Shown here: one piece after another, positions 1-64,000 of the stretch
Layout of the letters: each line of letters opens with the position of its first letter
How positions within the stretch are numbered: the stretch's first letter is position 1
IMG/VR virus record: IMGVR_UViG_3300043172_000799
Location: 1 to 64,000 of that record
Reading direction: 5' to 3' (one strand)
Source of the DNA: a virus
DNA: 64,000 nucleotides
Program-made: the position numbers and the translations under genes
The notes under the pieces: model-generated
Told to the model about the DNA's origin: nothing
Database searches by the model: none
Seen by the model: the letters and a program-made list of their open reading frames with translations, nothing else

Positions 1-9
1 CATTATTTG

Positions 10-438
10 TCAAGTACTTTTATCCAAAGTAATTTTTTCATAGCAATGTGGGCAGATTATAGTTTTTCCAACTACAATCATATCCTGTACTTCTACGATT
101 AGTCCATCCACACAAATATTGTATTGATCATCGTGATCCTCCCCCTGTACTTCTACTATTCCAATTAAACCAAATCTTGTAAATTTACTATTCATCAATG
201 CAATTACTAGTTCTATAGCATCTTGCAAATTATGTGTACCTTCAGAACCACTCCATCTAACTCCAGAGAAGTCTTTTAATATCTCTAAATCTATATATGT
301 TAAATCAGGAAATATATCTCCCCATTCAGGGTGTTCTCGGTAATCTTCTCTGAGAACAGTTTGGAGATAAGCCAGTTCACTAGCTTTTAATTCTCTTGTG
401 AATTTTAATTCCCCATAGTAGTCTATATTGTATCCCAT
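10..438 (-). CDS. Hypothetical phage protein, 142 aa
   Basis: Function not recognised. The protein is acidic and mixed alpha/beta in appearance, with a single CPHC knuckle near residue 130. AAAGGAG sits 7 nt before the ATG. Its stop codon overlaps a TTGACA box (8-13, minus strand) that probably drives a gene left of the window. It is the last leftward gene here and is separated from the others by the RNA-like region 483-1180. Confidence 0.75.
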   Translation of the reverse strand: MGYNIDYYGELKFTRELKASELAYLQTVLREDYREHPEWGDIFPDLTYIDLEILKDFSGVRWSGSEGTHNLQDAIELVIALMNSKFTRFGLIGIVEVQGEDHDDQYNICVDGLIVEVQDMIVVGKTIICPHCYEKITLDKST

Positions 439-482
439 AATTACTCCTTTCCAACTTGGCTAATGTGTGTGTGTGTGTAGTA

Positions 483-608
483 TGGAGATGACGGCATCGA
501 AGCCGTGTCCGAACTACATGTACAAGATTTTAATCTACAGGAACTTTCGGTGCTAGTGCATTTACGTCATTCCTAATTACTATAATCCGTCGAAACCTTT
601 ACATCCCC
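483..608 (-). ncRNA. ssrA-like: tmRNA-like RNA, unusually short (about 126 nt)
   Basis: Read on the minus strand, the RNA starts GGGGATG and ends CATCTCC(A), giving a 7-bp acceptor stem with one G-U pair. It carries the tmRNA D-loop signature GGTTTCGACGG at the 5' side and TTCGGAC followed by an ACGGC-TTCGAT-GCCGT T-arm at the 3' side. These are hallmarks of the tRNA-like domain of transfer-messenger RNA. No 3' CCA is encoded (ends CCATA). The roughly 80 nt between the halves is far too short for the usual four pseudoknots. It contains an open frame reading D-V-N-A-L-A-P-K-V-P-V-D then TAA, which could be a tag, but this is inference. A possible promoter is TTGCTT (649-654) N17 TAAAAT (626-631). 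It may be a minimal tmRNA, a decayed one or a tRNA-like decoy. Confidence 0.7.
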
Positions 609-1180
609 TAAAAATCAGAGGGTCTATTTTAGATTGAACCCCCTGCTAAAGCAATCCTGACATGTTTTTAAAGTGGATTTTAAGTTCCCACTACTATGGA
701 TGCCATAGCACAGACAGAACATTATTTAATGTGCTTTCCATCCTTGTTCACACATGCCAAATATTTAACGTGGATTCAATGGCTTCCAGCAAGCAAGACT
801 ATTCTTTCCTCCCCTCCAAACTTTAACGTATTTACTCAGGGTCTTATACGAGTGAGCAGAACGTGCTTTTCTTCCAAACAGTAGCAGAGGTCATCCCGTA
901 GGATCGTCACTAGAACTGCGCAGTTCATTTACAGGGTTATGGTACAACGACCTAAAGATGGTTTAATGTTCCCTGACCACCTTTCCTTAATCCACAGCCA
1001 CACTCTGGGTGCCTACTCTTAGTAGCTTCCTCTCGACTAACTGTTTCATGTCTTAAAGCAATTGGCGTGGTATTCTCGACGCCCCGTTTTACTTCAGCAC
1101 AACATATGTGAATGTGCCCCAACTATCGACCACAGTTGGCTCTCGCTCTGATAAACAAAATACTCCTCCTTTATTAATAT
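609..1180 (-). ncRNA. Candidate large structured non-coding RNA region
   Basis: About 570 bp with no convincing protein frame on either strand and visibly higher GC than its surroundings. On the minus strand it contains many short stems: CCAACT/AGTTGG (about 1135-1158), GGCGT/ACGCC, CTACT/AGTAG, and the perfect palindrome GAACTGCGCAGTTC (913-926). A CAGGGGGTT/GACCCTCTG hairpin (616-645) followed by ATTTTTA lies just before the tmRNA-like gene. The size, phage context and position beside a tRNA-like gene recall the large ornate phage RNAs ROOL and GOLLD, but I cannot match a consensus by eye. The strand is inferred from the neighbours. Confidence 0.4.
616..645 (-). terminator. Hairpin, possible terminator before the tmRNA-like gene
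   Basis: A 9-bp stem with two G-U pairs, a 12-nt loop and then ATTTTTA on the minus strand, ending one base before the GGGG start of the tmRNA-like RNA. It could end the upstream RNA. The overlapping TTGCTT-N17-TAAAAT hints that it may instead be promoter DNA. Confidence 0.4.
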
Positions 1181-1184
1181 TATA

Positions 1185-1412
1185 CTATTTCATCTCTACA
1201 ACCATATTAGGTATAGCTTCTGGTACTCTTCTTACATCAAATGTCTCTAGGTTCCCAACATCCTTTGCATAGAAGATCCCTCTCCAAAAACTCTCTGCGA
1301 ATTTTATTGACTTTAATAATTTCATTATTGTTCATTATTAAATCAATCACATCTTTTCTTTCCATTCCCCAGAGTCTCCTTCAAAAATCTCAATCATTCT
1401 TTCTTTTGTCAT
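1185..1412 (-). pseudogene. Small gene split by two apparent frameshifts (about 75 aa if restored)
   Basis: An ATG at 1412 overlaps the integrase stop (ATGA) and has a GGAGG site. The first frame reads MTKERMIEIFEGDSGEWKEK and stops at once. The second frame continues DVIDLIMNNNEIIKVNKIRR, and the third reads REFWRGIFYAKDVGNLETFD and runs to TAG at 1185. Adding one A to an AAAA run and removing one T from a TTTTT run gives a single sensible protein, so the lesions may be homopolymer errors rather than decay. Function unknown. Confidence 0.5.
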
Positions 1413-2344
1413 ACTATTACCTCCAATCCTCTCAAATATTTTTCAGTCACTGTGACACTTGCATGGTGAAGTGCCTTTGACACAAGATAGATATCTTTTG
1501 TCTTACTATATAGCTTGCAAGCAAACATATGACGATAGTCATGCGGTGTATATTTATGCATGATCTCTCTATTTTTATACAAAATCCCAATAGTTCTTCT
1601 GAAGGACGTTTGTACACTATTGCCATTTAAATCTGGCAGTAATTCAGAGTTTTCTGCTATGAAAGCATCTCCTTCCACATTAACTGAATAGAACTTCCCC
1701 TTGCTCATTGAACTTAAGGTTTTACCATCATATTTAATAAACTCTTTATTAAAGAACCCAACCCTCACTGCGTATTTAGTCATAATGTGAATTGCTAGTT
1801 TCATTTTTTTATCAGCTTTGGAATCCGAATTATACATTTCTAGTATATTTTCAATCTCTTTCTCAGAAGGCAAATGCTTAATTTCTGGAACTATTTTAGT
1901 ATTCTTTATTCTAACTCCTAGGAATGGATTTCGTTCAACCCATTCATGTCTACAAAGCATAGAGTAAAATGAAGAAAGTACTGACAGTATGAGCTTTGCC
2001 TTCCCACTACTATAATTACTTAAGACAGAATATTTATACAGATCTACAGTTTTAAAGTTTACATCCAGAAGTGATTTCCCATCTAGATATGTAATGAAAC
2101 TGTTTAGATACAAACTATACATGCGTTTAGTATCTTTGGCTTTGCCCTCAAGGAAGAAATTGATGTTATCCTGTAAATCAAATTCTGACTTTTGTACTTC
2201 AGATTTAACCTGAGTTTTATACTGATCCATTTTTACAGAGAGCAATACATGCTTCAACTGCTCTTCAGATAATTCCCTGAATGACTCCGGCATAGAACTT
2301 AAAATATCTACAACTGTATTCTCTGTATTCATTATAGCTGTCAT
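1409..2344 (-). CDS. int: Tyrosine recombinase/integrase (XerC/D-like)
   Basis: A 311-residue tyrosine recombinase. The N-terminal half is a helical SAM-like core-binding domain (residues about 60-135). The catalytic half shows box I arginine in TKYAVRVGF (about 195), box II HDYRH (268-272; R271), LHHASVTVTEKY with H294 and the nucleophile Y303. The enzyme family cuts and rejoins DNA through a 3'-phosphotyrosine. In a phage this implies integration, resolution of dimers or inversion; no attP core was recognised next to it. It has its own promoter (2367-2395). The ATG at 2344 is preceded by AAGGGGGAAAT. Confidence 0.92.
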   Translation of the reverse strand: MTAIMNTENTVVDILSSMPESFRELSEEQLKHVLLSVKMDQYKTQVKSEVQKSEFDLQDNINFFLEGKAKDTKRMYSLYLNSFITYLDGKSLLDVNFKTVDLYKYSVLSNYSSGKAKLILSVLSSFYSMLCRHEWVERNPFLGVRIKNTKIVPEIKHLPSEKEIENILEMYNSDSKADKKMKLAIHIMTKYAVRVGFFNKEFIKYDGKTLSSMSKGKFYSVNVEGDAFIAENSELLPDLNGNSVQTSFRRTIGILYKNREIMHKYTPHDYRHMFACKLYSKTKDIYLVSKALHHASVTVTEKYLRGLEVIV

Positions 2345-2366
2345 ATTTCCCCCTTAACTATAATTC

Positions 2367-2395
2367 ATAATAGCATGATTCTCATTTTTTGTCAA
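2367..2395 (-). promoter_or_regulatory. Sigma70-type promoter for the integrase
   Basis: Minus strand TTGACA (2390-2395), 17-nt spacer, TATTAT (2367-2372), 23 bp upstream of the integrase ATG. The -35 box overlaps the stop of the preceding gene. Confidence 0.7.
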
Positions 2396-2595
2396 GTAGT
2401 TTCTTCTGCACAAAGTTTTAAAAAGTCTTCTCTATACAATTCTTTTAGATTCTTTGAAAATTCTTTATCTCCCATTTCATGTGTGTACACTGGTCTATTC
2501 ATTCTTTTCTCTACATCTTCATGGAAATCTCCAAAGTCCTTTGCCATGAATATTCCTGTGTATCCTGTTACAATAATTTTTTCTTGATTGGTCAT
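2392..2595 (-). CDS. Small conserved phage protein, 67 aa
   Basis: The sequence runs TGYTGIFMAKDFGDFHEDVE then KRMNRPVYTHEMGD, a pattern I recognise from a family of small phage proteins (TGFTG...FHxDVEKRxGRPVYTHE). Its role is unknown. I take the ATG at 2595, which overlaps the upstream stop as TGATG behind AAGGAGAAAG; a GTG three bases upstream is possible. Confidence 0.75.
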   Translation of the reverse strand: MTNQEKIIVTGYTGIFMAKDFGDFHEDVEKRMNRPVYTHEMGDKEFSKNLKELYREDFLKLCAEETT

Positions 2596-2780
2596 CACTT
2601 TCTCCTTAAACCTATATCCTCACATATCTCACACGATTTACCAAATGTATGTTTAGGGCACATAAGAGTTTCTAATTCCTCACTTTTATCTAAAATTGGT
2701 TTATGTGCATATAAACCATAATCAATATTGTTTACCAAAAATTTACTTGCTGGTAAGTACATTCCCAAATATTTATTCAT
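2595..2780 (-). CDS. Hypothetical protein, 61 aa, Cys-rich C-terminus
   Basis: Not recognised. The C-terminal half has CPKHTFGKSCEICEDIG, a likely small zinc site (C, H, C, C). It is translationally coupled to the next gene by a TGATG overlap. Confidence 0.65.
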   Translation of the reverse strand: MNKYLGMYLPASKFLVNNIDYGLYAHKPILDKSEELETLMCPKHTFGKSCEICEDIGLRRK

Positions 2781-2821
2781 AAATCCACCTAATTACTCCT
2801 CATACTACATAGAATATTTGA

Positions 2822-3304
2822 TTATACCTTATTTACAACACTAGCCATAAGATCACAAACAAAGTTCATCTTCTCAGGAACTGTGCCTAACTTATCTTTA
2901 TGTGCTTTTACATGAACCATTTTAATTCTGATGTCTCTTCCACTTTGTGCTATAAAAGTGTGTAACTTTTTGATGCCATCTTCCATACCTGTTCTTTGAA
3001 CCTCATACCACGGGGTATTCATACGAAGGATGGCCGGTTCACTATCCGTGTATGCCTTGAAGTACACCTCTTTTGGATGTAGTTTGATAGCACGTATTAA
3101 TGCTCCAACTAAAGTTTTAAACTCTAAGTCACATATTGTTGGTCTATTATTCTTTATCTCTACAATTGGTGTACGGCACATTTTTATGGAAGTATAAGCA
3201 TTAGAACTTTTAAATCCTTTGTTCTGACTATTTTTAGTAATTACATAGGCTCCACGGCCTTCTTTATTTGCTATTGATGCATCGGTATAAATATGGATTG
3301 GCAT
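2822..3304 (-). CDS. RNase H-like protein
   Basis: 160 residues with the RNase HI pattern: IYTDAS (D8), E61 in CDLEFKTLV, D87 in AYTDSEP, H135 in KAHKDK and D151 in CDLMA. All four acidic residues and the flexible-loop histidine are present, so activity on RNA:DNA hybrids is likely. In a phage it may remove primers alongside the primase at 7967-8899. The start overlaps the upstream stop (TAATG). Confidence 0.85.
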   Translation of the reverse strand: MPIHIYTDASIANKEGRGAYVITKNSQNKGFKSSNAYTSIKMCRTPIVEIKNNRPTICDLEFKTLVGALIRAIKLHPKEVYFKAYTDSEPAILRMNTPWYEVQRTGMEDGIKKLHTFIAQSGRDIRIKMVHVKAHKDKLGTVPEKMNFVCDLMASVVNKV

Positions 3305-3552
3305 TATATGTCTCTCCTCATATCATAGTAATAATCTGAAAACTCCTGTAGTCGAATGTTACCACAAACTGAGCAGTATTCATTAGAGGAAAGACCATCA
3401 CTAGTATCAAACTCAAGCATAAGAAGATCTCCTTTCTTACTTTCTTTTTGACAGATGGGGCAATTGCCTTTAAAGTTGCCTGTATTTGTGTGCCATGATT
3501 GATGCCCAAAGTGGCTTATGTTATCTTTAGTAAGTGGTTGATGCTCTCTCAT
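3304..3552 (-). CDS. Hypothetical zinc-ribbon protein, 82 aa
   Basis: Two CxxC knuckles (CPIC about residues 31-34; CSVC about 60-63) suggest one zinc ribbon. The first residues are basic and polar. It is the first gene of a short leftward unit with its own promoter at 3583-3611 and AGAGGAGT before the ATG. Function unknown. Confidence 0.7.
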   Translation of the reverse strand: MREHQPLTKDNISHFGHQSWHTNTGNFKGNCPICQKESKKGDLLMLEFDTSDGLSSNEYCSVCGNIRLQEFSDYYYDMRRDI

Positions 3553-3582
3553 TGTAAACTCCTCTAATTTTAGTATAATGTA

Positions 3583-3611
3583 AGAATAACAGATTATCTT
3601 CAGTTTGTCAA
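3583..3611 (-). promoter_or_regulatory. Sigma70-type promoter
   Basis: Minus strand TTGACA (3606-3611), 17-nt spacer, TATTCT (3583-3588), upstream of the genes ending at 2822. Confidence 0.65.
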
Positions 3612-3625
3612 GAACTTTTTATCAT

Positions 3626-3895
3626 TTATTTAACTCCTAAAATAACTACTTCGGCATCCAATATTACAATTGCATCTAAATCTGTTCTAGAGTGACACAG
3701 AGCTCCATTGGATAACACTATTGAGTATATTATATGCTTACCTTTGACCTCTTCTCTCGTAAATTCATAGTATTTTCTCCCCACTTCGTCTGGAATTCTA
3801 ATAAAGACTTCGTATATGTTACCTCTACTATGTGCCCAACAATCCCCTACATCTGGGATAATCTCTTTAATTGAGCTTTTATCTGTTATCTTCAT
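3626..3895 (-). CDS. Hypothetical protein, 89 aa
   Basis: Not recognised. A beta-rich sequence without signal peptide or membrane segment. Its ATG abuts the stop of the 218-residue gene upstream, so the two are probably co-translated. Confidence 0.65.
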   Translation of the reverse strand: MKITDKSSIKEIIPDVGDCWAHSRGNIYEVFIRIPDEVGRKYYEFTREEVKGKHIIYSIVLSNGALCHSRTDLDAIVILDAEVVILGVK

Positions 3896-4552
3896 TTACT
3901 TCACCTTATACCTTATATTAAATAATTTTCTGAAGAATCTTTTAACCTCGTAAACAGCCAAGTCAAATTTTCCTACTTTAAACTTGCATTTAGAATAATT
4001 TCCCATGAAGTAATCACCCCCATCTAATACTCTTGCATAAAGCATTTCATTATTCCACTTCTCTTTGTCACCTATTGTGCTATATGGGAAAGGAAATCTC
4101 TTATCCTCTAAATCATTACACGTTGGGCATACAAGTCGCATAAGGGATTCTTCCTGTGATCCATCAATGGATACAATTGTTCCACACTCATCACACTGAT
4201 AGATAGACTGGAGTTCAGCATGACTATCCCAAAGTGTTGTAAATGGGGTGCAATAGGGGAGGGGATTTGTATGTCCATAGTATTTTCTCTCCTTCAGCCA
4301 ATCTCTAGCAGTGGTTTCAAAATCGAAATAGAAATGATATTTTTCTTTCATGGTATTAAAGTTCCATTCTAATAATTGCCAAATTCTTCTTCCATCTCGC
4401 CAATCAAATGAATGACTTATCTTCTGGAAGGTATTTTCAAGGAACTCAATAGGATTTCTATTAAAATTCACATGCTCTCTTGCATATTTTTTGTTTAGTG
4501 TTTCCACCATATCAAATCTATCTTTGTATATTGTTAAATCACATTCTCTCAT
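3896..4552 (-). CDS. Hypothetical protein with central zinc ribbon, 218 aa
   Basis: Not recognised. It is aromatic- and charge-rich. A CDECGTIV...CPTC zinc ribbon lies near residues 119-145, and the C-terminus is basic. GAGGAAAAT precedes the ATG, directly after the TAG stop of the upstream gene. Confidence 0.75.
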   Translation of the reverse strand: MRECDLTIYKDRFDMVETLNKKYAREHVNFNRNPIEFLENTFQKISHSFDWRDGRRIWQLLEWNFNTMKEKYHFYFDFETTARDWLKERKYYGHTNPLPYCTPFTTLWDSHAELQSIYQCDECGTIVSIDGSQEESLMRLVCPTCNDLEDKRFPFPYSTIGDKEKWNNEMLYARVLDGGDYFMGNYSKCKFKVGKFDLAVYEVKRFFRKLFNIRYKVK

Positions 4553-4561
4553 ATTTTCCTC

Positions 4562-4819
4562 CTAGTTATCTCTATGTATAAATCTGTAATCAACAGCTTT
4601 CATCATATGCCATTTATCATCAAAATTAATATAGTGAATATACCCAAAAGCTGATGAGTCATTCATAGCATCAATTAAGGACATTTCTCCTATTGGAATT
4701 ATGTCAATATAGGAATATGAAGACATAGCATCTCCACAAGTTAAGGCTTCATATTCATCTTCAAATCCAATCAAAATTATATTATCTTTTTCAGATTGTG
4801 CTAATACCCAGTATGTCAT
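4562..4819 (-). CDS. Hypothetical protein, 85 aa
   Basis: Not recognised. A small soluble acidic protein. Its ATG overlaps the stop of the 53-residue gene (ATGA). It ends in TAG within the ribosome site of the next gene, evidence that TAG works as a stop in this phage. Confidence 0.65.
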   Translation of the reverse strand: MTYWVLAQSEKDNIILIGFEDEYEALTCGDAMSSYSYIDIIPIGEMSLIDAMNDSSAFGYIHYINFDDKWHMMKAVDYRFIHRDN

Positions 4820-4977
4820 TTTTTATCCCTCATTTGATACCAGACTCGCTTAGCTTCAGCTTTGGAGATACAGAACTCCTCATCGATTAGCATTTTGATT
4901 GCATTATTGGTACCATAAGTACCTACAATATGCTTCACCCGTTTTCTCCAGATGGATCTTTCTTCTTTATTTGTCAT
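4816..4977 (-). CDS. Hypothetical basic protein, 53 aa
   Basis: A complete frame from ATG at 4977 to TGA at 4816. It begins MTNKEERSIWRKRVKHIVGT and contains a helix-turn-helix-like stretch (TNNAIKMLIDEEFCISKAEA), so it may bind nucleic acid. It overlaps the preceding gene by 11 bp and the next by 4 bp, as is usual in this operon. Confidence 0.6.
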   Translation of the reverse strand: MTNKEERSIWRKRVKHIVGTYGTNNAIKMLIDEEFCISKAEAKRVWYQMRDKK

Positions 4978-5236
4978 CATATTCAACCTCTTTTAGCAGT
5001 ACACCAGAAAAGTAATCCATAAGACCACTATCATGTGCTACCATAATTCGTTCACCTTTTTCAAAACATTCTGGATCTCCATTGATCTTAAACATTTTAA
5101 GATCAAGATCATCAATCTCTTCTTCTGGTATTCCTGCAAAGAAATGATTATCAAGATCATTACAACCATGATTTGAAAATTGCTCAGATGCCATCTCTAG
5201 AAGTCTTGCTACCATTAGTTTTTCAGATATTGTCAT
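4967..5236 (-). CDS. Hypothetical acidic protein, 89 aa
   Basis: Not recognised. Strongly acidic with one predicted helix at the N-terminus. It overlaps the lipoprotein gene upstream by 4 bp (ATGA), so it probably shares its transcript from 5489-5517. Confidence 0.65.
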   Translation of the reverse strand: MTISEKLMVARLLEMASEQFSNHGCNDLDNHFFAGIPEEEIDDLDLKMFKINGDPECFEKGERIMVAHDSGLMDYFSGVLLKEVEYDDK

Positions 5237-5469
5237 TTGTGAGCCTCATTGGGGCAATTAGCATTATGAGTTATCATAGCACTACTACTATAGAATCCTC
5301 TGAGATATTCATGATTCTCTATCACTTCAATGGAGTATATATTCCCAGAATCACTGTATATTCTCCTTCTTGAAGTAACTATGTCCCCATCTTCATCTAT
5401 GTAAACTTTTCTGGTACAGGATGTCAAGACTGCTATTGTCAGAACTAAAACTATTACTATTTTTTTCAT
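5233..5469 (-). CDS. Phage-encoded lipoprotein, 78 aa
   Basis: A classic type II signal peptide: MKK, a hydrophobic run and the lipobox L-T-S-C with C18 as the lipidation site. The mature part is short and polar. Small phage lipoproteins often sit in the host envelope and block superinfection; that role is inference here. It is the first gene after a promoter at 5489-5517. Confidence 0.8.
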   Translation of the reverse strand: MKKIVIVLVLTIAVLTSCTRKVYIDEDGDIVTSRRRIYSDSGNIYSIEVIENHEYLRGFYSSSAMITHNANCPNEAHK

Positions 5470-5488
5470 ATATTACTCCTTTATATAA

Positions 5489-5517
5489 ACCTTAACACAT
5501 TCATTATAGTTTGTCAA
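5489..5517 (-). promoter_or_regulatory. Promoter for the lipoprotein operon
   Basis: Minus strand TTGACA (5512-5517), 17-nt spacer, weak -10 TAAGGT (5489-5494). The upstream sequence AACTTTCTC is also found before the -35 box at 7394-7399. Confidence 0.5.
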
Positions 5518-5572
5518 GAGAAAGTTAACATAATTCCATCATCTTAGTATTATGCATGTTAAGGTGAAAAAA

Positions 5573-6268
5573 TCATATTACTAAATTAATCAAATAAGGG
5601 GTAGGATTTATAGCTATCCATCCAATAGAAGTTAATATCCATAATTCTAGGTGCAAATGAATTCCATCAGAAATTCCTGTAGATCCTAGATATGCAATTG
5701 CATCATTAGATCTAACAGTCATTCCAGTAGTGGCTCTGTTATAAACTGTCTTATTATGAGCATAAACTGTCTTCACATATTTATTATGTTGGATAGTAAC
5801 ATTCTTACCAAGTGTACTATTGATAGAGAAATCCTCTACAAAGCCTTCAGCTAATGGGGTTATGAGCCAGTTGAACTCTAATGGTATTAAGTCAATTCCC
5901 TGATGATTGGGTCTATACTTACCATCAATCCCAGGGCTTTTACCAAATCCTGCTGTTTTTATATATGGAACTCTAAATACATCTCCATAAGGGATTTGCT
6001 CTAGTAACATTTCAAGTTCCTCCATTGGGATTTTATTGCTAAGTTCCCCTAGAGATCCTTTCAACTGCATCATTCTAATTAGCTTATCATTTTCTTCTTT
6101 TAATTCAGAATTTACATCCATAAGAATGTCTAAGTCATCCAATAGGCTATTTTTAAGTTCCTCCATGGAATTACTATACGTTTTTTCTTTATTTAGAGTG
6201 TCTACTAATATATAAATTGTAAATATTAGTACTACAATTATAGATACTCTTGATATTCTAAGTAGCAA
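5573..6268 (-). CDS. Membrane-anchored M23 peptidase
   Basis: An N-terminal transmembrane helix is followed by a coiled coil and then a LytM/M23 domain with HQGID (zinc ligands H and D), a YAH histidine and HLHLEL. These are the four conserved positions of zinc endopeptidases that cut peptidoglycan cross-links. I choose TTG at 6268 because AGGAGGAA lies just before it; the frame could extend to an ATG at 6289, which would overlap the upstream gene. The membrane anchor suggests wall remodelling from inside the cell, not a soluble endolysin. Confidence 0.85.
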   Translation of the reverse strand: MLLRISRVSIIVVLIFTIYILVDTLNKEKTYSNSMEELKNSLLDDLDILMDVNSELKEENDKLIRMMQLKGSLGELSNKIPMEELEMLLEQIPYGDVFRVPYIKTAGFGKSPGIDGKYRPNHQGIDLIPLEFNWLITPLAEGFVEDFSINSTLGKNVTIQHNKYVKTVYAHNKTVYNRATTGMTVRSNDAIAYLGSTGISDGIHLHLELWILTSIGWIAINPTPYLINLVI

Positions 6269-6270
6269 TG

Positions 6271-6432
6271 TTATTCCTCCTGGCACCATGTAGATAGATC
6301 AAACATTTCATCTCTACGTTTAAGACCAAACAAACAGCATGATGGCCTTCCATCACGATCTTCTATCATAACAACACATGAAGCATCATTATTACATTGG
6401 GTACATTCCCATTTAATCCTGTCATCTTCCAT
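6271..6432 (-). CDS. Hypothetical Cys-rich protein, 53 aa
   Basis: A frame from ATG 6432 to TAA 6271. C10 and C13 (CTQC) with further cysteines at 19, 32, 33 and 50 suggest metal binding. Its end carries the AGGAGGAA site of the M23 gene, so the two are coupled. Confidence 0.6.
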   Translation of the reverse strand: MEDDRIKWECTQCNNDASCVVMIEDRDGRPSCCLFGLKRRDEMFDLSTWCQEE

Positions 6433-6444
6433 AAATATCTCCTT

Positions 6445-6648
6445 TTACATTACAATTTTGGTTTTATACATTTCTCCTGAAGAAAATATATCCATGTTAA
6501 AATTAGGATTCTCAATTAAGAAATCTCTTATAGAAATAGCCCTATCAGTTTCTGGATGATCTATCCAAGTAAAATCTAATTTTTCTCTTATCTCTTCAGT
6601 TATCTTAATTCTTTCTTCTTTAGATAAATCAAAATATAAATCTTTCAT
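6445..6648 (-). CDS. Hypothetical protein, 67 aa
   Basis: Not recognised. It begins MKDLYFDLSKEERIKITEEI, with an amphipathic helical N-terminus. AGGAGTATTAGCT precedes the ATG. Confidence 0.6.
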   Translation of the reverse strand: MKDLYFDLSKEERIKITEEIREKLDFTWIDHPETDRAISIRDFLIENPNFNMDIFSSGEMYKTKIVM

Positions 6649-6661
6649 AGCTAATACTCCT

Positions 6662-6985
6662 TTAATACAAACTAATATTTACTTTCTTTCTTATCCCAGA
6701 TCTTTTGAACACAACCTGTCTAGTAGTTGGGCAAATCTTTACATGTTTATTATCTACCTCCATTTCATAGGCATTGAATCCAAAAAATAATAGTGCAGAA
6801 TAATTGTTTGAAGGAAACCATGATTTTAAATCTGCTATAGATTTACAGCCACAGTATAATTGCAAGTTCATCTTTATTCCATCTATCTGTGGTAGCTTGG
6901 TCTTCCAGTTCTTTGAATAGGGATAAGGCAATCCTCTTTTGAAAGGGCCATTATTCATACTATTCTCTATTTGGTATATTTTCAT
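6662..6985 (-). CDS. Hypothetical protein, 107 aa
   Basis: Not recognised. A basic, aromatic-rich protein. No membrane segment or motif is evident. It is part of the same leftward run of small genes. Confidence 0.6.
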   Translation of the reverse strand: MKIYQIENSMNNGPFKRGLPYPYSKNWKTKLPQIDGIKMNLQLYCGCKSIADLKSWFPSNNYSALLFFGFNAYEMEVDNKHVKICPTTRQVVFKRSGIRKKVNISLY

Positions 6986-7050
6986 TTAATTTTGCTTACG
7001 GGTATTGTTCTATTTTCCTCAAACTGATTAGAAAGAGTACTTGTGATGTC

Positions 7051-7341
7051 TCACATCTTATCCATTTTTCTATGCATAGACTCAATTGATCTAGAAATCT
7101 TAAGTTCAAGTAATTTAGTTGCTTCATTTAAATCCTCTGGAAGACACCAAACCATAGCAAGAATATTATTAGTAAGGAAGTCAAAATCACAGTTACAGAC
7201 TAAAAGCTCTTTTTTCTTTATGATTCTTGTCACATCTTCATATTGGACTCTAATAGTTGTTGTCCTACTTTCCGAATCCCACTTTATCTTTTTTATTTCA
7301 AAACCATCTTCATTCACTCTGCCTATCAATCTATATATCAT
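7051..7341 (-). CDS. Hypothetical protein, 96 aa
   Basis: Not recognised. A beta-rich N-terminus is followed by a helical C-terminus. It is the first gene behind the promoter at 7371-7399, with AGGAGTAAT before the ATG. Confidence 0.65.
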   Translation of the reverse strand: MIYRLIGRVNEDGFEIKKIKWDSESRTTTIRVQYEDVTRIIKKKELLVCNCDFDFLTNNILAMVWCLPEDLNEATKLLELKISRSIESMHRKMDKM

Positions 7342-7370
7342 ATATTACTCCTAATCTTCAATCTAAATAC

Positions 7371-7399
7371 AGCATAACATATATGGATGGGTTTGTCAA
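7371..7399 (-). promoter_or_regulatory. Sigma70-type promoter
   Basis: Minus strand TTGACA (7394-7399), 17-nt spacer, TATGCT (7371-7376). The spacer and flanks closely resemble the promoter at 7930-7958, suggesting a duplicated control unit. Confidence 0.65.
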
Positions 7400-7406
7400 G
7401 AGAAAG

Positions 7407-7682
7407 TTAACATTCCTCACAAGCGATTTCTCTTTCATAACCAAAGATGGGAGAATTGAAAATAATTGTACCAGCATCTTTACATATGGGGCATTTAGGA
7501 TGAGAGCCATCTATGAGCCTCCAACCATTTACATTACTGATGATAGTTCTATCAATCCCCTTCCTATATTCCCCAAAAGAATATCTTCCTTCTATTTCTC
7601 CATATCCGTCATAAATAATAATCATCTCATCTTCATTAGGAATATTATCTGGATGGTAATACTTTTCATTTTCTTTTTTCAT
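7407..7682 (-). CDS. Hypothetical zinc-binding protein, 91 aa
   Basis: The C-terminal half holds CPICKDAG and ends CEEC, a probable zinc ribbon. The N-terminal half is acidic. It overlaps the upstream gene by 4 bp. Confidence 0.65.
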   Translation of the reverse strand: MKKENEKYYHPDNIPNEDEMIIIYDGYGEIEGRYSFGEYRKGIDRTIISNVNGWRLIDGSHPKCPICKDAGTIIFNSPIFGYEREIACEEC

Positions 7683-7900
7683 ATTGAATATTCCTCTAGC
7701 ACTTCACAAATAGCAATTTTGTCATTCTTTATTACAACTCTTGATTCTCTTATATAATCAATAGATCCTTGTAATATATGATCTGTAGCAGTGTATTCTT
7801 CACGTTTCCCTATCATTGCTTCAAAAACAACTCTTACAGAGTCATAATCCCTTAGACAATAATGATCTCTAACTAATTTTTCTACATTTTTATTGGTCAC
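7679..7900 (-). CDS. Hypothetical protein, 73 aa
   Basis: Not recognised. A soluble, helical sequence. It is the first gene behind the promoter at 7930-7958. Confidence 0.6.
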   Translation of the reverse strand: MTNKNVEKLVRDHYCLRDYDSVRVVFEAMIGKREEYTATDHILQGSIDYIRESRVVIKNDKIAICEVLEEYSI

Positions 7901-7929
7901 TGAATACTCCTCATTAACAATCTAAATAA

Positions 7930-7958
7930 AGCATAGCACGTGTGGATGGGTTTGTCAA
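7930..7958 (-). promoter_or_regulatory. Sigma70-type promoter
   Basis: Minus strand TTGACA (7953-7958), 17-nt spacer, TATGCT (7930-7935). Near copy of the promoter at 7371-7399. Confidence 0.65.
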
Positions 7959-7966
7959 GAGAAATA

Positions 7967-8899
7967 TTAGTAAAGCTGGAGGTCCTTCTTCATATAGATT
8001 AATTCTTCTGGGTATTTTAGGAAGTACTCGTCTGGATCAAGTGCTTCATCAAACTCTAGTATCTCACAGTTCTTGCCTACAGATTCTAGTATTACTCCTG
8101 CTTCCCTAGCGTGTCTTTGTGCCTCACTCTCACCAGAATCAAAGAGGAAGAAGATATTTTCAAATCTATCTGCCAGCATGATAATTTGCTCCATCGTTAT
8201 CTCTGTTCCGTATGATCCAATAAAACCATCTCCGCACCTCCACACATCAGGGCCCCCACCCTCAACTACTACTACATTTTTTCCCTTGACATTGTCTATA
8301 CCATAAAATGAATTTTTGTGAGGTAGTACCTCCTTACTTCCCTCACAGGAAATATACCTTGGCTCTACTCCCTTTACGTACGAACGGGCTGTGTATGAGA
8401 TGTCCTTATTACGGAGTCTTATGGGTATAACAATACGATATGGTACACGTGACTCATACGTGGTTGATTTTAGATTATATTTGCTCCAGATGTATTTGGA
8501 ATCATAGCCTCTATCTTCCAAATATGTTTTAGCTGGTTTAATTAGCTTGGTTGTCCCTGGAATTTCTATTTTTAAAGGTCTGGTAGTTTCCAGCTCTTGA
8601 GTTCTTCCTCTGGAAAAACCCCCAGAATTATCTCCATATTTTTTGTATATTTTTTTAAGACCATCATAGTCTGTTACACCAGTTACAACCTTTACAAAGG
8701 AATAGAAATCATTGACATGACAAATGTAGCATGCAGTGGCAGTATAACTTCTAGATACAGCCATGTATGGTCTTCCATCGCCTGTAGCTCCACAGTGGAT
8801 ACATGTTTCAATTCCAGCATAGTCTTTTGTTAGGATGCTATGGTGATCTATGTATGGGAAATTGTAATCTTCCATCATCTGTATACTATCAAAATTCAA
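7967..8899 (-). CDS. DNA primase, zinc-finger plus TOPRIM
   Basis: A DnaG-type primase of 310 residues if begun at the TTG at 8899, which has AAAGGAG seven bases upstream; the longer open frame overlaps the HNH gene and is unlikely. The zinc finger uses C33, C36, C57 and C60. The TOPRIM part shows VVVVEGGGPD (E213) and FLFDSGESEAQ (D254), and LDPDEYF resembles the conserved KDPDEYL of DnaG. The usual second Asp of the DxD pair is Gly or Glu here. It should make RNA primers for replication. It overlaps the HNH gene by 11 bp. Confidence 0.85.
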   Translation of the reverse strand: MNFDSIQMMEDYNFPYIDHHSILTKDYAGIETCIHCGATGDGRPYMAVSRSYTATACYICHVNDFYSFVKVVTGVTDYDGLKKIYKKYGDNSGGFSRGRTQELETTRPLKIEIPGTTKLIKPAKTYLEDRGYDSKYIWSKYNLKSTTYESRVPYRIVIPIRLRNKDISYTARSYVKGVEPRYISCEGSKEVLPHKNSFYGIDNVKGKNVVVVEGGGPDVWRCGDGFIGSYGTEITMEQIIMLADRFENIFFLFDSGESEAQRHAREAGVILESVGKNCEILEFDEALDPDEYFLKYPEELIYMKKDLQLY

Positions 8900-9596
8900 T
8901 GTGTTTCTCCTTTCTGCTACCTTTACTAAGATTATTTTGCCATAGCATTGGTTGTAAGTTAGTATAGTGGAAGCATTGCTTCTGCTGTTCTGTATCAGCC
9001 AGATCAAATGACGCACATGGATTGATATGATCCATGTGCCAACCATAAAAACCATAGTTATCCCATGTCATACCATCAATCCATAGACTTTCAAGGTATT
9101 CTCCCAATTCCGATGGAGAGCATCCTATCAAATCCATTGTACAGTGATACTTTTTGGCATTCTGATTTTTTAATGCTTTGGAAACTCTACTTCTAAGACT
9201 TTCTTCCAATCTAAATAGGGGATCATTTTTTCTTTTCTCCCTACGAGCGGTTCGTATTTTATCTTTATTTCCATTCCTATAATTTTTCTGGGTTTCTTTT
9301 CTTTTTTCTGGATTTTTCTTTCTATATTCTTTTGATCTTAATATTTCCATATTTTGATTTAAGTGATATAAATCTCTATTCTTACTTGCTATTTCTTCTC
9401 TATTTTTTTCTCGGTATTCTTTTTGTCGTTCTATTTCTTTATTTCTATTTAGTAGATAATTCCCATGACTGCACACCTTACATGTTGGTTTATGTCCTGA
9501 AGAAGAACTTTTATCTTTACCAAATTCCTCCCACTCCTTAAATTCACCACACCCACTACACTCTCTGCCAGTATCATTTATCAGGTACTTCCCCAT
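8889..9596 (-). CDS. HNH homing endonuclease (family copy 1)
   Basis: About 235 residues: an N-terminal CxxC...CKVC zinc finger (GRECSGCGEFKEWEEFG), a Lys/Asn/Glu-rich linker, then the nuclease core GWHMDHINPCASFDL...CFHYTNLQP with HNH metal-site residues. Freestanding HNH genes of this type spread by cutting allelic sites. The start is ATG 9596 (GGGAGG upstream). It lies inside the early operon between the primase and a 58-residue gene, overlapping both, so it appears to have been inserted without breaking them. Confidence 0.88.
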   Translation of the reverse strand: MGKYLINDTGRECSGCGEFKEWEEFGKDKSSSSGHKPTCKVCSHGNYLLNRNKEIERQKEYREKNREEIASKNRDLYHLNQNMEILRSKEYRKKNPEKRKETQKNYRNGNKDKIRTARREKRKNDPLFRLEESLRSRVSKALKNQNAKKYHCTMDLIGCSPSELGEYLESLWIDGMTWDNYGFYGWHMDHINPCASFDLADTEQQKQCFHYTNLQPMLWQNNLSKGSRKEKHIEF

Positions 9597-9750
9597 TATC
9601 AAGCCTCCCTAGCCAGTAGGCATCTTTAATTAAATCTCCGATGACGAAGTTCAATCTGGAAAGTACTTCTGATCCTATCTCCAATGACTCTGCCATAAGA
9701 GATTCAATCCTTTCTATCTTCTTCTCTATTAAATATTCTGATGTTTTCAT
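9574..9750 (-). CDS. Hypothetical helical protein, 58 aa
   Basis: A frame from ATG 9750 to TGA 9574 beginning MKTSEYLIEKKIERIESLMA, mostly helical. AGGAGGAACA precedes the ATG. It overlaps the HNH gene by 23 bp. Confidence 0.6.
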   Translation of the reverse strand: MKTSEYLIEKKIERIESLMAESLEIGSEVLSRLNFVIGDLIKDAYWLGRLDNGEVPDK

Positions 9751-9906
9751 TGTTCCTCCTATAACTGTATTGCAATTGCCGTGCCAACTTTTAAACCAAT
9801 ATAGAGCACTTAGGTGAGCCTAATTAATGTAGTTGTGTAAAACTTACCCACTTTGATAAAATAGTAGTAAATACTGGGTCATTATATCTCATTTACTGGG
9901 GAACAA

Positions 9907-10308
9907 CTAAATTAGTGGGCCATTAAATACTTTCTCCTGCAAAGGGAATATAAACTCAAACCCTATTAAATCCTCTATAATATAATCTGTATTTGGTTTA
10001 GGATCGTGGTATACTTCAATAGATTTTTCACCATATTTCAAAATGACAGCATGGTCATAAGATCTTTCTTGTTTATGCATAACTCCAATACAATATCCGA
10101 CCGAAGACATTCTCATGGGGATATTTCGGGGATTAAGGTCTATATAAAAGAATTGTAAACCTTTTCCTAATAACCATGAAGAGTAAGCAGAACTAAACCC
10201 TTCTTCCGCTCCATAAAATAAAGGTACTTCTTCATATGGGATATCAAGAAGAATCGACAAGCAAGTATTCATGCAGTCTTTAGATCCCTGCATCATTAGC
10301 TTCTTCAT
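9907..10308 (-). CDS. Papain/C39-like cysteine peptidase fold protein
   Basis: 133 residues with the layout of small phage C39-like proteins: QGSKDCMNTCLSILLDIP (putative nucleophile C12), YDHAVIL (H86) and YHDPKP (D102). If active it would cut or crosslink a peptide or amide; no substrate is suggested. Overlaps the upstream gene by 4 bp. Confidence 0.65.
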   Translation of the reverse strand: MKKLMMQGSKDCMNTCLSILLDIPYEEVPLFYGAEEGFSSAYSSWLLGKGLQFFYIDLNPRNIPMRMSSVGYCIGVMHKQERSYDHAVILKYGEKSIEVYHDPKPNTDYIIEDLIGFEFIFPLQEKVFNGPLI

Positions 10309-10625
10309 GTATGTCTCCTCCCATGTCCAATCTTATATCTCTCATCTACTTTATCATCACAATAAGTTTCTGGATCATAGTTTTCATAATCATAAGAAAT
10401 AGCTTCACAACATTTTTCACAAACTCTATAAGTTTCAATCTGCCCCTCAAAAATATCTTTTTGCATTCTTGATCGTTCACCCTTTAAAATCTTTCCTTCA
10501 CAAATATGGCATGGTTTTTCATGGTCTTTATTGGTTTTAACCATTTTATTTTCAAGAGTTATGGTGTCTAGTTCTCCAAAATCACCTTCAAATAAATCAT
10601 GGGATAAAACTATTCTCTCATTCAT
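10305..10625 (-). CDS. Hypothetical zinc-binding protein, 106 aa
   Basis: Start at ATG 10625, overlapping the previous stop (TAATG). The CHIC and CEKCC pairs form a likely zinc site. Its first seven residues (MNERIVL) equal those of the neighbouring Lar-like protein, pointing to local duplication of a gene start. Function unknown. Confidence 0.65.
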   Translation of the reverse strand: MNERIVLSHDLFEGDFGELDTITLENKMVKTNKDHEKPCHICEGKILKGERSRMQKDIFEGQIETYRVCEKCCEAISYDYENYDPETYCDDKVDERYKIGHGRRHT

Positions 10626-10840
10626 TACACACTCCTCACACCATTCCACACTTTTGTAGCTTCCTCGATGCATTTTTCTTCAGTCTCATGCACAAATAAA
10701 CTAAAAGATCTAGTTCTCATACCACATTCACATACAATATAGTAGTTTGAGATGTAACAGTTGCCATCTTGATCCCTTCCTTTTTCACTCTTTGGAGTTT
10801 TGCCACATCTACACTTAGTTAAAACTATTCTCTCATTCAT
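10625..10840 (-). CDS. Lar-like zinc-ribbon protein
   Basis: 71 residues with the restriction-alleviation (Lar) family pattern: CRCGKTPK, then YYIVCECGMRT and a C-terminal EEATKVWNG. Family members are small zinc ribbons; the founding member modulates type I restriction. Assignment rests on this motif layout only. Confidence 0.65.
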   Translation of the reverse strand: MNERIVLTKCRCGKTPKSEKGRDQDGNCYISNYYIVCECGMRTRSFSLFVHETEEKCIEEATKVWNGVRSV

Positions 10841-11015
10841 TAATCAACCCTCCGTACAAATAACTCCTCTGACAAGTAAAGCACCACTCACCACTACCCA
10901 TACAACTTGGGTTTTCTGTTTGACACTCTATTACTCTACCCTCTAGGAGCTCTCTTATCTCTCTCCGTCTTTTAGCTCTTGCTTTCCGCAGTGCTAATTG
11001 GTGTCCTTTTACCAT
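10833..11015 (-). CDS. Hypothetical basic Cys protein, 60 aa
   Basis: An Arg/Lys-rich N-terminus (LALRKARAKRRREIREL) is followed by cysteines ending in CFTC. It may bind nucleic acid. It overlaps the Lar-like gene by 8 bp. Confidence 0.6.
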   Translation of the reverse strand: MVKGHQLALRKARAKRRREIRELLEGRVIECQTENPSCMGSGEWCFTCQRSYLYGGLINE

Positions 11016-11024
11016 TCTATCCTC

Positions 11025-11237
11025 CTACCAAAACTTTATCTCATGTGAATTATCTTCTGTCTTGCCAAATGATTTAAATAATTTTTCCAAATCAATATCA
11101 GCTCCCTCATGATTATTCTCCAAATACCTCTGGGCTGTTTCAATGAATTTCTCTTTATCCATACTGATCTCCTCAGCCACTTCCTCCATATACTCTCTTA
11201 CATCTTTGTATATAAGTCTATCTTTTCTCATACTCAT
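11025..11237 (-). CDS. Hypothetical helical protein, 70 aa
   Basis: I choose ATG 11237, just after AAGGAGAAATATG; a longer frame (to 11321) would lie inside the preceding gene. Acidic and helical, not recognised. Overlaps the upstream stop by about 20 bp. Confidence 0.6.
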   Translation of the reverse strand: MSMRKDRLIYKDVREYMEEVAEEISMDKEKFIETAQRYLENNHEGADIDLEKLFKSFGKTEDNSHEIKFW

Positions 11238-11844
11238 CATATTTCTCCTTAAGATCATCAAAGTACCCACTACCAGAAGGATTCCATTCTCCAAGCATAA
11301 GTCTTTTAAACTCTGCTTCATTATATGGATTCCTCAAATTTTGCACATAATCTACATCATGTTTTAGGTATATTACCTCCGATGCATCTTTCAAGTAGGA
11401 ATAATCAGGTTTGCTCATAGGTTGTACTAGTGGATTCTCCCATGAGGTATTATTTCTATAATGTTCTATACTTACATGAAATACACCTTCGCTTATTTCA
11501 TATTCTAATAAAGTATGATCTTCATAAACTAAAAAATCCCCTCTTCCACAAAACTCTGATGTGGTATGGTATAGCATAATGTCTAATGGGCGTTTCAACT
11601 CTCTAAATTTAATAACGACACCATTAAAAAATCTGATTTCCATTTCTAGTCTGCAAAAGGAACATACATATTTTGCTTCCGTATCAATAAACATTCTAAT
11701 GGACATATCCATGCAATATTTGGTAATGAATTGGTGTGGTGAAAAGAAGTAAATAAGCTTAAATTTTGGATCTATGAAATCCTGAATTACCCTTGAGAAC
11801 ATGTTATATAATTCTCTATATGTTCTTCCTGATCCTCTCACCAT
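11218..11844 (-). CDS. Hypothetical protein, 208 aa, GSGRT motif at N-terminus
   Basis: Not recognised. It starts MVRGSGRTYRELYNM, which resembles a P-loop but lacks the Lys of a canonical Walker A. A CSFC pair lies near residue 62. Ends in TAG. Confidence 0.65.
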   Translation of the reverse strand: MVRGSGRTYRELYNMFSRVIQDFIDPKFKLIYFFSPHQFITKYCMDMSIRMFIDTEAKYVCSFCRLEMEIRFFNGVVIKFRELKRPLDIMLYHTTSEFCGRGDFLVYEDHTLLEYEISEGVFHVSIEHYRNNTSWENPLVQPMSKPDYSYLKDASEVIYLKHDVDYVQNLRNPYNEAEFKRLMLGEWNPSGSGYFDDLKEKYDEYEKR

Positions 11845-12056
11845 TCCCTCCCAACTTTCTTCACTCTTTCCTTGTATTCAGTGATTTCTACTCTACAAGC
11901 ATAAACCAAACTCCTAATCTGGGCATAACTATCTTCAGCAGATATATTCTCTGTTTCATGGTTGTCATCATTAGCACAGACATGCATTATTGTATTCATA
12001 TATCCTATTTTAATCTGCATCACATGCTGTTGATTAAATCTTTCTTTTTTACTCAT
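11838..12056 (-). CDS. Hypothetical protein, 72 aa
   Basis: Not recognised. A short soluble protein with a basic C-terminus. It overlaps its neighbours by a few bases on each side, as part of a tight cistron series. Confidence 0.6.
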   Translation of the reverse strand: MSKKERFNQQHVMQIKIGYMNTIMHVCANDDNHETENISAEDSYAQIRSLVYACRVEITEYKERVKKVGREW

Positions 12057-12382
12057 TTTAATTCCTTGTACTTCTTATTTTTATCTATCCTTACTCCTGT
12101 TGCATCTACTACAAATTCTTTGTCTTTATTATCCACTACCCAGAATATACCTGAAATTGTGTAATATATAATAAATCCTATTGCTGTGGCATTGCCAAAC
12201 ATAATAAGTATACCAAGTATAGTATTACCTAGATCCCACAAAAAAATATGTTGAACCAACATATAAATTGCAATGGGAATACACATAATACTCCAGACTA
12301 CCCATGAAAATTTCACTAATTTAACAAGAGATGACAGTGCCTTATATGGGCTGAATGCCAATCTAAATCCTGTAAATTTCAT
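12053..12382 (-). CDS. Membrane protein, two helices, 109 aa
   Basis: Two hydrophobic segments (about residues 25-50 and 55-85) with a charged C-terminal tail. Possibly an envelope-modifying or holin-like protein, but no diagnostic motif is visible. Overlaps both neighbours by 4 bp. Confidence 0.65.
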   Translation of the reverse strand: MKFTGFRLAFSPYKALSSLVKLVKFSWVVWSIMCIPIAIYMLVQHIFLWDLGNTILGILIMFGNATAIGFIIYYTISGIFWVVDNKDKEFVVDATGVRIDKNKKYKELK

Positions 12383-13233
12383 AACTCCTCCCTCAACTTT
12401 TTCAATCTAGAAACAAACTCTTTCTCAGTTAAGATAGTTCTATGTGGATCATTCTTTCCCATAGAATGAGTTAATGTGGCATTCTGAGATGCCTTCAAAG
12501 CTTTTCTAAATGATTCACTATCCCTAAACATACATTTGTATGCCTTGGTAATCAAGTCCTGATATTCTTTTGAATGACGGTCAATTTCTTTTCCCTTCCA
12601 GAACAATATTTGCTTAGTATACCACTTTTTCTTTTTGCCTTTAAACTTTGCACCCTTTCCAATGAGAGTGCAGACATACTCCTGCATATCTACCCCAGAG
12701 AATTTCAATGATTGAAGAAACCCTTCCATTGAATTACATTGAATTCCATCTATTTCAAATCTATGTCCTGCGAAATTAGATAATGCAGAAGATGGGTATC
12801 CCTTACCAGATCCTATATCCATAATATGCTCTCCTTCATCATACAATATTTCTAATCCATGTTCAATAGCTTTTCTCCACATATGCTCTGTACCACTACC
12901 ACCTTCAAATAAGATGATTGCATCTGCATAGATTGCCATCTGTTCATTTCTATTGAACCCTGCCAGTTTGTTATACTTCTTCCTATATCTGTTAGTCCCA
13001 ATTACACAAGGTGTGACATCCAGATTATCCCAATCAGCAGGGAATAATTTAATGTGTCTCTTGACATCATCCCCCCAATTCTCATCTGTCCATACTTCTC
13101 CGAAGGTGTCTGCTCCAGAAGCACATCCAGATACTACTTCAGTGAAATGATATTTTTCATGGAGTTCATAAAGAAGATCAAAATCCTCATCACAAGCTGA
13201 GAAATCTCTTCCTCCGGCAATTATTACTTTCAT
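12379..13233 (-). CDS. SLOG (DUF2493)-NADAR fusion protein
   Basis: 284 residues. The N-terminal part has the SLOG nucleotide-binding pattern: VIIAGGRDFS, SGCASGADTFGEVW and GFNRNEQMAIYADAIILFEG. The C-terminal part fits NADAR: ALSNFAGHRFEIDG, then NSMEGFLQSLKF with the conserved Glu (about 170) and a basic tail. NADAR proteins handle ADP-ribosylated substrates, and some remove ADP-ribose from guanine, countering DarT-type toxins. A counter-defence or NAD-metabolism role is inference. GAGGAGGAATA precedes the ATG. Confidence 0.75.
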   Translation of the reverse strand: MKVIIAGGRDFSACDEDFDLLYELHEKYHFTEVVSGCASGADTFGEVWTDENWGDDVKRHIKLFPADWDNLDVTPCVIGTNRYRKKYNKLAGFNRNEQMAIYADAIILFEGGSGTEHMWRKAIEHGLEILYDEGEHIMDIGSGKGYPSSALSNFAGHRFEIDGIQCNSMEGFLQSLKFSGVDMQEYVCTLIGKGAKFKGKKKKWYTKQILFWKGKEIDRHSKEYQDLITKAYKCMFRDSESFRKALKASQNATLTHSMGKNDPHRTILTEKEFVSRLKKLREEL

Positions 13234-13234
13234 A

Positions 13235-13414
13235 TTATTCCTCCTCTATTAGGATAGTCTTATAAATGGCATCACAAGAAGCACATCCTACTGTACTGCC
13301 TATACCACTTCTGAAGAAACTATCACACCCACATTCTTCACATTGGAATCTTTCGTTACCATCATAAAATGTAAGTGTGACTTCCATTCGGTTGAACTTC
13401 ATCTGTCTAAGCAT
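13235..13414 (-). CDS. Hypothetical zinc-ribbon protein, 59 aa
   Basis: A frame from ATG 13414 to TAA 13235 with CEECGC (25-30) and CASC (44-47), a compact zinc ribbon. Its last codons include the ribosome site of the SLOG-NADAR gene. Confidence 0.65.
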   Translation of the reverse strand: MLRQMKFNRMEVTLTFYDGNERFQCEECGCDSFFRSGIGSTVGCASCDAIYKTILIEEE

Positions 13415-13697
13415 ATTTTCTCCTTAGTAACTTAACTACTATTTTAGCAAACTTCCCTCTAACACAATACCCATTTTTAAATTGTACATAAGCTTCTCTA
13501 TCAGCTCCATGACCACAACATGCATTGATTACATATGGTAAAGTATCTAAACAACCATCATGCCCATCTTTTGTGTTCTCTTTTCCACAATGCCCACATG
13601 CTATATTCTTATCAGAAGAAACTAATTCTTTTGTATCACAGTAAAACCAATCACCCCCAATTAGTTCTATAGGATGTCCACGATATTTGTCTTCCAT
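13407..13697 (-). CDS. Conserved phage zinc-ribbon protein, 96 aa
   Basis: It contains CGHCGKENTKDGHDGCLDTL and NACCGHG...YVQFKNG..VRG, a pattern recurring in small phage proteins of unknown role. The cysteines probably bind zinc. Abuts the next gene. Confidence 0.7.
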   Translation of the reverse strand: MEDKYRGHPIELIGGDWFYCDTKELVSSDKNIACGHCGKENTKDGHDGCLDTLPYVINACCGHGADREAYVQFKNGYCVRGKFAKIVVKLLRRKYA

Positions 13698-13985
13698 TTA
13701 ATTCTCTTCACACCACTCATCAAAACCCATACCATTAAAATCATCATACCAGTCTGACCAATATTCACCCTTATCATCAGGATCAAGTGAAGTGTCCCAT
13801 ACCCTTAATCCACCCACATTACAATAATCAGGTTTGATATTATTCTCGAATTGGAATAGATCATAATTGGCTAATACATTTACTAATAGTTTAGCCTCTT
13901 GTAAATTATATACATTTACTGTAAACATTTTCATAGGTACTTGAGGTATCCACCATACTTGTAATTGTCCATCTTTAATTTCCAT
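13698..13985 (-). CDS. Conserved phage protein, 95 aa
   Basis: WWIPQVPMKMFTVNV...ANYDLFQFENNIKPDYCNVGGL is typical of a small protein family found in many phages. Its function is not established to my knowledge. The C-terminus is acidic. Confidence 0.7.
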   Translation of the reverse strand: MEIKDGQLQVWWIPQVPMKMFTVNVYNLQEAKLLVNVLANYDLFQFENNIKPDYCNVGGLRVWDTSLDPDDKGEYWSDWYDDFNGMGFDEWCEEN

Positions 13986-13998
13986 TTATTCCTTCCTC

Positions 13999-14397
13999 CT
14001 AATTATCAATTTCTCCATATAGCTTCTGCAACGGTGTAGCCATATCACTAAAGAATTTCTTTGTATCCCTCAATAAATGCACTGCATCATAGAATTCCTT
14101 CTCTGGAATCCATCTAATGAATCGGTATTCATATTGAATACACCAATGCCCAATTGTATTGTCTATGAATGTATCCTCATGATAGTTAATAAAATGTACA
14201 CTAGGTAATTGTGCATTATTCTGTCGATATACTACCATAGCATATTTTTTATCACTGTTTTCAATGGCATAATGTGTGGCATTTAAATGACATTTGTAGT
14301 TATAATGGATGTCCCCCGCAACCACATCAATAATTTCATATTGAGAATCACAATAATCTCTGACTTTATTTTCCCATCTTTTTGTAAAACCGTTCAT
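13999..14397 (-). CDS. Hypothetical protein, 132 aa
   Basis: Not recognised. A beta-rich, tyrosine-rich protein with no motif I can name. The ATG directly follows the stop of the upstream gene. Confidence 0.65.
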   Translation of the reverse strand: MNGFTKRWENKVRDYCDSQYEIIDVVAGDIHYNYKCHLNATHYAIENSDKKYAMVVYRQNNAQLPSVHFINYHEDTFIDNTIGHWCIQYEYRFIRWIPEKEFYDAVHLLRDTKKFFSDMATPLQKLYGEIDN

Positions 14398-14736
14398 TTA
14401 TTTTTCTCCTGTGATAAATGGATCAATAATGTTATCAACTGAAAACATATCATACATTAGATCATCAGCTTCTAGATTGTTTATCTCTTCAAAAGCTTCA
14501 CTCATTATTTTCAGTTCTCTTTTCAGATCATCAATGCATAGTTGCTTTGTTCCTCTCTCTGCTTGCAGGATCTCTATTTCTTTATCCTGCGAGAGTTCTA
14601 AAGCCAGCTCTTCAAAGAACTTAACAGATAAGTTTCTTTGAAATTTAGGTATATCATCACTACCCCATATGACTGAACTCCCATTGATAGCATTCCATTG
14701 AATCCATTCTCTCATTTTTCCTAATGTTGATTGCAT
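14398..14736 (-). CDS. Hypothetical coiled-coil protein, 112 aa
   Basis: Not recognised. The middle and C-terminal parts are Glu/Leu-rich and likely coiled coil. It abuts both neighbours. Confidence 0.65.
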   Translation of the reverse strand: MQSTLGKMREWIQWNAINGSSVIWGSDDIPKFQRNLSVKFFEELALELSQDKEIEILQAERGTKQLCIDDLKRELKIMSEAFEEINNLEADDLMYDMFSVDNIIDPFITGEK

Positions 14737-15075
14737 TTAATACTCCTTTTTCCATCTACCGGGATGCTCTGTCTCAAATGGGAAGTATTTACAACAGCCC
14801 ATACACATAATAGTGTCCTCAAAATGACAGACACTACAATTCTCTTCACCATTAGCTTTATCTTGCCATGCTCTTACTAGTCTACGCAGTGAGTCAACTT
14901 CTTTATGATATCTACTAGCCAAACACTCTACACCATTATGGGTACTACCAGCTCTTTCCTTTGATACCCCATATAATTTAAGTACTGAAAATGTTCTTTC
15001 AATTGTTCTTTCTAGACTTTCTATAACATTATCTTTTCCTTTACTCTTTTCTTCTTCAGTTGGAAATATACTCAT
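14737..15075 (-). CDS. Hypothetical Cys-cluster protein, 112 aa
   Basis: A helical N-terminal region is followed by CSVCHFEDTIMCMGCCKYFP, a dense Cys/His cluster suited to metal binding. Function unknown. Confidence 0.65.
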   Translation of the reverse strand: MSIFPTEEEKSKGKDNVIESLERTIERTFSVLKLYGVSKERAGSTHNGVECLASRYHKEVDSLRRLVRAWQDKANGEENCSVCHFEDTIMCMGCCKYFPFETEHPGRWKKEY

Positions 15076-15348
15076 TTAAACCTCCTCATACAAATCAAGT
15101 AAATCTTTTGGTGTTTCAGTACAATAATTCTCATATTTATTACAGAAACTATTTATGTATGCCGTCACATCATCCACATAATCACAATCAGGATCATACC
15201 AATCAAAATCATCTATTCCTATAGAATGAAGAAAGGGACATCTTGTAGAATGAAAGACTAAATCATATTTATTTTCCCATGTCATTGATTCATCAACAAG
15301 CAGATCTTGAAGTGCTTCCATGTATTTAATCAATTTCGCTGTGTTCAC
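15076..15348 (-). CDS. Hypothetical acidic protein, 90 aa
   Basis: Not recognised. Strongly acidic and aromatic. No motif or membrane segment. AAGGAGAT precedes the ATG. Confidence 0.6.
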   Translation of the reverse strand: MNTAKLIKYMEALQDLLVDESMTWENKYDLVFHSTRCPFLHSIGIDDFDWYDPDCDYVDDVTAYINSFCNKYENYCTETPKDLLDLYEEV

Positions 15349-15378
15349 TACTATCTCCTTCTGTATAATGTTTTTTTC

Positions 15379-15684
15379 TCACCATTTCTCCTCGTAAAAA
15401 TCTGTTAATGCAGAATTATCATGCATTCTAGCACATTCATTACAAATACCACCCATATAATCATCTACATCAAACGTACAGCCTGTACAAGACACTTCAC
15501 CTTTTGACTCATATTCTACAGTAAGTACTATTGGATCTACTAAATCACATGGGTTGCCAGACTCATCTTTACAGTCCTTATCATATCTACATTCCATGCA
15601 AACTAAGACCTTAATGGCAGATTTGATTCTATCATCTACTGTAAGTCCCATTTCTTCAGCTAGGGTACTTTTATATAGTATCAT
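15379..15684 (-). CDS. Hypothetical Cys-rich protein, 101 aa
   Basis: Cysteines are spaced as CMECRYDKDC...CTGCTF...GGICNECARMH, suggesting one or two zinc sites. Function unknown. Confidence 0.65.
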   Translation of the reverse strand: MILYKSTLAEEMGLTVDDRIKSAIKVLVCMECRYDKDCKDESGNPCDLVDPIVLTVEYESKGEVSCTGCTFDVDDYMGGICNECARMHDNSALTDFYEEKW

Positions 15685-15702
15685 ACTTTCTCCTTAAAAT
15701 TA

Positions 15703-16119
15703 TTACTCATCTAATTTCATCCTCATTCTCTCCACCATATCCTGAAAGTCCTGTGGATATTCAGATAGGTTATCTATAATAAGATAGTTAGTATAAATAT
15801 CCCCATCTCTAGAGCCATTGTAACGAAATGCACGTTCATTTTCAGCATCATAAAACATTAAAAATTTTAGAGAAACATCTTCTGTATCCCAGCACCATAT
15901 TAAGGCTTTATCTTCAATTGGCTTAACATATTCTGAGAATGTTTCAGGACAATCTACAATTGTTCTCCAATTAGTTATTCCTTCTGCACCAATGTCATCC
16001 CTGTATTGAAATGGATTACTACTATCAGTGATATAATGGATATGCATATCATTACTCCATTTACTGCTAGTGTACTTTTTCCCTTCTAACATTCCCTGTA
16101 TAATTTCTTTTGTTGTCAT
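15703..16119 (-). CDS. Hypothetical protein, 138 aa
   Basis: Not recognised. The first half (MTTKEIIQGMLEGKKYTSSK) resembles small phage proteins with a Thoeris anti-defence 2-like start, but I would not assign that. Overlaps the PRTase-like gene by 4 bp. Confidence 0.6.
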   Translation of the reverse strand: MTTKEIIQGMLEGKKYTSSKWSNDMHIHYITDSSNPFQYRDDIGAEGITNWRTIVDCPETFSEYVKPIEDKALIWCWDTEDVSLKFLMFYDAENERAFRYNGSRDGDIYTNYLIIDNLSEYPQDFQDMVERMRMKLDE

Positions 16120-16715
16120 ACTGTTTCTCCTTTAAAATTGTCATAGTATCTATAAAGACTTTTAACAGTTTCATCTTTCTCTTTAGCCCCATCATAACAA
16201 ACATAAGTATTTGTTAGAGTCCCACCCCATTTTTCAATCTCAGTTCTGATAGCATTTCTTGTTTTACCAGAGTAAAAGGAATCATCAAGGAATATAAATT
16301 CATTCCCTTTTATACCCTCTTTGTTTGGCTCTAAAGAAATAATCTTTTTACCTTTCCTTAGTCCACCGTTCACAAGGAAATATTCCCTTGGAAAGACAAA
16401 CTTGTTAGAAAGATATAATCCAAATTTTCCACTCAGGATAATGTTGTAAGGATAATCCTCTATCATATGAAATAGGCTGGTAATGATAGATTTATTTTTC
16501 ATGGCTTCATCAAGATTGTTAAAGAAGACTTCTCCACCTTCATGCTCTTCAATCATTTCTACCACAATTTTGTTAAGATCTTTCATTTTTACAACTTTGT
16601 ATCCTGGTTTTTGTTCATTTACTTCCTCCACTTCTTTATACACTTCTAAATCTTTACTATTGTTTAACTTTGCCTTTAATCTTCTTCTTGCATTTATCTT
16701 TTTTCTTCCGTTCAT
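16116..16715 (-). CDS. Phosphoribosyltransferase-fold protein
   Basis: 199 residues. The motif EFIFLDDSFYSGKTRNAI matches the PRPP-binding loop of type I PRTases (two acidic residues, then a small-residue turn, G and T). The N-terminus is very basic (KKINARRRLKAK). It could be a nucleotide salvage or regulatory PRTase; substrate unknown. Overlaps the membrane-protein gene by 4 bp. Confidence 0.65.
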   Translation of the reverse strand: MNGRKKINARRRLKAKLNNSKDLEVYKEVEEVNEQKPGYKVVKMKDLNKIVVEMIEEHEGGEVFFNNLDEAMKNKSIITSLFHMIEDYPYNIILSGKFGLYLSNKFVFPREYFLVNGGLRKGKKIISLEPNKEGIKGNEFIFLDDSFYSGKTRNAIRTEIEKWGGTLTNTYVCYDGAKEKDETVKSLYRYYDNFKGETV

Positions 16716-17305
16716 ACTTCCTCCTTAGAAAAATAATCAGTTATTGATTTTTTTATAGAACCCACATTCCACTCCATTCTGTTATTTTCAGATATAAGGG
16801 ACTTCCCTCTATACTTAATTGATTTTAACAACTTTCTGTATCTTACACAATCCTTTTTAGGAATATTGGTGGCAATAGCTATATTTACATCACTGTTAAG
16901 GATGACTGAGCCATTGTCCTTTTCCAATGCATCCACGTATTTTAATACAATATCTACTTCGTTTTCTTCTTGAACAGGAGCTGTTTCAAAACTATCTGTA
17001 GTAGCAAACAGAGCTACTTCCAATAGAACAATCAACACTACAAAAATCCAGAAGAGTGTTTGTGCTCCCGTTAAGCCTATGTCTTCCCCTATTAATGAAA
17101 AAATGTCAGTGCTAACACTCGTAATATTTTTAGCTTCTTCTATTAAACTATTCACAAGAGCAGTTCTTTCAAAGAGAAGATCTCCCATTTCAGATTCTGC
17201 AAGAGCCGTGTCACTTGTCATTTTGCCAACACCTGTGTAATATGCACCCTCCAAACTACTGAGTTTTTCTTTTTCCGCTATAGAAGCATCAGATGATCTG
17301 TTCAA
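16712..17305 (-). CDS. Membrane protein, C-terminal portion of a probably broken gene
   Basis: A coiled-coil-like N-terminal half, a transmembrane helix (TLFWIFVVLIVLLEVALFAT, about residues 86-105) and a charged cytosolic tail. The only start in frame is a TTG at 17305 without a good ribosome site. The open frame extends upstream through sensible coding sequence (SEVNTKYAGKTNISSENIEF) into the frame of 17344-17679, so this is likely the second part of one gene carrying a frameshift near 17400. Confidence 0.65.
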   Translation of the reverse strand: MNRSSDASIAEKEKLSSLEGAYYTGVGKMTSDTALAESEMGDLLFERTALVNSLIEEAKNITSVSTDIFSLIGEDIGLTGAQTLFWIFVVLIVLLEVALFATTDSFETAPVQEENEVDIVLKYVDALEKDNGSVILNSDVNIAIATNIPKKDCVRYRKLLKSIKYRGKSLISENNRMEWNVGSIKKSITDYFSKEEV

Positions 17306-17343
17306 TCTCTCTATCTTTTTATCTATTTGATCAATACTAAACT

Positions 17344-17679
17344 CTATATTTTCTGAAGATATATTAGTCTTTCCTGCATATTTAGTGTTAACTTCACTGA
17401 TCCATAGCTTGCCACACCAGATATGGTGGCTGAGGCTAGGTACAGTAGGCTAAACACTATGGTTATCACTACTTTATGCTTCATTTTCAACTCTTTGATG
17501 ATAAAGCTTTTGAGTAATTCTAGGGCCACACCCATGGATATCCATACAATCTAATAAAATAGGTTATTAGAGAATGCCAAGAACATTATTAAGGTTAAGT
17601 CCATTGACACCCAGAACAACAGGAAATGTGACAACTTTTTATAGAATTTGTGATCCATCATATTTTTTAATTTGCTCAT
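17344..17679 (-). pseudogene. Membrane protein N-terminal portion with in-frame amber codon
   Basis: From ATG 17679 (GGAGGAATTAGT upstream) the frame reads MSKLKNMMDHKFYKKLSHF, a hydrophobic stretch to NNLFY, then TAG (codon 43), then IVWISMGVALELLKSFI and a second membrane helix. The same frame continues on both sides of the TAG, so the codon splits one hydrophobic protein. A frameshift near 17400 would join it to 16712-17305. This is either true decay or errors in the assembly. Confidence 0.55.
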
Positions 17680-17701
17680 ACTAATTCCTCCGATTGAATA
17701 A

Positions 17702-17730
17702 ACAATAACATACATTTAAAAATCAGTCAA
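17702..17730 (-). promoter_or_regulatory. Leftward promoter of the membrane-protein/PRTase operon
   Basis: Minus strand TTGACT (17725-17730), 17-nt spacer, TATTGT (17702-17707), just upstream of the ATG at 17679. Divergent from the HNH promoter at 17745. Confidence 0.55.
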
Positions 17731-17744
17731 GCACTTTCTTACAC

Positions 17745-17772
17745 TTGTGTGATTATATTTGAAACGTATGAT
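17745..17772 (+). promoter_or_regulatory. Rightward promoter of the HNH pair
   Basis: TTGTGT (17745-17750), 16-nt spacer, TATGAT (17767-17772). The -35 box is inside CACTTGTGTG (17742-17751), a motif also present before TerS and beside other HNH genes. Confidence 0.45.
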
Positions 17773-17808
17773 ATACTTAGGGTAACAAGAGTAAATGAGG
17801 AGAGGCTA

Positions 17809-18030
17809 ATGGTTGATGAGAAAGGAAGAATTTGCACTGTCTGTGATGTGTATAAATTATGGGAAGAATTTGGAATAGAGAAATATGTAAAGTCAGGACA
17901 CAGATCCAACTGTAAGGTCTGTGAAGCTAATAAGAAAGCTGAATATTACCAGAAGAATAAGGATGACATTAAGAAACAACATGCAGAATATTATTTAAAG
18001 TTGAAGGAGGCATATGGTGGAGAAATATAG
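17809..18030 (+). CDS. HNH-family zinc-finger fragment, 73 aa (copy 2a)
   Basis: Start at ATG 17809 behind GAGGAGAGG. It has the family finger KGRICTVCDVYKLWEEFG...CKVCEA and the beginning of the Lys/Asn-rich linker, but no nuclease core. It overlaps the next HNH gene by 17 bp and supplies its AAGGAGG site. It looks like the front end of a tandem duplication, either decayed or kept as a small DNA-binding protein. Confidence 0.65.
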   Translation: MVDEKGRICTVCDVYKLWEEFGIEKYVKSGHRSNCKVCEANKKAEYYQKNKDDIKKQHAEYYLKLKEAYGGEI

Positions 18031-19090
18031 GATTGACGATAAGGGAAGAGAATGTTCTGGGTGCAAAGAGTATAAACTTTGGGAAGAATTTCATGATGCT
18101 AGACCACCAAAGTGTAAAATTTGTACAAGAAAAAGGGATACAGAGAGAAGTAGAGCTAATGGTGTGAAAGAGAAAGATAGATATATAGTAGATGGGGAAG
18201 GTAGGGAATGTACTATTTGTAGAAAATATAAAGAATGGGATGAGTTTGGTAGTAAAAAGCTTGGTGTAAGAGGATATAGTAATAAATGTAAAGTGTGTAC
18301 AAGAGAGCAGGACAATGATAGGAATCGAGCCAAAGGGATGAAGGAGAGAAAGAAATATAGGATTGATGATAAAGGAAGGGAATGCAGTAAGTGTGGGAAA
18401 TATAAGTTATGGGAAGAATTTAACGACTGCAAACCAACTGAATGTAAAGAATGTATTTCTAAAACCTACCAAGAGAATAAGGAAACAGTAGCAGAGCGTC
18501 ATAAAGAATATAGGAATAATCACACAGATAGTATACGGGAATATCAAGAAGTGTATAGAAAAAATAACAAGGAATTAATACAAGAAAATAGCAGGAAGTA
18601 CTATCAAGACAATATTGAGAATTTTAAAGAAAGTAATACAAAATATTATGCTGAAAATAAGGACAAAGTAATAGAAATAAATACAAAATATTATGCTGAA
18701 AATAAGGACAAAATGTTAGAAAAGAAGAATCAATATCAGAAAGAAAGACGTAAAAATGATCCAGAGTTTAAGATTCTGCTCAATACTCGTGGTAGAATTG
18801 GTATGGCTTTAAAAGCACAGAATGCATATAAGAACTTCAGAACGATAGATATTTTAGGTTGTTCTCCAGCAAAATATAGGAAGTACTTAGAGAATCAGTG
18901 GTATAATAACATGACATGGAAAACTAATACAAGAGATGGTTGGCAAGTACACCACACCATCCCAATATATATGTTTAATCTAACTGATCCAGAACAATAT
19001 ATGCAATGCTTTCACTACACTAATACTCAACCTTTATGGAAAGAAGACCATGAAGAAGCCCATAGATTACTACGAGCCATAACCAATTAA
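18014..19090 (+). CDS. HNH homing endonuclease with three tandem zinc fingers (copy 2b)
   Basis: 358 residues. Three successive finger modules each start with a DxxGREC(S/T)xC signature (residues about 6, 60 and 116) and end CKxC. Then comes a repetitive Lys/Asn/Glu linker that includes a 33-nt direct repeat (18635-18667 and 18680-18712), and the HNH core WQVHHTIPIYMFNL...CFHYTNTQPLW. Normal family members have one or two fingers, so this copy may read a longer site. The core has HH where others have DH. Confidence 0.85.
   Translation: MVEKYRIDDKGRECSGCKEYKLWEEFHDARPPKCKICTRKRDTERSRANGVKEKDRYIVDGEGRECTICRKYKEWDEFGSKKLGVRGYSNKCKVCTREQDNDRNRAKGMKERKKYRIDDKGRECSKCGKYKLWEEFNDCKPTECKECISKTYQENKETVAERHKEYRNNHTDSIREYQEVYRKNNKELIQENSRKYYQDNIENFKESNTKYYAENKDKVIEINTKYYAENKDKMLEKKNQYQKERRKNDPEFKILLNTRGRIGMALKAQNAYKNFRTIDILGCSPAKYRKYLENQWYNNMTWKTNTRDGWQVHHTIPIYMFNLTDPEQYMQCFHYTNTQPLWKEDHEEAHRLLRAITN
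18635..18712 (+). repeat. Two 33-nt direct repeats inside the HNH linker
   Basis: 18635-18667 and 18680-18712 are identical 33-nt units at a 45-nt period, encoding NTKYYAENKDK twice. Recent slippage or unequal crossover in the linker is the simplest reading. Confidence 0.8.
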
Positions 19091-19092
19091 AT

Positions 19093-19125
19093 AAAAGCCC
19101 ACATATTTGACGTATGTGGGCTTTT
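19093..19125. terminator. Bidirectional intrinsic terminator
   Basis: AAAAGCCCACATA and TATGTGGGCTTTT form a perfect 13-bp stem with a 7-nt loop and T/A runs on both sides. It separates the rightward HNH gene from the leftward genes that end at 19133. Confidence 0.9.
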
Positions 19126-19132
19126 ATTACTC

Positions 19133-19309
19133 TCAACCATGATCAGTATTGTTTGCCCATGTCCAGAAAAGCAACACCAGCAGTAATTTCCAGCCATACA
19201 ATGTAAGACACAGGGTTATAGCTATAATCCATACCAATTGCCTATATATAAACGCTACTGGATTAGCTAAGTAAGATAGCTTGATCATACCAATTATATG
19301 CTTAATCAT
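19133..19309 (-). CDS. Small membrane protein, 58 aa
   Basis: A frame from ATG 19309 to TGA 19133. Residues 25-50 are strongly hydrophobic (LVWIIAITLCLTLYGWKLLL). It overlaps the upstream membrane protein by 4 bp. Function unknown. Confidence 0.6.
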   Translation of the reverse strand: MIKHIIGMIKLSYLANPVAFIYRQLVWIIAITLCLTLYGWKLLLVLLFWTWANNTDHG

Positions 19310-19572
19310 TTCTTACTCTTCTTAGTAGAAGAATTGTTTATACTTATTATAGTTGGTACTAAGGCTCGAATTTGTGTACCAACAAAATCAACCAAGATAC
19401 ACAACCCTACGATATGCCAATATGGAATGTTTAACCATCTTTCATCTAAAAACCCAAAGTACAGCATTCCAATTCTACTCCATATAAAATGCACAGGTAT
19501 CGCCCAAATTATTGATATTCCTAATCTAAATAGTACAGATACAATTCCTAGTATATACTTCATTCCAAACAT
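19306..19572 (-). CDS. Membrane protein, 88 aa
   Basis: Two hydrophobic segments (about residues 5-35 and 50-68) and a basic C-terminal tail (STKKSKK). AAGGAGGGGTAA precedes the ATG. Not recognised. Confidence 0.65.
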   Translation of the reverse strand: MFGMKYILGIVSVLFRLGISIIWAIPVHFIWSRIGMLYFGFLDERWLNIPYWHIVGLCILVDFVGTQIRALVPTIISINNSSTKKSKK

Positions 19573-19582
19573 TTACCCCTCC

Positions 19583-19933
19583 TTAATTAGATGATACCTT
19601 CACCACTTTCCATTCTTCAGCAATAGCCTTGTCTATATCCGAAAGCTTATCTAAGATATGGCAAACAGTATAATAAGCTTCATCCAATCTACTTTCTATA
19701 TCAGATATTTCCACTTCCCCTTTAAAATCTGCCATATATGCTTTAACAAATCCAATCAAACTCTGCCAAAGTGATCCATAATATCTAGTCCATGTCTTTG
19801 GTTTTCCAGATTCCTTTCCTGTTCGTGGACTAATTTTTACCACTTCTGTATGTGATTCCCAAACAAGAAAGAAATTACCTTCACTTTTTCTCTCGATGTA
19901 ATACTCTGTTTCACCTATTCTTAATTTATCCAT
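19583..19933 (-). CDS. Hypothetical protein, 116 aa
   Basis: Not recognised. A beta-rich N-terminal half (YYIERKSEGNFFLVWESHTE) is followed by a helical acidic C-terminal half. It looks like a small soluble phage accessory protein. Confidence 0.65.
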   Translation of the reverse strand: MDKLRIGETEYYIERKSEGNFFLVWESHTEVVKISPRTGKESGKPKTWTRYYGSLWQSLIGFVKAYMADFKGEVEISDIESRLDEAYYTVCHILDKLSDIDKAIAEEWKVVKVSSN

Positions 19934-20020
19934 ATAACCCTCATATTATTGCTAGAATCAATCACCTATCCAAAGTGATGTCCAAATACCTTTTTGCCTT
20001 AAAGATCAATGTATGATCTT

Positions 20021-20242
20021 CTACTGTTCTTCTACAGTATTATTTACATCCTGATTCTCAATGGATTCCATCAGGAGGATCTTTTCCGCTTTTTTAGTTC
20101 CTTCTATAAAGAAGTGGTATGCTATTACAGTCAGTTTATCAGTGTACCCATCATGATTAGTATTTAGATCCATATCCAATCCAGAGGCTTCTACACTATC
20201 CTCAAATCGTTCCATCAGTTCTGCTTTTATATCTTCTTTCAT
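20021..20242 (-). CDS. Hypothetical acidic protein, 73 aa
   Basis: Not recognised. Helical and acidic, ending in TAG. AGGAGAAAG precedes the ATG. Confidence 0.6.
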   Translation of the reverse strand: MKEDIKAELMERFEDSVEASGLDMDLNTNHDGYTDKLTVIAYHFFIEGTKKAEKILLMESIENQDVNNTVEEQ

Positions 20243-20250
20243 TCTTTCTC

Positions 20251-20607
20251 CTATCCTAATAAATTTGTGATGTATTCAATAAGGAATACTCTTGGTGCTA
20301 CTACTATTTGTATTATAGTTAGTAAGTTTGCTGTTATTCCTGCAATTAGACCACAAATACCAAATGTAGGGAACATATAAAGAGCCTGTGCCTCACCATG
20401 TAACCATTCCCTCTTTATGGAAGTTACCATAAGTATAACCAATCCAACCAAAAACAGTACCAGTATAACCAAAAACACAATTGCCTGTGCCATTTCCCAT
20501 TTTAGTATCTCTTTTACATACAGTGGAATTTCTCCCGTTAACCATGTAGCTCCCGACTCTAGCCATGCTAGTGCTTTTGTAGCATATGTATTTAATATTT
20601 CATTCAT
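20251..20607 (-). CDS. Membrane protein, 118 aa
   Basis: An amphipathic N-terminus is followed by two long hydrophobic segments (about 38-62 and 76-105). Not recognised; the topology is compatible with a holin or envelope protein, but no lysis cassette is adjacent. Confidence 0.65.
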   Translation of the reverse strand: MNEILNTYATKALAWLESGATWLTGEIPLYVKEILKWEMAQAIVFLVILVLFLVGLVILMVTSIKREWLHGEAQALYMFPTFGICGLIAGITANLLTIIQIVVAPRVFLIEYITNLLG

Positions 20608-20709
20608 TTATTCCTCCAATTAAGCTCTGTAAGCTATCTTTCTATTTTATATGACACCAAGTATCACTTTCTTTCAAAGATTGCTTCTCGTATCACCTGT
20701 GATCAAATA

Positions 20710-21987
20710 TCAGTCATTCTCGTCTATAGATTCCGTCCTCCCTTTCAGCCAGTGATCAATCCATATTTGTTCCTCTTCATCCAGTGCATTTTCGTAGTCA
20801 ATTTCTTCAATCTCAGTACCGATGGCAGTTAGCTCATCTGGATTAATAAAATTGAAATCATTCACTGAAGGAAAGCAGTCATACTGAACACACATTTCAT
20901 CAGGAGACATATTGAAATATTTAGATATATCTTCTAAATTAGTACATAAGTTGTATATCATATTCTGATATTCATTTAAAATGCTTTGTACTTGGATTTT
21001 TGTTAGTACTCTCTGTTGGGTAAAATCTGGGATAGTTTTAATTCTATCTGATATCTTCCCAATCTCTTTGAAGAGTACCTTAGATTTATTATTACCCCTA
21101 AGTACTTCTAAAAATATAGAAGAATTATTTGTGAGGATAGGAGTAGAGGTATCAATTCTCTCCTGTGCCAACTCATGTAATTGCTCTTTAATTCCAGAGG
21201 ATGTAATTTTGTCTGATGTTTCTATTACTTTCTTGGCAACAGCTACCTGTGCTTCTTCTGTAGGATAGACTGATCTGCAATCAGGATCTCTGGTTATTGT
21301 CTCCACAAATGCTCTGGCATGTCCTACATCTGTAAATAGTTCTACAGCTTCTCTACTGATTGGAATGTGTACAGTTGCTTTCTTAGAGGTGGGTGGCTCA
21401 TCTTCAAAGGAGGTTATGATCTCCTGTTCTGCTGTTTCTTCTCCAGATAGAACTTTTAGGGAGATCTGAATTGTACTTTTAGACCAATTATCTCCAAGGA
21501 ACTTTTGAATAATGACTCTACCAACTTGGGGGGTCTGCCCATTCTGTTCAGCACCCCTATCAAATAGCTCTTTAGAATACCAGAGATCTTTACACCAATC
21601 ATCCAGATCTTCATAGATGACATTCTTGGCACTGATGTGATTCTCAATATATTTCTTAACAGAAGATACAGTCTCATTCACAACTCTAATATCTTTCTGC
21701 CCATACTCAAAGTTCTCATCAGCCATAATTTGTATCATCTCTACATCTGACAGATCCTTGATATTAATGTCAATTTCCTCGATACCCAGTTCCATCAATG
21801 CAATGAACCGATGATGCCCATAGGGGAATTCAAACTTACCCTCATGGATTTCAGATGGTCTGGCAATCATATTATCCCAGAATCCTGTCTTATTCATCGA
21901 TATCTTTAAGTTGTCTACCTTTTCCCGATCAATAGGATATGTCCTCATATCTCTAAATGGGTTAGGCAGTAGGCTTTCTACTCTCAT
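20710..21987 (-). CDS. ParB/Srx-fold protein
   Basis: About 425 residues. The N-terminal domain has the ParB nuclease-fold signature: NPFRDMRTYPID, KVDNLKISMNKTGFWDNMIARP, then FPYGHHRFIALMELGI in place of the usual GERRxxA box, followed by a long helical region. ParB-fold phage proteins may bind CTP or DNA or act as nucleases or modification factors. No ParA partner is visible. ATG 21987 is chosen; a TTG at 21993 with closer AAGGAG spacing is possible. Confidence 0.75.
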   Translation of the reverse strand: MRVESLLPNPFRDMRTYPIDREKVDNLKISMNKTGFWDNMIARPSEIHEGKFEFPYGHHRFIALMELGIEEIDINIKDLSDVEMIQIMADENFEYGQKDIRVVNETVSSVKKYIENHISAKNVIYEDLDDWCKDLWYSKELFDRGAEQNGQTPQVGRVIIQKFLGDNWSKSTIQISLKVLSGEETAEQEIITSFEDEPPTSKKATVHIPISREAVELFTDVGHARAFVETITRDPDCRSVYPTEEAQVAVAKKVIETSDKITSSGIKEQLHELAQERIDTSTPILTNNSSIFLEVLRGNNKSKVLFKEIGKISDRIKTIPDFTQQRVLTKIQVQSILNEYQNMIYNLCTNLEDISKYFNMSPDEMCVQYDCFPSVNDFNFINPDELTAIGTEIEEIDYENALDEEEQIWIDHWLKGRTESIDEND

Positions 21988-21989
21988 AA

Positions 21990-22280
21990 TCAATCTTCTT
22001 CTCCTTTATCCACATCATAATCAGAAATACTATATTCATTTTCTTCTAAGTATGCTTCAAAAGTAGAATCAATATCCCCTAGTTGGTATTCTGTTCTTCT
22101 GGTTTTTGCTATCTTAGCTACAGAATCAAAATAAAGAATACAACCTGTAGTTACAGATTCCCCGTCCTCAAATCTATCATCATTATAAATTTCACCTTGC
22201 ATGCACACAGAGCCTAACTCCGGTGCTTGAAACGGGTTTTCCGTTCGCACCACTATACTCCAATTATCTAAACGTGTCAT
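21990..22280 (-). CDS. Hypothetical protein, 96 aa
   Basis: Start at ATG 22280 (AAGGAGAAAGA upstream, ATGA overlap with the previous stop). It begins MTRLDNWSIVV and is acidic. Possibly shares function with the ParB-like gene it is coupled to. Not recognised. Confidence 0.65.
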   Translation of the reverse strand: MTRLDNWSIVVRTENPFQAPELGSVCMQGEIYNDDRFEDGESVTTGCILYFDSVAKIAKTRRTEYQLGDIDSTFEAYLEENEYSISDYDVDKGEED

Positions 22281-22528
22281 TCTTTCTCCTTCAATCTCCA
22301 TTCCCCAGAGGAATACCCTTCAGTCACAATAAGATTTGAAATCTCCTCTCTCAATTCCATTCGGGGATCATTCTCTGCCAGATCTGTGTTAATCATGAAA
22401 TACATTACCAATGAACAAAAATCATCCGGTGAGATTTCATGATTCCCAACTCTGATAACTCCATTAAGAATCTCTTTGGGATATGCCTTACATTCTATTT
22501 TACCTGAATTTGATAATTCTAAACTCAT
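22277..22528 (-). CDS. Hypothetical protein, 83 aa
   Basis: Not recognised. Soluble and mixed in composition, with no cysteine cluster or membrane segment. Supplies the ribosome site of the next gene at its end. Confidence 0.6.
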   Translation of the reverse strand: MSLELSNSGKIECKAYPKEILNGVIRVGNHEISPDDFCSLVMYFMINTDLAENDPRMELREEISNLIVTEGYSSGEWRLKEKE

Positions 22529-22529
22529 T

Positions 22530-22709
22530 TCATTTCCTCCTGTTCTTTTTCCTAGACTTTTTAGCCAGTTTAGATTTTCTTCTAGATGACTTTTTATTAT
22601 TTTCCGTCTGTCTAGTCGATTTTTTACCAGGGTTAAATAGATCTTTCATCAGGCCAACATGAAAACGCTTTTTCCAGTTCTGATTTTTATCTGCTAAGTC
22701 TCCAAACAT
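22530..22709 (-). CDS. Very basic small protein, 59 aa
   Basis: A frame from ATG 22709 to TGA 22530. The C-terminal half is almost all Lys, Arg and Ser (KKSSRRKSKLAKKSRKKNRR), suiting nucleic-acid or ribosome binding. AGGAGGAAGTA precedes the ATG. Confidence 0.6.
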   Translation of the reverse strand: MFGDLADKNQNWKKRFHVGLMKDLFNPGKKSTRQTENNKKSSRRKSKLAKKSRKKNRRK

Positions 22710-22718
22710 TACTTCCTC

Positions 22719-23021
22719 CTAATTGGCGTTATATTTTTCAATTATTTCAATCCCAATTCCCTGCTTAAACATAAAAGTGGTCAAAGCATCTTTGTAGTTT
22801 AAAAAAACATTATCTAAATTTGCCTTTCTTTTAGCATTTGGCATGCCCATAATGGTTTTATATTCAAATGTAAACCTAGAAGTATCACCTTCAATTTCCA
22901 TACCCTTAGATGATAAAGTGTTATCATTCCACATTTCTATCTTGAGTGTATCATTCCAATCTACTATAACAAAGATATCACCTTTCCATCTTAATATTTC
23001 ATTCATTTTTTCGTAATCCAC
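22719..23021 (-). CDS. Hypothetical protein, 100 aa
   Basis: Not recognised. A beta-rich first half and helical end. It is the first gene behind the strong promoter at 23050-23078, with AGGAGGAAATAG before the start. Confidence 0.65.
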   Translation of the reverse strand: MDYEKMNEILRWKGDIFVIVDWNDTLKIEMWNDNTLSSKGMEIEGDTSRFTFEYKTIMGMPNAKRKANLDNVFLNYKDALTTFMFKQGIGIEIIEKYNAN

Positions 23022-23042
23022 TATTTCCTCCTGTTTTAACTA

Positions 23043-23145
23043 TACTGTAATTATATCACAATAGCTATAAAATGTCAAGATAATAATCATTTTACTGTAA
23101 TTATATCACAATATATACAAAATGATAAGATAATAACTATTTTAC
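23043..23145. repeat. Tandem duplication of a promoter-sized unit (about 52 bp)
   Basis: Two adjacent copies share ACTGTAATTATATCACAATA and the following AAGATAATAA segment. The copy nearer the gene keeps TTGACA; the other has TTATCA at the same place. It may be an operator pair or a decayed second promoter. Confidence 0.75.
23050..23078 (-). promoter_or_regulatory. Consensus promoter for 22719-23021 and downstream genes
   Basis: Minus strand TTGACA (23073-23078), 17-nt spacer, TATAAT (23050-23055), a perfect match to the sigma70/sigmaA consensus. Confidence 0.8.
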
Positions 23146-24273
23146 TATTTTACTATTTAGTATCTGCTCTATTTGCTTTGCTGTTGGAAAGATAAATATA
23201 TTATATTTTGTAGCTAGATGAGCAGAGTAACTCTCCAGTATTTTATTTCTTTGGTTGAATGAAAGGTAGCCAGTCTTGGCATTTCCTTCCCCCACTTGAG
23301 CTGTGATATATGGAAGGTATTCATATAAGAACATATTGAAATCCATAATCTTTTCTCTATAGATTTTCTTCCAACTATATAAATCATCGAGGAGAACTTC
23401 CCTCTGTGTTGCCCACTTCTTAAATGTCCTGATAATATTTTTTTGAATATCCAATTTCTCAGCTTCAGTAGCACTTCCTGTAGCTGATAACACAGAATAT
23501 GCTTTCTTCAGTAAAGAGGGAGTGATTCCAGTATCTTTTAATAAGTCCATGGTGGTCTCTCTCTTCTTAACTCCATTAACACAAACATGCAGAAACTCAC
23601 TATTACCTGTTTTATAGTGGCAAAAGAAACTTGGAAGTGCTGTGGGAAGCACTTTCTTATCTTCTGGAATATACTCTTTCTGAAACTTAATGGCATACTC
23701 CTCTACTACTGAAACTATTTCAGCAATTGAGAACTTACCTATATCTTCATCACCCATCCATTTTAGCTTGCCTCCATGCAGCAGGTCAATAATATATTTC
23801 ATAGCAGTAGCAACAGTCTTACTCTGTATCTCACCATACTGCTTGATGCCATGTGTAGAACATTCTTTAATATCATTCCATGCAGAAAACACTTGCATTG
23901 CCTTAATGTAATCTTCTATGGAATATTTGGGCTTGTACACAATATCGTTTATTACGTTATACCCAGATTTTGTGAGGGTATAACTGAATGTGTGCTGACT
24001 GATCAGATCTCTATCTTCTATTTTATCCAGATAACCATCATCTTTTAATTTATCCAGAAGAGTTCTAGTTATTCTTTTAGTAGCAAATACAGATGGATAA
24101 CATTGGTTAATAAATTTAGCAGATGTATTATTATCTGTTTTAGAAATTCTTTCTATTTCTTTTAACAGATAATATTCCAGTACATTTACATTATGTCTTA
24201 TCAGTATTTCCTGTTTTACATTTATCTTAATAAATTCTTCAGTATTTTCCTTTACCATTTCTGAATAGATCAA
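23137..24273 (-). CDS. Winged-helix protein, possible replication or regulatory factor
   Basis: 378 residues from the TTG at 24273, chosen because AGGAGG ends 6 nt upstream (the open frame reaches 24303). Residues about 30-110 look like a winged helix (LEYYLLKEIERIS...ITRTLLDKLKDDGYLDKIED). The remainder is helical without a motif I can name. It is preceded by palindromes and a long A+T run (24340-24403), which would suit an initiator next to an origin; this is inference. Confidence 0.6.
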   Translation of the reverse strand: MIYSEMVKENTEEFIKINVKQEILIRHNVNVLEYYLLKEIERISKTDNNTSAKFINQCYPSVFATKRITRTLLDKLKDDGYLDKIEDRDLISQHTFSYTLTKSGYNVINDIVYKPKYSIEDYIKAMQVFSAWNDIKECSTHGIKQYGEIQSKTVATAMKYIIDLLHGGKLKWMGDEDIGKFSIAEIVSVVEEYAIKFQKEYIPEDKKVLPTALPSFFCHYKTGNSEFLHVCVNGVKKRETTMDLLKDTGITPSLLKKAYSVLSATGSATEAEKLDIQKNIIRTFKKWATQREVLLDDLYSWKKIYREKIMDFNMFLYEYLPYITAQVGEGNAKTGYLSFNQRNKILESYSAHLATKYNIFIFPTAKQIEQILNSKIVK

Positions 24274-24381
24274 AATAATCCTCCTGATTGTTCGTTTCAG
24301 CATGAAACGTTTAACTACGTAGTAGTTATAAATAACACTTGATTAATATATAATATAATTTATTTATATTATATATTATAT

Positions 24382-24403
24382 CACCCATCACATATGATGG
24401 GTG
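24382..24403. promoter_or_regulatory. Palindrome beside A+T-rich tract
   Basis: CACCCATC (24382-24389) pairs with GATGGGTG (24396-24403). It adjoins a 40-bp almost pure A/T palindromic tract (24340-24381) upstream of the winged-helix gene. Candidate operator or replication origin element; no T-run follows on the leftward strand. Confidence 0.5.
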
Positions 24404-24429
24404 GGTCTGCCCATCTCGTCATACCTTGT

Positions 24430-24801
24430 TTAGTAACAACGCAATGCTTTTGCCTTGTTAGTGGCATGAAAAAATACTTTTTTCTTACCAGTCTTGTTTT
24501 CTTCATAGATATCAACTAAGCCCATTGATACAAGGCTTGTAACTTCTCTAGTCATTGTGGATGGGGACAACTCCTGCCACTGCATACTGGAGAACAGCAT
24601 TCCATAGTTAATCCACACAAACTTCTTCCCCCGACTAGTGAATGTTTCCATTCCTTGAAATTCCGAGAGTTTTATTACTTCATACAACAACCATAATTGC
24701 CGAAATGTTGGTATACAGTCTAAACTGCACAACTTCTGGCAATCAAAGCCATACACATTTTGAATGTATTCATCTTTCTTCTGCTCTTTAAGTGCATTCA
24801 T
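24430..24801 (-). CDS. Winged-helix DNA-binding protein, 123 aa
   Basis: The central segment (FRQLWLLYEVIKLSEF...LSPSTMTREVTSLVSMGLVDIYEE...KKVFFHATNKAKAL) reads as a winged helix with recognition helix and beta wing, MarR-like. It may regulate the operon from 26126. Overlaps the upstream gene by 4 bp. Confidence 0.65.
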   Translation of the reverse strand: MNALKEQKKDEYIQNVYGFDCQKLCSLDCIPTFRQLWLLYEVIKLSEFQGMETFTSRGKKFVWINYGMLFSSMQWQELSPSTMTREVTSLVSMGLVDIYEENKTGKKKVFFHATNKAKALRCY

Positions 24802-25094
24802 ATCCGTAACTTCTTTACATTCTCAGGCTTTACATATCTCCAACCCTTGAATTGTTCATTATATCTCTTAATTGTGGTGTAGTACCCATTATCAAGCTCT
24901 ATATCATTTACAAAATACATCAATTGACAGTGTTCTCCTAGAGGAAGAAAAACTCCCTCATCATCTACCCTGAACTTCCCGTCTAACAAAGCATTCTCTG
25001 AGTTAAATACCAGATAGCCTTTATCCAGTGAATCATTTATCTTATGGGCTATTCTTACAGCATTTTCCCAACGTTTCTCATACATAGGTTTCAT
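24798..25094 (-). CDS. Hypothetical protein, 98 aa
   Basis: Not recognised. A basic protein, tyrosine-rich at the C-terminus. Coupled to both neighbours by 4-bp overlaps. Confidence 0.6.
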   Translation of the reverse strand: MKPMYEKRWENAVRIAHKINDSLDKGYLVFNSENALLDGKFRVDDEGVFLPLGEHCQLMYFVNDIELDNGYYTTIKRYNEQFKGWRYVKPENVKKLRI

Positions 25095-25519
25095 ACGTCC
25101 CCCATCATCTTCTTAGTGTATACTAATTCAACTTTATCTATAAAAACTTGCCATCCATGTTCATCTGGATTAATCCTTAATCGTTGCTTTATCTCATCAG
25201 AATCAATATACTCAATTGATAAGCTCCAATCCCCATCACCCCAATATCTGATAGAGAAGTTGTTGTAGAAGCCACCCTCACCTGTAGTGACAATCCTCTC
25301 ATCTATAAATTCTGTGAAAGCATTCAGTAGTAAATCAGAATCTTCTATTGAATTGTATGCTGATGTACTTCTGGATGTTACATTACTAACAGGAGTAATT
25401 TCTTCCTCATTGGGGATCTCTTTGTTCTGTATCATCCCTAGTAGTGTCAGCCCCATTAGAGCAAATAACACTACTATTATTACTATAGTTATTATTTGGT
25501 GTGTTTTTTGTGATATCAT
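25091..25519 (-). CDS. Single-pass membrane protein, 142 aa
   Basis: One N-terminal transmembrane helix (residues about 8-30, IITIVIIVVLFALMGLTLLG) and an extracytoplasmic or cytosolic acidic domain. Function unknown. Overlaps the zinc-ribbon gene by 4 bp. Confidence 0.65.
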   Translation of the reverse strand: MISQKTHQIITIVIIVVLFALMGLTLLGMIQNKEIPNEEEITPVSNVTSRSTSAYNSIEDSDLLLNAFTEFIDERIVTTGEGGFYNNFSIRYWGDGDWSLSIEYIDSDEIKQRLRINPDEHGWQVFIDKVELVYTKKMMGDV

Positions 25520-25704
25520 ACTTCCTCCCCTGTTATTAAATTATAGTCCTTTTCATTCAGACATTGTGTATTAGGGCAAGACATAGTTTTATTATTATCT
25601 GCAAAAAGAACGTCCCTACAATCAGGACATACAAACCACTCATGATACCGGTGATCTGCATTCCATGCCTTTATTACTTGTTCACGTGTCAATGCTTTAG
25701 CCAT
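25516..25704 (-). CDS. Hypothetical zinc-ribbon protein, 62 aa
   Basis: Contains CPDCRDVLFADNNKTMSCPN and a later C, a zinc-ribbon layout. The N-terminus is a short helix (LTREQVIKAW). Function unknown. Confidence 0.65.
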   Translation of the reverse strand: MAKALTREQVIKAWNADHRYHEWFVCPDCRDVLFADNNKTMSCPNTQCLNEKDYNLITGEEV

Positions 25705-25718
25705 TTTATCTCCTTATT

Positions 25719-25901
25719 CTAAGTAGTTTCTTCATACTCTTTATTGAGTACCTTTCTTTCACTTCTAAGAGACTCCATAGTTTCATGTACACTTACTAAG
25801 TCACATGAAGTACTAAGCCTCTTATTATTCAAACTTCTAAGCTCATCACAAATCTCTTCCAGTCTACCTTCTATCTCATAAGCTCTATCTGATAATAACA
25901 T
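25719..25901 (-). CDS. Small coiled-coil protein, 60 aa
   Basis: Rich in Glu, Leu, Arg and Ser in heptad-like pattern throughout; probably a short coiled coil. Coupled by a one-base overlap to the previous gene. Confidence 0.6.
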   Translation of the reverse strand: MLLSDRAYEIEGRLEEICDELRSLNNKRLSTSCDLVSVHETMESLRSERKVLNKEYEETT

Positions 25902-26077
25902 TACACTTCTCCTATGTTCTCTCTAAAGAATCTTGCAGAAGCACTAATGCCATAACCATATTGTTTCCCAATATACTTAATGGTTTTAGCCTTAGAATTT
26001 GTTGCATAATATTCTTCTACATTCTTTTTCATTTTAGTAAGTCTTTCCCTATACTGTCTTGCTCCTGTTAAATTCAT
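25901..26077 (-). CDS. Small HTH-like protein, 58 aa
   Basis: I start at ATG 26077, behind GGAGGAAACA; the frame itself opens at 26107 but lies over the promoter. It reads MNLTGARQYRERLTKMKKNV and has a basic helix-turn-helix-like second half. First gene of the long leftward transcript. Confidence 0.6.
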   Translation of the reverse strand: MNLTGARQYRERLTKMKKNVEEYYATNSKAKTIKYIGKQYGYGISASARFFRENIGEV

Positions 26078-26097
26078 TGTTTCCTCCGTATAATCTA

Positions 26098-26126
26098 AAT
26101 GTATCACATGATGGGAGGGTTGTCAA
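26098..26126 (-). promoter_or_regulatory. Leftward early promoter
   Basis: Minus strand TTGACA (26121-26126), 17-nt spacer, TACATT (26098-26103), directly upstream of ATG 26077. It starts the leftward block and is divergent from the promoter at 26258. Confidence 0.75.
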
Positions 26127-26257
26127 GAGGAAAATGAAAAGATTTCAAAGGAGGGGTGGCCTATACTATGGGTGAGTATAAGAAAAGGACCACCCCCTTC
26201 ATTTTAATTCCCAAGAAATTCAAGAAAGGCTTCCCTAATTATTTTAATTTTACCTAC

Positions 26258-26286
26258 TTGACAATAAACGACTTCCGTGTTATAAT
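26258..26286 (+). promoter_or_regulatory. Rightward consensus promoter
   Basis: TTGACA (26258-26263), 17-nt spacer, TATAAT (26281-26286), a perfect consensus, 33 bp before ATG 26319. Facing the leftward promoter across about 130 bp, it forms a natural regulatory switch region. Confidence 0.85.
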
Positions 26287-26318
26287 GTCTTAAGAACAGA
26301 ATTAAAAAGGAATTGAAA

Positions 26319-26759
26319 ATGATCGACAAAACTTACGAGCTGATACATCTATACCTAGAAGACGAGATTAGGATTTCATTACATGAGCTTGCACAGGTGT
26401 TTGAAACAACAGTTAAGAAACTGACAGAAGTATGCCATGAACTATCTATAGGTATGATCACAGTAGATAACTATGTTTATGTGAACAAGGTTACTACAGA
26501 GTATGACAATGCATTCTCTCTATTGGAGCTTTATGTAAATGATAGTGGTATTGAGGATAAAGTATTATCATATATTAAAGAGAATCAGCCAACTACAAAA
26601 TATACTATAGCACAAGAACTAGGTTATTCAAGAGAAGTTATATGGAGGATTTTGGATTCAATTACATTTAAAGATGTTAAGTTATGGGAACATCCTGTTG
26701 GAAAAGTTGATATGTTATTTTATGGGGAGGAACTGGCTGAGGAATATGATACAGTTTAA
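26319..26759 (+). CDS. Two-HTH regulator, 146 aa
   Basis: Two helix-turn-helix-like segments: ISLHELAQVFETTVKKLTEV near the N-terminus, and TKYTIAQELGYSREVIWRIL in the second half. It sits directly after the perfect rightward promoter in the divergent control region, so regulation of early transcription is likely. ATG 26319 is chosen (AAGGAATTGAAA upstream) over a TTG at 26313. Confidence 0.65.
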   Translation: MIDKTYELIHLYLEDEIRISLHELAQVFETTVKKLTEVCHELSIGMITVDNYVYVNKVTTEYDNAFSLLELYVNDSGIEDKVLSYIKENQPTTKYTIAQELGYSREVIWRILDSITFKDVKLWEHPVGKVDMLFYGEELAEEYDTV

Positions 26760-26803
26760 TACAATCACTGAAGGAAATAAACTGATTGGAGAGCTACGGT
26801 GTA

Positions 26804-26865
26804 CAGTTGTGTGCTCCTGAAACTATGTTGGGTGTATCCTGAATTTATACCAATAGTTTCAGGAG
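26804..26865 (+). promoter_or_regulatory. Hairpin burying the HNH ribosome site
   Basis: CTCCTGAAACTAT (26814-26826) is the exact complement of ATAGTTTCAGGAG (26853-26865). The right arm holds AGGAG, the Shine-Dalgarno of the HNH gene at 26872. It is preceded by CAGTTGTGTGCTCC (26804-26817). Read-through RNA would fold and limit translation. Confidence 0.75.
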
Positions 26866-26871
26866 AATTAC

Positions 26872-27837
26872 ATGAAGAGAATATGTATCCGTTGTAATAT
26901 AGAAAAAGAAGAGAGTGAGTTTTATAGAGAACGTAAAGTCTGCTTAATATGCACTAAGATACAAAGGGACAATCGTAGTAAGAAAAGGGTAGATTATTAC
27001 AATGCCAACAAAGATTTTATTTTGAAAAATCATAAAATAACAAAAAAAGTATGTAGTGGATGTAAGGAGGAAAAATTTCTTTCTGAGTTTTGGCTGGCTA
27101 ATAACACTAAGGACTATACTACAGCTAAATGTGCTGTATGCACTAAAAAGTACTCTTGGTCTTATTCCCAAAATGAACTAAGACCTAATAAAATCAGAGA
27201 CGAAATTTTACAAAAACAAGAAGATGATGGTATTCTCAAGTATTGCCCTAATTGTGAGACTGAAAAGTCTATATGTAAATTTAGAGTGTCAGGTAGAGAA
27301 GGAGGGTACTATGATTTTAGAACCCCTCTTTGCATTGAATGTGGAGATATTACTAAAAAAGAACTAGCACATGAAAAATACATGGAGAATCAACAATACA
27401 ATATTAATAAAAGTAAAGCTTATAATAAAAAGAAGTATCACGAAGATAAGCAATACAAAATACTGTCCAATTTACGCTCCAGATTACACACCGCAGTTAC
27501 TAATGAGGGACACAACAAATATGGCAGTACTATGGGTTTAGTTGGTTGTAGTGGGGAAGATCTGGTGTTTCATTTAGAAAACCAGTTCACGGAAAGAATG
27601 TCTTGGGATAACCATACTACCAATGGTTGGCATATAGACCATATAATCCCTTGTAATTACTTTGACTTATCCAAAGAAGAGAACCAGAGAATCTGTTTTC
27701 ATTATTTGAATTTACAACCTCTTTGGTGGAATGATAATCTTTCAAAAAAGAAGAACCATATTCCAGATAATATAGAAGAGATTGTACTTAGTATTAAAGA
27801 AGAATTGGGATGGGAAGTCTCTACTACAGTACAGTAG
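26872..27837 (+). CDS. HNH homing endonuclease (family copy 3)
   Basis: 321 residues. Three N-terminal Cys knuckle pairs (CIRCNIEK...CLIC; CSGCKEEK...CAVC; CPNCETEK...CIEC) are followed by a KKYHEDKQYK linker and the HNH core GWHIDHIIPCNYFDL...CFHYLNLQPLWWNDNLSKK. It shares the C-terminal half with the other copies in this window, but its fingers differ, consistent with a different target. Translation is probably controlled by the upstream hairpin. Ends in TAG. Confidence 0.88.
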   Translation: MKRICIRCNIEKEESEFYRERKVCLICTKIQRDNRSKKRVDYYNANKDFILKNHKITKKVCSGCKEEKFLSEFWLANNTKDYTTAKCAVCTKKYSWSYSQNELRPNKIRDEILQKQEDDGILKYCPNCETEKSICKFRVSGREGGYYDFRTPLCIECGDITKKELAHEKYMENQQYNINKSKAYNKKKYHEDKQYKILSNLRSRLHTAVTNEGHNKYGSTMGLVGCSGEDLVFHLENQFTERMSWDNHTTNGWHIDHIIPCNYFDLSKEENQRICFHYLNLQPLWWNDNLSKKKNHIPDNIEEIVLSIKEELGWEVSTTVQ

Positions 27838-28243
27838 ATTTTATATAATAATCTTTTTTCATTTCTAATTTTCCACTCTAATTTACAGCTTTTGCCTCCA
27901 AAACTATTTAAGAAGTGATACGTGGAGAGAATAGGCGTTGGGAGGCTGAAATGTACGATTTTGGACCCCCCAAACTATATGAGCCGGACTATTTTCAGCC
28001 AGCTTTTTCTTAGTTCAGCCTACCTAAATTTATTAGTCTATCCTAACTTAGCCTAGCCTAAGTCTGAATTTTATTTTAAGCATGTCCCCTTCACCCCCTA
28101 CAATTAATATAGTTAACATTTCCCTTTTCAGGATTTAATTTCCTTATACTGTATATTATCACGATTAAAATAATACTGTCAATAGTTTTTTATTTTATTT
28201 GTAGAAATAAAAAAGGAAGCACAACTGTACTTCCCTGGTAAGA
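27838..28243. other. Non-coding junction, left edge of the AT-rich island
   Basis: 405 bp without a supported gene. It holds short repeats of CCTA and AGCCTA type and the left arm of the island inverted repeat (28042-28060). Composition changes from the phage average to much more A+T within this stretch. Confidence 0.6.
28042..28060. repeat. Left arm of a 19-nt inverted repeat flanking the island
   Basis: CCTAACTTAGCCTAGCCTA here is the reverse complement, with one mismatch, of 38285-38303. The two copies enclose the AT-rich block. Confidence 0.65.
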
Positions 28244-28490
28244 TCAAAAATAATTCCAATAGAAATTATTAACCGCTATATTCAAATTGAATAATCTAAA
28301 AAAGTTAAATATCCTTTTTCCGGTATTGTACTTTTTTAAAGCTTCTTTCTTACTGCTATACTCATGTTTTTTCATATAGATATCAATAGATACATTTTGA
28401 AATTCTATATATGCAGCATGTAAAGCGAGCATATTCTCTATGCTATTTTTAATATAAAAACCGTAGTAATACTTTAATGATTTTTTTCAT
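28244..28490 (-). pseudogene. Small island gene with a frameshift in an A7 run (81 aa if restored)
   Basis: AAGGAGAATT precedes an ATG at 28490 followed by seven A residues (28481-28487 on plus). As given it stops after MKKIIKVLLRFLY. With six A residues it reads MKKSLKYYYGFYIKNSIENM and continues through an open frame to 28244. Either transcriptional slippage at A7 or an assembly indel. The intact downstream frame alone would start at ATG 28432. Function unknown. Confidence 0.5.
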
Positions 28491-28511
28491 AATTCTCCTT
28501 ATACAGAAATC

Positions 28512-28538
28512 CCCCTATATAATCATAGGGGAATTTTT
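28512..28538. terminator. Hairpin with T-run
   Basis: CCCCTAT (28512-28518) pairs with ATAGGGG (28525-28531) and is followed by AATTTTTTA on the plus strand. It lies between two leftward genes; it may act in either direction. Confidence 0.5.
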
Positions 28539-28672
28539 TATTTCTTCTTTCTTAGTATCAAAATTTCTGCCTGTAGTTTTGTATTAGATTGAAATAACTG
28601 ACTGTTTCCTATTACTGCTCCAATTACATAACCTAGTGTAAAACCTAATAGAGCACCGATTAAATAGTTGAT
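28538..28672 (-). CDS. Small membrane protein, 44 aa, unusual start
   Basis: The frame reads (I)NYLIGALLGFTLGYVIGAV then a polar tail ending RKKK. AGGAGG lies 7 nt before an ATC codon at 28672, and an in-frame TAA is two codons upstream, so ATC must start it unless a base is wrong. A clear Gly-rich membrane helix. Confidence 0.4.
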   Translation of the reverse strand: MNYLIGALLGFTLGYVIGAVIGNSQLFQSNTKLQAEILILRKKK

Positions 28673-28818
28673 AGATTAACCTCCTGTATATTTCTTTTAA
28701 AGTTACTTTCTTTTTTATATCCTTTTTTAACTATTTTTTCTACTCTGTTGAATTTTGTTAAATTTCGTTTCTTTTCAAAACTTGTCATTTTTTCAGCTTC
28801 ATTAATTGTAATTGTCAT
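28660..28818 (-). CDS. Basic island protein, 52 aa
   Basis: Start at ATG 28818 behind AAGGAAGTACAGAAA, the standard leader of island genes. It begins MTITINEAEKM and is Lys-rich throughout. Function unknown. Confidence 0.55.
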   Translation of the reverse strand: MTITINEAEKMTSFEKKRNLTKFNRVEKIVKKGYKKESNFKRNIQEVNLSTI

Positions 28819-28850
28819 TTTCTGTACTTCCTTATAGAACATATTTTAAG

Positions 28851-28915
28851 CAATTAATTGCTTATCAATCCATACTAACAATTATTAATATGGATCAATC
28901 AACAATTAATTTTTA
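28851..28915 (-). repeat. Island promoter/operator repeat, copy A
   Basis: Contains CAATTAATTGCTTATCAATC and a facing TATGGATCAATCAACAATT. The CCATA...TATGG half sites form an inverted repeat. It lies upstream of the leftward gene starting at 28818. Confidence 0.7.
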
Positions 28916-29251
28916 GGCACTATACAAAAAATTGTTTTTCATTTCTTCCGTTGTTTCATCAGTATAAGTAATATACCATTTATAGTTTTTTTGATGTATT
29001 CCAGATACTAATAAACCGAATTCATTTATTAAAACATTCAGTCTATTTCTAGTAACATTTGTTTTATATCCGGCATTCGTTACTTTTAAAAGAGTAATTT
29101 CATCTGTATATCTTATTTCTGCAATTATTGAACTATGTAAACGTACAATAGTTAAACTTTCATGCTCGTTATAGTGTGTAGATGTATTGTTCTTACTCCA
29201 ATTCTTTTTTGCTTTGATTGCTTCAATCATTTCTTTTTCAATTGTTTGCAT
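28913..29251 (-). CDS. Hypothetical island protein, 112 aa
   Basis: Start at ATG 29251 behind AAGGAATTTAAATCT. The first third is helical; the rest is beta-rich (SLTIVRLHSSIIAEIRYTDE). Not recognised. Confidence 0.6.
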   Translation of the reverse strand: MQTIEKEMIEAIKAKKNWSKNNTSTHYNEHESLTIVRLHSSIIAEIRYTDEITLLKVTNAGYKTNVTRNRLNVLINEFGLLVSGIHQKNYKWYITYTDETTEEMKNNFLYSA

Positions 29252-29303
29252 AGATTTAAATTCCTTATACATTTTATTTAAACAAAATAAATTGTTTAAC
29301 TAA

Positions 29304-29327
29304 ATGCAGTAATAAAGATTACTGCAT
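29304..29327 (-). terminator. Perfect hairpin after the 206-aa gene
   Basis: ATGCAGTAAT (29304-29313) and ATTACTGCAT (29318-29327) form a 10-bp stem with a 4-nt loop, then TTTAGTT on the minus strand, 13 bp downstream of the stop at 29340. Confidence 0.65.
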
Positions 29328-29339
29328 AAAATTAAAAAA

Positions 29340-29960
29340 TCAATTCTTATCTTTTAACCACTGTATAGACTGATTTTCAAGAATTTCCATGTCATAGCAA
29401 ACCTGAGAAATACAACTGTCAAGCAATATTGCTTGTCCTGTTGTTTGTCTTCCCCATATAGTTAATCCATAATTTTCTATGATAATTTCCCCTTGTTCTT
29501 CTAATTTTCCCGCTAAAAAATCAGAAACAATCCAGTATTCATAAATTTCTTGAATTTGGTTAAATTCCATGTCTTCCAGTGTTTCAATTTTACCTTGAAA
29601 AATATCAAGAAATTTTTGAGCTGTTTCATGTTTTTTTACAAATATAGAAAAATATTCATTATCTCTATATCTAAACATTTCTATTTTATGAAAATAGTAA
29701 TCTTTTATTTCTTCCAGCTCTTCAATTTTGCTTTCAATTTCTTCAATTTTTTCATCTCTGTCACTTTCAAACATTTCACCAAATTCATCTGAATACCCAT
29801 AATAAGAGATATATTCTATGATATCAATACCCTTTTCATAATCTAAGCTGTTCAATTCTTGCAATTCGGCAACCATACTACTAACACAAGCATAAACATG
29901 AATTCCTACAAATTTACTTTTAATTTCCTGATTTTTAGAGCTGTTCATTTTTTCTATCAT
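29340..29960 (-). CDS. Hypothetical acidic island protein, 206 aa
   Basis: Not recognised. Glu/Ile-rich, with a predicted coiled coil around residues 70-95 (DRDEKIEEIESKIEELEEIK). The C-terminal part is beta-like and ends in the recurrent island theme of short acidic domains. Confidence 0.6.
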   Translation of the reverse strand: MIEKMNSSKNQEIKSKFVGIHVYACVSSMVAELQELNSLDYEKGIDIIEYISYYGYSDEFGEMFESDRDEKIEEIESKIEELEEIKDYYFHKIEMFRYRDNEYFSIFVKKHETAQKFLDIFQGKIETLEDMEFNQIQEIYEYWIVSDFLAGKLEEQGEIIIENYGLTIWGRQTTGQAILLDSCISQVCYDMEILENQSIQWLKDKN

Positions 29961-29992
29961 ATAGACATCCTATAATTTTATTTAAACAATTT

Positions 29993-30056
29993 CAATTAAT
30001 TGCTTATCAATCCATACTATAATAATAAATAATATGGATCAATCAATAATCAATTA
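29993..30056 (-). repeat. Island promoter/operator repeat, copy B
   Basis: Same unit as copy A. On the minus strand it presents TTGATC, 17 nt, TAGTAT, so it may be the promoter of the 206-residue gene as well as an operator. Confidence 0.7.
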
Positions 30057-30338
30057 AAGATCAATTACATTTTCAGATAGTGCCCAGTTATACAAACATT
30101 CATCATTTAGAATCCATGTTTCTAACTCTCCATAAATTTCTGATTTACTACTATCAATTAAAAAATCATTGTCAATACAATTTGCAGAAATTAAGGAATT
30201 TATTATTTCTTCCTTGTGTTGGTCAATAAAATCCTCTATTGACATAGAATTACTTTTAAGTTCTTCAATTTCATTTTCCAGTTCTTCAAGTTCACTTTCT
30301 TTTTTTTCAATTTTTTCCGTTAGAGTTTCTTGATACAT
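30054..30338 (-). CDS. Hypothetical coiled-coil island protein, 94 aa
   Basis: The first 45 residues are Glu/Leu coiled coil (KIEKKESELEELENEIEEL). The remainder is acidic with a C-terminal Trp motif. AGGAAGTATAAAC precedes the ATG. Function unknown. Confidence 0.6.
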   Translation of the reverse strand: MYQETLTEKIEKKESELEELENEIEELKSNSMSIEDFIDQHKEEIINSLISANCIDNDFLIDSSKSEIYGELETWILNDECLYNWALSENVIDL

Positions 30339-30368
30339 GTTTATACTTCCTGTAGTTTATTTAAACAA

Positions 30369-30431
30369 AATTAATTGCTTATCAATCCATATTATCACAA
30401 TAAATAATATGGATCAATCAATAATTAATTT
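30369..30431 (-). repeat. Island promoter/operator repeat, copy C
   Basis: Third copy of the unit. On the minus strand TTGATC, 17 nt, TAATAT precedes the gene starting at 30338. The CCATATTAT...ATAATATGG arms are perfectly complementary over 9 bp. Confidence 0.7.
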
Positions 30432-30595
30432 AAAATATTGGCTACTGCTATAATATGTTCATTACTACAACAGTTAATTTCAGCATGTTTATCAGTTTCA
30501 AAAATCCTAGCATTTTGTAAATTACTAGTATAGGAATTTTTTCTTCCTGCCTTATTAACAAATTTACTATCTTTGGTTCTTACTAATACATACAT
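30425..30595 (-). CDS. Small island protein, 56 aa
   Basis: A frame from ATG 30595 (AAGGAAGTGTAAAC upstream) to TAA 30425. It reads MYVLVRTKDSKFVNKAGRKN...SYTSNLQNARIF. I know similar short phage proteins with this SYT..L..AR layout, of unknown function. Confidence 0.6.
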   Translation of the reverse strand: MYVLVRTKDSKFVNKAGRKNSYTSNLQNARIFETDKHAEINCCSNEHIIAVANILN

Positions 30596-30703
30596 GTTTA
30601 CACTTCCTTAAAATATTTGATATACTCTAATAATAACTAGAATTTTCATATTGTCAACAGAATTCATAAAAATAATACTTTCATAAAATAATTTAAATAA
30701 TTC

Positions 30704-30730
30704 TTGACAAGCTTTTAAACATGGTATAAT
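30704..30730 (+). promoter_or_regulatory. Rightward island promoter
   Basis: TTGACA (30704-30709), 15-nt spacer, TATAAT (30725-30730), upstream of the rightward island genes. The short spacing is the only weakness. Confidence 0.6.
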
Positions 30731-30764
30731 TTTTATAGTATCTTATATTAAGGAAGTGTAAAGA

Positions 30765-30989
30765 ATGATTAAAACAACGATTAAAACAATTAAAGAAAAT
30801 TTTACTTTTATGGGTAGAAGATTTTTAAAAGATGATACTTGCATAATAACGGAAAAAGAAATTTTCCATTGTTATATAGGGGATAGAACAAATTCAATAA
30901 TTGCTGAAAATTTATTTACTAATGAATTTGACTCAATGCCTACAGCAATACACAACGAATTATCAATAAATATTATTGGAAATTCATAA
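30765..30989 (+). CDS. Hypothetical island protein, 74 aa
   Basis: Not recognised. Preceded by AAGGAAGTGTAAAGA, the island leader. First gene after the rightward promoter. Confidence 0.6.
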   Translation: MIKTTIKTIKENFTFMGRRFLKDDTCIITEKEIFHCYIGDRTNSIIAENLFTNEFDSMPTAIHNELSINIIGNS

Positions 30990-31000
30990 TTGACTTATAG

Positions 31001-31027
31001 GATACATTAATATAATATTAGTGTATC
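31001..31027 (+). promoter_or_regulatory. Intergenic hairpin of the island
   Basis: GATACATTAAT (31001-31011) pairs with ATTAGTGTATC (31017-31027), followed by TTATT. A related hairpin with the same outer ATAGGATA...TATCTTATT frame lies at 35032-35075. Terminator or processing site. Confidence 0.55.
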
Positions 31028-31058
31028 TTATTAAATCAATTATTAAGGAAGTGAAAAA

Positions 31059-31256
31059 ATGACACTTGAAGAAATATGTGAAAGCTTATGTACATATGAT
31101 GCAAGAAGTCCTGACTATGAAATGCATATACAATGCATTTCAGCAGACTTGACTGAAATACCCGAACCACGGAATAATTGCAAATGTGATAATTGTTTTT
31201 ATGGACGTGATAAACTAGCTATAGAAATATTAAAATATAGGGATAATCACTCATAA
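31059..31256 (+). CDS. Hypothetical Cys-containing island protein, 65 aa
   Basis: Cysteines at about 7, 11, 26, 41, 43 and 46 (CKCDNCFYGRDK) suggest metal binding. Leader AAGGAAGTGAAAAA. Function unknown. Confidence 0.6.
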   Translation: MTLEEICESLCTYDARSPDYEMHIQCISADLTEIPEPRNNCKCDNCFYGRDKLAIEILKYRDNHS

Positions 31257-31270
31257 AGGAAGTAAATAAA

Positions 31271-31540
31271 TTGTTTAATGAATATGGTAATAAAATAAAA
31301 TATCTAATGCAAAGTAAACTGATATATTCAATACCTAATTATGGGCAAATTCCACGAATTTTTACTGAGCAAAGTTTTTATGAATATATTTTAGTTTGTG
31401 AAAATCTTACACATACAAGTTTACAAATTCCATTAGATGTGATGAAGGCTCAAACATTTGCGGATAATAACAATTTAAAAAGAATTTCAAGTTTTGGACA
31501 TATAGCACTATGGGAAGAAAAAGAGAATAAGGAAGTATAA
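31271..31540 (+). CDS. Hypothetical island protein, 89 aa
   Basis: Starts with TTG at 31271 behind AAGGAAGTAAATAAA. Not recognised; no motif or membrane segment. Confidence 0.55.
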   Translation: MFNEYGNKIKYLMQSKLIYSIPNYGQIPRIFTEQSFYEYILVCENLTHTSLQIPLDVMKAQTFADNNNLKRISSFGHIALWEEKENKEV

Positions 31541-31542
31541 AA

Positions 31543-31812
31543 ATGAAAAATACAAAAATAGACAACTTTGATGAAATGACAAAAACAGGAGAGGAAACAA
31601 CCAGATTGCTCTCTGTAAGGTTAAAAATTCCAGTGTCAAAATTTGAAATCTATAGAGATAACCAGTTTAAATTTCCTAGATATATTATAAGAATTAATCA
31701 TAATGATCATGATATTACTCTAGATCGTATGACACTAAATATCTTGTTATCCGTGTATAGCTTTCAATATGTAGCTTTTGATGAAGAAAATGATATTTAT
31801 ATATATTTTTAG
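31543..31812 (+). CDS. Hypothetical island protein, 89 aa
   Basis: Not recognised. Begins MKNTKIDNFDEMTKTGEETT; the second half is beta-rich. AAGGAAGTATAAAA precedes the ATG. Confidence 0.6.
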   Translation: MKNTKIDNFDEMTKTGEETTRLLSVRLKIPVSKFEIYRDNQFKFPRYIIRINHNDHDITLDRMTLNILLSVYSFQYVAFDEENDIYIYF

Positions 31813-31841
31813 ATTAACATAGTAAAAAAGAAGTAAATAAA

Positions 31842-32588
31842 ATGATAGACATTTTTAAAGAACTGAAATCAGAGAAAAAAGAAAATTGCAAAGTTAACGG
31901 TTATGACAATATAAAAAATACTTGCAATTATTTATTGGAAGTGCTGGAAGATAAAAAATATTACAATCATTACAATAAAATGCAATTTTCAATAAATGCA
32001 AAATTATGTAAATCTCATCACTTTGCAGACTCTGAAGATTGTAAAAATGTAATAATTGACATTTTAAAAAATCAATACAATGTCAATAAAGATTATGAAA
32101 AAGTTTTTAATCTTCTTAATATATCAGATGAAGAAATTATGGATTTACATAATTATTGGATTGAAGACAATCAAGGCTATATAAAAGAAATTCTTTCAGA
32201 TTCTGTCATCTATGATGAGACTGAAATAAAGGAAATTCTTTCTATTATTAAAAATGATTCAATTGGTTTTTATGGTAGAAGTGGTGGGAACTTATGTTTT
32301 AATACTGATATAGATTTTAATGAAGAACTGGAAACAATTATACATTGGATTGATGAAGATTACATAAAATATGAGTATGATTACAATAGACTGCAATCAG
32401 ATGTAAAAGAATGGTTTAATTGTATCATGGGATTAAAATTTGTATTAGATGATATTAAAACATTGATTGATGGTTCAAGTTTTCATGATGAATTAAAATT
32501 TAGATATGAAATTGAAATAGAAGATAATACAGAAATTCAGGAAATTATTATTAATGAGTGCAAGCAATTAAATTTAGATATAATATAA
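31842..32588 (+). CDS. Hypothetical acidic island protein, 248 aa
   Basis: Not recognised. Very rich in Asp, Glu, Ile, Lys and Asn. The sequence looks helical throughout, with no cysteine motif. It resembles in style the 208- and 360-residue island proteins and may share their origin. Confidence 0.6.
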   Translation: MIDIFKELKSEKKENCKVNGYDNIKNTCNYLLEVLEDKKYYNHYNKMQFSINAKLCKSHHFADSEDCKNVIIDILKNQYNVNKDYEKVFNLLNISDEEIMDLHNYWIEDNQGYIKEILSDSVIYDETEIKEILSIIKNDSIGFYGRSGGNLCFNTDIDFNEELETIIHWIDEDYIKYEYDYNRLQSDVKEWFNCIMGLKFVLDDIKTLIDGSSFHDELKFRYEIEIEDNTEIQEIIINECKQLNLDII

Positions 32589-32601
32589 GGAAATAAATAA
32601 A

Positions 32602-33228
32602 ATGAAAGAAAAAATAAAGGGATTTTTACCATGTTTTGATGGATTCTATAATTCAATGTTAGAATTTGACTATGATATGTGTATCTACAATATTGAAGAG
32701 GATAGGCAAGAAAAAGGAATTATACAAAAATTCGACAGTGATAAAATAGAAATAGACTATAAAAGTTACTGCAATGATATGTCTATTAATGCAGTACAGA
32801 CAATTGGCGAACCTCTGTTAGATATGAACTTGATTGTATCTGTTGAATTTGAGAATTTATATAGCCCTAGAGAATATAATTTTGAAACAGATTCTATAAA
32901 TTGTATTTATTCCATAACAGAAGAAAACAAGAAAAATATACTGGAATATATTAAAAATAATATAGATGAATTTGAAACGTATATAAAGGATAGATATACA
33001 AGTCGTTCCGGTTTTATGTCATTTTATTCTAATGATTTTAGACAATGGATAAAAGAATTTGAAAGCTGGAATATGGAAAAAATTGACCATAAATTCAGCT
33101 CAGTACTTGAATTCATACTTCTTAATGAAGAGGAACAATATTATTACTCTATGGAAATTTCAGAAAACTTTACAATCAGTAATTCTTGTGATCAGTATAT
33201 CACTAATTATGATGAGCTGTTAAAATAA
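32602..33228 (+). CDS. Hypothetical acidic island protein, 208 aa
   Basis: Not recognised. The N-terminal half looks beta-rich, the C-terminal half helical. Leader AAGGAAATAAATAAA. Follows the 248-residue gene after 13 bp. Confidence 0.6.
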   Translation: MKEKIKGFLPCFDGFYNSMLEFDYDMCIYNIEEDRQEKGIIQKFDSDKIEIDYKSYCNDMSINAVQTIGEPLLDMNLIVSVEFENLYSPREYNFETDSINCIYSITEENKKNILEYIKNNIDEFETYIKDRYTSRSGFMSFYSNDFRQWIKEFESWNMEKIDHKFSSVLEFILLNEEEQYYYSMEISENFTISNSCDQYITNYDELLK

Positions 33229-33246
33229 AAAAAGGAAGTAAGAAAA

Positions 33247-33429
33247 ATGAGTATAAAGGAATTACCAGGATACATTGAAAGTTATATTAAAAAATTACCT
33301 CCTTGTAAAAAATGCGGATGTTTATATCACTATGGATATAGAGATTTATTAAGTATTGAATCTACGGTGAAAATAAAATGTGATGCTTGCCAGCATGAGA
33401 GACTAGTTTTATTTTCAGATATTTTATAG
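33247..33429 (+). CDS. Zinc-ribbon island protein, 60 aa
   Basis: CKKCGC (about 20-25) and CDAC (about 47-50) form a likely zinc ribbon. AAGGAAGTAAGAAAA precedes the ATG. Function unknown. Confidence 0.65.
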   Translation: MSIKELPGYIESYIKKLPPCKKCGCLYHYGYRDLLSIESTVKIKCDACQHERLVLFSDIL

Positions 33430-33492
33430 TTTAATTTCTTTGTATTGACTCGTCACTGCATCGGAATTTTAAAGTGGTATGAATATATAAGA

Positions 33493-33570
33493 AACTTGAA
33501 AAGATTGAAATTCGGTTTTTTCAAGTTATTTTCAAAAATAATTATTATTTATATTGTTATTTTTGAAAAT
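33493..33570. promoter_or_regulatory. Two adjacent perfect hairpins
   Basis: AACTTGAAAA/TTTTCAAGTT (33493-33502, 33518-33527) is followed at once by ATTTTCAAAAATAA/TTATTTTTGAAAAT (33528-33541, 33557-33570), stems of 10 and 14 bp without mismatches. They fill the 170-bp gap before the gene at 33600. Terminator plus leader, or a small RNA. Confidence 0.75.
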
Positions 33571-33599
33571 AAGGTTTATCTTCTTATTAAGAGGTAATT

Positions 33600-33806
33600 A
33601 TGTTAAATAGTAAAATTATTGAATTGAAAAAATCAGTTTTGAAAACAATCTTAAGTTCTGAGAATTGCAATCATGAGCAAGCATTGAAAGCATTTTCAGA
33701 ATATTCTAAATTAGATGTATGCGAAGCTGAAAAAGAATTTCATCTTTACTATGTTAGACATAGTTCAAATTTAGGAATAGTTCCCAACTTAAGAAAGGTT
33801 GGTTAA
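33600..33806 (+). CDS. Hypothetical island protein, 68 aa
   Basis: Not recognised. Helical, with the segment HEQALKAFSEYSKLDVCEAE. AAGAGGTAATT precedes the ATG. Overlaps the next gene by 8 bp. Confidence 0.6.
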   Translation: MLNSKIIELKKSVLKTILSSENCNHEQALKAFSEYSKLDVCEAEKEFHLYYVRHSSNLGIVPNLRKVG

Positions 33807-34041
33807 AATGTCAATAACTGAAAAAGAAATTCACTGTCAGAAATTGGCACTGGAAGAGATTTCATGTCATAACGATAATAATGTTTTAATTATTGTACAA
33901 TATAATAATTATTGTATTCCGGTTACTTTCAGAAATATAATAAATGAATTTGAATTAAAATTTAATCGTGTTCCTACATATATTGAATTAATTAAAAAAT
34001 GTGAGAAGATATTAAATATTGATTTATATAAAATAGCATAA
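33799..34041 (+). CDS. Hypothetical island protein, 80 aa
   Basis: Not recognised. The frame opens with GTG/ATG near 33799-33808, behind AAGAAAGGTTGG. Soluble, beta-rich in the middle. Confidence 0.55.
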   Translation: MVKMSITEKEIHCQKLALEEISCHNDNNVLIIVQYNNYCIPVTFRNIINEFELKFNRVPTYIELIKKCEKILNIDLYKIA

Positions 34042-34061
34042 TACAAAAAAGTTGGTTAAAA

Positions 34062-34292
34062 ATGAAATATAATATAATCTTTAATAAGCAAGTAATCCCA
34101 TATAAAATTGTAATGAAATTAGTATATTTTAACAGATACTTTGATAAATTTTATTGTCATTCTTTTTTAGAAAATGGCTTTCGATTAAAAGAGGATTTAC
34201 TTTTCATACTTGAGACCACGGAACAATTAACAGATTTTACTAAAAAATTTGATTGCATTATACAGCAAAATAATATTATTATATTTGTATAG
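34062..34292 (+). CDS. Hypothetical island protein, 76 aa
   Basis: Not recognised. Phe-, Tyr- and Lys-rich, with hydrophobic C-terminal residues. Leader contains GTTGGTTAAA rather than the usual AAGGAAGT. Confidence 0.5.
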   Translation: MKYNIIFNKQVIPYKIVMKLVYFNRYFDKFYCHSFLENGFRLKEDLLFILETTEQLTDFTKKFDCIIQQNNIIIFV

Positions 34293-34305
34293 AGGGAAAA
34301 TAAAA

Positions 34306-34662
34306 ATGAAAAAAATCACTATTCTAACCTTGTTACTTTTGTTTCTGATCAGTTGTAAAAACATTACTTCATCAATTGAATATTATAAAATTCAGTTCAT
34401 AAATAATTCTGATTATAGTATCTATGTAGTAGAATTCGAAGGGGAAACATTTCCAGAATTTACAATTGAACCAAATTCAAAAATAACTGTTATTTCATTG
34501 TGTCCTCCGTATTATTTTAGTTATGCATATGATAATAAAACATATTATTATGATAGTTCTGACTATATGCCAATAGATGAAATTAGTATTATGTCTATTT
34601 TAAATGATAGTGTAATAGAATTTAGAAATATAATAAAAGAGGAGAAAATTAAAAATGGATGA
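34306..34662 (+). CDS. Phage-encoded lipoprotein, 118 aa
   Basis: Start at ATG 34306 behind AGAGGGAAAATAAAA; the frame opens earlier at 34249 but lacks a site. A type II signal peptide (MKKITILTLLLLFLISC) with lipobox L-I-S-C, C17. The mature domain is tyrosine-rich and beta-like. A surface or superinfection role is inference. Confidence 0.75.
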   Translation: MKKITILTLLLLFLISCKNITSSIEYYKIQFINNSDYSIYVVEFEGETFPEFTIEPNSKITVISLCPPYYFSYAYDNKTYYYDSSDYMPIDEISIMSILNDSVIEFRNIIKEEKIKNG

Positions 34663-34894
34663 ATTTATCAAAATTATTAATCAGTTAAGAAGGGCCAATA
34701 AAAATGATTGGTTTTATACTGATTATCAAACTAGCGGAAAAAAGATTGTAATAAAATGTTACAATACTTATCTACAGATTTTAAGGATTGATAATATCAA
34801 TTATGGCGGATTAATGGATATCTCTGTTAAAAAGTTCAACAGTGAATTGGAAAGTGTTTACAAAATTGCAGTAGGGGAAATTAACAATGGATAA
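34655..34894 (+). CDS. Hypothetical island protein, 79 aa
   Basis: Not recognised. A small soluble beta-rich sequence. Overlaps the lipoprotein gene by 8 bp and the next gene by 8 bp. Confidence 0.6.
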   Translation: MDEFIKIINQLRRANKNDWFYTDYQTSGKKIVIKCYNTYLQILRIDNINYGGLMDISVKKFNSELESVYKIAVGEINNG

Positions 34895-35021
34895 TTTGTA
34901 TTTGTGTTTTAATCCAAAATTTGACAATGATTTATTTAACGATTTAAATGAGGATTACAGGGAAAATGATAATTCTGAATTTGACAGTACGGAAGAAATT
35001 CCAGTTGAATTTGATTATTGA
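34887..35021 (+). CDS. Very acidic small protein, 44 aa
   Basis: A frame from ATG 34887 (AGGGGAAATTAACA upstream) to TGA 35021. Over a third of residues are Asp, Glu or Asn, ending PVEFDY. The charge would suit a DNA mimic or inhibitor; this is inference only. Confidence 0.5.
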   Translation: MDNLYLCFNPKFDNDLFNDLNEDYRENDNSEFDSTEEIPVEFDY

Positions 35022-35031
35022 CATTTTATAG

Positions 35032-35075
35032 GATATATAAATATAATGTTTGTATAAATATAATGTTTGTATATC
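35032..35075 (+). promoter_or_regulatory. Intergenic hairpin with internal 17-nt duplication
   Basis: The outer GATATA/TATATC arms enclose two copies of TATAAATATAATGTTTG. Same frame as the hairpin at 31001-31027; precedes the gene at 35109. Confidence 0.5.
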
Positions 35076-35108
35076 TTATTAAGATTTTAATATAAGGAAG
35101 TGGAAAAG

Positions 35109-36191
35109 ATGAAAAAAATTAATGGTTATTTTGAAAACAATATTGACATGAATTTGAATGATACTCTACAGAAATTAAAGAGTACTTTCTCTACTGAGAA
35201 TTTAAAAGAAATGTCATTTTGTTTTGATTCTGAATTTGACAATATGAAGGCAGTAATTGAAAATATTATTGACCAGATAGAAAACACGACAGAAATTGAA
35301 AAATTAGAAAAGTATAGAGAAATTTTCATTGATTCATTTACTGAAAAATTAAATGAATATCTGACAGGTTCATTTGAATATTACGAAACAGAAGATTGGG
35401 GAAGTGAATATTTTAATGAAATGCCTAATGATGAAATTCAAATAAAGGGCACTGATTATTATGGTGATAAAAAAGATATAAAAAACAATGTTATTTCTTT
35501 ACTTGAAAACTTATCTATAGGTATAATTGACTATATGGAATTCTCTTTTAATAATCCTGGCTTTGTTCATTTTAATCCTGAAAATGACATTTATTTCTCT
35601 CAGGGGAATTTGGGAGAATTTGAAACACAAATAGATGATGATATGTCAACAGAACTTAAAAAATTAAGTGATGAAGATAAGGAAGAAATAAAAAGCAATT
35701 TAGATTTTTATACATCGGATTTCGAATTATTTTATAGTAATGTAAGTTATGCTTATTATATTTATAGCATTTCATTCAATGATTTTTTCAGTAATGTATT
35801 AGATTGTATAGCTTTTGAAGACAATAAGGAAGAAATAGCCATTTTATATAATCTGTATAGAAGTGTAAAAAATGACTATGCCATAGAAACAGAAATAGCA
35901 AAAAAAATTATTGATTTATATTACTGTGAAGAAATAAGTAAAAGAGACTTTCAGAATATAATAAAAGAAAATGACTTTATTTTATCTGAAAATAAAAAAC
36001 AATATTGTAAAACTTCCAATAACAAAAAAATTGAAGCTGTTCTATTTACTACTAGATTAAAATTAGTTAATAGCTTTCCTTTTTATTTTGACTGTCATTA
36101 TATAAATAAGGAAAAAGAATTTAAAAGCTGGATGATAAAGGATAAAAAAGATTTTATCGACTATATTAAAATATTTAATGAATTGGATTAA
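35109..36191 (+). CDS. Hypothetical acidic island protein, 360 aa
   Basis: The largest island protein. ATG 35109 fits the island leader AAGGAAGTGGAAAAG; a GTG nine bases upstream is possible. Rich in Asp, Glu, Ile, Asn and Tyr; an N-terminal helical region is followed by mixed structure. No motif recognised. Ends at a strong terminator. Confidence 0.65.
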   Translation: MKKINGYFENNIDMNLNDTLQKLKSTFSTENLKEMSFCFDSEFDNMKAVIENIIDQIENTTEIEKLEKYREIFIDSFTEKLNEYLTGSFEYYETEDWGSEYFNEMPNDEIQIKGTDYYGDKKDIKNNVISLLENLSIGIIDYMEFSFNNPGFVHFNPENDIYFSQGNLGEFETQIDDDMSTELKKLSDEDKEEIKSNLDFYTSDFELFYSNVSYAYYIYSISFNDFFSNVLDCIAFEDNKEEIAILYNLYRSVKNDYAIETEIAKKIIDLYYCEEISKRDFQNIIKENDFILSENKKQYCKTSNNKKIEAVLFTTRLKLVNSFPFYFDCHYINKEKEFKSWMIKDKKDFIDYIKIFNELD

Positions 36192-36196
36192 AACTA

Positions 36197-36230
36197 AAAA
36201 GCACTAATCATATAAAATTAGTGCTTTTTT
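36197..36230 (+). terminator. Strong intrinsic terminator
   Basis: AAAAGCACTAAT (36197-36208) pairs with ATTAGTGCTTTT beginning at 36217 and is followed by further T residues. Six bases after the 360-residue gene. Confidence 0.88.
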
Positions 36231-36273
36231 TATTGACAGTAATTAAAAATAATGATTATTAAGGAAGGATAAA

Positions 36274-36747
36274 ATGAAAAGAATTAACGACAGATTGAAT
36301 TATTTGAATTCGGCTATTCAGAAAACTATGGATTTATATGACATGGGAAGTATAAACAATGAAACGTATAAAAAAGATATTGAACACTTAACAATCAGAA
36401 TAGATGAAATTGAATTCGGAAGTGGTAACAGATACAATAATTTATTTGACTGTTCAATAAATGACTTGATAGAATCTATCAAAACATTGGAAGAAATTGA
36501 AAGTAATCACGTTGAAAAGATAAGGCAATTAACAGAATTAGAAAAAACATATCTTCCACTTACTGAAGAAATAACAGAAAAATCAGATTGTATAGAAATT
36601 TCTTATGTTCCTAAGTTGGGAACAATTGAAATTTCAGATAATAATACAGACAATCACATAGGATTGACTCTTGAAGATATTCAGGAGATCGTACAGATTG
36701 CACGGGAAAGGAATTTCAAAATAGCAAATAGAATTGATTTAAAATAA
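36274..36747 (+). CDS. Coiled-coil island protein, 157 aa
   Basis: Long helical N-terminal part (LNYLNSAIQKTMDLYDMGSI...) and Glu-rich centre, then a short beta segment and C-terminal helix. AAGGAAGGATAAA precedes the ATG. Function unknown. Confidence 0.6.
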   Translation: MKRINDRLNYLNSAIQKTMDLYDMGSINNETYKKDIEHLTIRIDEIEFGSGNRYNNLFDCSINDLIESIKTLEEIESNHVEKIRQLTELEKTYLPLTEEITEKSDCIEISYVPKLGTIEISDNNTDNHIGLTLEDIQEIVQIARERNFKIANRIDLK

Positions 36748-36939
36748 CGTTTATTGATCTGTGTACTGCCTGTACTGCATTTTATAGTAATAGTGATATG
36801 TTGACATGTTTTATTAAATAAGATGCAATACAGCTCTTTTATATACAAAATAAATATTTTCTCATTATTTTAAAAATAAATTTGACTTTATAGAATTATG
36901 GAATTATCTTTGTTATATACCATAGGAAAGGATGAAATT

Positions 36940-37107
36940 ATGAATGATGTTAGAATGAACATAGCCAACGAAATTGACTTACTGACTAAAAAAGCTGAAA
37001 AAGAAAATGATCTGCATATGAAGACACTTATTAGAAAACAGATTAAAACATTATTTACTGCGCTTATGGAACTAAACAAAATTCAGGATGAAATAATCAA
37101 TATTTAA
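36940..37107 (+). CDS. Small helical island protein, 55 aa
   Basis: Start at ATG 36940 behind AGGAAAGGATGAAATT (the frame opens at 36898). A continuous amphipathic helix, MNDVRMNIANEIDLLTKKAE. Function unknown. Confidence 0.55.
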   Translation: MNDVRMNIANEIDLLTKKAEKENDLHMKTLIRKQIKTLFTALMELNKIQDEIINI

Positions 37108-37177
37108 ATAATCAGCTTATAGAATAAAGCAATATAATCAAATATTGCTGTATTTCATTAAACTTATTATAGGGGGA

Positions 37178-37360
37178 ATGATGAAACGAAAAATAAAGAA
37201 TCCAACAAAAAAGCAGATATTATCCAGAATTTGGTTAGATTCTGATGGTTACTGGTATAAGGCTGAAAATAAATCTAGATGTTCATGGCCTGCTTATTAT
37301 ATTGACGGCAGGCATGTATCTTGTAAATGGTTTAATAGTAGATTTTCAAAGAAAGGATAA
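37178..37360 (+). CDS. Basic island protein, 60 aa
   Basis: Start at ATG 37178 behind ATAGGGGGA. Lys/Arg-rich N-terminus, then Trp- and Cys-containing C-terminal part (SRCSWPAYYIDGRHVSCKWF). Function unknown. Confidence 0.55.
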   Translation: MMKRKIKNPTKKQILSRIWLDSDGYWYKAENKSRCSWPAYYIDGRHVSCKWFNSRFSKKG

Positions 37361-37365
37361 AAATT

Positions 37366-37596
37366 ATGATTAATGTAGTAGAAAAGTATGTAACTAATGA
37401 TAATACTTATTTTGACACAGAAGCAGAAGCAGAAGCATATATTGTTGATAGAGCCTGCTCAGAACTAAATGAGAAATTCAAAAAAATGGAAACCTATGAT
37501 TTAAAACATAGGGACCTATGTACTATAATTAGTGGTTTATATGGAAGTTATGAGAGGTTAGTAGAAACAAGGGATTTTTTAATTAAACTTTTGTGA
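37366..37596 (+). CDS. Hypothetical island protein, 76 aa
   Basis: Not recognised. Contains a Glu/Ala repeat (DTEAEAEAYIVDRACSEL). AAAGGATAAAAATT precedes the ATG. Last gene before the non-coding end of the island. Confidence 0.6.
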   Translation: MINVVEKYVTNDNTYFDTEAEAEAYIVDRACSELNEKFKKMETYDLKHRDLCTIISGLYGSYERLVETRDFLIKLL

Positions 37597-37663
37597 TATT
37601 GTAGAGAACGTAAATGGATTATACACAATACTGGATAAGATGTTATCAGCATACCCACCATAT

Positions 37664-37687
37664 AGCCTATACATTATTGTATAGGCT
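37664..37687 (+). terminator. Hairpin terminator after the island genes
   Basis: AGCCTATACA (37664-37673) pairs perfectly with TGTATAGGCT (37678-37687), 4-nt loop, followed by TTCC. Confidence 0.7.
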
Positions 37688-38284
37688 TTCCTATCTGCAT
37701 ACATTACACAGAATCAACGCAATACAATAATGGTATTAAATATCCAATACACATAGAAGATACACCACAGCTATTCTACAGAGCAATTAACACACATATA
37801 CAGATATACTTATAGTAACATATATTCTTTATCGTATTTATACGATAGATTATTATGTATTTTAGTTATTACATAATATGTGCACACATATGCACATAAC
37901 ATTAGTCCTATCATTTATATTACAGTAGTATACAGCTACTGTAACAGTTATACAGTATAGCTATAGTAAATTATATAATGTTTGTCTCTCCTGAATAAGA
38001 TTGAATAAAAGATAAAATGAATAGCTGAAATAGTTAATTGCTTGTAGTATAGCAAGTTAAAAGAATACAGCGCAGACAACAGACATTAATCCTATAGTTT
38101 ACATAGGTAAAGAATGACTTCAAAAGCAATTGATTGATCAATATTTATTTTTTATTTCAGCTTACATGTATACTGTACAACACACAGCATAGTACAACAC
38201 ACATTATTATATGTAAAATGAATTGATTAGAATAAATAATCGCTTGCTTTATACACTGCTTATACTAGTTTGATTGACGTAAGA

Positions 38285-38303
38285 TAGGCAAGGCTAAGTT
38301 AGG
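38285..38303. repeat. Right arm of the 19-nt inverted repeat
   Basis: TAGGCAAGGCTAAGTTAGG matches the reverse complement of 28042-28060 at 18 of 19 positions. Confidence 0.65.
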
Positions 38304-38483
38304 GTGCCCATTCCTAAGTTAGTTGCCCCTAACTAACTTCCTTGATATCAGACACGGGCAATTTTGTAAAAAATCACACCATTTTCATAGAATTCGCCCT
38401 TAGTTACATTTAAACCCCTAAGAAGGCACCCCCCATTTTTCCACAGCAAATAAGTTGTTCTCTGAATTTTTTCTAGAAAAGTC

Positions 38484-38512
38484 TTGACAAAACTCTCCTA
38501 TAGGGTTAGAAT
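38484..38512 (+). promoter_or_regulatory. Sigma70-type promoter
   Basis: TTGACA (38484-38489), 17-nt spacer, TAGAAT (38507-38512), 27 bp before ATG 38540. Starts the rightward group that ends at the terminator at 40830. Confidence 0.75.
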
Positions 38513-38539
38513 AGGTAATAAAACAAATTTGGAGGATAT

Positions 38540-38764
38540 ATGTTATTAGAAATTAGTAAGATGAGCATCGACCAGCTAAAGGCAGAAATACTTAACATTG
38601 AGGAAATGCCCTGCTCTGAAAGTTATTGTAGGTTTAATGATTGTGGGATGTGTATGCAAAAATACTGTACAATAGATTATGACTCCCAACAAGAAGCATG
38701 GGATAGATGTGAAGAACTGGAAGAAGAATTAAAAAGGAGGAACAACAGTGAAAATGCGAGTTAA
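38540..38764 (+). CDS. Hypothetical Cys-rich protein, 74 aa
   Basis: CSESYCRFNDCGMCMQKYC (about residues 25-43) is a compact cysteine cluster, followed by a helical acidic tail. GGAGGATAT precedes the ATG. Function unknown. Confidence 0.65.
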   Translation: MLLEISKMSIDQLKAEILNIEEMPCSESYCRFNDCGMCMQKYCTIDYDSQQEAWDRCEELEEELKRRNNSENAS

Positions 38765-39398
38765 AAAAGATTTAATGAAAATGGCTAAGAATGCCAGACA
38801 TGGGACAGTTAATGCCGACATGGTAAAGCTAGAAGGGAGGATCATAGAGGTGGAAGAATATTCACATCCTATATATGATTACAGGGGGGGTGGTTGGAGC
38901 TGGAAAAAAGAATGGCTAGAATCCTATGATTTCTCACATATCAGCACTGATACGTTGGTAAGGGAAAGACAGGATAATCTAATGGGTATAACCTGTGTAA
39001 ACCTATCTTGCTTCAGTGGATTCTGTCCTTTTGATAAAACAGATTTGTGTGACACTTCGACAGAAGCAGATGAAGAAAGAATCAAGCTTGTTAAAGAAGA
39101 ATTAGAAAGGAGAGAAACAATGGAATGGAAGCCAGTAAGAGGTGAAAGGGTACTAATAGGAGATTCGGAAAATGACATTAAAGAAGAAGCTATATTTTTA
39201 GCTAAAATTGAAGGCGCAAAGTATCCAGTAATAGTTGTTGATGGTTACTATGAGGAAGAGTTTGAAAATGGAGAGGAGTTTGATATTGATATGTTCAAAT
39301 GTATAAAACAAATTCCTAAGAAAACAGAGCTTACATTGCAGGAGATAGCTGATAAGTTCGGAATGGCAGTATCAGATATAAGGATTAAAGATGCCTAA
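38748..39398 (+). CDS. Hypothetical protein, 216 aa
   Basis: Starts with GTG 38748 behind AAAAGGAGGAACAACA. The middle has a Cys cluster similar to its upstream neighbour (CVNLSCFSGFCPF), suggesting partial duplication. The C-terminal LTLQEIADKFGMAVSDIRIK looks like a helix-turn-helix. Overlaps its neighbours on both sides. Confidence 0.65.
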   Translation: MKMRVKKDLMKMAKNARHGTVNADMVKLEGRIIEVEEYSHPIYDYRGGGWSWKKEWLESYDFSHISTDTLVRERQDNLMGITCVNLSCFSGFCPFDKTDLCDTSTEADEERIKLVKEELERRETMEWKPVRGERVLIGDSENDIKEEAIFLAKIEGAKYPVIVVDGYYEEEFENGEEFDIDMFKCIKQIPKKTELTLQEIADKFGMAVSDIRIKDA

Positions 39399-39555
39399 TA
39401 TAAAATGTTTAGATAATGATTGCCAGAATTGCAATTCTTATTTCAGTAGGCATGGGTGGTTTGATCATCCCAAATATAAATGTAGAGTTATTGAATTTAC
39501 TTGTGTCTACAATGGAACCAGCACATTCAATGAAAATTGGGAAAAATTGGAATGA
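39391..39555 (+). CDS. Hypothetical Cys-rich protein, 54 aa
   Basis: A frame from ATG 39391 to TGA 39555. Cysteines at 6, 11, 14, 31 and 38 (CLDNDCQNCNSYF) probably bind zinc. Overlaps the previous gene by 8 bp. Confidence 0.6.
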   Translation: MPNIKCLDNDCQNCNSYFSRHGWFDHPKYKCRVIEFTCVYNGTSTFNENWEKLE

Positions 39556-39595
39556 TTTAACAAATAATATTCATGTATTAAGGTGGTAGTGATAA

Positions 39596-39790
39596 ATGAT
39601 GAAACTAAAAAAGAAGCCAAATATATCGTATATAACAATACAGATAACAGAAAATAAGGACGGAAGTAGTACCTTTAATATCCATGAACTAATTCCTAAA
39701 AAAGCATTGACTTCATTGACTTCATTAACTAAAGTTCTTAATGCTAAAATAAGTGATTCGTTGAGAAAAGTAGGAGCAGAGGAGGAATAG
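39596..39790 (+). CDS. Hypothetical protein, 64 aa
   Basis: Not recognised. Basic N-terminus, soluble, Ser/Thr-rich. AAGGTGGTAGTGATAA precedes the ATG. Confidence 0.6.
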   Translation: MMKLKKKPNISYITIQITENKDGSSTFNIHELIPKKALTSLTSLTKVLNAKISDSLRKVGAEEE

Positions 39791-39792
39791 TT

Positions 39793-40125
39793 TTGGGTAT
39801 AGGTTTAATAAAGATAAAAGACAAGTATTTTGAGTGGTCTACTATTGTAGATGCTCCAGTAACACTTTCTATGTCTCTCAGAGAGTTGAAAGCTTACACT
39901 AAATCAGAATATGGCAAATCAGGAATGAATGAACTAGAGGAAAGAATACACCGTTGTGAAATGTACGGGACATCATTTATGGGTGGTGGGAATGTTGAAG
40001 ATATAGTTTCTAGAAATAGAGCAGGATTTGAAGAGGCATGCCTTACTATGGATGAAATCTATAATATCTATCGGAATAAAAAGAATTATAACCGTGTTTT
40101 TAAGGACAAGAAAAATGGAAAATGA
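39793..40125 (+). CDS. Hypothetical protein, 110 aa
   Basis: Starts with TTG 39793 behind GAGGAGGAATAG. Not recognised; helical, with a basic C-terminus. Overlaps the next gene by 11 bp. Confidence 0.6.
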   Translation: MGIGLIKIKDKYFEWSTIVDAPVTLSMSLRELKAYTKSEYGKSGMNELEERIHRCEMYGTSFMGGGNVEDIVSRNRAGFEEACLTMDEIYNIYRNKKNYNRVFKDKKNGK

Positions 40126-40309
40126 AGAGAAATTCTTTTGTTGGGGTTGTGGTAAGGTAGAAATCCCTGAGCCTGTATCTTGCTGTTCTGGTCATGAATG
40201 TGGTTGTATGGGTCAACCTATTGATCCTCCTTTCTGTTCTGATGAATGTCAAAGAGAATGGAGTAGTAACCGGAAAAGCGTAACAATTCCATTTGAGGAA
40301 TTAAATTAA
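40115..40309 (+). CDS. Zinc-binding protein, 64 aa
   Basis: Start at ATG 40115 (AAGGACAAGAAAA upstream); the earlier part of the open frame overlaps the previous gene. CWGCGK, CCSGHECGC and CSDEC form one or two zinc sites. Function unknown. Confidence 0.6.
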   Translation: MENEEKFFCWGCGKVEIPEPVSCCSGHECGCMGQPIDPPFCSDECQREWSSNRKSVTIPFEELN

Positions 40310-40322
40310 GGGAGATGAAAAT

Positions 40323-40517
40323 ATGGTAAACCATTTTATTGAGAATGTCATGATAAGAGATTGCATCATAAACATGTTGTCAAGTCCCCCGTATCCTTTT
40401 GATCAATATGAAATCGACGACTTAGAAGAAGTTTTAAAAAAATATGAAAATGTTGTTGATGAAAGTATTAAAATGGCTGGAGCTATGGATATTTTAATTA
40501 AAGGGGAGAACCCCTAA
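40323..40517 (+). CDS. Hypothetical protein, 64 aa
   Basis: Not recognised. Acidic, helical. AGGGAGATGAAAAT precedes the ATG. Confidence 0.6.
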   Translation: MVNHFIENVMIRDCIINMLSSPPYPFDQYEIDDLEEVLKKYENVVDESIKMAGAMDILIKGENP

Positions 40518-40537
40518 TTGGGAGGCAGAGGAGGGGG

Positions 40538-40825
40538 GTGATAATAGCAATTGATTATGATGGAACAATTACAGCAGATCTTGGAATGTTTATCCAGATC
40601 ATAAACCTTATGAAAGAATCTGGCCATACACCAATAGTGGTGACGATGAAACATAAGCATGAAGAGGACAGTGTTTTAAATAATATGGTTTCTAAATTAG
40701 GGAACGACACTTCAGTTTATTACACCGGCAGAAAAGCAAAGAAAGACTTCATGCTTAATTTAGGAATTAAAGTTGATATCTGGATAGATGATAATCCTCA
40801 TTGGATACTAGAGGATTCTAAATAA
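40538..40825 (+). CDS. Small HAD-superfamily protein, 95 aa
   Basis: MIIAIDYDGTIT carries the HAD motif I DxD, and VDIWIDDNPHW the motif IV DD; the TMK...K segment may serve motifs II/III. At 95 residues it is close to the smallest capless HADs. Phage HAD proteins are often nucleotidases or polynucleotide phosphatases; substrate unknown. GTG start behind AGGAGGG. Confidence 0.75.
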   Translation: MIIAIDYDGTITADLGMFIQIINLMKESGHTPIVVTMKHKHEEDSVLNNMVSKLGNDTSVYYTGRKAKKDFMLNLGIKVDIWIDDNPHWILEDSK

Positions 40826-40829
40826 AACA

Positions 40830-40855
40830 AAACCCTATATAGATATAGGGTTTTT
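40830..40855 (+). terminator. Intrinsic terminator after the HAD gene
   Basis: AAACCCTATA (40830-40839) pairs with TATAGGGTTT (40844-40853), followed by more T residues. It also faces the leftward cluster ending at 40948. Confidence 0.85.
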
Positions 40856-40947
40856 CTTACTTCACTTCTTTGGATTAAGCCATGTCAATATTATATTACT
40901 GATATACTGTGATATCCTGTACTCTACCCATGAAGGTGATCGTTTTT

Positions 40948-41172
40948 TCACTTTCTCTCCCATTCATCCCGAATATTCCATGAAAACATATATTTACACA
41001 CTTCTGAATGTCTACAATCCTGAATATTTGCTAGACCTGTATAATGCACATTTTTGCAATTACCGCAACATCGAGAATCAATTATCTGTTGTTCTAGTTC
41101 TTTGATGCGGGATTGCTGCGCGTGGTTTATATTGTATTGGTCTTTAAATCCTACAAGCTGGTATTTCAGCAC
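40948..41172 (-). CDS. Hypothetical Cys-containing protein, 74 aa
   Basis: CCGNCKNVHY...DCRHSEVCKY suggests a zinc site in the second half; the first half is helical. GTG start at 41172 behind AGGAAGAG. Function unknown. Confidence 0.6.
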   Translation of the reverse strand: MLKYQLVGFKDQYNINHAQQSRIKELEQQIIDSRCCGNCKNVHYTGLANIQDCRHSEVCKYMFSWNIRDEWERK

Positions 41173-41196
41173 TCCAATCTCTTCCTGTGCTTTCTT

Positions 41197-41715
41197 TCAG
41201 GCGGTGGTGTAGCCTGATTCATATGCAAATCCTATATCTGAAGAAAAACTATGCCTTAAGAATAATTGTGGTTCTTTTTTAAAAGCCTCTCTTATCTCAT
41301 CACTGGTAGACTGCTTTTTGTCATCAATGTCATCTGGATGACTATTACTGTCATTGTAGAATGATCCTCCCGGCTCTTTGCTTTCAAAATTCAATTGCTG
41401 ATTATTTGTTCTGCACATATCCTGCATTGCTTCTAATTCTGGTGATGGCTCTTCACCCGTCCCGTTGCAGTTGAGACATCTTACTTTATTTAGGGTTACA
41501 CCATAAAGCCATCCGTTACCCCTGCATGTTTTACACTTCATTCTGATCTCTTGTACAGATCGAGGATTAATTGCCTGTTTCGTTCTATATTTTATATTGT
41601 ATGGTTGTTTATCTCTATCTCTCTTTTCTTTTTCAGCATCCTCTCTACTCTCATAAAATCCATTGTGCTCTATAACTCCATCATTGTTTAAACATGTAAG
41701 TTCATATATTATCAT
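41197..41715 (-). CDS. DnaJ-type zinc-finger protein, 172 aa
   Basis: CKTCRGNGWLYG and CLNCNGTGEE are the CxxCxGxG repeats of the DnaJ cysteine-rich region, here one pair (a single zinc site). The N-terminal half is a small domain; the C-terminal half is polar. Possibly an RNA- or protein-binding accessory factor. Confidence 0.7.
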   Translation of the reverse strand: MIIYELTCLNNDGVIEHNGFYESREDAEKEKRDRDKQPYNIKYRTKQAINPRSVQEIRMKCKTCRGNGWLYGVTLNKVRCLNCNGTGEEPSPELEAMQDMCRTNNQQLNFESKEPGGSFYNDSNSHPDDIDDKKQSTSDEIREAFKKEPQLFLRHSFSSDIGFAYESGYTTA

Positions 41716-41719
41716 CTCT

Positions 41720-41965
41720 TCACTCCCCTATCTCGTCGTATGTTACACCGGTTATTTCTGATAATAATTCTCTGTGTAAATATTTATCTTCCTGTGATAA
41801 GAAAACATGGCACTTATCTAATATTTCTTTATATCCCTTAACCACCTTCCTGAGATTGTTGGTTTGTTTTGTTATCTTGCCGGGTTCGTACATTCTAATC
41901 ATAGATTTGTGGTCTACCTTGTATTCAACATCCGGCACCAACTCTCCCAATCTTTCTTCTATCAT
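41720..41965 (-). CDS. Hypothetical protein, 81 aa
   Basis: Not recognised. Soluble, mixed helical. Overlaps the upstream gene by 4 bp. Confidence 0.6.
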   Translation of the reverse strand: MIEERLGELVPDVEYKVDHKSMIRMYEPGKITKQTNNLRKVVKGYKEILDKCHVFLSQEDKYLHRELLSEITGVTYDEIGE

Positions 41966-42213
41966 TCCACCGCCTCCCCAATTATCTTATTTATCTTATC
42001 AGCAACAAAACTAGCCAATGGATTTTGTGCCCAACCCATGCCCGTCCATGTTCTATGTCTATTTATTATCGACTGGATAGCATGTAGGGCACTTATTGCT
42101 TTATCCCTCTGTTTCTCTGTTTCACGCACCTTCACCTCTTTACATACTAATACTTGATTCATACCTTCATTAGTATAAAGTGTTTCTAAATCATATGCCT
42201 TGCATTTACTCAT
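41962..42213 (-). CDS. Hypothetical protein, 83 aa
   Basis: Not recognised. Central helix with many Lys/Glu residues (EVKVRETEKQRDKAISALHA). Translationally coupled to the next gene. Confidence 0.6.
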   Translation of the reverse strand: MSKCKAYDLETLYTNEGMNQVLVCKEVKVRETEKQRDKAISALHAIQSIINRHRTWTGMGWAQNPLASFVADKINKIIGEAVE

Positions 42214-42216
42214 AAT

Positions 42217-42369
42217 CTAACACCTTTCATCTTCTAATATTTGTACTCTTTCTTCAAGTTCTTCAATAGTGTTAACAGCTTTAGCTAAAATTACAGTCAT
42301 TAGCTCCAAAGCTTCTGTCTGTTTCAAAGATGATTCTTTTAATACTTCTAATTTCCCATCTGTATCCAT
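42217..42369 (-). CDS. Small coiled-coil protein, 50 aa
   Basis: A frame from ATG 42369 (GGAGGAAAATAA upstream) to TAG 42217. Heptad-like Leu/Glu pattern (ALELMTVILAKAVNTIEELE). First gene of this leftward cluster. Confidence 0.6.
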   Translation of the reverse strand: MDTDGKLEVLKESSLKQTEALELMTVILAKAVNTIEELEERVQILEDERC

Positions 42370-42390
42370 TTATTTTCCTCCATATCTTAT

Positions 42391-42418
42391 ATTATACACA
42401 TTTTACTAATTTTGTCAA
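42391..42418 (-). promoter_or_regulatory. Leftward promoter
   Basis: Minus strand TTGACA (42413-42418), 16-nt spacer, TATAAT (42391-42396), for the cluster ending at 40948. A rightward TTGACA begins only 10 bp away at 42428. Confidence 0.7.
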
Positions 42419-42427
42419 GTATTTCTC

Positions 42428-42456
42428 TTGACAATCTCTGCAATATGGTATACTAT
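42428..42456 (+). promoter_or_regulatory. Rightward promoter
   Basis: TTGACA (42428-42433) with TATACT at 15-nt or TACTAT (42451-42456) at 17-nt spacing. It precedes a degraded zinc-knuckle frame. Confidence 0.55.
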
Positions 42457-42483
42457 CTATTTTATCAAGTGAATAGGGGAGAA

Positions 42484-42576
42484 TAAAGAATATTGCATTG
42501 GATGTAGATACAAAGGTAATCACAGGCAGCCTGTGATTATTGTACTGATGGGAACAAGAAAGATAAATTGTCTTGA
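42484..42576 (+). pseudogene. Degraded zinc-knuckle mini-gene
   Basis: One frame reads YCIGCRYKGNHRQ and the adjacent frame continues ACDYCTDGNKKDKLS then TGA. Joined they form a typical tiny CxxC...CxxC phage protein, but one base is missing or extra and no ordinary start codon is in frame. A decayed gene or an assembly indel. Confidence 0.4.
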
Positions 42577-42601
42577 CAAATTCTCATTTATATTGTATAC
42601 T
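42573..42601 (+). promoter_or_regulatory. Rightward promoter
   Basis: TTGACA (42573-42578), 17-nt spacer, TATACT (42596-42601), directly before GGAGGATTT and the ATG at 42620. Confidence 0.75.
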
Positions 42602-42619
42602 TATTAGATAGGAGGATTT

Positions 42620-42976
42620 ATGGCAACACAAGGAATGATTGTAATTAAAGAGGATGGGAAAGTTAAGTTTAAAATCATTGCAGGAGATAATGGTTTTAAT
42701 ATACATAATATTCCTAGAGCAGAATTGATAACTGATTCCCCTACGGAATTATATACTGTAGCTCAGAGACATAATGTAGGATGTGCAGATTGTTTAATAG
42801 TTTCTTATTTAGGGGATAGTAATGAAGTACGTCATTTCCATCTTGATATGAATCTAGATCATGAAAGTAATCCTTGGTATTGGGATCAATTTTTTAATCC
42901 CGATTTTAATCCACGTTGGAAAAATGGTGGTGTAGATCATTTAAGAACCATAAATGTATCTGAGGAGGATGTATGA
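42620..42976 (+). CDS. Hypothetical protein, 118 aa
   Basis: Not recognised. Begins MATQGMIVIKEDGKVKFKII; beta-rich, with a His/Asp/Trp-rich second half (HFHLDMNLDHESNPWYWDQF) that could bind metal or nucleotide. First gene behind a good promoter. Confidence 0.65.
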   Translation: MATQGMIVIKEDGKVKFKIIAGDNGFNIHNIPRAELITDSPTELYTVAQRHNVGCADCLIVSYLGDSNEVRHFHLDMNLDHESNPWYWDQFFNPDFNPRWKNGGVDHLRTINVSEEDV

Positions 42977-43068
42977 GTGCAGTATTAATTATTATTTCTA
43001 TAGTTATGGCTTTTGCCGGAGTAGAAGGATGGGGTTGGTTCTTATTTGTAGCAGTTTTAATAGACTAG
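42973..43068 (+). CDS. Small membrane peptide, 31 aa
   Basis: ATG 42973 overlaps the previous stop (ATGA) behind GGAGGATGT. The product is nearly all hydrophobic (MSAVLIIISIVMAFAGVEGW). Likely a single-pass membrane peptide. Confidence 0.55.
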   Translation: MSAVLIIISIVMAFAGVEGWGWFLFVAVLID

Positions 43069-43077
43069 GGGGGAATA

Positions 43078-43527
43078 TTGACATTCATTAGGTTTGGAGG
43101 GCTGTCTCTGGTCAATCAAAAAGAAAGATATAAACTGGACTCATATCACGCCCCTCCTGCCAGAAAGGGACTATACTGTTTTCATCCAGAATTTGTAGTT
43201 CCATTCCTATATTATTGGAAGAAGGATGGAAGAAAGGATTTAGATTCTAATAAGCGTGTATTCAAATACAATGGATATATCTGGACACATATTTATTTCC
43301 CTAAGTTAGAAGCAAAAGGATATTATTTTGACCATAATAAAGAATGGCATTTGACACATACACGTTATTTGGAGAAAATATTTTCTAAAGAGATTGCTTC
43401 TATGAATAAATGTTTATTAGGAGACAAATATATGGGCAAATCCCTTCTTAAAGAAAATCTAAGTAGATATGCTTGGAGATGGAGTAGTAAAGATCATATG
43501 GAATTATTTATTAGTGATAAGGTATAA
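43078..43527 (+). CDS. Hypothetical protein, 149 aa
   Basis: TTG start at 43078 behind GGGGGGAATA. Basic and aromatic (YWKKDGRKDLDSNKRVFKYN). No motif recognised. Confidence 0.6.
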   Translation: MTFIRFGGLSLVNQKERYKLDSYHAPPARKGLYCFHPEFVVPFLYYWKKDGRKDLDSNKRVFKYNGYIWTHIYFPKLEAKGYYFDHNKEWHLTHTRYLEKIFSKEIASMNKCLLGDKYMGKSLLKENLSRYAWRWSSKDHMELFISDKV

Positions 43528-43538
43528 AAGGAGAAAAG

Positions 43539-43793
43539 ATGTTTAAGAAAGACAAAAAAATTAAAGAGTTAGAGAACAGAATACAGGGTATGAGTGAGAT
43601 AATCACTGACTTTGAGCGAAGTATATTTAAGGTAGAGGTGTATGAAGATTGCTCTTTGATCACAAATAAAGCTCTCTATGGAAGATCTGCTGTTGAAATC
43701 GAGGTGATAGAGACTAAAAATTTTATTATAGACGGAGCTTTCGACGGAAAGAAAGTATCTTTCAAATTGAAGCATCCTAGAACACGCCGATAG
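43539..43793 (+). CDS. Hypothetical coiled-coil protein, 84 aa
   Basis: Starts MFKKDKKIKELENRIQGMSE, a short coiled coil, then a beta-rich tail. Ends in TAG inside the AGGAGG of the next gene, another TAG clearly used as stop. Confidence 0.6.
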   Translation: MFKKDKKIKELENRIQGMSEIITDFERSIFKVEVYEDCSLITNKALYGRSAVEIEVIETKNFIIDGAFDGKKVSFKLKHPRTRR

Positions 43794-43803
43794 GAGGATA
43801 TAT

Positions 43804-43920
43804 TTGTTAAACAAAATTTGGAAAAAATGCAAGCATATATTTACTACACTATTACAGCACCGTCCTATTCCACAGCGATATGATATGCATAATATCACAG
43901 AATGGGATAGTCTCAAATGA
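43804..43920 (+). CDS. Hypothetical protein, 38 aa
   Basis: TTG 43804 behind AGGAGGATATAT, ending TGA 43920 and overlapping the next ATG by 4 bp. Basic (LNKIWKKCKHIFTTLLQHRP). Function unknown. Confidence 0.5.
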   Translation: MLNKIWKKCKHIFTTLLQHRPIPQRYDMHNITEWDSLK

Positions 43921-44108
43921 ATATAGTGTTTGTAGTGCAATATAGGGAACATGCATATCTGTATATTGATCAAGTATATTGTGTCACGGAGACAGAGGAA
44001 GATGCCATCATAGCCTGTGAGATATTGAATGGGCTGGATGAGGTAGCTACTTCTGGCTATGAGAAGGTTGATTATGTAACATATGGAGATTTTGTGGAAA
44101 AGGATTAA
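43917..44108 (+). CDS. Hypothetical protein, 63 aa
   Basis: Not recognised. Resembles short phage proteins with an AYLYIDQVYCVTETEEDAI segment. Coupled to the previous gene. Confidence 0.6.
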   Translation: MNIVFVVQYREHAYLYIDQVYCVTETEEDAIIACEILNGLDEVATSGYEKVDYVTYGDFVEKD

Positions 44109-44110
44109 GT

Positions 44111-44809
44111 ATGAGTAGAGCAGAAAGGAAGCATAATAAGAATGCCTCAGAAAAAGAATTGATGAAGTTATACCGAAGACAGAATTATTTATACAGAGAA
44201 ATGGGGAAATTAGGGTATAGGGAATTAGAGATTCCAATAAGACATGGATATGAAAAAAGATATGTTTTAAGAAGTGATATTGCCAGAAGCAAAAAAGCAC
44301 ATTTTCTAAATAGTATTCTATCCTTGGTTAATAACCCTATTCATAGTGGAAGTAAAAAATTTCTAAATAAAGACTATGAAACAAAGAAATATATCCCTAT
44401 GGAGCATAAATTAGGGTATATTTCTAAAAAAGAGTATGGGCTTCTTACCCCGAAAAAGCAATCTTATTTTAATGAATATTATAATAGGGGTTGGAAAGTG
44501 AACTATGTATTTGTAGGGTACACTTTAAATCTCCCTATGTGGATGTTCTCTACGAAGATCAAATCACATTATATTTATAGAGTTAAAATAACAGATGATG
44601 AGATGCAGGATGAATATGATGAAATACGCAATTACTTCTCTACTAATAACCTCTGGATAAAAATAGACCATGTTTTAGGTATCAGTCAGAATTATGATGA
44701 TTGGTGGGTGACGGGAAGAATAGCTAAGGATAGGGATCTGCGAATAGAAGCAGATAAGGAAATTGTAGAAGCTTATTACTCATATATTAGTCATAATAGG
44801 GAAAATTAA
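44111..44809 (+). CDS. Hypothetical basic protein, 232 aa
   Basis: Not recognised. Lys/Arg/Tyr-rich, suggesting nucleic-acid binding. Starts at ATG 44111, three bases after the previous stop. Confidence 0.6.
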   Translation: MSRAERKHNKNASEKELMKLYRRQNYLYREMGKLGYRELEIPIRHGYEKRYVLRSDIARSKKAHFLNSILSLVNNPIHSGSKKFLNKDYETKKYIPMEHKLGYISKKEYGLLTPKKQSYFNEYYNRGWKVNYVFVGYTLNLPMWMFSTKIKSHYIYRVKITDDEMQDEYDEIRNYFSTNNLWIKIDHVLGISQNYDDWWVTGRIAKDRDLRIEADKEIVEAYYSYISHNREN

Positions 44810-44815
44810 GCATAT

Positions 44816-44835
44816 ATGACTAATATATTAGTCAT
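44816..44835. promoter_or_regulatory. Perfect 20-bp palindrome
   Basis: ATGACTAATATATTAGTCAT is self-complementary over its whole length and lies 12 bp before ATG 44848. Operator or leader hairpin. Confidence 0.65.
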
Positions 44836-44847
44836 TAAGGAGAGGAT

Positions 44848-44955
44848 ATGAAGGTATTTAAAACAGGATTATCATTTAAAAAAGGTTATATAGCAGGGGG
44901 TATCTCTATGGTGTTGATTATTATGATAGTTCGATTTTTTTTACTAATGGTTTGA
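44848..44955 (+). CDS. Small membrane protein, 35 aa
   Basis: ATG 44848 behind AAGGAGAGGAT. A basic N-terminus, then a hydrophobic helix (GGISMVLIIMIVRFFLLMV). Function unknown. Confidence 0.5.
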   Translation: MKVFKTGLSFKKGYIAGGISMVLIIMIVRFFLLMV

Positions 44956-44979
44956 GTTTTATTATTAAGGAGATATATA

Positions 44980-45117
44980 ATGGAAGATTATAAAGAATGG
45001 GGGTTTGGTAGAGCAATGACTTACGTTGGATATGATGAAAGAGAATACAGTAAATGGAATGAAGGTACTGGCTCTAAGCTATGGATAAATAGAGAGAAGT
45101 TTAACCCTATAATCTAA
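44980..45117 (+). CDS. Hypothetical protein, 45 aa
   Basis: ATG 44980 behind AAGGAGATATATA, TAA at 45117. Begins MEDYKEWGFGRAMTYVGYDE. Not recognised. Confidence 0.5.
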   Translation: MEDYKEWGFGRAMTYVGYDEREYSKWNEGTGSKLWINREKFNPII

Positions 45118-45122
45118 CTATA

Positions 45123-45193
45123 CACTTGTGTGCCCCATACTCAAACTATATGATATAATAAATTATATAGTTTGAACAGGAGGCACACAAGTG
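45123..45193 (+). promoter_or_regulatory. Long double hairpin burying the TerS start
   Basis: CACTTGTGTGCC (45123-45134) is the exact complement of GGCACACAAGTG (45182-45193), and inside it CAAACTATAT (45142-45151) pairs with ATATAGTTTG (45165-45174). The right outer arm includes the GTG start codon of TerS and abuts its AGGAGG site. TTGTGT with TATGAT at 17 nt inside the element may also be a promoter. It may instead be a packaging site, as it lies directly before terS. Confidence 0.75.
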
Positions 45194-45949
45194 TCAGAAG
45201 AAGATAATAAAGAAGAACTCACCACAAATCAAAAGAAATCTCAGGCTCAGCGAAAGAGATGGGATAGGAATGCAGAGATAACCACTGGGAAACACTCTGA
45301 TAGAAGATCCAAACGATATGACTTCAAATGTTTTGAGGGAATTAGATTATCTGCCATGCAAAAAGAGTTTGTGGTGCGGTTCATGGACCCCCCATATAAT
45401 GGAATTAGAAAGAATCGCTACAAAGCATATTTGGAAGCAGGATTTACAGCATCTAATGATAATAGCTTAAAAGCAAATTGTACGGCAGCCTTAAATAAAA
45501 GCAATATCAAGGAAGCAATCCTAGCATATCAGAAGTACGCACTTCAAAATTTAAAAATAGAAGCAACCTCACAAAACGTTGATGCCCTGCGATTAAGAGC
45601 CACATATTCAGTGTCTGACTTTTATGAGACAGATGGCACTCCAAAACCTTTAGATAAAATATCTCCAGAAATGCTAGTCGTTATAGATGATATAGATGTT
45701 GATTGGAAATTATCTAATAAGGCTGAAAAGAAAATAATTAAATACACGCTGGCTAATCGTGAGAAAGCTATGAAGTCTTTACAAGAAATACTAGGTATTA
45801 TGAAGACTATGGAGACTATGGAGATCAGTGTGCCGGTTAGTAGTGGCAAGAATGCTATTGAAAATATAGGACAGAACAAGGATGCAGGTCCTAGAATCTC
45901 CATGAATATCACAGTAGGCAATCCTGCGAAGAAGGATTCTGATGGCTAA
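45191..45949 (+). CDS. terS: Terminase small subunit
   Basis: 252 residues. A helix-turn-helix region (LSAMQKEFVVRFM...NRYKAYLEAGFTASNDNSLKANCTAALNKSNIKEAI) matches the terminase_2 style of DNA-recognition domain that picks the packaging site; the rest is oligomerisation and TerL contact sequence. GTG start behind GGAGGCACACAA. Overlaps terL by 8 bp, as expected. Confidence 0.85.
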   Translation: MSEEDNKEELTTNQKKSQAQRKRWDRNAEITTGKHSDRRSKRYDFKCFEGIRLSAMQKEFVVRFMDPPYNGIRKNRYKAYLEAGFTASNDNSLKANCTAALNKSNIKEAILAYQKYALQNLKIEATSQNVDALRLRATYSVSDFYETDGTPKPLDKISPEMLVVIDDIDVDWKLSNKAEKKIIKYTLANREKAMKSLQEILGIMKTMETMEISVPVSSGKNAIENIGQNKDAGPRISMNITVGNPAKKDSDG

Positions 45950-48638
45950 GAAAGATTTAAGGAAAGCAAATAATATTCAAGATGTCAACTTTGACTTTAA
46001 TTTATCTGAGAAACAATATGAAGCATTAGTTTCAATTGCAACAGAATTATTTTTTGGTGGAGCAAAAGGAGCTGGCAAAGATCAGGCTTTAGATACATTA
46101 TTTTTAACTCCAACTGGGTTTAAAAAAAATATAGAATTAAATGTCGGAGATAGAATATGTAACCCTGATGGATCAATATCTAAAATACTACAAACACATC
46201 CAATTGAGAAAAAGAAAAAATATGTTTTACATTTCCGAGATGGGAGAAAAGCAGAATGCGGTGCAGATCATATTTGGTATGGGGCAAGAAAACATAACAA
46301 GTATCAGAGTTCTTGGAACGAAACAGGATGCACAAAAACAGCTAAAGAGATATATGCAATAACTAAAAGAGAAAAATTGAAATCTAAAAGAGAATGGTTC
46401 CGAATACCATTACCAAATCCTGTTAAATTTGATAACATTTATCAAAATAACAGAACAATTGAACCTTATTTGTTGGGAGTACTACTTGGAGACGGTTGTA
46501 TTACAGGAAATAACCAAACTAAAATTTCTACAGTAGATCAAGTGCATATGCTATCACAATTTTCTGAATATAACTTTAGAATTGTAGACTTCTCTAAATA
46601 TAATCTTGAAAAAAACAAAAACTTATTTGATTTATTTTTTACTGGGACACAGTGGAAAACTTTAGATAAGAATCTCAATAAATTAGGATTATTAGGAACC
46701 AGAAGTGCTACTAAGTTTATTCCAGAAGAATATAAAATTGCACCCAAAGAAGTCAGGTTAGCTGTGTTACAAGGATTATTAGATACGGATGGAAGTGTAG
46801 ATTGTAGTACTAGAAATGTAAGATACAGTTCTACATCCTTTCAATTAGCAGAAGATGTTGCTTGGTTGGCTAGAAGTTTAGGCTTTTACGCTTCTGTACA
46901 AATAAAAAAAGCAAGAGATAAAGTAGAAAAAGATGGCACAATATACCATTGCAAAGAAGGAAGAATAGTTTTTATACGAACATATAATGATTCACAATTA
47001 TTCAGACTGGAAAGACATAAAGACAAAGTAAAATCTGGAGTAGTAAGACCATTAGGATTATCCGTTGTAGATGTTACAATAGAAGAAGAAGTTGAGATGA
47101 GATGTATTTCAGTAGACAATCCCAACGGTTTGTACATCACTGAAGAGTTCATAGTTACACATAATTCACATCTTATCAGATATGCTTCTATATTATATTG
47201 TCTGGCAGTACCAGGACTTCAGGTATACCTATTTAGACGAACCAGTAAACAAGTTAGATCTAACCATCTATATGGATCTACTGGATATCTTAGTGTGCTC
47301 AAGCCATTTATAGATGCCGGAGTTGTAGATATAAATCAATCAGATAATAGAATAGACGTTTTTCATGAGGGAAAAGCAACATCTTCTATATTTCTCAGGC
47401 ATCTGCAACATGAATCAGATGTTGAGATATATAGGGGCTGTGAAATCCATTTTTTAATAATGGATGAGCTTACACATTTTACTTCTTATCAGTATAAGAC
47501 TCTTAGAAGTTGTGTACGTTTAGGTTTGAAGATTGACTATACAGAATTACAGAAAATGTATCCTTTTATGGTAGAAGGATTTTTTCCGAGGATATTGTGT
47601 GCATCAAATCCAGGATCTGCTGGACATTCATGGGTTAAAGCAAGTTGGATTGATAGACTTGTTCCAAATGTTATAGAGAGGATGCCTGACGAGGACGGAG
47701 GCATGTTACGGCAGTTCATCCCTGCTAAACTTGAAGACAATTACCATCTTATGGAAAGTGATCCATCATATAAGGCAAAACTTATAGGTGTAGGTGGAGA
47801 TGCTTCTAAGGCTATGCTCGATGGAAATTGGGAGATTGCAAGTGGATCTGCATTGGCAGATTGTTGGGATAAACGGTTTAACGTGATGCCACCATTTGAT
47901 ATACCTTCAAGTTGGGTAATAGATAGAGGTTTTGACTGGGGATCAGCCAAACCTTTCGCTTGCTGTTATTTCGCTGAAGCATCAGGATCTACTGCTACTC
48001 TTCATAATGGTAAGACATTCACTCCACCAGAGGGGACAATATTTATGATTGGGGAACTGTATGGAAACAATCCGGCAGATTCAGACCCAGACACGGGAGG
48101 CAAGTTATCTGCCAGACAGATAGGAGCTAGGATAAAAGAATATGAGGGATCTGTAGAATGGGGGCATAGAGTAAGGGCAGGAGCAGGAGATGGTCAGATA
48201 TTTGAGGCAAATAGAGCAGGAACAGAGGAATGCATAAATGATAATCTACTGAAAGGATATAATCTGGAAATAGTAGAAGGTGATCATGCTTCTTACATTA
48301 ACCAATATACTGAGGAATTGTTCACAAGAGCAGATAAATCAAAAGGATCTCGCAAAAAAGGATTGGAGCTTTTACGCTCTTATCTAATAGATGCTCACTG
48401 GCAAGAAATAATTAGTGATACTCCTGAGAAGAATGAGTTTATACCACCGGAGGAAGCAGGATTGGTATTTTTTGAAAATTGCAAGAATGCTATAAGAACT
48501 CTTCCTACTATTCCAAGAGATGAGCATGATCCAGAAGATGTGAATACAGAAGCACCCGATCATATATATGATGTTGTTAGATACCGTCTGGCATCTAATA
48601 GACCAAAATTTACAAGGCTAACCCTATTAGGGGTGTAG
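45942..48638 (+). CDS. terL: Terminase large subunit precursor with intein
   Basis: 898-residue precursor. Exteins are residues 1-46 and 409-898, giving a 536-residue TerL after splicing. The Walker A motif is split: GGAKGAGK | intein | SHLIRYA. Walker B is IHFLIMDELTHF. The C-terminal nuclease shows DRGFDWGSAKPF, GAGDGQIFEAN and a late PDHIYDVVRY Asp. It should power ATP-driven DNA packaging and cut the concatemer, and needs splicing to rebuild the P-loop. Ends TAG TAA. Confidence 0.93.
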   Translation: MAKKDLRKANNIQDVNFDFNLSEKQYEALVSIATELFFGGAKGAGKDQALDTLFLTPTGFKKNIELNVGDRICNPDGSISKILQTHPIEKKKKYVLHFRDGRKAECGADHIWYGARKHNKYQSSWNETGCTKTAKEIYAITKREKLKSKREWFRIPLPNPVKFDNIYQNNRTIEPYLLGVLLGDGCITGNNQTKISTVDQVHMLSQFSEYNFRIVDFSKYNLEKNKNLFDLFFTGTQWKTLDKNLNKLGLLGTRSATKFIPEEYKIAPKEVRLAVLQGLLDTDGSVDCSTRNVRYSSTSFQLAEDVAWLARSLGFYASVQIKKARDKVEKDGTIYHCKEGRIVFIRTYNDSQLFRLERHKDKVKSGVVRPLGLSVVDVTIEEEVEMRCISVDNPNGLYITEEFIVTHNSHLIRYASILYCLAVPGLQVYLFRRTSKQVRSNHLYGSTGYLSVLKPFIDAGVVDINQSDNRIDVFHEGKATSSIFLRHLQHESDVEIYRGCEIHFLIMDELTHFTSYQYKTLRSCVRLGLKIDYTELQKMYPFMVEGFFPRILCASNPGSAGHSWVKASWIDRLVPNVIERMPDEDGGMLRQFIPAKLEDNYHLMESDPSYKAKLIGVGGDASKAMLDGNWEIASGSALADCWDKRFNVMPPFDIPSSWVIDRGFDWGSAKPFACCYFAEASGSTATLHNGKTFTPPEGTIFMIGELYGNNPADSDPDTGGKLSARQIGARIKEYEGSVEWGHRVRAGAGDGQIFEANRAGTEECINDNLLKGYNLEIVEGDHASYINQYTEELFTRADKSKGSRKKGLELLRSYLIDAHWQEIISDTPEKNEFIPPEEAGLVFFENCKNAIRTLPTIPRDEHDPEDVNTEAPDHIYDVVRYRLASNRPKFTRLTLLGV
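46080..47165 (+). other. LAGLIDADG intein in the TerL Walker A, probably class 3 (WCT)
   Basis: Residues 47-408 of the precursor (362 aa). The C-terminal junction is VTHN|S, canonical. The N-terminal residue is Asp in DQALDTLFLTPTG, not Cys or Ser. Block B has ADHIW, block F has MRCISVDNPNGLY and block G has the T of VTHN, which together give the W-C-T triplet of class 3 inteins that splice without a first-residue nucleophile. Two LAGLIDADG-like motifs (LLGVLLGDG and LQGLLDTDG) mark a homing endonuclease. Confidence 0.88.
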
Positions 48639-48651
48639 TAAAGGACAAAAT

Positions 48652-50424
48652 ATGGGATTAGAAAATTTACTAAACCACCCCTTAGTGGGAATAAAAGAAA
48701 GAGGACAGATTTTAAATTTCTCTGTTAACACTATGCATCCAGAATATACAGAATGGACACCTATTTGGAAAAAATGTAGAGATGCAAGAATAGGGCAGCG
48801 TGCAATAAAAAGTGCAGGGATAACTTATCTCCAAAAAATGAATGGGCAAAGCCCACAGGAGTATGAGAACTATAAAGAGAGAGCACAATGGTATGGTGCT
48901 ACTGGACGTACTGTAGAAAGCTACTTAGGTATGATATACAGAAAAGAACCACACATTGTAATTAAAGAGAGTAAAAGTTCTACGAATGTAGTTGAAAAAG
49001 AACTTTTTGATAAAGATGTTTACTACTCATTGACATCCTCCAAAGGGAAATCTTTCAGTTCTTTATCTAGAGATGTAGTGGAAGAGCTTATTGTGGTAAA
49101 TAGAGTAGGAATGCTAATAGATTATCCTTCCATAGATCCAATGTTATTAGAGGGTATGAGTAAATTTGATTCTGAAAAGATGAACTACAAGCCATTGCTT
49201 TCTATGTATAAGACAGAAAGTATTATAAACTGGCACTATGAGTATATTAATAATATCCCTATTCCTGTACTATTTGTTCTTAAAGAAGAAATATACGATA
49301 CTGCTTCTATGGGAGCACTATCACCTACAAAAGTAGATTCTTATAGAGTATTATTCTTAGAACCGTATTTCCCAGAAGATGGGGTATTAAGAGGAAGATA
49401 TAAAGAAATGTCTTTCATCGAAACAACTATTAAGGAGAGAGGTGTAGAGATTTTAGTTTCTTCAGCAACTAATATTGGGTATCCACAAAAAGATGGGGAA
49501 TATATTGACCATATCCCGTTCTATATTATGACAGATACTGGTATAGAATTCACAGAAATAAAAGACAGTATGATATATGACTTATCTGAAACTAATATTG
49601 GACACTATCGTAATAGTGCTGATTGGGAGAATGAACTTCACATTGTTGGTGCTAAGACTGCTATATTTCCAGGTTGGGATAAGAAGACTAATGGTAATCC
49701 TGTACTGGGAGGGGCACTTGCTTGTTCTAAAGGTTGTGAGCCTTATATGTTGGAAGCTTCCTCAGACAGTGGTAATCAAAAAGAAATGGATGCTAAGGAA
49801 ATGCGAATGAGTGTTTTAGGTGCTGAGAGGATATCCCAGAAAGGACGATATATGCCTTCTACCGAGACAGCTAAATTAAATACTTCCAGTGAAGCATCTA
49901 CATTGACGGGTATGGCTACATTTGCCAGTGAAGCATTCTCTGAAATATTAACAGAGCAATTACAATGGGATAAGAATAATGATTATGTTGTAGATTTGAC
50001 ATTAAATACGGATTATTATCTCGATGATATTTCTGGAGATGAGTTACTTAAATGGATGGATGCGTACCAAAGAGGTGGTATTTCTTATGATATTTATTAT
50101 TATAATTTAGAGAAAAAAGAAGCTTTTCCTCCTGAATGGGATAAGGAGAAAGAATTGGCATCTTTAGAAGAATCACTTGAAAGACAAACAAATCTTCAGG
50201 ATGAAAAATTCATATCATTATCTGAAAGACTAGCAGAATTGGAAGATGTAAATTCCACAATTACAACTACCTCTACTGGAAATACTATGATGTCACTTTC
50301 TACAGCAGAAAAAGGGGCTGGTCAATCTACCAGTGTAGAATTGGATACTTCTAAACAGCGTAACAATGAGACTTCTGGAACTGGTGGAGCAACACCTATA
50401 GAAACAGAAGAAATTGAAGAATAA
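48652..50424 (+). CDS. Portal protein (DUF4055-like)
   Basis: 590 residues directly after terL. The N-terminal pattern YLQKMNGQSPQEYENYKERA then GRTVESYLGMIYRKEP is typical of DUF4055 portal-type proteins. The middle is beta-rich and the C-terminus has a Glu-rich coiled coil (residues about 500-540). It should form the head vertex ring through which DNA passes. Confidence 0.85.
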   Translation: MGLENLLNHPLVGIKERGQILNFSVNTMHPEYTEWTPIWKKCRDARIGQRAIKSAGITYLQKMNGQSPQEYENYKERAQWYGATGRTVESYLGMIYRKEPHIVIKESKSSTNVVEKELFDKDVYYSLTSSKGKSFSSLSRDVVEELIVVNRVGMLIDYPSIDPMLLEGMSKFDSEKMNYKPLLSMYKTESIINWHYEYINNIPIPVLFVLKEEIYDTASMGALSPTKVDSYRVLFLEPYFPEDGVLRGRYKEMSFIETTIKERGVEILVSSATNIGYPQKDGEYIDHIPFYIMTDTGIEFTEIKDSMIYDLSETNIGHYRNSADWENELHIVGAKTAIFPGWDKKTNGNPVLGGALACSKGCEPYMLEASSDSGNQKEMDAKEMRMSVLGAERISQKGRYMPSTETAKLNTSSEASTLTGMATFASEAFSEILTEQLQWDKNNDYVVDLTLNTDYYLDDISGDELLKWMDAYQRGGISYDIYYYNLEKKEAFPPEWDKEKELASLEESLERQTNLQDEKFISLSERLAELEDVNSTITTTSTGNTMMSLSTAEKGAGQSTSVELDTSKQRNNETSGTGGATPIETEEIEE

Positions 50425-50430
50425 AAGTAG

Positions 50431-50459
50431 TTGACAGATAACTAAAATCATGATATAAT
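50431..50459 (+). promoter_or_regulatory. Consensus promoter inside the structural module
   Basis: TTGACA (50431-50436), 17-nt spacer, TATAAT (50454-50459), just after the portal stop. It offers independent transcription of the following small genes and minor head protein. Confidence 0.8.
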
Positions 50460-50480
50460 TAGCGTATATAAAAATAAAAA

Positions 50481-50512
50481 ACCACCTCTTCTAATACAAT
50501 AGGATTGGTGGT
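50481..50512 (+). promoter_or_regulatory. Leader hairpin downstream of the promoter
   Basis: ACCACC (50481-50486) pairs with GGTGGT (50507-50512). No T-run follows, so it is more likely a leader structure than a terminator. Confidence 0.5.
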
Positions 50513-50543
50513 CTTATCTATCTAGTCAAAATAGGAGAAAACA

Positions 50544-50699
50544 ATGCCAGTACAACGAAGTACCTCAAATGGAAAACCCTGTTATAAATGGGGATCTCAA
50601 GGAAGATGTTACACATATACAGCAGGAGATGAAGAAAGTAGAAAAAGAGCCAAAGCTAAAGCAGAAGCACAAGGAAGGGCTGTACATGCTAGTAAATGA
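50544..50699 (+). CDS. Small basic phage protein, 51 aa
   Basis: ATG 50544 behind AGGAGAAAACA. NGKPCYKWGSQGRCYTYTAG followed by SRKRAKAKAEAQGRAVHAS is a pattern I recognise from short proteins found near phage head genes. Role unknown; the basic tail may bind DNA. Confidence 0.7.
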   Translation: MPVQRSTSNGKPCYKWGSQGRCYTYTAGDEESRKRAKAKAEAQGRAVHASK

Positions 50700-50850
50700 A
50701 GAAGAAAGAAGCAGAATTGATAAGGAATTTTTTGACAGCATTGTAATAGCTGAATTATCTTGTGTAAAACTTGATGAAAAAGAAAAGATATCAAATTTAG
50801 ATTTTAAGCCAGAAGATCTAAATTACTTCTCATACACATTTCTAAAATAA
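50686..50850 (+). CDS. Hypothetical protein, 54 aa
   Basis: Start at ATG 50686 (AAGGAAGGGCTGTAC upstream), overlapping the previous gene; an earlier start at 50569 would lie wholly within it. Acidic (MLVNEEERSRIDKEFFDSIV). Not recognised. Confidence 0.55.
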   Translation: MLVNEEERSRIDKEFFDSIVIAELSCVKLDEKEKISNLDFKPEDLNYFSYTFLK

Positions 50851-50869
50851 AATCAAAAAGAGGACTCCT

Positions 50870-51958
50870 ATGTCAACAGCAACAAATCAATTGCAGGATC
50901 TATCTGTAAATAATCAGCATTTAATTGAGCAACATAAAAATGAAATTATTTCTACAATGCTGATCTTTTTTAAGCATATGGAAAAACTAATAAATAAGGA
51001 AATAAAAGCATCATTTGATGATACAAAAACAATAGTGGATAAGAATGCATTAAAAAGGAGATTAAATGTAATTCAGGAAAGGGAATTAAATAAGATACAA
51101 AAACAGATAACAAAGGATGTACATAAATTTTTAGGATCACAGGCAAAGAACTATGAAAAACAATTGAAAGGTGTCTTGAAAGACGTTTCTAAATATATAA
51201 AAGTGCATAGTATTAGTGAGAAAGCTTTGAAACATAATTATGATAAAGAGCCTATTGTTATGGAAAAAGGATCATACAATACACTTGCTTCTTTATGGGC
51301 CACTTTCTTTCTGAGTGTAAGAACCAATTTAAATCAGAACACAGAATCTGCATATAAGTTAAAGAAAACTACCAGAGAGTATACTAGTGATTTAAATAGA
51401 GGCTATAAAATTAGTGAAAATAGTTTGAATGGGATTATAGCCGTATATATACAACAGGCAGTTGGAAGTGCAGCCAAATCTGTTAATGGTGTAAATGAAG
51501 AGTTCATTCGTGGGTATTCATGGAGTTCCGTACTTGACAGTAAAACGAGTGATTTTTGTATTTCTCACGCATATAGATTTTGGATTTATAATCACCCTGA
51601 ATTGAGTACATTAGAAGCAGAGATTTACAGCCCTGCCCATTTCCGTTGCCGTGCCAGTAACCCCCCAATAATAAAATCATATAGAGAATTAGGAATATCT
51701 GCCAGTGAATTAACAACATCTCAGAAATCACTATTGGCAAATAGTAAAACAGAGACATTGACCTACAATCAGTTTTTTGAAAGACAGACGGAGAGTGTGA
51801 AGAAGGAAATATTAGGAGTTGTGAGATATAATGCATACCAACAAGGAAACTTAGATGTTTCTGCGTTCTATACAAGAGATGGAAGAAAACTCACATTAAA
51901 ACAACTAGAAAAAAAGAATATTCAGATAGCAGATGAATACTTGAGATATGTCAATTAA
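50870..51958 (+). CDS. Minor head protein (Mu F/SPP1 gp7-like)
   Basis: 362 residues. Long helical N-terminal half, then SWSSVLDSKTSDFCISHAYR and SPAHFRCRASNPP, the W..xxD.kT...C and HxRCR pattern of the Phage_Mu_F head morphogenesis domain. It usually follows the portal and acts in procapsid assembly or as a minor capsid protein. Confidence 0.8.
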   Translation: MSTATNQLQDLSVNNQHLIEQHKNEIISTMLIFFKHMEKLINKEIKASFDDTKTIVDKNALKRRLNVIQERELNKIQKQITKDVHKFLGSQAKNYEKQLKGVLKDVSKYIKVHSISEKALKHNYDKEPIVMEKGSYNTLASLWATFFLSVRTNLNQNTESAYKLKKTTREYTSDLNRGYKISENSLNGIIAVYIQQAVGSAAKSVNGVNEEFIRGYSWSSVLDSKTSDFCISHAYRFWIYNHPELSTLEAEIYSPAHFRCRASNPPIIKSYRELGISASELTTSQKSLLANSKTETLTYNQFFERQTESVKKEILGVVRYNAYQQGNLDVSAFYTRDGRKLTLKQLEKKNIQIADEYLRYVN

Positions 51959-51975
51959 AGAAAAGAGGGAAAATA

Positions 51976-52167
51976 GTGGAAAATGATGTAAATAACTATA
52001 AAATAAACATTCCAGAACAGAGTGAGTGGGTCTGTTATATGTTTGGGAATAAACCTGATGGGATGGGGATGCGTTATATACCTTCTGTCGGGAATGTCCC
52101 AAATGTGTTTGTTAGGTTTATGATGAGAATATGTTTTGGATGTACTTGGATAAAGGAGAATAAATGA
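51976..52167 (+). CDS. Hypothetical protein, 63 aa
   Basis: GTG start at 51976 behind AGAGGGAAAATA. Contains several Met/Gly/Trp residues and a C-terminal CFGCTW. Not recognised. Overlaps the 5' phosphoesterase fragment by 4 bp. Confidence 0.55.
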   Translation: MENDVNNYKINIPEQSEWVCYMFGNKPDGMGMRYIPSVGNVPNVFVRFMMRICFGCTWIKENK

Positions 52168-52232
52168 CAGTAACAGAATGGTTATTAGAGAAACAGCCTA
52201 ATCCAATTGGAAGTGACAATTTTTATGGGTGA
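52164..52232 (+). pseudogene. 5' remnant of the phosphoesterase gene
   Basis: ATG 52164 with a strong AAAGGAGAATAA site begins MTVTEWLLEKQPNPIGSDNF-YG and stops. It parallels the start of the intact gene at 53360 (MTRIQWLLGNIPNPTESSDF). The HNH gene begins inside it. This is the original 5' end of the phosphoesterase gene, cut off by the HNH insertion, while the functional gene acquired a diverged new start. Confidence 0.75.
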
Positions 52233-53388
52233 GGCAGTGGTAGAGCAATTTGATACATTTACTGTAGATATTCCCCTTCTATCAAAAACACATAAATCCT
52301 ATTATAAGGCATATATGTTTTTAAAGACGGGACTATTATATTGCACTAAATGTGGAGAATTGCTAGAGTTTGATAAATTTGGCAGTAAGAAAGAATGTAT
52401 CCCATTCTACAAAAGAAGTCAATGTCTTGACTGTGAGAATAAGACCAGAGGTTTCTCATACAGAAATGAAAGTCTGACCTCTAAAAGATATGCTAATGAT
52501 GGGATACCAAATACATTATTTAATGATTTTGAAGTTTTGCATCAAGATGATGCAAAACACCTACCAAAAAGCCAAAAGACATACTACAGATTGTACATGT
52601 TTTTAAAAGAAAAACTTTTATACTGTGGTAAATGCAATAAACTGTTAGATATAGATAAGTTTCGATTAGATGACAAAAAAGTATTATTTGGTAGGAGAAC
52701 TTATTGTCATGCTTGTGAGCTTAAATACTCTAGAAGTACGAATGTTAAGGAAAAGCGTTCAAATAACCATAAGCTAAAGTATGTAGAAAATAGAGATCAC
52801 ATTTTAGAATATCAGGAAGAATATCGACAGAATAATAAAGAGAAGATATCTAAAAGGAATAAGAAATATAGAAAAGAAAATAAAGATAAAATAAAAGAAT
52901 GGCAATCGGAATACTATAATGAGAATAGAGATGAGAGAATTAAATATGTTATTGGGTATACAAAGAAAAGAAGAAAGAAAGACCCATATTTCCGAATGAA
53001 ATTGATTTATAGGAAACAATTGTGGAGAGTGTTTGCTGGAGAGGAAAGAGAAATAAGATCAAAGGAACTGTTAGGGTGCAGTTACGAGGAGTTTTTAGAG
53101 TACTTGGAACTCCCAGAAGGGAAAGAGTATACAGACTTTGAATTAGACCACGTAATACCCATAGAAGCCTTTAACATTTGTGAGGATAGTGAGAAAATTT
53201 TATGTTCTCATTACACAAACTTTCAATTATTATCTAAACGGGATAACAGAAGTAAGAGTGATTTCTGGGAAGGAATAAGGTGGAGAGATGTAAGTCCAGA
53301 AGATAAGAAAAGTGCAAGATTAGAAATATTAAACAAAATAAAAAGGGGAGCTATTAACAATGACAAGAATCCAGTGGTTGCTAGGTAA
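52225..53388 (+). CDS. HNH homing endonuclease (family copy 4)
   Basis: About 387 residues from ATG 52225 (a TTG at 52207 is also open). Two zinc-finger units (YCTKCGELLEFDKFG...CLDC; YCGKCNKLLDIDKF...CHAC), a Lys/Asn linker, then the core FELDHVIPIEAFNI...CSHYTNFQLLS. The gene lies between a truncated and an intact start of the phosphoesterase gene and overlaps the latter by 29 bp, providing its ribosome site. Confidence 0.87.
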   Translation: MGEAVVEQFDTFTVDIPLLSKTHKSYYKAYMFLKTGLLYCTKCGELLEFDKFGSKKECIPFYKRSQCLDCENKTRGFSYRNESLTSKRYANDGIPNTLFNDFEVLHQDDAKHLPKSQKTYYRLYMFLKEKLLYCGKCNKLLDIDKFRLDDKKVLFGRRTYCHACELKYSRSTNVKEKRSNNHKLKYVENRDHILEYQEEYRQNNKEKISKRNKKYRKENKDKIKEWQSEYYNENRDERIKYVIGYTKKRRKKDPYFRMKLIYRKQLWRVFAGEEREIRSKELLGCSYEEFLEYLELPEGKEYTDFELDHVIPIEAFNICEDSEKILCSHYTNFQLLSKRDNRSKSDFWEGIRWRDVSPEDKKSARLEILNKIKRGAINNDKNPVVAR

Positions 53389-54571
53389 TATACCAAATCC
53401 AACAGAATCTTCAGATTTCTACTATTTGATGGATGATTTCTCAGCAGAGTTTGGGGAAACTCCCATTGATAATTTCAAGAGATACGCCAGAAAAGCTATG
53501 GGAGAATACAGAGATCAAACATCTCCAGAAAACACACTAACAACAGAAATTACAGATAATGGGTTAGAAGTAAAATTAAAATCGTTTGGGATAACTACAG
53601 AAGAAGGAATCAGGAAACAAGCAGGATTATCCGTAGAAGAATGGGATTGTTCTGCTTTCAGGGTAAAATCCTCCCAGAATGAACAGAACCCTTGGCATTC
53701 AGTTAATGCTGAATTCCGAAAGAAGAAGGAGCTTGCATTTCCCCTAATTCAGCAAGCAGAAGTTAAGATAGAGCAATATGAAAATGTTGCTAGAAAACCA
53801 TCAGACACAACAGTAAATGTATCTGATCTCCATGCACCGATGCATGATGAGAAAGCTATGGATATCTCTATACAGGTTATGAAAGACCTATATCCTTCAA
53901 CCGTAGTTATAAACGGAGATGCATTAGATCTTACTGATTTCTCTGATAAGTTTTTAGCGTCTTTGGAATGCCGAAATCAAACACAGAAGGGAATCAATGC
54001 CGTTGCAAAGTATATTGGGCAGATAAGACAGGTTTGCCCAGAAGCTAAAATAGTATTTATGGAAGGGAATCATTCAAATAGAATGAGAAAAGTAATCCTT
54101 AAAAATGTAGCAGGAGCTATAGGATTAAAGAGAGCTGATAATCTTGATGGATATGAAGCCCTTTCCGTACCAAATCTTCTTTGTTTAGATACGCTAGATG
54201 TAGAATGGCAACCATATCCTGAAGGTGAGTATTGGGTTAATGAGAATTTAAGATTTCATCATGGAGAGAAATTAAACTTAAACAATATAGCTAATGAAAG
54301 TTTTGTAAACCAAGTAATGGGGCATAATCACAAGCATCTCATGGTAAGTAGGACAAAGCATATATACAATGGCAGGAAGCAGATATGGGTAGCTTCCTTC
54401 GGATGTATGTGTATGATGGATGGGAGTGTTCCTTCAGTAAGTAGCCATTCTGATTGGCAGAGTGGCTTTGGGGTTGTGTATCATACAGGAACTACTTGCC
54501 AGCCTATCCCTATTTACATCGAAGATGGGAAAGCTTTATTTGAAGGCAAGGTTTATGAGGCTAGAATTTAA
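53360..54571 (+). CDS. Calcineurin-like metallophosphoesterase
   Basis: 403 residues. Motifs in order: VSDLHAP (D156, H158), INGDALDL (D187), FMEGNHS (N237, H238), RFHHGE (H300/301) and VMGHNHK (H322, H324), the complete two-metal site. The N-terminal 140 residues are a separate helical domain. Substrate unknown; in phages such enzymes may process nucleic acid or nucleotides. Confidence 0.85.
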   Translation: MTRIQWLLGNIPNPTESSDFYYLMDDFSAEFGETPIDNFKRYARKAMGEYRDQTSPENTLTTEITDNGLEVKLKSFGITTEEGIRKQAGLSVEEWDCSAFRVKSSQNEQNPWHSVNAEFRKKKELAFPLIQQAEVKIEQYENVARKPSDTTVNVSDLHAPMHDEKAMDISIQVMKDLYPSTVVINGDALDLTDFSDKFLASLECRNQTQKGINAVAKYIGQIRQVCPEAKIVFMEGNHSNRMRKVILKNVAGAIGLKRADNLDGYEALSVPNLLCLDTLDVEWQPYPEGEYWVNENLRFHHGEKLNLNNIANESFVNQVMGHNHKHLMVSRTKHIYNGRKQIWVASFGCMCMMDGSVPSVSSHSDWQSGFGVVYHTGTTCQPIPIYIEDGKALFEGKVYEARI

Positions 54572-54636
54572 ATATACCCTATAAGGTATAAAAGGAGAAT
54601 ATACCCCATAGGGTATAGGATGGAACATCCACAAGG

Positions 54637-54688
54637 TCAGTACAAGTTGTTTCTTTTCGACGAGAGTTTCTTGTACTGATTTAATTTT
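54637..54688 (+). terminator. Hairpin terminator after the phosphoesterase gene
   Basis: TCAGTACAAG (54637-54646) and CTTGTACTGA (54670-54679) form a perfect 10-bp stem, then TTTAATTTTTA. Two small ATACC/GGTAT palindromes precede it (near 54576 and 54602). It isolates the Cas12-like unit from upstream transcription. Confidence 0.75.
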
Positions 54689-54691
54689 TAC

Positions 54692-54720
54692 TTGACAGAC
54701 CCTCTTTCCTGTGGTATGCT
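54692..54720 (+). promoter_or_regulatory. Promoter 1 of the Cas12-like unit
   Basis: TTGACA (54692-54697), 17-nt spacer, TATGCT (54715-54720). Confidence 0.75.
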
Positions 54721-54749
54721 TTATAGGCATATTACAGGAGGAGGGTTTT

Positions 54750-54809
54750 TTGTTAGTAGATAAAATATTTTTATGCTTGACAAATACCTATTACTGTGTT
54801 AGTATTTAA
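54750..54809 (+). CDS. Possible 19-aa leader peptide
   Basis: AGGAGGAGGG is followed by TTG 54750 and 18 further codons (MLVDKIFLCLTNTYYCVSI) to TAA 54809, before the nuclease gene. It overlaps promoter 2. It may be a leader peptide or a chance frame; the strong ribosome site is the main support. Confidence 0.3.
   Translation: MLVDKIFLCLTNTYYCVSI
54777..54805 (+). promoter_or_regulatory. Promoter 2 of the Cas12-like gene
   Basis: TTGACA (54777-54782), 17-nt spacer, TAGTAT (54800-54805), 33 bp before the GTG start. Confidence 0.75.
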
Positions 54810-54838
54810 ATAGATCAAAAATATAAAGGAGATATTTA

Positions 54839-56182
54839 GTGGGCAATGTGTTGACAAAGCTGATACAGATAATACCAGATGATGATATTAATGGTACGTA
54901 TAAAATTATACGTGATTGGATGTACCATAGTACATCACTTGCAAATCTTATTATGACTGAGACATATGTAATAACACAAAGAGCAAGAGCCTTGTGCACT
55001 GCTCAGCCTGAATTAGATTATTTTCAGGCTGTTGCAAAAATGAAGGTTGAACGTGTTGGAAGTTATATTGGTAAAGTCACAGAAAAGACAATAGGTAGTA
55101 GTTTTGGGTATTGTTTATCTAAATCCCCTAATTATGCAGAAAATATTCCAGGGGCTATTCGTACCAAAATAGATAAGGTGGTTGGACAACACTTTCAAGC
55201 AGATGTAAAAACCAATGGATTGCTGAAGGGAAATTGTTCTCTTAGATCTTACAGCCGTAAAAACATGGCTGTATATCTACCCAGTAGTAAGGGTGCTTCT
55301 AAGTTTACTTGTGAGGATGGTAACTACTATTTTAGTACCATTAACAAATTGCGATTTAAAGTATTTTTAGGTAGGGACAATAGCAAAAACAAATTAGCTA
55401 TTGACAGGATTATTTCTGGTGAGTATAAAATGCCTGATGTATCCATAAAGATTAAGGATAATAAAATATTTGTATTGGCACCTATAACAATTGAAGTAAC
55501 AGATTTGGGATTAGACCCAGAGCTATCAGTTGGTGTAGACTTAGGAATTACTATTCCTGCGGTGTGTGCATTGTCCACTGGATTAGATAGAGCATTTATA
55601 GGTAATGGCACTGAGATAGTCAACTACCGTTTTTCTATGCGAAGAAAGAGAAAAAACTTACAGAAGAGTTTAACATTGTCTACAGGAGGAAGAGGAAGAG
55701 GAAAAAAACTAAAAGCATTAGAAAGGATAAGTAGTACTGAAAGTAATTGGATAAAGACTAAAAATCATTTAATTTCTAAAAAAATTATTGATTTTGCATT
55801 GACAAACGGAGCAGGAACTGTTAAGCTTGAATTATTAGAAGGGTTCACCAAAGAACATTCTTCCAACATTGTGCTAAAAGATTGGACGTATTATCAGTTA
55901 GGAGAGATGATACAGTACAAAGCAAAAATAGCTGGAATTGTAGTAGTACGGATAGATCCTTATCACACTTCACAGACATGCAACGTGTGTGGACATTCTA
56001 CTAAAGAGAACAGACCTAAAGGTACAAAAGGTCAAGCATACTTTAAATGTGTGTCTTGTGGGCATAAAACCAACGCAGACCTTAATGCTGCACGGAATAT
56101 TGCAAAATCGACAAAGATAGTAACTAAGAAGAAGGAATGCCAGTACCACAAATTGAAAAGTAACTTAATAGAAGTATCTTAA
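54839..56182 (+). CDS. Compact Cas12/TnpB-like RuvC nuclease beside a CRISPR array
   Basis: 447 residues, GTG start with AAAGGAG 7 nt upstream. The N-terminal half (1-225) is a helical then beta REC/wedge-like region. RuvC-I is VGVDLGIT (D234), RuvC-II is VKLELLEGF (E331), the zinc finger is CNVCGH...CVSCGH (C381, C384, C404, C407) and RuvC-III is TNADLNAARNIA (D414). All catalytic and zinc residues are intact. A basic linker (MRRKRKNLQK, GGRGRGKK) lies between RuvC-I and II, the bridge-helix position. Size fits TnpB and the smallest Cas12 proteins. No TnpA is nearby; a CRISPR array begins 203 bp downstream. Likely an RNA-guided DNA nuclease; subtype cannot be fixed by eye. Confidence 0.85.
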   Translation: MGNVLTKLIQIIPDDDINGTYKIIRDWMYHSTSLANLIMTETYVITQRARALCTAQPELDYFQAVAKMKVERVGSYIGKVTEKTIGSSFGYCLSKSPNYAENIPGAIRTKIDKVVGQHFQADVKTNGLLKGNCSLRSYSRKNMAVYLPSSKGASKFTCEDGNYYFSTINKLRFKVFLGRDNSKNKLAIDRIISGEYKMPDVSIKIKDNKIFVLAPITIEVTDLGLDPELSVGVDLGITIPAVCALSTGLDRAFIGNGTEIVNYRFSMRRKRKNLQKSLTLSTGGRGRGKKLKALERISSTESNWIKTKNHLISKKIIDFALTNGAGTVKLELLEGFTKEHSSNIVLKDWTYYQLGEMIQYKAKIAGIVVVRIDPYHTSQTCNVCGHSTKENRPKGTKGQAYFKCVSCGHKTNADLNAARNIAKSTKIVTKKKECQYHKLKSNLIEVS

Positions 56183-56385
56183 TGATTCTTCTGGGGCGGT
56201 TTCACGTCCTTATGCTGAGGGAGATTTCTCCGCTCTGGCAACCACATATTATTTTTGCGAAGTGGTTACAAACAACACCTTATTTGCAGTAAGATGAGAC
56301 ACAGAGATGTTTTGGTATATTCTTGTATAGGTTCGCACTTTTAGTGTTGTAAGTACTTGTTTTGGTGAGAGTTATTTTATAGGCA
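56183..56385 (+). ncRNA. Candidate tracrRNA or leader between nuclease gene and array
   Basis: 203 bp with no protein frame. GTAAGATGAGAC (56289-56300) matches the reverse complement of the first 12 nt of the repeat at 11 positions, an anti-repeat candidate. Stems such as GGAGA/TCTCC (near 56221) suggest folding. In small Cas12 loci the tracrRNA often lies here; in TnpB loci the guide RNA overlaps the gene's 3' end. It may simply be the array leader. Confidence 0.45.
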
Positions 56386-56738
56386 GTCACATCTTACATA
56401 GGTGTGTGGATTGAAACAGTATTAGATGGAATAGACAAATCCTTGACTAAGTCACATCTTACATAGGTGTGTGGATTGAAACGACGTATGATGCGAGAGA
56501 AGGCAATCAAGGCAGGGTCACATCTTACATAGGTGTGTGGATTGAAACAATTCTGATTCTGAGTATTTTATTATCTTTTTGGGTCACATCTTACATAGGT
56601 GTGTGGATTGAAACCATGCCCTTTTTTGAGACAGACAACTATTTTAAAGTCACATCTTACATAGGTGTGTGGATTGAAACTGGTATATTGTTGCAATTGT
56701 CTCAATCACGTCACATCTTACATAGGTGTACTGAAAAT
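56386..56738 (+). CRISPR. CRISPR array: five perfect 32-nt repeats plus one degenerate, five spacers
   Basis: Repeats at 56386-56417, 56451-56482, 56517-56548, 56583-56614 and 56649-56680 are identical: GTCACATCTTACATAGGTGT then GTGGATTGAAAC. The sixth, from 56710, keeps only the first 20 nt (to 56729) and then reads ACTGAAAAT. Spacers are 33, 34, 34, 34 and 29 nt. The degenerate end sets the transcription direction rightward, away from the nuclease gene. The repeat folds CACATC/GGTGTG around TTACATA and ends ATTGAAAC, the form typical of type I-C repeats. No cas1 or cas2 is in the window. Confidence 0.95.
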
Positions 56739-56828
56739 CTTAGTAAAGGCGATGACTGGGAAGAAGATTTTGAAGAAGAATTAAAGTTTATGGGCAAACA
56801 CGCCGATGATATAAGTATAAGAAATTAA
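56730..56828 (+). pseudogene. 3' remnant of an HNH endonuclease gene fused to the array end
   Basis: Directly after the conserved part of the last repeat the frame reads TENLSKGDDWEEDFEEELKF, then GKHADDISIRN and TAA. This matches the C-termini of the local HNH family (NNLSKG at 8.9 kb; DNLEKLDKWEEDLDNE at 57.7 kb). The array therefore adjoins, and probably replaced, the front of an HNH gene. Confidence 0.7.
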
Positions 56829-56831
56829 AAA

Positions 56832-56883
56832 CTGTCTTTTCTCTCGCGCGAGACTGGCAGAAATGTCAGGAGAGAGGAGACAG
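56832..56883 (+). promoter_or_regulatory. Hairpin burying the HNH ribosome site
   Basis: CTGTCTTTTCTCTC (56832-56845) pairs with GAGAGAGGAGACAG (56870-56883), 14 bp with two G-U pairs. The right arm includes the AGAGGAGACAGG site of the HNH gene at 56891. Confidence 0.75.
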
Positions 56884-56890
56884 GATTTAT

Positions 56891-57742
56891 ATGACAGAAG
56901 AAAAATATCTCATTACAGAAAAAGGCAGAGAATGCCCTAAATGTGGTGAGTTTAAAGAATGGGAAGAATTTGGCAAGAGAAAAGGTAGACCATCTGGATA
57001 TGCCAGCAGTTGTAAAGAATGTGGCAGGAAGTATGCTAGGAAATATTCAAAAAGTAATAAACAAAAAATAAATCAATATGCAAAAGAGTACCGAAGTAAC
57101 AACAAAGAGCAAATAGAGGAGTATATGGTTGGCTACCGTACTACAAATGCTGAGAATACTAAAGAGTATAATAAAAGATATAAGGAAGAAAATAAAGAGT
57201 CTCTTAAAGAACATTACTTAGAGAATTTTGAAGCTACAAGACATATTAGAGAGCAATATTATTGTAATAATAAGGAAGTGATGCAGTCTAATAATAAGAG
57301 ATACCGTCACAACAACAAAGAAGGAATAAAAGCTAAAGCCAAAAGATATGATCTGGAAAATAAAGCTAAACGAAATTATAGAAATAAGGAGAGACGTAAA
57401 TCTGATCTTAATTTTAAAATAGTTACCAGCTTACGCTCCAGAATGGGTAATGCTTTGAAAGCTCAAAATTCTGAGAAATTTTTTCATGCATTAGATATAT
57501 TAGGATGTTCTCCAGCAGAGTGTGTTAGTCATCTGGAAAAACAATTCACAGAGGGTATGTCTTGGAGTAATCATGCAAAAGACGGATGGCATATAGATCA
57601 TATTAGACCTTGTGCTTCTTTTGACCTAACTATTCCTGAACAGCAAAAGTTATGCTTCCACTACACAAATTTACAACCTTTATGGTGGTATGATAATTTA
57701 GAAAAACTGGATAAATGGGAAGAAGACTTAGATAATGAATAA
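56891..57742 (+). CDS. HNH homing endonuclease (family copy 5)
   Basis: 283 residues. An N-terminal zinc finger (GRECPKCGEFKEWEEFG...CKECGRK), a long Lys/Asn/Glu repeat linker (EYRSNNKEQIEEY and similar), then the core GWHIDHIRPCASFDL...CFHYTNLQPLWW. Closest by eye to copy 1 at 8.9 kb. Translation is likely limited by the leader hairpin. Confidence 0.88.
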   Translation: MTEEKYLITEKGRECPKCGEFKEWEEFGKRKGRPSGYASSCKECGRKYARKYSKSNKQKINQYAKEYRSNNKEQIEEYMVGYRTTNAENTKEYNKRYKEENKESLKEHYLENFEATRHIREQYYCNNKEVMQSNNKRYRHNNKEGIKAKAKRYDLENKAKRNYRNKERRKSDLNFKIVTSLRSRMGNALKAQNSEKFFHALDILGCSPAECVSHLEKQFTEGMSWSNHAKDGWHIDHIRPCASFDLTIPEQQKLCFHYTNLQPLWWYDNLEKLDKWEEDLDNE

Positions 57743-58063
57743 AATGTAACTCGCAAGAGATTTGTCTGGAAGGTGACAACCGGACGTAAAGACCTTTCTT
57801 AAGCGAAAGGCTAGGATCATCCTATTTAAGACACCCTTAATTGGGTGTCTTTTCTGTTTATAACTCCAATCCAACCAAATTCCCTCCAAATCACTCACTT
57901 GTGTGCTCCACAGTAAATCATAATGTACACTTAGGTAAGATCAAATAAGAAACTAATGCCTCAGCAGAAGCCTAGGGACTTTGGATCTGCCCATCAGTAG
58001 ATGTGGCTATATTAATTTTTAATTCTCATATTATTTATGAGGGCAATTAACAGGAGTTAAACG
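57743..58063 (+). other. Intergenic region: structured leader, terminator and CACTTGTGTG motif
   Basis: 320 bp before the scaffold gene. 57751-57822 shows GTCTGG/CCGGAC and CCTTTC/GAAAGG stems, a possible structured RNA after the HNH gene. A terminator (57826-57850) follows, then CACTTGTGTGCTCC (57896-57909) with TAATGT 16 nt downstream, and a CTCATA/TATGAG stem near 58025. The latter part presumably holds the promoter for the capsid genes. Confidence 0.55.
57826..57850 (+). terminator. Intrinsic terminator after the HNH gene
   Basis: AAGACACCC, loop TTAATT, GGGTGTCTT and then TTCTGTTT, a clean stem of 9 bp. Confidence 0.88.
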
Positions 58064-58858
58064 ATGCCATTTTTCGACGAAGTAGTAATCCCAAGTTTAA
58101 AAGAAGATGTTGATCCAAGTACAATTGAAGTAGGATTCAATGAGTATGTGACAAAGCAGAATGAGAGTTTTTCAAAGGGACTCAGGGAAAATCGTGATAC
58201 GATTCTAGAAGAGAAAAAATCCCTAGCAACCCAAATGAAAGAAGTTCAAGAGCAGTATGCTTTCCTAGAAGGGAAAGAGTTCAATGCTGATGCATATAAC
58301 AAAATGAATTCGGATTTAGAATCCTATAAATCATCTGCCAATAAAGATGAAGAAGAGTTTAGACAGCAATTGACCGATCAATATGAAAAAGGTAAAAAGT
58401 CTTATGAGGAGACAGTAACCCCGACTATCAATTCACTTAATCTTAAACTAGAAGAAGCAGTTAAGTCTAGGGATACATACCAGAACCAGTATAAGAACTA
58501 CCTTAAAGATAGTGCTCTCAGAAAAGCTGTATCAGATATAGGTGCAGACATGGATGAGTGGACGTTTGAAGGTTTTAAGACTTCAGCCAAGATTGATTAT
58601 GATGATGGAGGAGGTATCAAAGATATCTCTGTTAAGCATGATGGTGGATATATCCCAATCGAGGATTGGTCCAAGATCTTCCCAACGACTGACCGAGGCA
58701 AGAAAATGATTAAGCAGCCCATAAACGGTCCAGGTGGTGGAGCAAAAGGGTCAGGATCAGGAACTGGTGGAGCTGTTACTTTAGAAGACATTAATAATAT
58801 GGAAGATGCTGGGGCACGTAGAGTTGCACTAGCTAAATACATGGAAGGTAAAAAGTAA
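58064..58858 (+). CDS. Scaffold protein
   Basis: 264 residues directly before the major capsid gene. Glu/Lys/Gln-rich coiled coil over residues 40-150, a Gly/Ser-rich linker (GPGGGAKGSGSGTGG) and a short helical C-terminus (ALAKYMEGKK), the layout of phage scaffolds that bind coat protein through the C-terminal helix. AGGAG precedes the ATG. Confidence 0.75.
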   Translation: MPFFDEVVIPSLKEDVDPSTIEVGFNEYVTKQNESFSKGLRENRDTILEEKKSLATQMKEVQEQYAFLEGKEFNADAYNKMNSDLESYKSSANKDEEEFRQQLTDQYEKGKKSYEETVTPTINSLNLKLEEAVKSRDTYQNQYKNYLKDSALRKAVSDIGADMDEWTFEGFKTSAKIDYDDGGGIKDISVKHDGGYIPIEDWSKIFPTTDRGKKMIKQPINGPGGGAKGSGSGTGGAVTLEDINNMEDAGARRVALAKYMEGKK

Positions 58859-58901
58859 TAAACTTTTTATTATATTTTAAGTAGAAAAAACGGAGGCATA
58901 T

Positions 58902-59741
58902 ATGTCAGTAGAAAATTTTAAACCAACGATTTGGTCAGACCTTATTTTTATGGAGTATGACAAATCTTTGGTATTTGCACCCCTGATGAACAGGGATTAT
59001 GAAGGCGAAATTCAGGCAGGTGGATCATCTGTAAAGATTAACGAAATTGGTGATGTAACTACCAAAGCATACACAGGAACAGTTGCTTATGAAGATCCAA
59101 AGGATGCTTCAAAGTTCCTTCTTATAGATCAGGAATTTTATGCTGCCGTTAAGGTAGAGGATATTGATCAGGCACAGGCAAAACCAAAGGTTATGGCAAA
59201 AATTGCTAATCGTATTGGTGTTTCTCTTGCAGAAACAATGGATGAATATCTGGCAAGCCTCTCTGCTGAAGCAGGGATCACTTCCGGTCTAGGTACTGAA
59301 GCTGTTCCTATTTCCATCACATCAGCAAATGTAACTAATTACCTTTCCCTTGTTGCACAGGGTATGGACGAGCAGAATTGTCCACAGGGTGGGAGGGTCG
59401 CAGTTGTCCCCCCATGGTTCGTGCAGAAGCTTACACTTGCAAAAATCACACTTGATACAAACAACAGTGATACACTCTCTACAGGTTTTGTAGGAAACTA
59501 CTACGGATTTGATTTGTTTATGAGCAACAGTGTAGAGCATAATGCGGCAGTTTGGTACAAGCCAATGTTCTTCCTAAGAAATGATTCTATTGCTTTTGCA
59601 GAACAGCTTGTAAGAACTGAAGGAATGAGAGCAGAAAATTCTTTTTCTGATCTTATGAGATCTCTTACAGTATACGGTGGAAAAGTAACTCGTCCAAACT
59701 CTTTGGCAGTACTTACATGTGCTTTTGGTGCAGAGAGCTGA
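58902..59741 (+). CDS. Major capsid protein (P22 coat/HK97-fold type)
   Basis: 279 residues. WSDLIFMEYDKSLVFAPLMN, GGSSVKINEIGDVTTKAYTG and DQEFYAAVKVEDIDQAQAKP are typical of P22-coat-type capsid proteins. Follows the scaffold gene with GGAGGCATAT before the ATG. Expected to form the icosahedral shell. Confidence 0.85.
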   Translation: MSVENFKPTIWSDLIFMEYDKSLVFAPLMNRDYEGEIQAGGSSVKINEIGDVTTKAYTGTVAYEDPKDASKFLLIDQEFYAAVKVEDIDQAQAKPKVMAKIANRIGVSLAETMDEYLASLSAEAGITSGLGTEAVPISITSANVTNYLSLVAQGMDEQNCPQGGRVAVVPPWFVQKLTLAKITLDTNNSDTLSTGFVGNYYGFDLFMSNSVEHNAAVWYKPMFFLRNDSIAFAEQLVRTEGMRAENSFSDLMRSLTVYGGKVTRPNSLAVLTCAFGAES

Positions 59742-59764
59742 GATTAATTAGAAAGGATTTCTAA

Positions 59765-60055
59765 ATGGCAAGAGCAAAAAAAGAGGATAAAGTAGAGGCG
59801 AAAGTCCCTACTTTAGATCCTAAAAAAGTTGAAGAAGTTGTTGAAGCGAAAGTGGATGAGCTTGTTATTGAAGAGGTTGATGAAGCTAAGGCTGAAAAAC
59901 CTGTAGTAAAAGACAAAGAGCCTGAAGTTAAAATTGAAAAAACTGAAAAGCCTGAAGTCAAAGAAAAAGTAGAAAAAACTCCTTGTGAGAAATGTTCTAT
60001 AAAGTTTGGTAGTCCAGCTTGTAAAAGTTGTATTATCTTCAAACGTATGAAATAA
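59765..60055 (+). CDS. Lys/Glu/Val-rich protein with Cys tail, 96 aa
   Basis: Low-complexity residues 1-75 (EEVVEAKVDELVIEEV and similar) followed by CEKCSIKFGSPACKSC near the end. Between coat and decoration genes, it may be a minor head component. Function unknown. Confidence 0.65.
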   Translation: MARAKKEDKVEAKVPTLDPKKVEEVVEAKVDELVIEEVDEAKAEKPVVKDKEPEVKIEKTEKPEVKEKVEKTPCEKCSIKFGSPACKSCIIFKRMK

Positions 60056-60067
60056 TTGGAGGAATAA

Positions 60068-60430
60068 ATGGCTAGAAGTGCAGTAACTGTAGCAAATTTG
60101 CTAAAGTATAATACAGCGTATGATATTACCGCAGATGCAATTGATCTGGCAAATGATCATAGCATTGATATTACAGATATCAAAGATGATCTCTTTATGG
60201 TGATGATTGAGAACACAAGTACTCTTGCAGGTACAGCAACATTCGTTGCAAGTGCTTTCAACTCTGAAAGTGGACAGGGTGATCTTGTTGTCACAGTTGG
60301 TGATAGTGCAATTCAGGTGATCACACTTGAATCAGCAAGATTCAAAGGATCTGACGGTCTTCTCCTGATTGATATGGCATCTACAGGTGCTCTTGCAGGT
60401 AGAATTTTTGCATCAGAATTACCTAGATAA
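60068..60430 (+). CDS. Probable head decoration/stabilisation protein, 120 aa
   Basis: Small beta-rich protein (MARSAVTVANLLKYNTAYDI...DDLFMVMIENTSTLAGTATF...) in the position and style of capsid decoration proteins. Homology not confirmed. GGAGGAATAA precedes the ATG. Confidence 0.6.
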   Translation: MARSAVTVANLLKYNTAYDITADAIDLANDHSIDITDIKDDLFMVMIENTSTLAGTATFVASAFNSESGQGDLVVTVGDSAIQVITLESARFKGSDGLLLIDMASTGALAGRIFASELPR

Positions 60431-60441
60431 AGGAAGTAAAA

Positions 60442-61050
60442 ATGGATAAAAGTGTAGTCATTCTTGGAACTGGCATGACACTTTCTAAATTCAATAAAAG
60501 TGAACACAATGGCTCTGAAATATGGGCTGTTGGTTCTGCTTTTAAAGTACTAAAAAATACAGACATTAATATAGATAAATATTTTTGTTTACATAACAAT
60601 GAAACACTAGAATTTGACGGAGATATCATCGACCAAAATAAATACCCATTGCAATCGATTATTTCAAAATTTAACAGTAAATTCTTCACAAACTCAATAT
60701 CTTATATGATAGCATTTGCTTTATATAATGATATCAAAAAGATATCAATCTACGGAGTTGATATGGATTCTGAGAGTGAGTACGAATTTGAACGTCCTAG
60801 TGTTGCTTATTGGATGGGTTTTGCAAGAGGATTGTCGGTAGAAGTAGAGATTGCTTCTAACATTGACAGTCCTATTTTTTTGTATGGATTTGAAGATTAT
60901 AGCCCCTTAGTAAAGAGGCTTACAGATAGAATGAATTGGTCTAAACAAATGGCTGACAACTACTTAGAAGAAAAAGATGTTCGCAGAGCAGATCAGTTTA
61001 TAGGACAATACGCTGATAATAAATATTGGCTTAGAGAATTAAGAGGATAA
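60442..61050 (+). CDS. Conserved phage Rossmann-like protein, 202 aa
   Basis: SVVILGTGMTLSKFN at the N-terminus looks like a nucleotide-binding loop. TNSISYMIAFALYNDIKKIS, IYGVDMDSESEYEFERPS and YWMGFARG recur in phage proteins that resemble MptE/DUF115 or glycosyltransferase folds. Catalysis not established. Its place in the head region is unexplained. Confidence 0.6.
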   Translation: MDKSVVILGTGMTLSKFNKSEHNGSEIWAVGSAFKVLKNTDINIDKYFCLHNNETLEFDGDIIDQNKYPLQSIISKFNSKFFTNSISYMIAFALYNDIKKISIYGVDMDSESEYEFERPSVAYWMGFARGLSVEVEIASNIDSPIFLYGFEDYSPLVKRLTDRMNWSKQMADNYLEEKDVRRADQFIGQYADNKYWLRELRG

Positions 61051-61119
61051 TAATAGAGAAAACAATAATGATCTACAGGAATAGACCTGACTGTTTCTCA
61101 TAACCATACGGAGGAAAGT

Positions 61120-61416
61120 ATGTCAGAAACAAACGTAACAACCCATAATATAGAAAGAATAACATCTCCTTTACAAATTTTACTAACAGAGGGAAGTTCA
61201 TATCCTTATGACCTATCTTCCAATAGTATAAGTAGAATTTCAATATCTAATAATACATCTACTGAAATTACAATAGTATTAACAGATATTAGTACAGTAG
61301 AAAGAAGTATAAGATTAACAGCAAATAAGAATTTTGAATCTCCTGTCACACAGTTGAGTTCAATTAATACCAGTGCAATCACTAGTTTTGATATAGCTCT
61401 TTTCGGAGGTGCATAA
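61120..61416 (+). CDS. Hypothetical structural protein, 98 aa
   Basis: Ser/Thr/Ile-rich and beta-like (SISNNTSTEITIVLTDISTV). CGGAGGAAAGT precedes the ATG. Possibly a head-tail or fibre accessory protein. Not recognised. Confidence 0.6.
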   Translation: MSETNVTTHNIERITSPLQILLTEGSSYPYDLSSNSISRISISNNTSTEITIVLTDISTVERSIRLTANKNFESPVTQLSSINTSAITSFDIALFGGA

Positions 61417-61417
61417 T

Positions 61418-64000
61418 ATGGGATATTCAGGTGGTGGAGAAGGAATTGGAATCAAATACATAGATGCTACACACAGACTATCTATTGATCCAGAGACTGG
61501 AAATATAATAGCAGAAGAGTTGGTTGATGATATATGGCAACCTGGGTCGTTTGAAGCTGGTGCTAATTCGTTTTGGCTCAGATATGTTGGTCTTGCAGGT
61601 ATAGGACATCATTTAGCAACTGAGTTAAAAGATGGGCATTTTCATTTTTTTGCTCATTCAGAATTTGATGGGGAATTAACCACTCAGGATACCCAGATAA
61701 TTTATGCATATAATTATGAGGCAAGGAGAATCTACCAGCCTGACGATAGTACTACTTTCACAGGTAAAAATATAGAGTTTACTTTTCCTTCAGATGTTCA
61801 CGTATTGGCAGAAAATGTTTATTACAAAACAGGTCCGACAGGTCCAACAACTCCAGTAAAAATTCAAGTATGGAAAGGAAGTGATGATACAGGGTTAAAG
61901 GTATTTGATCAAACTTATCCTGCTTCTGATTTTACGGCTGATTCTGAAATACAGTTAGCATATAACGGGTATGTAGAGTATGATGAGGATCAGACTTATT
62001 TTTTAAGATATTCCTGTGATACTGCTTTCTCATTAAAAGCAGATGCAACAACATCATATGTATGGTTTGCAGCTGATGTTTCAGATGTCAGAGAAGATAG
62101 TATACTGCAAGTAAGATCCTATGAAAGCCGTAGTGATGGTGTTTATAGCTTTACTTCCGGTGAAGACTGGGCAATAGAGAATAATAAAATATATATATGT
62201 AATGCTACAGGAACTCAGACAGGAGATTTTGCAAGCAATTCTGACAAATGGGAAACTATTGGTGATTCTCATATTACTTACAATGAAGTAGCAAATTATG
62301 CATCATTACCTGACCCTGCTGAACATACATCTAAAATGTATATAGTTCTTAATTCAACCGGATTTGACTGGAATAGAAGAAAAGGTTTATATCATTCTGA
62401 CGGCGTGACATGGACAAGATTATCAAATGTTTCATTTGAGGTGACAGACGCAGACGCACTTTTTAGAGATGATCTTGACAATAGTAAAATAGCAAAATTT
62501 GAATTATCAGAAATCTCAGCAGATACAACTAGAACTTATAACTTTCCTGATGTTTCTGGAAGAATATTTGTCGACGGAATGACTGCTGATGTTATGTTGA
62601 ATGGGGATTTGAATCTTAACAGTGCAGGTAAAATTGTTAATATGGTTAATCCCACCCTTGACCAGGATGCTGCAACTAAAAATTATGTGGATTCTCATAG
62701 TGTTAATGGAGCATGGACAAGAACAGGAACAGTATTAAGCCCTACAAATGCAGGAGACACAGTAGGATTTGGAACAGATGTTAGATGGAATACTAGAGCA
62801 AACACCGGTGCAAACTTAGAACTCCAAGACGCAATCCCCGAGTATTACAATTCTGAACTAGATCTATGGATACCAACAGGTATTGCAGCAGGTTCAGAGG
62901 GTTTATGGATTGGTGATACTCAGATTGTGCCTTACAACGGACTAACTTCATGGAAAACCAGAACAGGTGAAATAACTCTCCCAGTTCACGTTCACCATGA
63001 TTTAGACTATATAGGGACTGATCAAAGAGCACATTATAGAACTGGTATTGATAGACTTACTAATTTTGTTATTCAACCTATTGTTACTGACGAATGGGTT
63101 GGGACTTTACTACCTCATTATGGGACTGCATTTATAGGTGGAGTATTTCACTCATTTACTACTGTTGCAGGTAATACAAAGCCAAATGCAGCAGTTGAAT
63201 TTTACATATTCACTGGTCATATAACCAAAGCGCAATTCTTCGCTGATAAAGTAACTAACAGATTACTTAAGACATATATTCCTGCTTCTACTTGGGATTA
63301 TGAAATAACACCATTTACTATTGAATTTGAAGCTGGGTTAGAATTACACATTGGAGAAGAATATACTGCTTTTCTTTATAGTCCTGATGGAGATTTTTCA
63401 TTTTTAGGGGCACCAGATCCAATATGGAATCCTTGGGAAACAGAAGAAATATTCCAACCATTTTTTGAAGTAGATGTCACTCGCCAGGAAATTAGATATA
63501 CTATCGATTATGGCGATGATGAAAATGTTACTGTACCGAGTAATCTTTTCTCAACTGCTGGTGATATTGCAGCAATGACTGGAAATCTATTTGCCTTTGG
63601 AGAAACTGGAGAATCAACCAATACTATGATTGGTGGCGCAGGTATTAATGCTTTAAGTTTAAATCAAAGTATTGGTATAGGTTTTGATGCACTATATAAT
63701 TCAACAGCACTACAAAATGTAATTAGTATAGGTCATGCATCAGGTGCAGGATCAAGTGGTGAAGATTGTTTATACTTAGGAAAACAAGCTGGTGAAAATA
63801 ATACAGTTGACGGTAAACTCTTCATTGCAAATGTTACAGACGTTTTATTAGAAGGAAGTTTTACTGATAAGTGGCTTAAGGTTCATGGTGAAATTACAAC
63901 AGAATTTCACGGTGGCTTTGGTCATTATGAAAACTTAGCTTTTACATCTGAAGATATAATGCTTGACGATGACGGTGCGTGGAGAAATATAAATTCCGTT
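61418..64000 (+). CDS. Tail fibre/structural protein, truncated by the window end
   Basis: ATG 61418, open to the last base (861 codons). Repetitive beta-rich sequence; TLDQDAATKNYVDSH is the common connector of phage fibre proteins, and HTSKMYIVLNSTGFDWNRRK and TDEWVGTLLPHYGTAF look like receptor-binding or baseplate domains. Gly/Asn-rich stretches (MIGGAGINALSLNQSIGIGF) near the end suggest a stalk. Probable host-recognition component. Confidence 0.75.
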   Translation, partial: MGYSGGGEGIGIKYIDATHRLSIDPETGNIIAEELVDDIWQPGSFEAGANSFWLRYVGLAGIGHHLATELKDGHFHFFAHSEFDGELTTQDTQIIYAYNYEARRIYQPDDSTTFTGKNIEFTFPSDVHVLAENVYYKTGPTGPTTPVKIQVWKGSDDTGLKVFDQTYPASDFTADSEIQLAYNGYVEYDEDQTYFLRYSCDTAFSLKADATTSYVWFAADVSDVREDSILQVRSYESRSDGVYSFTSGEDWAIENNKIYICNATGTQTGDFASNSDKWETIGDSHITYNEVANYASLPDPAEHTSKMYIVLNSTGFDWNRRKGLYHSDGVTWTRLSNVSFEVTDADALFRDDLDNSKIAKFELSEISADTTRTYNFPDVSGRIFVDGMTADVMLNGDLNLNSAGKIVNMVNPTLDQDAATKNYVDSHSVNGAWTRTGTVLSPTNAGDTVGFGTDVRWNTRANTGANLELQDAIPEYYNSELDLWIPTGIAAGSEGLWIGDTQIVPYNGLTSWKTRTGEITLPVHVHHDLDYIGTDQRAHYRTGIDRLTNFVIQPIVTDEWVGTLLPHYGTAFIGGVFHSFTTVAGNTKPNAAVEFYIFTGHITKAQFFADKVTNRLLKTYIPASTWDYEITPFTIEFEAGLELHIGEEYTAFLYSPDGDFSFLGAPDPIWNPWETEEIFQPFFEVDVTRQEIRYTIDYGDDENVTVPSNLFSTAGDIAAMTGNLFAFGETGESTNTMIGGAGINALSLNQSIGIGFDALYNSTALQNVISIGHASGAGSSGEDCLYLGKQAGENNTVDGKLFIANVTDVLLEGSFTDKWLKVHGEITTEFHGGFGHYENLAFTSEDIMLDDDGAWRNINSV

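Follow-up and report, generated by a model that had tools for sequence, protein, structure and literature searches.

A message-less tmRNA variant is encoded near the start of the analysed DNA, a stretch of 64,000 nucleotides of the virus record IMGVR_UViG_3300043172_000799 that is referred to below as the window. The gene comprises 126 nt at positions 483-608 on the minus strand, with G1 at 608 and A73 at 483, and is of the type known from mycobacteriophage DS6A, i.e., a tRNA-like domain is kept and the coding part is gone in a phage genome. It is classed as a CDS-less tmRNA variant and not as a standard tmRNA, since an mRNA-like domain with a tag frame and pseudoknots, both among the defining features of a standard tmRNA, were tested for and not found. 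Judged from its sequence, the RNA is likely to serve as a decoy which competes for host SmpB, AlaRS and stalled ribosomes.

Identity and anatomy of the RNA gene

In a covariance model search of the 64-kb window, the Rfam tmRNA model RF00023 matched positions 480-608 with 52.9 bits (E = 5.5e-18; gathering score, used as cut-off, 47), a score that rules out a chance match. The initial annotation had proposed a reduced tmRNA-like gene of about 126 nt at this place together with a check by a tmRNA covariance model, rejection by which would speak against it; the coordinates proved to be exact, and RF00023 did not reject the RNA. The match was the sole one over threshold in the Rfam search of the window, and Rfam revealed no other tmRNA in the complete record of 168,384 bases, which carries terminase, portal and capsid genes. 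A plain tRNA was discarded, as no anticodon arm was found, ARAGORN called neither a tRNA nor a tmRNA over the window and no over-threshold match to RF00005 occurred there. Likewise, a permuted two-piece tmRNA was discarded, as the halves stand in normal order and the window holds no match to RF04321. Since ARAGORN is blind to the RNA, routine annotation would overlook it. The gene, its parts and its upstream neighbourhood are as follows.

483-608, minus strand: CDS-less tmRNA, a tRNA-like domain in which a short structured cap replaces the mRNA-like domain (RF00023, 52.9 bits)
602-608, minus strand: 5' strand of the acceptor stem, GGGGATG, including G3 of G3-U70 (7/7 pairs with 484-490)
590-601, minus strand: D-region TAAAGGTTTCGA, containing GG and the larger part of the TTCGAC core (from the sequence, in agreement with the Rfam consensus)
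581-589, minus strand: 5' strand of P2, CGGATTATA (nine uninterrupted pairs with 510-518)
519-580, minus strand: 62-nt centre in place of the mRNA-like domain (predicted fold)
510-518, minus strand: 3' strand of P2, TGTAGTTCG (pairs with 581-589)
491-506, minus strand: T-arm ACGGC-TTCGAT-GCCGT with a 6-nt loop (5/5 stem pairs)
483-490, minus strand: 3' strand of the acceptor stem, CATCTCC, and discriminator A73 (pairs with 602-608)
609-1165, minus strand: about 560 nt free of genes, adjoining the RNA on its upstream side (no ORF of 60 aa on the minus strand)
1409-2344, minus strand: integrase gene, the upstream neighbour (PHROGs phrog_1, E = 4.4e-20)

The acceptor halves, D-region and T-arm, described as clear in the initial annotation, are all present. 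The acceptor stem is paired over its full 7 bp and includes G3-U70, which together with A73 forms the alanine identity elements read by AlaRS; the D-region GGTTTCGACGG keeps GG..UUCGAC, P2 is formed, and the T-loop is one base short, with 6 instead of 7 bases. CCA is not encoded, the bases after A73 being TAC. The imposed tRNA-like fold reaches -32.9 kcal/mol compared to -33.6 kcal/mol for the unconstrained minimum (cost 0.7 kcal/mol), and the unconstrained fold is mildly stabler than those of shuffled sequences (z = -1.83). The alignment to RF00023 spans the whole model (1-374), 284 middle positions of which correspond to 39 nt, and an mRNA-like domain with a resume codon and a conserved tag frame was not found. 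For the centre between the P2 strands (519-580), a folding program that does not include pseudoknots predicted two small hairpins enclosed by P2; the centre contains a loop motif of 24 nt, GACGTAAATGCACTAGCACCGAAA, with AGGAA/TTCCT as the closing pairs, plus the second small hairpin. Pseudoknots around the coding part are lacking, and the length of the centre, only 62 nt, argues against them, which bears out the earlier remark that there is no space for such structures.

Regarding the surroundings, the gene-free stretch at 609-1165 reaches a GC content of 0.46 compared to 0.31-0.37 around it and is possibly a large structured RNA; its folding stability showed no excess (z = 0.25), and no Rfam match was obtained in it. 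Promoter-like sites near the RNA gene were as frequent as expected from shuffles (3 vs 3.1). Close relatives of the virus were not detected via the integrase, the portal led only to a 100%-identical contig, and window positions 300-1200 gave no DNA match in the phages collection. Elsewhere in the window, the terminase gene (45942-48638, plus strand) is apparently split by an intein or homing-endonuclease segment, as its PHROG matches belong to both terminase and endonuclease families. In addition, a transposase-family gene (54839-56182, plus strand; phrog_506) lies among the structural genes, and its product resembles a TnpB-type protein.

Short tmRNAs in viral contigs and named phages

Viral contigs were scanned for TTCGAC...GGAC-T-arm patterns at short spacings, which yielded 10, at least 120, 34, 35 and 4 stretches in the individual scans; the pattern itself requires TTCGAC, GGAC and a large part of the T-arm, and conservation of these parts is therefore by design. 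Acceptance was decided by a script that sets the acceptor register from the T-arm and does not favour G-U; two other register choices favoured good pairing, one of them also G-U, and the accepted counts avoid both. The 174 loci held 173 matches, of which at least 114, the window included, were accepted (59 rejected); the accepted ones collapse to at least 71 distinct sequences. Nine of the ten stretches from the first scan scored above the Rfam tmRNA cut-off. Among the matches listed, G3-U70 and A73, neither of which was required by the pattern, occurred together in all 111 accepted matches whose acceptor stem was paired 7/7, and the remaining three accepted matches, with six acceptor pairs, may be chance or damaged sequences.

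Most accepted forms have a length of 73-81 nt and consist of the tRNA-like domain and a short hairpin closing P2, leaving no possible message. The earlier suggestion that the RNA in the window may be the smallest tmRNA form seen in a phage thus had to be abandoned, as such forms are common in viral contigs and the TLD-only RNA of DS6A is in print. Ten accepted sequences, among them the window RNA, are longer (104-136 nt) and are referred to as capped forms. In a set of 57 distinct short forms, the T-stem was paired in all 57, P2 and T-stem were conserved and covarying, and 12 of 21 predicted pairs were changed on both sides, with the pair counts of some acceptor columns being lowered by misalignment in MAFFT. 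Like the window RNA, 50 of the 71 distinct forms among the matches listed do not encode CCA. The window RNA further belongs to a subgroup with a six-base T-loop, comprising L001, L087, L143 and, added by eye, L316, which derives from the last scan of four stretches and stands outside the 114 accepted matches. L315, from the same scan, was judged by eye to be a chance match, and none of the 35 stretches of the longest-gap scan combined seven acceptor pairs with G3-U70. Four genuine-looking sequences of 72 nt (L018, L107, L111 and L116) failed the stem tests and are outside the counts; their T-stem pairing is unlike that of the others, and under a pairing-favouring register they feature a 7/7 acceptor stem with G-U. 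At least one tRNA was called at 11 of 50 short-form loci scanned, one of the 50 (L013) being a chance match.

As a cellular control, the same pattern gave at least 120 matches in at least 119 loci of cellular genome contigs, ten of which passed a loose test. Among the matches listed (119 loci), only L248 combined seven pairs, G3-U70 and A73. Thus, the short forms are, as far as the samples show, a viral feature among the viral and cellular matches listed. L248 (also L313) is a 111-nt tmRNA of 70 bits in an Uhrbacteria bin (genome G042, contig C17, 97414-97524); a normal tmRNA of 125 bits lies on another contig of this genome, so that the contig of L248 may be of viral origin.

A BLAST search with one short form led to seven phage records, including the Streptomyces phages LuckySocke and GiJojo (97.4%) and pSt2308 (83.3%), the others being BRock (two records), Alone3 and Stenotrophomonas phage Jojan60. 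Rfam confirmed four of five fetched regions (LuckySocke, pSt2308, Jojan60 and BRock), and Alone3 stayed below the cut-off. In the Streptomyces phages, the short tmRNAs are unannotated and follow tRNA-Val in a tRNA array. ARAGORN missed the short tmRNAs on which it was tried, and phages with known hosts accordingly carry them unannotated, as do many unrelated phages. Further BLAST hits in named phages were no short forms: H1, H5 and H13 are permuted and H7 is a full tmRNA. A separate observation concerns Vibrio phage D239 (L127, about 1969-2039), where a 70-nt sequence with a tmRNA-like acceptor and T-arm and a divergent D-region lies in a tRNA array; this sequence gave no over-threshold Rfam match.

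Proposed function and competing readings

A tRNA-like decoy acting on ribosome rescue had already been considered in the initial annotation, and it is the best-supported mechanism, as many viruses carry a tRNA-like domain that is intact and looks chargeable but has no recognisable message attached. The RNA would be transcribed and trimmed in the host, charged with alanine by host AlaRS and bound by host SmpB (and EF-Tu). It could then titrate these factors and act as a dead-end competitor of host tmRNA on stalled ribosomes, and the outcome in infection would be less tagging and degradation of unfinished proteins, or a slower rescue. In excerpts of the literature, a truncated tmRNA was crystallised with SmpB and EF-Tu on the ribosome (PMC8363625), and a DS6A-like molecule is described, second-hand, to inhibit tmRNA strongly, perhaps via SmpB titration (PMC4131195, repeated in PMC11915505). 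SmpB (PF01668) was found neither in the record of the window nor in the 40 short-tmRNA records tested, these records being fragments in which absence is not proof. Against the decoy speak the lack of an encoded CCA, the 6-nt T-loop of the window RNA and the promoter-like sites nearby, which do not exceed the number in shuffles. Moreover, in one of the 40 records, G003 (locus L019), a short form occurs together with a full-length tmRNA of 392 nt (L300, 1501-1892), in which ARAGORN names a tag; this coexistence is unexplained by a pure anti-tmRNA decoy. Likewise, not all phages need to block tmRNA, since host tmRNA stays abundant in T4 infection according to an excerpt of PMC9697503.

The same coexistence in G003 would fit a cooperating role, in which the charged RNA with SmpB takes over the nascent chain without tagging it and hands over to an ArfA-, ArfB- or RqcH-type release, so that the phage protein is spared. 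In addition, the complete set of charging determinants is retained; a pure SmpB sponge could do without them, given that the inhibition by TLD-only RNA is said to be independent of chargeability in the part of PMC4131195 consulted. Nevertheless, TLD-only RNA was reported as an inhibitor, and we regard such non-tagging rescue or regulation as unlikely.

Less probable still is a working minimal tmRNA, on which the ribosome would resume in the 62-nt centre and append a short tag, VNALAPKVPVD or longer, ending at TAA (530-532) without any pseudoknot. The short TAA-ended frame that the initial annotation placed where a tag would be does exist, running through the centre as GAC GTA AAT GCA CTA GCA CCG AAA GTT CCT GTA GAT TAA from 568 down to 530, but its role as a tag became doubtful. 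Its start, NDVNALA, resembles the core of the common tmRNA tag ANDENYALAA, and ENAL occurs at a similar place in L007 and L065, with a stop behind it in L007. However, short stop-ended frames without a start codon are common, and the C-terminus PVD is unlike the usual hydrophobic degradation signal, which counts against a working tag. The candidate tag DVNALAPKVPVD overlaps an RNA motif common to the virus locus L143, the score of which was reached by none of 1000 dinucleotide shuffles. The first 25 bases of the frame align with the centre of L143 (GACGTAAA-TGCACTAGCACCGAAAG vs GACGAAAAGCGCAC-AGAACCGAAAG) with gaps that shift the frame, and no stop codon follows the motif in L143 and L142, with all frames inspected, or in the ENAL frame of L065. 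L143 thus cannot encode a terminated tag, and the motif shared across frame-shifting gaps, together with the lack of stops in L143 and L142, resembles a constraint on RNA shape and not on codons. Visual comparison of the ten capped forms revealed no common conserved frame. DVNALAPKVPVD is probably no tag, and it is improbable that the window RNA itself contains one. Summed over the nine other capped forms, the similarity to the window centre was reached by 3 of 1000 shuffles, and eight of the nine single comparisons, i.e., all but L143, were not significant. A sequence-only model (R1) built from seven other capped centres, with the window left out, yielded no window match with an E value of 10 or below, which indicates that the capped class is loose and speaks against a single tight motif across it.

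A decoy or sponge for another target, such as AlaRS, a host RNase or a defence factor targeting tRNA or tmRNA, might be considered as several short forms lie near phage tRNA genes, where other RNAs replace parts of the host translation machinery; still, the conserved features are those of tmRNA and not of plain tRNA-Ala, and no defence factor was linked to the short tmRNAs in the present analysis, so that this reading is very unlikely. The faintest case is that of an attP relic at a host tmRNA gene or a functionless decayed pseudogene: the integrase gene lies 0.8 kb off and tmRNA genes are frequent integration sites (excerpts of PMC11915505 and PMC10865867), but both halves are present with 7/7 pairs whereas an attP core usually has the 3' half only (excerpt of PMC10865867), G3-U70 and A73 persist in 111/111 full-acceptor-stem matches among those listed, and the 28-mer of T-arm and acceptor (up to two mismatches) occurred in none of 295 genomes of one phylum, which may not be that of the host.

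Significance and comparison with known systems

Nearly all bacteria use tmRNA for ribosome rescue, and to our knowledge phages have rarely been shown to attack this process. In the literature searched, a message-less phage tmRNA is already known from one phage, DS6A; the viral breadth, the capped forms and the six-base T-loop subgroup are, as far as searched, undescribed. The importance of this breadth lies in at least 71 distinct sequences that keep the alanine-charging pair without exception where the acceptor stem is complete. Tentatively, message-less tmRNAs could be a widespread means of phages to counter or re-wire host rescue, with the 24-nt motif of the capped six-base T-loop subgroup possibly adding a second activity, either as the smallest tagging message known or as a docking site for the ribosome or a release factor. 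The Streptomyces phages LuckySocke and BRock, which have known laboratory hosts, offer a ready test case with their unannotated short tmRNA, and a phage shut-off of trans-translation thereby becomes directly testable.

The DS6A RNA, described as "TLD only" in excerpts of PMC4131195 and PMC11915505, is likewise phage-encoded, has little beyond the tRNA-like domain and lacks a tag. Unlike DS6A, which was compared by its description, the window RNA has P2 capped by a structured region of 62 nt and a T-loop of six bases. The two-piece (permuted) tmRNAs of PA_L9 and S-CRM01 share the phage-encoded tRNA-like domain, but their halves stand in the opposite order and match RF04321, whereas those of the window RNA are in normal order. 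Regarding the Audreyjarvisvirus tmRNAs of Lactococcus phages, the first 33 nt of the window RNA are 87.9% identical in phiL47, P1048 and AM1, and its first 27 nt are 92.6% identical in WRP3. Nevertheless, the tmRNAs of phiL47, WRP3, P1048 and AM1 are of full length (about 349 nt), cover the middle of RF00023 and score 111-118 bits to this model. No feature is annotated at their positions (L307 1501-1849, L308 601-948, L309 601-949 and L310 601-949). CDS-less tmRNAs are further known from the mitochondria of jakobids and oomycetes and from the plastids of Mallomonadaceae. These genes reside in organelles, have their SmpB partner encoded in the nucleus in some lineages and result from reductive loss, whereas the window RNA is a viral gene beside the tmRNA of its host.

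What the first reader, a model, noticed from the sequence alone, without database searches (positions are those of the whole stretch)
54692..56738. Phage-encoded compact Cas12/TnpB-like nuclease with its own promoter and an adjacent CRISPR array
A 447-residue RuvC nuclease with every catalytic residue intact (D234, E331, D414 and a four-Cys finger) lies 203 bp upstream of a clean array, in the same direction, in the middle of a phage structural module. A terminator upstream and two consensus promoters make it an independent unit. TnpB proteins normally sit in IS605-type elements without arrays, and most phage Cas12 proteins known to me are larger. A single-gene effector plus array without cas1/cas2 would be a streamlined phage immunity or competition system.
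Basis: partly seen in the sequence, partly recalled or inferred. Interest (0 to 1): 0.95.

Follow-up and report, generated by a model that had tools for sequence, protein, structure and literature searches.

The report
Phage-carried miniature Cas12f CRISPR system
A large bacterial virus carries a tiny, complete-looking CRISPR cutting system (one Cas12f nuclease, its guide-scaffold RNA and five stored target sequences); it is a new, distant example of a kind already known from other phages, plasmids and bacteria, probably used against rival phages or plasmids.

Summary
At 54839-56182 (+) lies a 447-aa RuvC nuclease. It is followed 203 bp later by a CRISPR array of five identical 32-nt repeats plus one degenerate terminal repeat, with five spacers, in a 168-kb virus record. 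The protein is not an IS605 TnpB. It matches the Cas12u3/Cas12f profiles over its full length (E about 1e-100), models as Cas12f1, and falls in a 70-protein Cas12f clade (SH-aLRT 100) in which 52 members sit beside arrays; the TnpB-like outgroup almost never does. It is a deep, lone branch (at most 39% identity to anything found). No Cas1, no TnpA, and no second array or Cas12f/TnpB gene were found in the record. Best reading: a minimal type V-F1/V-U3 system that cuts DNA of competing elements. Phage-encoded V-F and V-U systems without adaptation genes have been reported since 2020, so this is a new member of a known kind. No spacer target was found, so what it attacks remains open.

The parts
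54634..54682 (+). Upstream hairpin (13-bp stem, then a T-rich stretch), probable terminator of the preceding head gene; the near-identical contig L144 ends inside it
   Evidence: fold z = -3.0; L144 is 100% identical to 43783-54657 and stops there
54705..54741 (+). Second terminator-like hairpin with T tail; overlaps promoter-like site 54692-54720
   Evidence: consensus scan
54777..54805 (+). Likely promoter of the unit: TTGACA-17-TAGTAT with TG before the second hexamer (consensus match only)
   Evidence: promoter-like sites are not more frequent than in shuffles
54839..56182 (+). cas12f (V-F1/V-U3 effector), 447 aa, RuvC D234/E331/D414, zinc finger C381/C384/C404/C407
   Evidence: PADLOC Cas12u3 4.5e-100 and Cas12f 9.5e-99; PDB phmmer 8hr5 6e-64; AlphaFold pLDDT 85 and Foldseek top hits all Cas12f; tree
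56183..56301 (+). tracrRNA-like scaffold; conserved core GGGCGGTTTCACGTCC at 56194-56209 followed by TGAGG
   Evidence: same core downstream of 8 other cas12f-like genes; a model built without the window finds it as the only hit in the 168-kb record
56275..56301 (+). Anti-repeat ACACCTTATTTGCAGTAAGATGAGAC, pairing with the 5' part of the repeat (GTCACATCTTAC...AGGTGT)
   Evidence: chained complementarity reached in 4/1000 gap shuffles; a simpler ungapped score is not significant
56386..56729 (+). CRISPR array: 5 exact 32-nt repeats, degenerate 6th repeat (56710-56729), 5 spacers
56891..57742 (+). Flanking HNH/endonuclease VII-like gene (context, not part of the CRISPR unit)
   Evidence: phrog_1035 1.7e-18
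52207..53388 (+). Another HNH/endonuclease VII-like gene in the same head module (context)
   Evidence: phrog_1035 8.3e-16

Best explanation
This is a minimal, phage-borne type V-F1 (V-U3) CRISPR-Cas system. A transcript from a promoter just upstream covers cas12f, the tracrRNA-like scaffold and the array. The repeat part of the crRNA pairs with the anti-repeat, and Cas12f (by analogy an asymmetric dimer on one guide RNA) loads it and cuts PAM-flanked double-stranded DNA matching one of five spacers. The likely benefit to the phage is interference with competing phages or plasmids in the same cell; an integrase gene suggests it could also act from a lysogen. Shown here: gene, array, conserved scaffold element, phylogeny, and no Cas1 or TnpA found. 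Inferred: transcription, dimer, cleavage, targets and benefit.
For: Full-length Cas12u3/Cas12f profile matches. Best solved relatives are Cas12f by sequence and by fold, ahead of TnpB. The Cas12f clade has SH-aLRT 100, with 52 of 70 members beside arrays against 2 of 19 outside. Scaffold element shared with remote cas12f loci and anti-repeat. Catalytic residues intact. No Cas1, no Y1 transposase, no second Cas12f/TnpB, no second array. V-U3 effectors with the layout cas12f-tracrRNA-array interfere with plasmids in E. coli (PMC7229846). Integrase gene at 1409-2344.
Against: No protospacer was found for any of the five spacers in the known phages or plasmids or in the phage's own genome, and two spacer cores have no exact match in viral contigs. 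No expression data. The anti-repeat is modest: an ungapped test reaches it in 214 of 1500 shuffles, and the held-out scaffold model gives E 0.24 over the whole record.
Confidence: 0.8

Rival explanations
1. IS605/IS607-type TnpB with an omega-RNA that happens to lie beside an array belonging to another (host) CRISPR system.
For: NCBIfam guided_TnpB subfamily matches (1.2e-49) and Pfam finds the shared Cas12f1-like_TNB domain. The scaffold RNA lies at the 3' end of the gene, as an omega-RNA would.
Against: The tree places it inside Cas12f with SH-aLRT 100. No TnpA in the record, single copy. The repeat resembles repeats of other cas12f loci such as Ectobacillus L070. The IS200 and IS607 TnpB models score far below their cut-offs. 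TnpB outgroup loci scanned lack the scaffold element (best 20 bits, E 0.89).
Confidence: 0.04
2. The unit works as a selfish RNA-guided homing-type cassette: spacers or the nuclease cut cassette-free sister phages so that the cassette spreads, like the neighbouring HNH genes.
For: It sits in a head module with HNH/EndoVII-like genes. The related phage L002 has HNH genes but no cas12f at this place. A contig 100% identical to the window stops 182 bp before the cas12f start.
Against: No spacer matches the L002 stretch held, and a 30-nt core of spacer 2 has no match in the whole L002 record. A contig end is weak evidence of a polymorphic site. No empty-site junction was seen.
Confidence: 0.07
3. 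The system targets host genes or regulates transcription rather than cutting rival DNA.
For: Phage CRISPR spacers against bacterial DNA have been reported (PMC7162821). Nuclease-dead Cas12f complexes exist (PDB 9n9c).
Against: Here all RuvC residues are intact, unlike dead Cas12f.
Confidence: 0.09

Closest known systems
Type V-F1 / V-U3 Cas12f1 systems (CnCas12f1, AsCas12f1, SpCas12f1; PMC7229846, PDB 8hr5, 8j12, 9i8y)
   Same: Effector size (422-497 aa), RuvC and zinc-ribbon layout, fold, gene-tracrRNA-array order, no adaptation genes.
   Different: About 24-32% identity to these solved ones; a lone deep branch; carried in a phage head module.
Phage-encoded V-U and V-F systems of huge phages (PMC7162821) and landfill viruses (PMC12607003)
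   Same: Virus-borne miniature type V effector beside a compact array, without Cas1/Cas2.
   Different: Whether it is the same lineage was not tested against those sequences; no close sequence relative was found in the collections searched.
Alicyclobacillus phage MMB025 'transposase' plus annotated CRISPR (PV686781, L014)
   Same: Phage, 447-aa Cas12f relative, mini-array next to it.
   Different: Array lies upstream and is shorter with a different repeat; 37% identity in the best segment; the other main branch of the Cas12f clade.
IS605/IS607 TnpB
   Same: Shared RuvC/TNB ancestry and 3' scaffold RNA principle.
   Different: No transposase found; array-fed guides; outside the TnpB outgroup in the tree.

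Membership tests
Type V-F1/V-U3 (Cas12f1) | Effector matches Cas12f/Cas12u3 profiles over full length and groups with them in a tree | tested here: met
Type V-F1/V-U3 (Cas12f1) | Intact RuvC catalytic residues and C-terminal zinc ribbon | tested here: met
Type V-F1/V-U3 (Cas12f1) | Adjacent CRISPR array | tested here: met
Type V-F1/V-U3 (Cas12f1) | tracrRNA scaffold between effector gene and array | tested here: met
   Scaffold core shared with other cas12f loci; only hit of a held-out model in the record
Type V-F1/V-U3 (Cas12f1) | Anti-repeat in the tracrRNA that pairs with the CRISPR repeat | tested here: inconclusive
   4/1000 shuffles in the chained-helix test, 214/1500 in the ungapped test
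Type V-F1/V-U3 (Cas12f1) | RNA-guided, PAM-dependent dsDNA cleavage as an asymmetric dimer | not testable with these tools
   needs biochemistry
IS605/IS607 TnpB | Sits in a transposon with TnpA and element ends | tested here: not met
   No Y1 transposase in the 168-kb record; a serine transposase of the IS607 type and element ends were not specifically tested
IS605/IS607 TnpB | Groups with TnpB, without arrays | tested here: not met
Complete adaptive CRISPR-Cas system | Adaptation genes cas1/cas2 | tested here: not met
   No Cas1 in the record; Cas2 not searched; the record may be incomplete

The most novel reading that the evidence does not exclude
The cas12f-array unit is a polymorphic, RNA-guided homing-like cassette in a phage head-gene hotspot otherwise occupied by HNH endonucleases, present in some and absent from other nearly identical phages.
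Probability: 0.07. Interest if true: 0.65.

Novelty: new member of a known kind. Interest (0 to 1): 0.36.

Why it matters
It adds a deep-branching, small Cas12f with its natural scaffold RNA and array, which is useful for studying how Cas12f arose from TnpB and as a candidate compact nuclease. It also shows again that virus-borne Cas12f with compact arrays is common: 28 viral or phage relatives yielded array spacers in a crude extraction, while many relatives in public records are still labelled 'transposase'.

Tried and rejected
Exact-repeat search in viral contigs: none. Close relatives in viral and genome collections by single-protein search: none. Spacer matches in phages and plasmids: only chance-level hits at E about 3-10; two spacer cores in viral contigs: none; own genome: none. 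Spacers of other viral cas12f arrays against phages: only a self-match, so no family-level target evidence either. An ungapped anti-repeat test was not significant; I kept this beside the chained test. TnpB reading rejected by tree and profiles. Near-identical phage contigs crossing the unit: none, only L144, which stops before it. A 2022 paper on virus-encoded CRISPR systems was not held in the library.

Full report
WHAT IS THERE. The window is the first 64 kb of a 168,384-bp IMG/VR virus record. ORF 54839-56182 (+) encodes 447 aa. After 203 bp comes an array of five exact 32-nt repeats and a degenerate sixth, with five spacers of 33, 34, 34, 34 and 29 nt. The degenerate repeat is at the end away from the gene, as expected if the gene side is the leader side. 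It is the only array in the record. Neighbours are phage head genes: portal, head morphogenesis protein, metallophosphoesterase, scaffold and major capsid protein, with two HNH/endonuclease VII-like genes among them.

WHAT THE PROTEIN IS. PADLOC gives Cas12u3 4.5e-100 and Cas12f 9.5e-99 over the full length. NCBIfam's broad guided_TnpB subfamily also matches, but the specific IS200 and IS607 TnpB models fall far below their cut-offs. The nearest solved chain is 8hr5 (CnCas12f1), 6e-64. An AlphaFold model (pLDDT 85) has Cas12f structures as its top Foldseek hits, ahead of TnpB. In a tree of 89 relatives (quick search, SH-aLRT support only) a 70-row clade with support 100 holds the window protein; 52 of its 70 members have an array-like repeat within 1.5 kb, against 2 of the 19 rows outside. 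The window protein is a long lone branch at the base of a 28-row subclade (support 97) of mainly Bacillota, viral and Bacteroidota members. Highest identity to any relative is 38-39%.

THE GUIDE RNA. The gap between gene and array carries GGGCGGTTTCACGTCC...TGAGG at 56194-56220. The same element (GGGCG, 6-nt loop, CGTCC, then NGAG) lies next to 8 other cas12f-like genes, including Anaerotignum, Ectobacillus, Salibacterium and viral loci. Nine of the 16 matches to the motif in 1.97 Mb of held sequence (both strands) fall within 500 bp downstream of these genes. In ten aligned relatives the NGAG element can pair with a downstream CTCN: read by eye (the alignment slips by a base in some rows), nine of ten pair, with C-G, U-A, U-G and G-C at the variable position; I did not run a formal count. 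A covariance model built from nine sequences, the window among them, matches further cas12f loci and, at E below 0.1, only cas12f-type loci. A model built without the window has one hit in the whole 168-kb record, exactly in this gap (19.1 bits, E 0.24 for the whole record). An anti-repeat at 56275-56301 pairs with the repeat; a chained-helix score is reached by 4 of 1000 shuffles of the gap, a simpler ungapped score by 214 of 1500. Clear anti-repeats occur between gene and array in several relatives (L063, L064, L041). I therefore take the gap as a tracrRNA, with good but not complete support.

WHAT IS ABSENT. No Cas1, no Y1 transposase TnpA, no second Cas12f/TnpB gene. The record may be a fragment, so absence is provisional. 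Cas2 was not searched.

FUNCTION. V-U3 Cas12f with the same gene-tracrRNA-array order cuts dsDNA and can block plasmids in E. coli (PMC7229846). Cas12f acts as an asymmetric dimer on one guide RNA (PMC8053092, abstract). Phage CRISPR systems usually lack adaptation genes, and some of their spacers target competing phages (PMC7162821). I infer the same here. An integrase-like gene at 1409-2344 suggests the phage may be temperate, in which case the system could protect a lysogen. None of the five spacers has a convincing target in phages or plasmids or in its own genome, and two were tried without success in IMG/VR. What it attacks is unknown.

CONTEXT AND VARIATION. A relative (L002, capsid 76% identical) keeps the head-gene order but has HNH genes and no cas12f between its phosphoesterase and scaffold genes. 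A 10,875-bp contig (L144) is 100% identical to 43783-54657 and ends inside a hairpin 182 bp before the cas12f start. This could be chance or could mark a polymorphic cassette; no empty junction was seen.

KNOWN OR NEW. Type V-U and V-F systems in phages were reported in 2020 (PMC7162821), and a 2025 survey found many virus-borne type V homologs, including some close to V-F1/V-U3, without adaptation genes (PMC12607003). I recovered 46 viral loci encoding relatives, most of the full-length ones with array-like repeats nearby. This is a new, deep-branching member of a known kind.

Noticed in passing
window 480-608 (-): Rfam tmRNA match (52.9 bits, above gathering) with a complete tRNA-like domain at both ends but only about 39 nt where a tmRNA has about 284 nt: the mRNA-like part is missing. 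A tyrosine-integrase-like gene lies close by (1409-2344, -). Could be a truncated tmRNA-like RNA or a trace of integration in ssrA.
   Followed up: partly
L144 (10,875 bp) against window 43783-54657: A second IMG/VR contig is 100% identical to the window and ends inside the hairpin at 54634-54682, just before the cas12f unit.
   Followed up: partly
window 54573-54617: Two near-identical palindromes TATACCCYATARGGTATA 27 bp apart between the phosphoesterase gene and the cas12f unit; found nowhere else in the window (no shuffle of 100 had as many matches).
   Followed up: no
window 18014-19090, 26872-27837, 52207-53388, 56891-57742: Several endonuclease VII/HNH-like genes, two of them in the head module, suggest many homing-type endonucleases.
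   Followed up: no
window 20710-21993 (-): ParB-like partition protein in a phage with an integrase; possible phage-plasmid lifestyle.
   Followed up: no
L051, L053, L054; L024, L025: Near-identical viral cas12f proteins carry arrays that share some spacers and differ in others, so arrays change although the effector hardly does.
   Followed up: no
L014 1753-3331 and L068: Alicyclobacillus phage MMB025 'transposase' beside an annotated CRISPR, and a Clostridioides difficile contig with a Cas12f relative beside a two-repeat array.
   Followed up: partly
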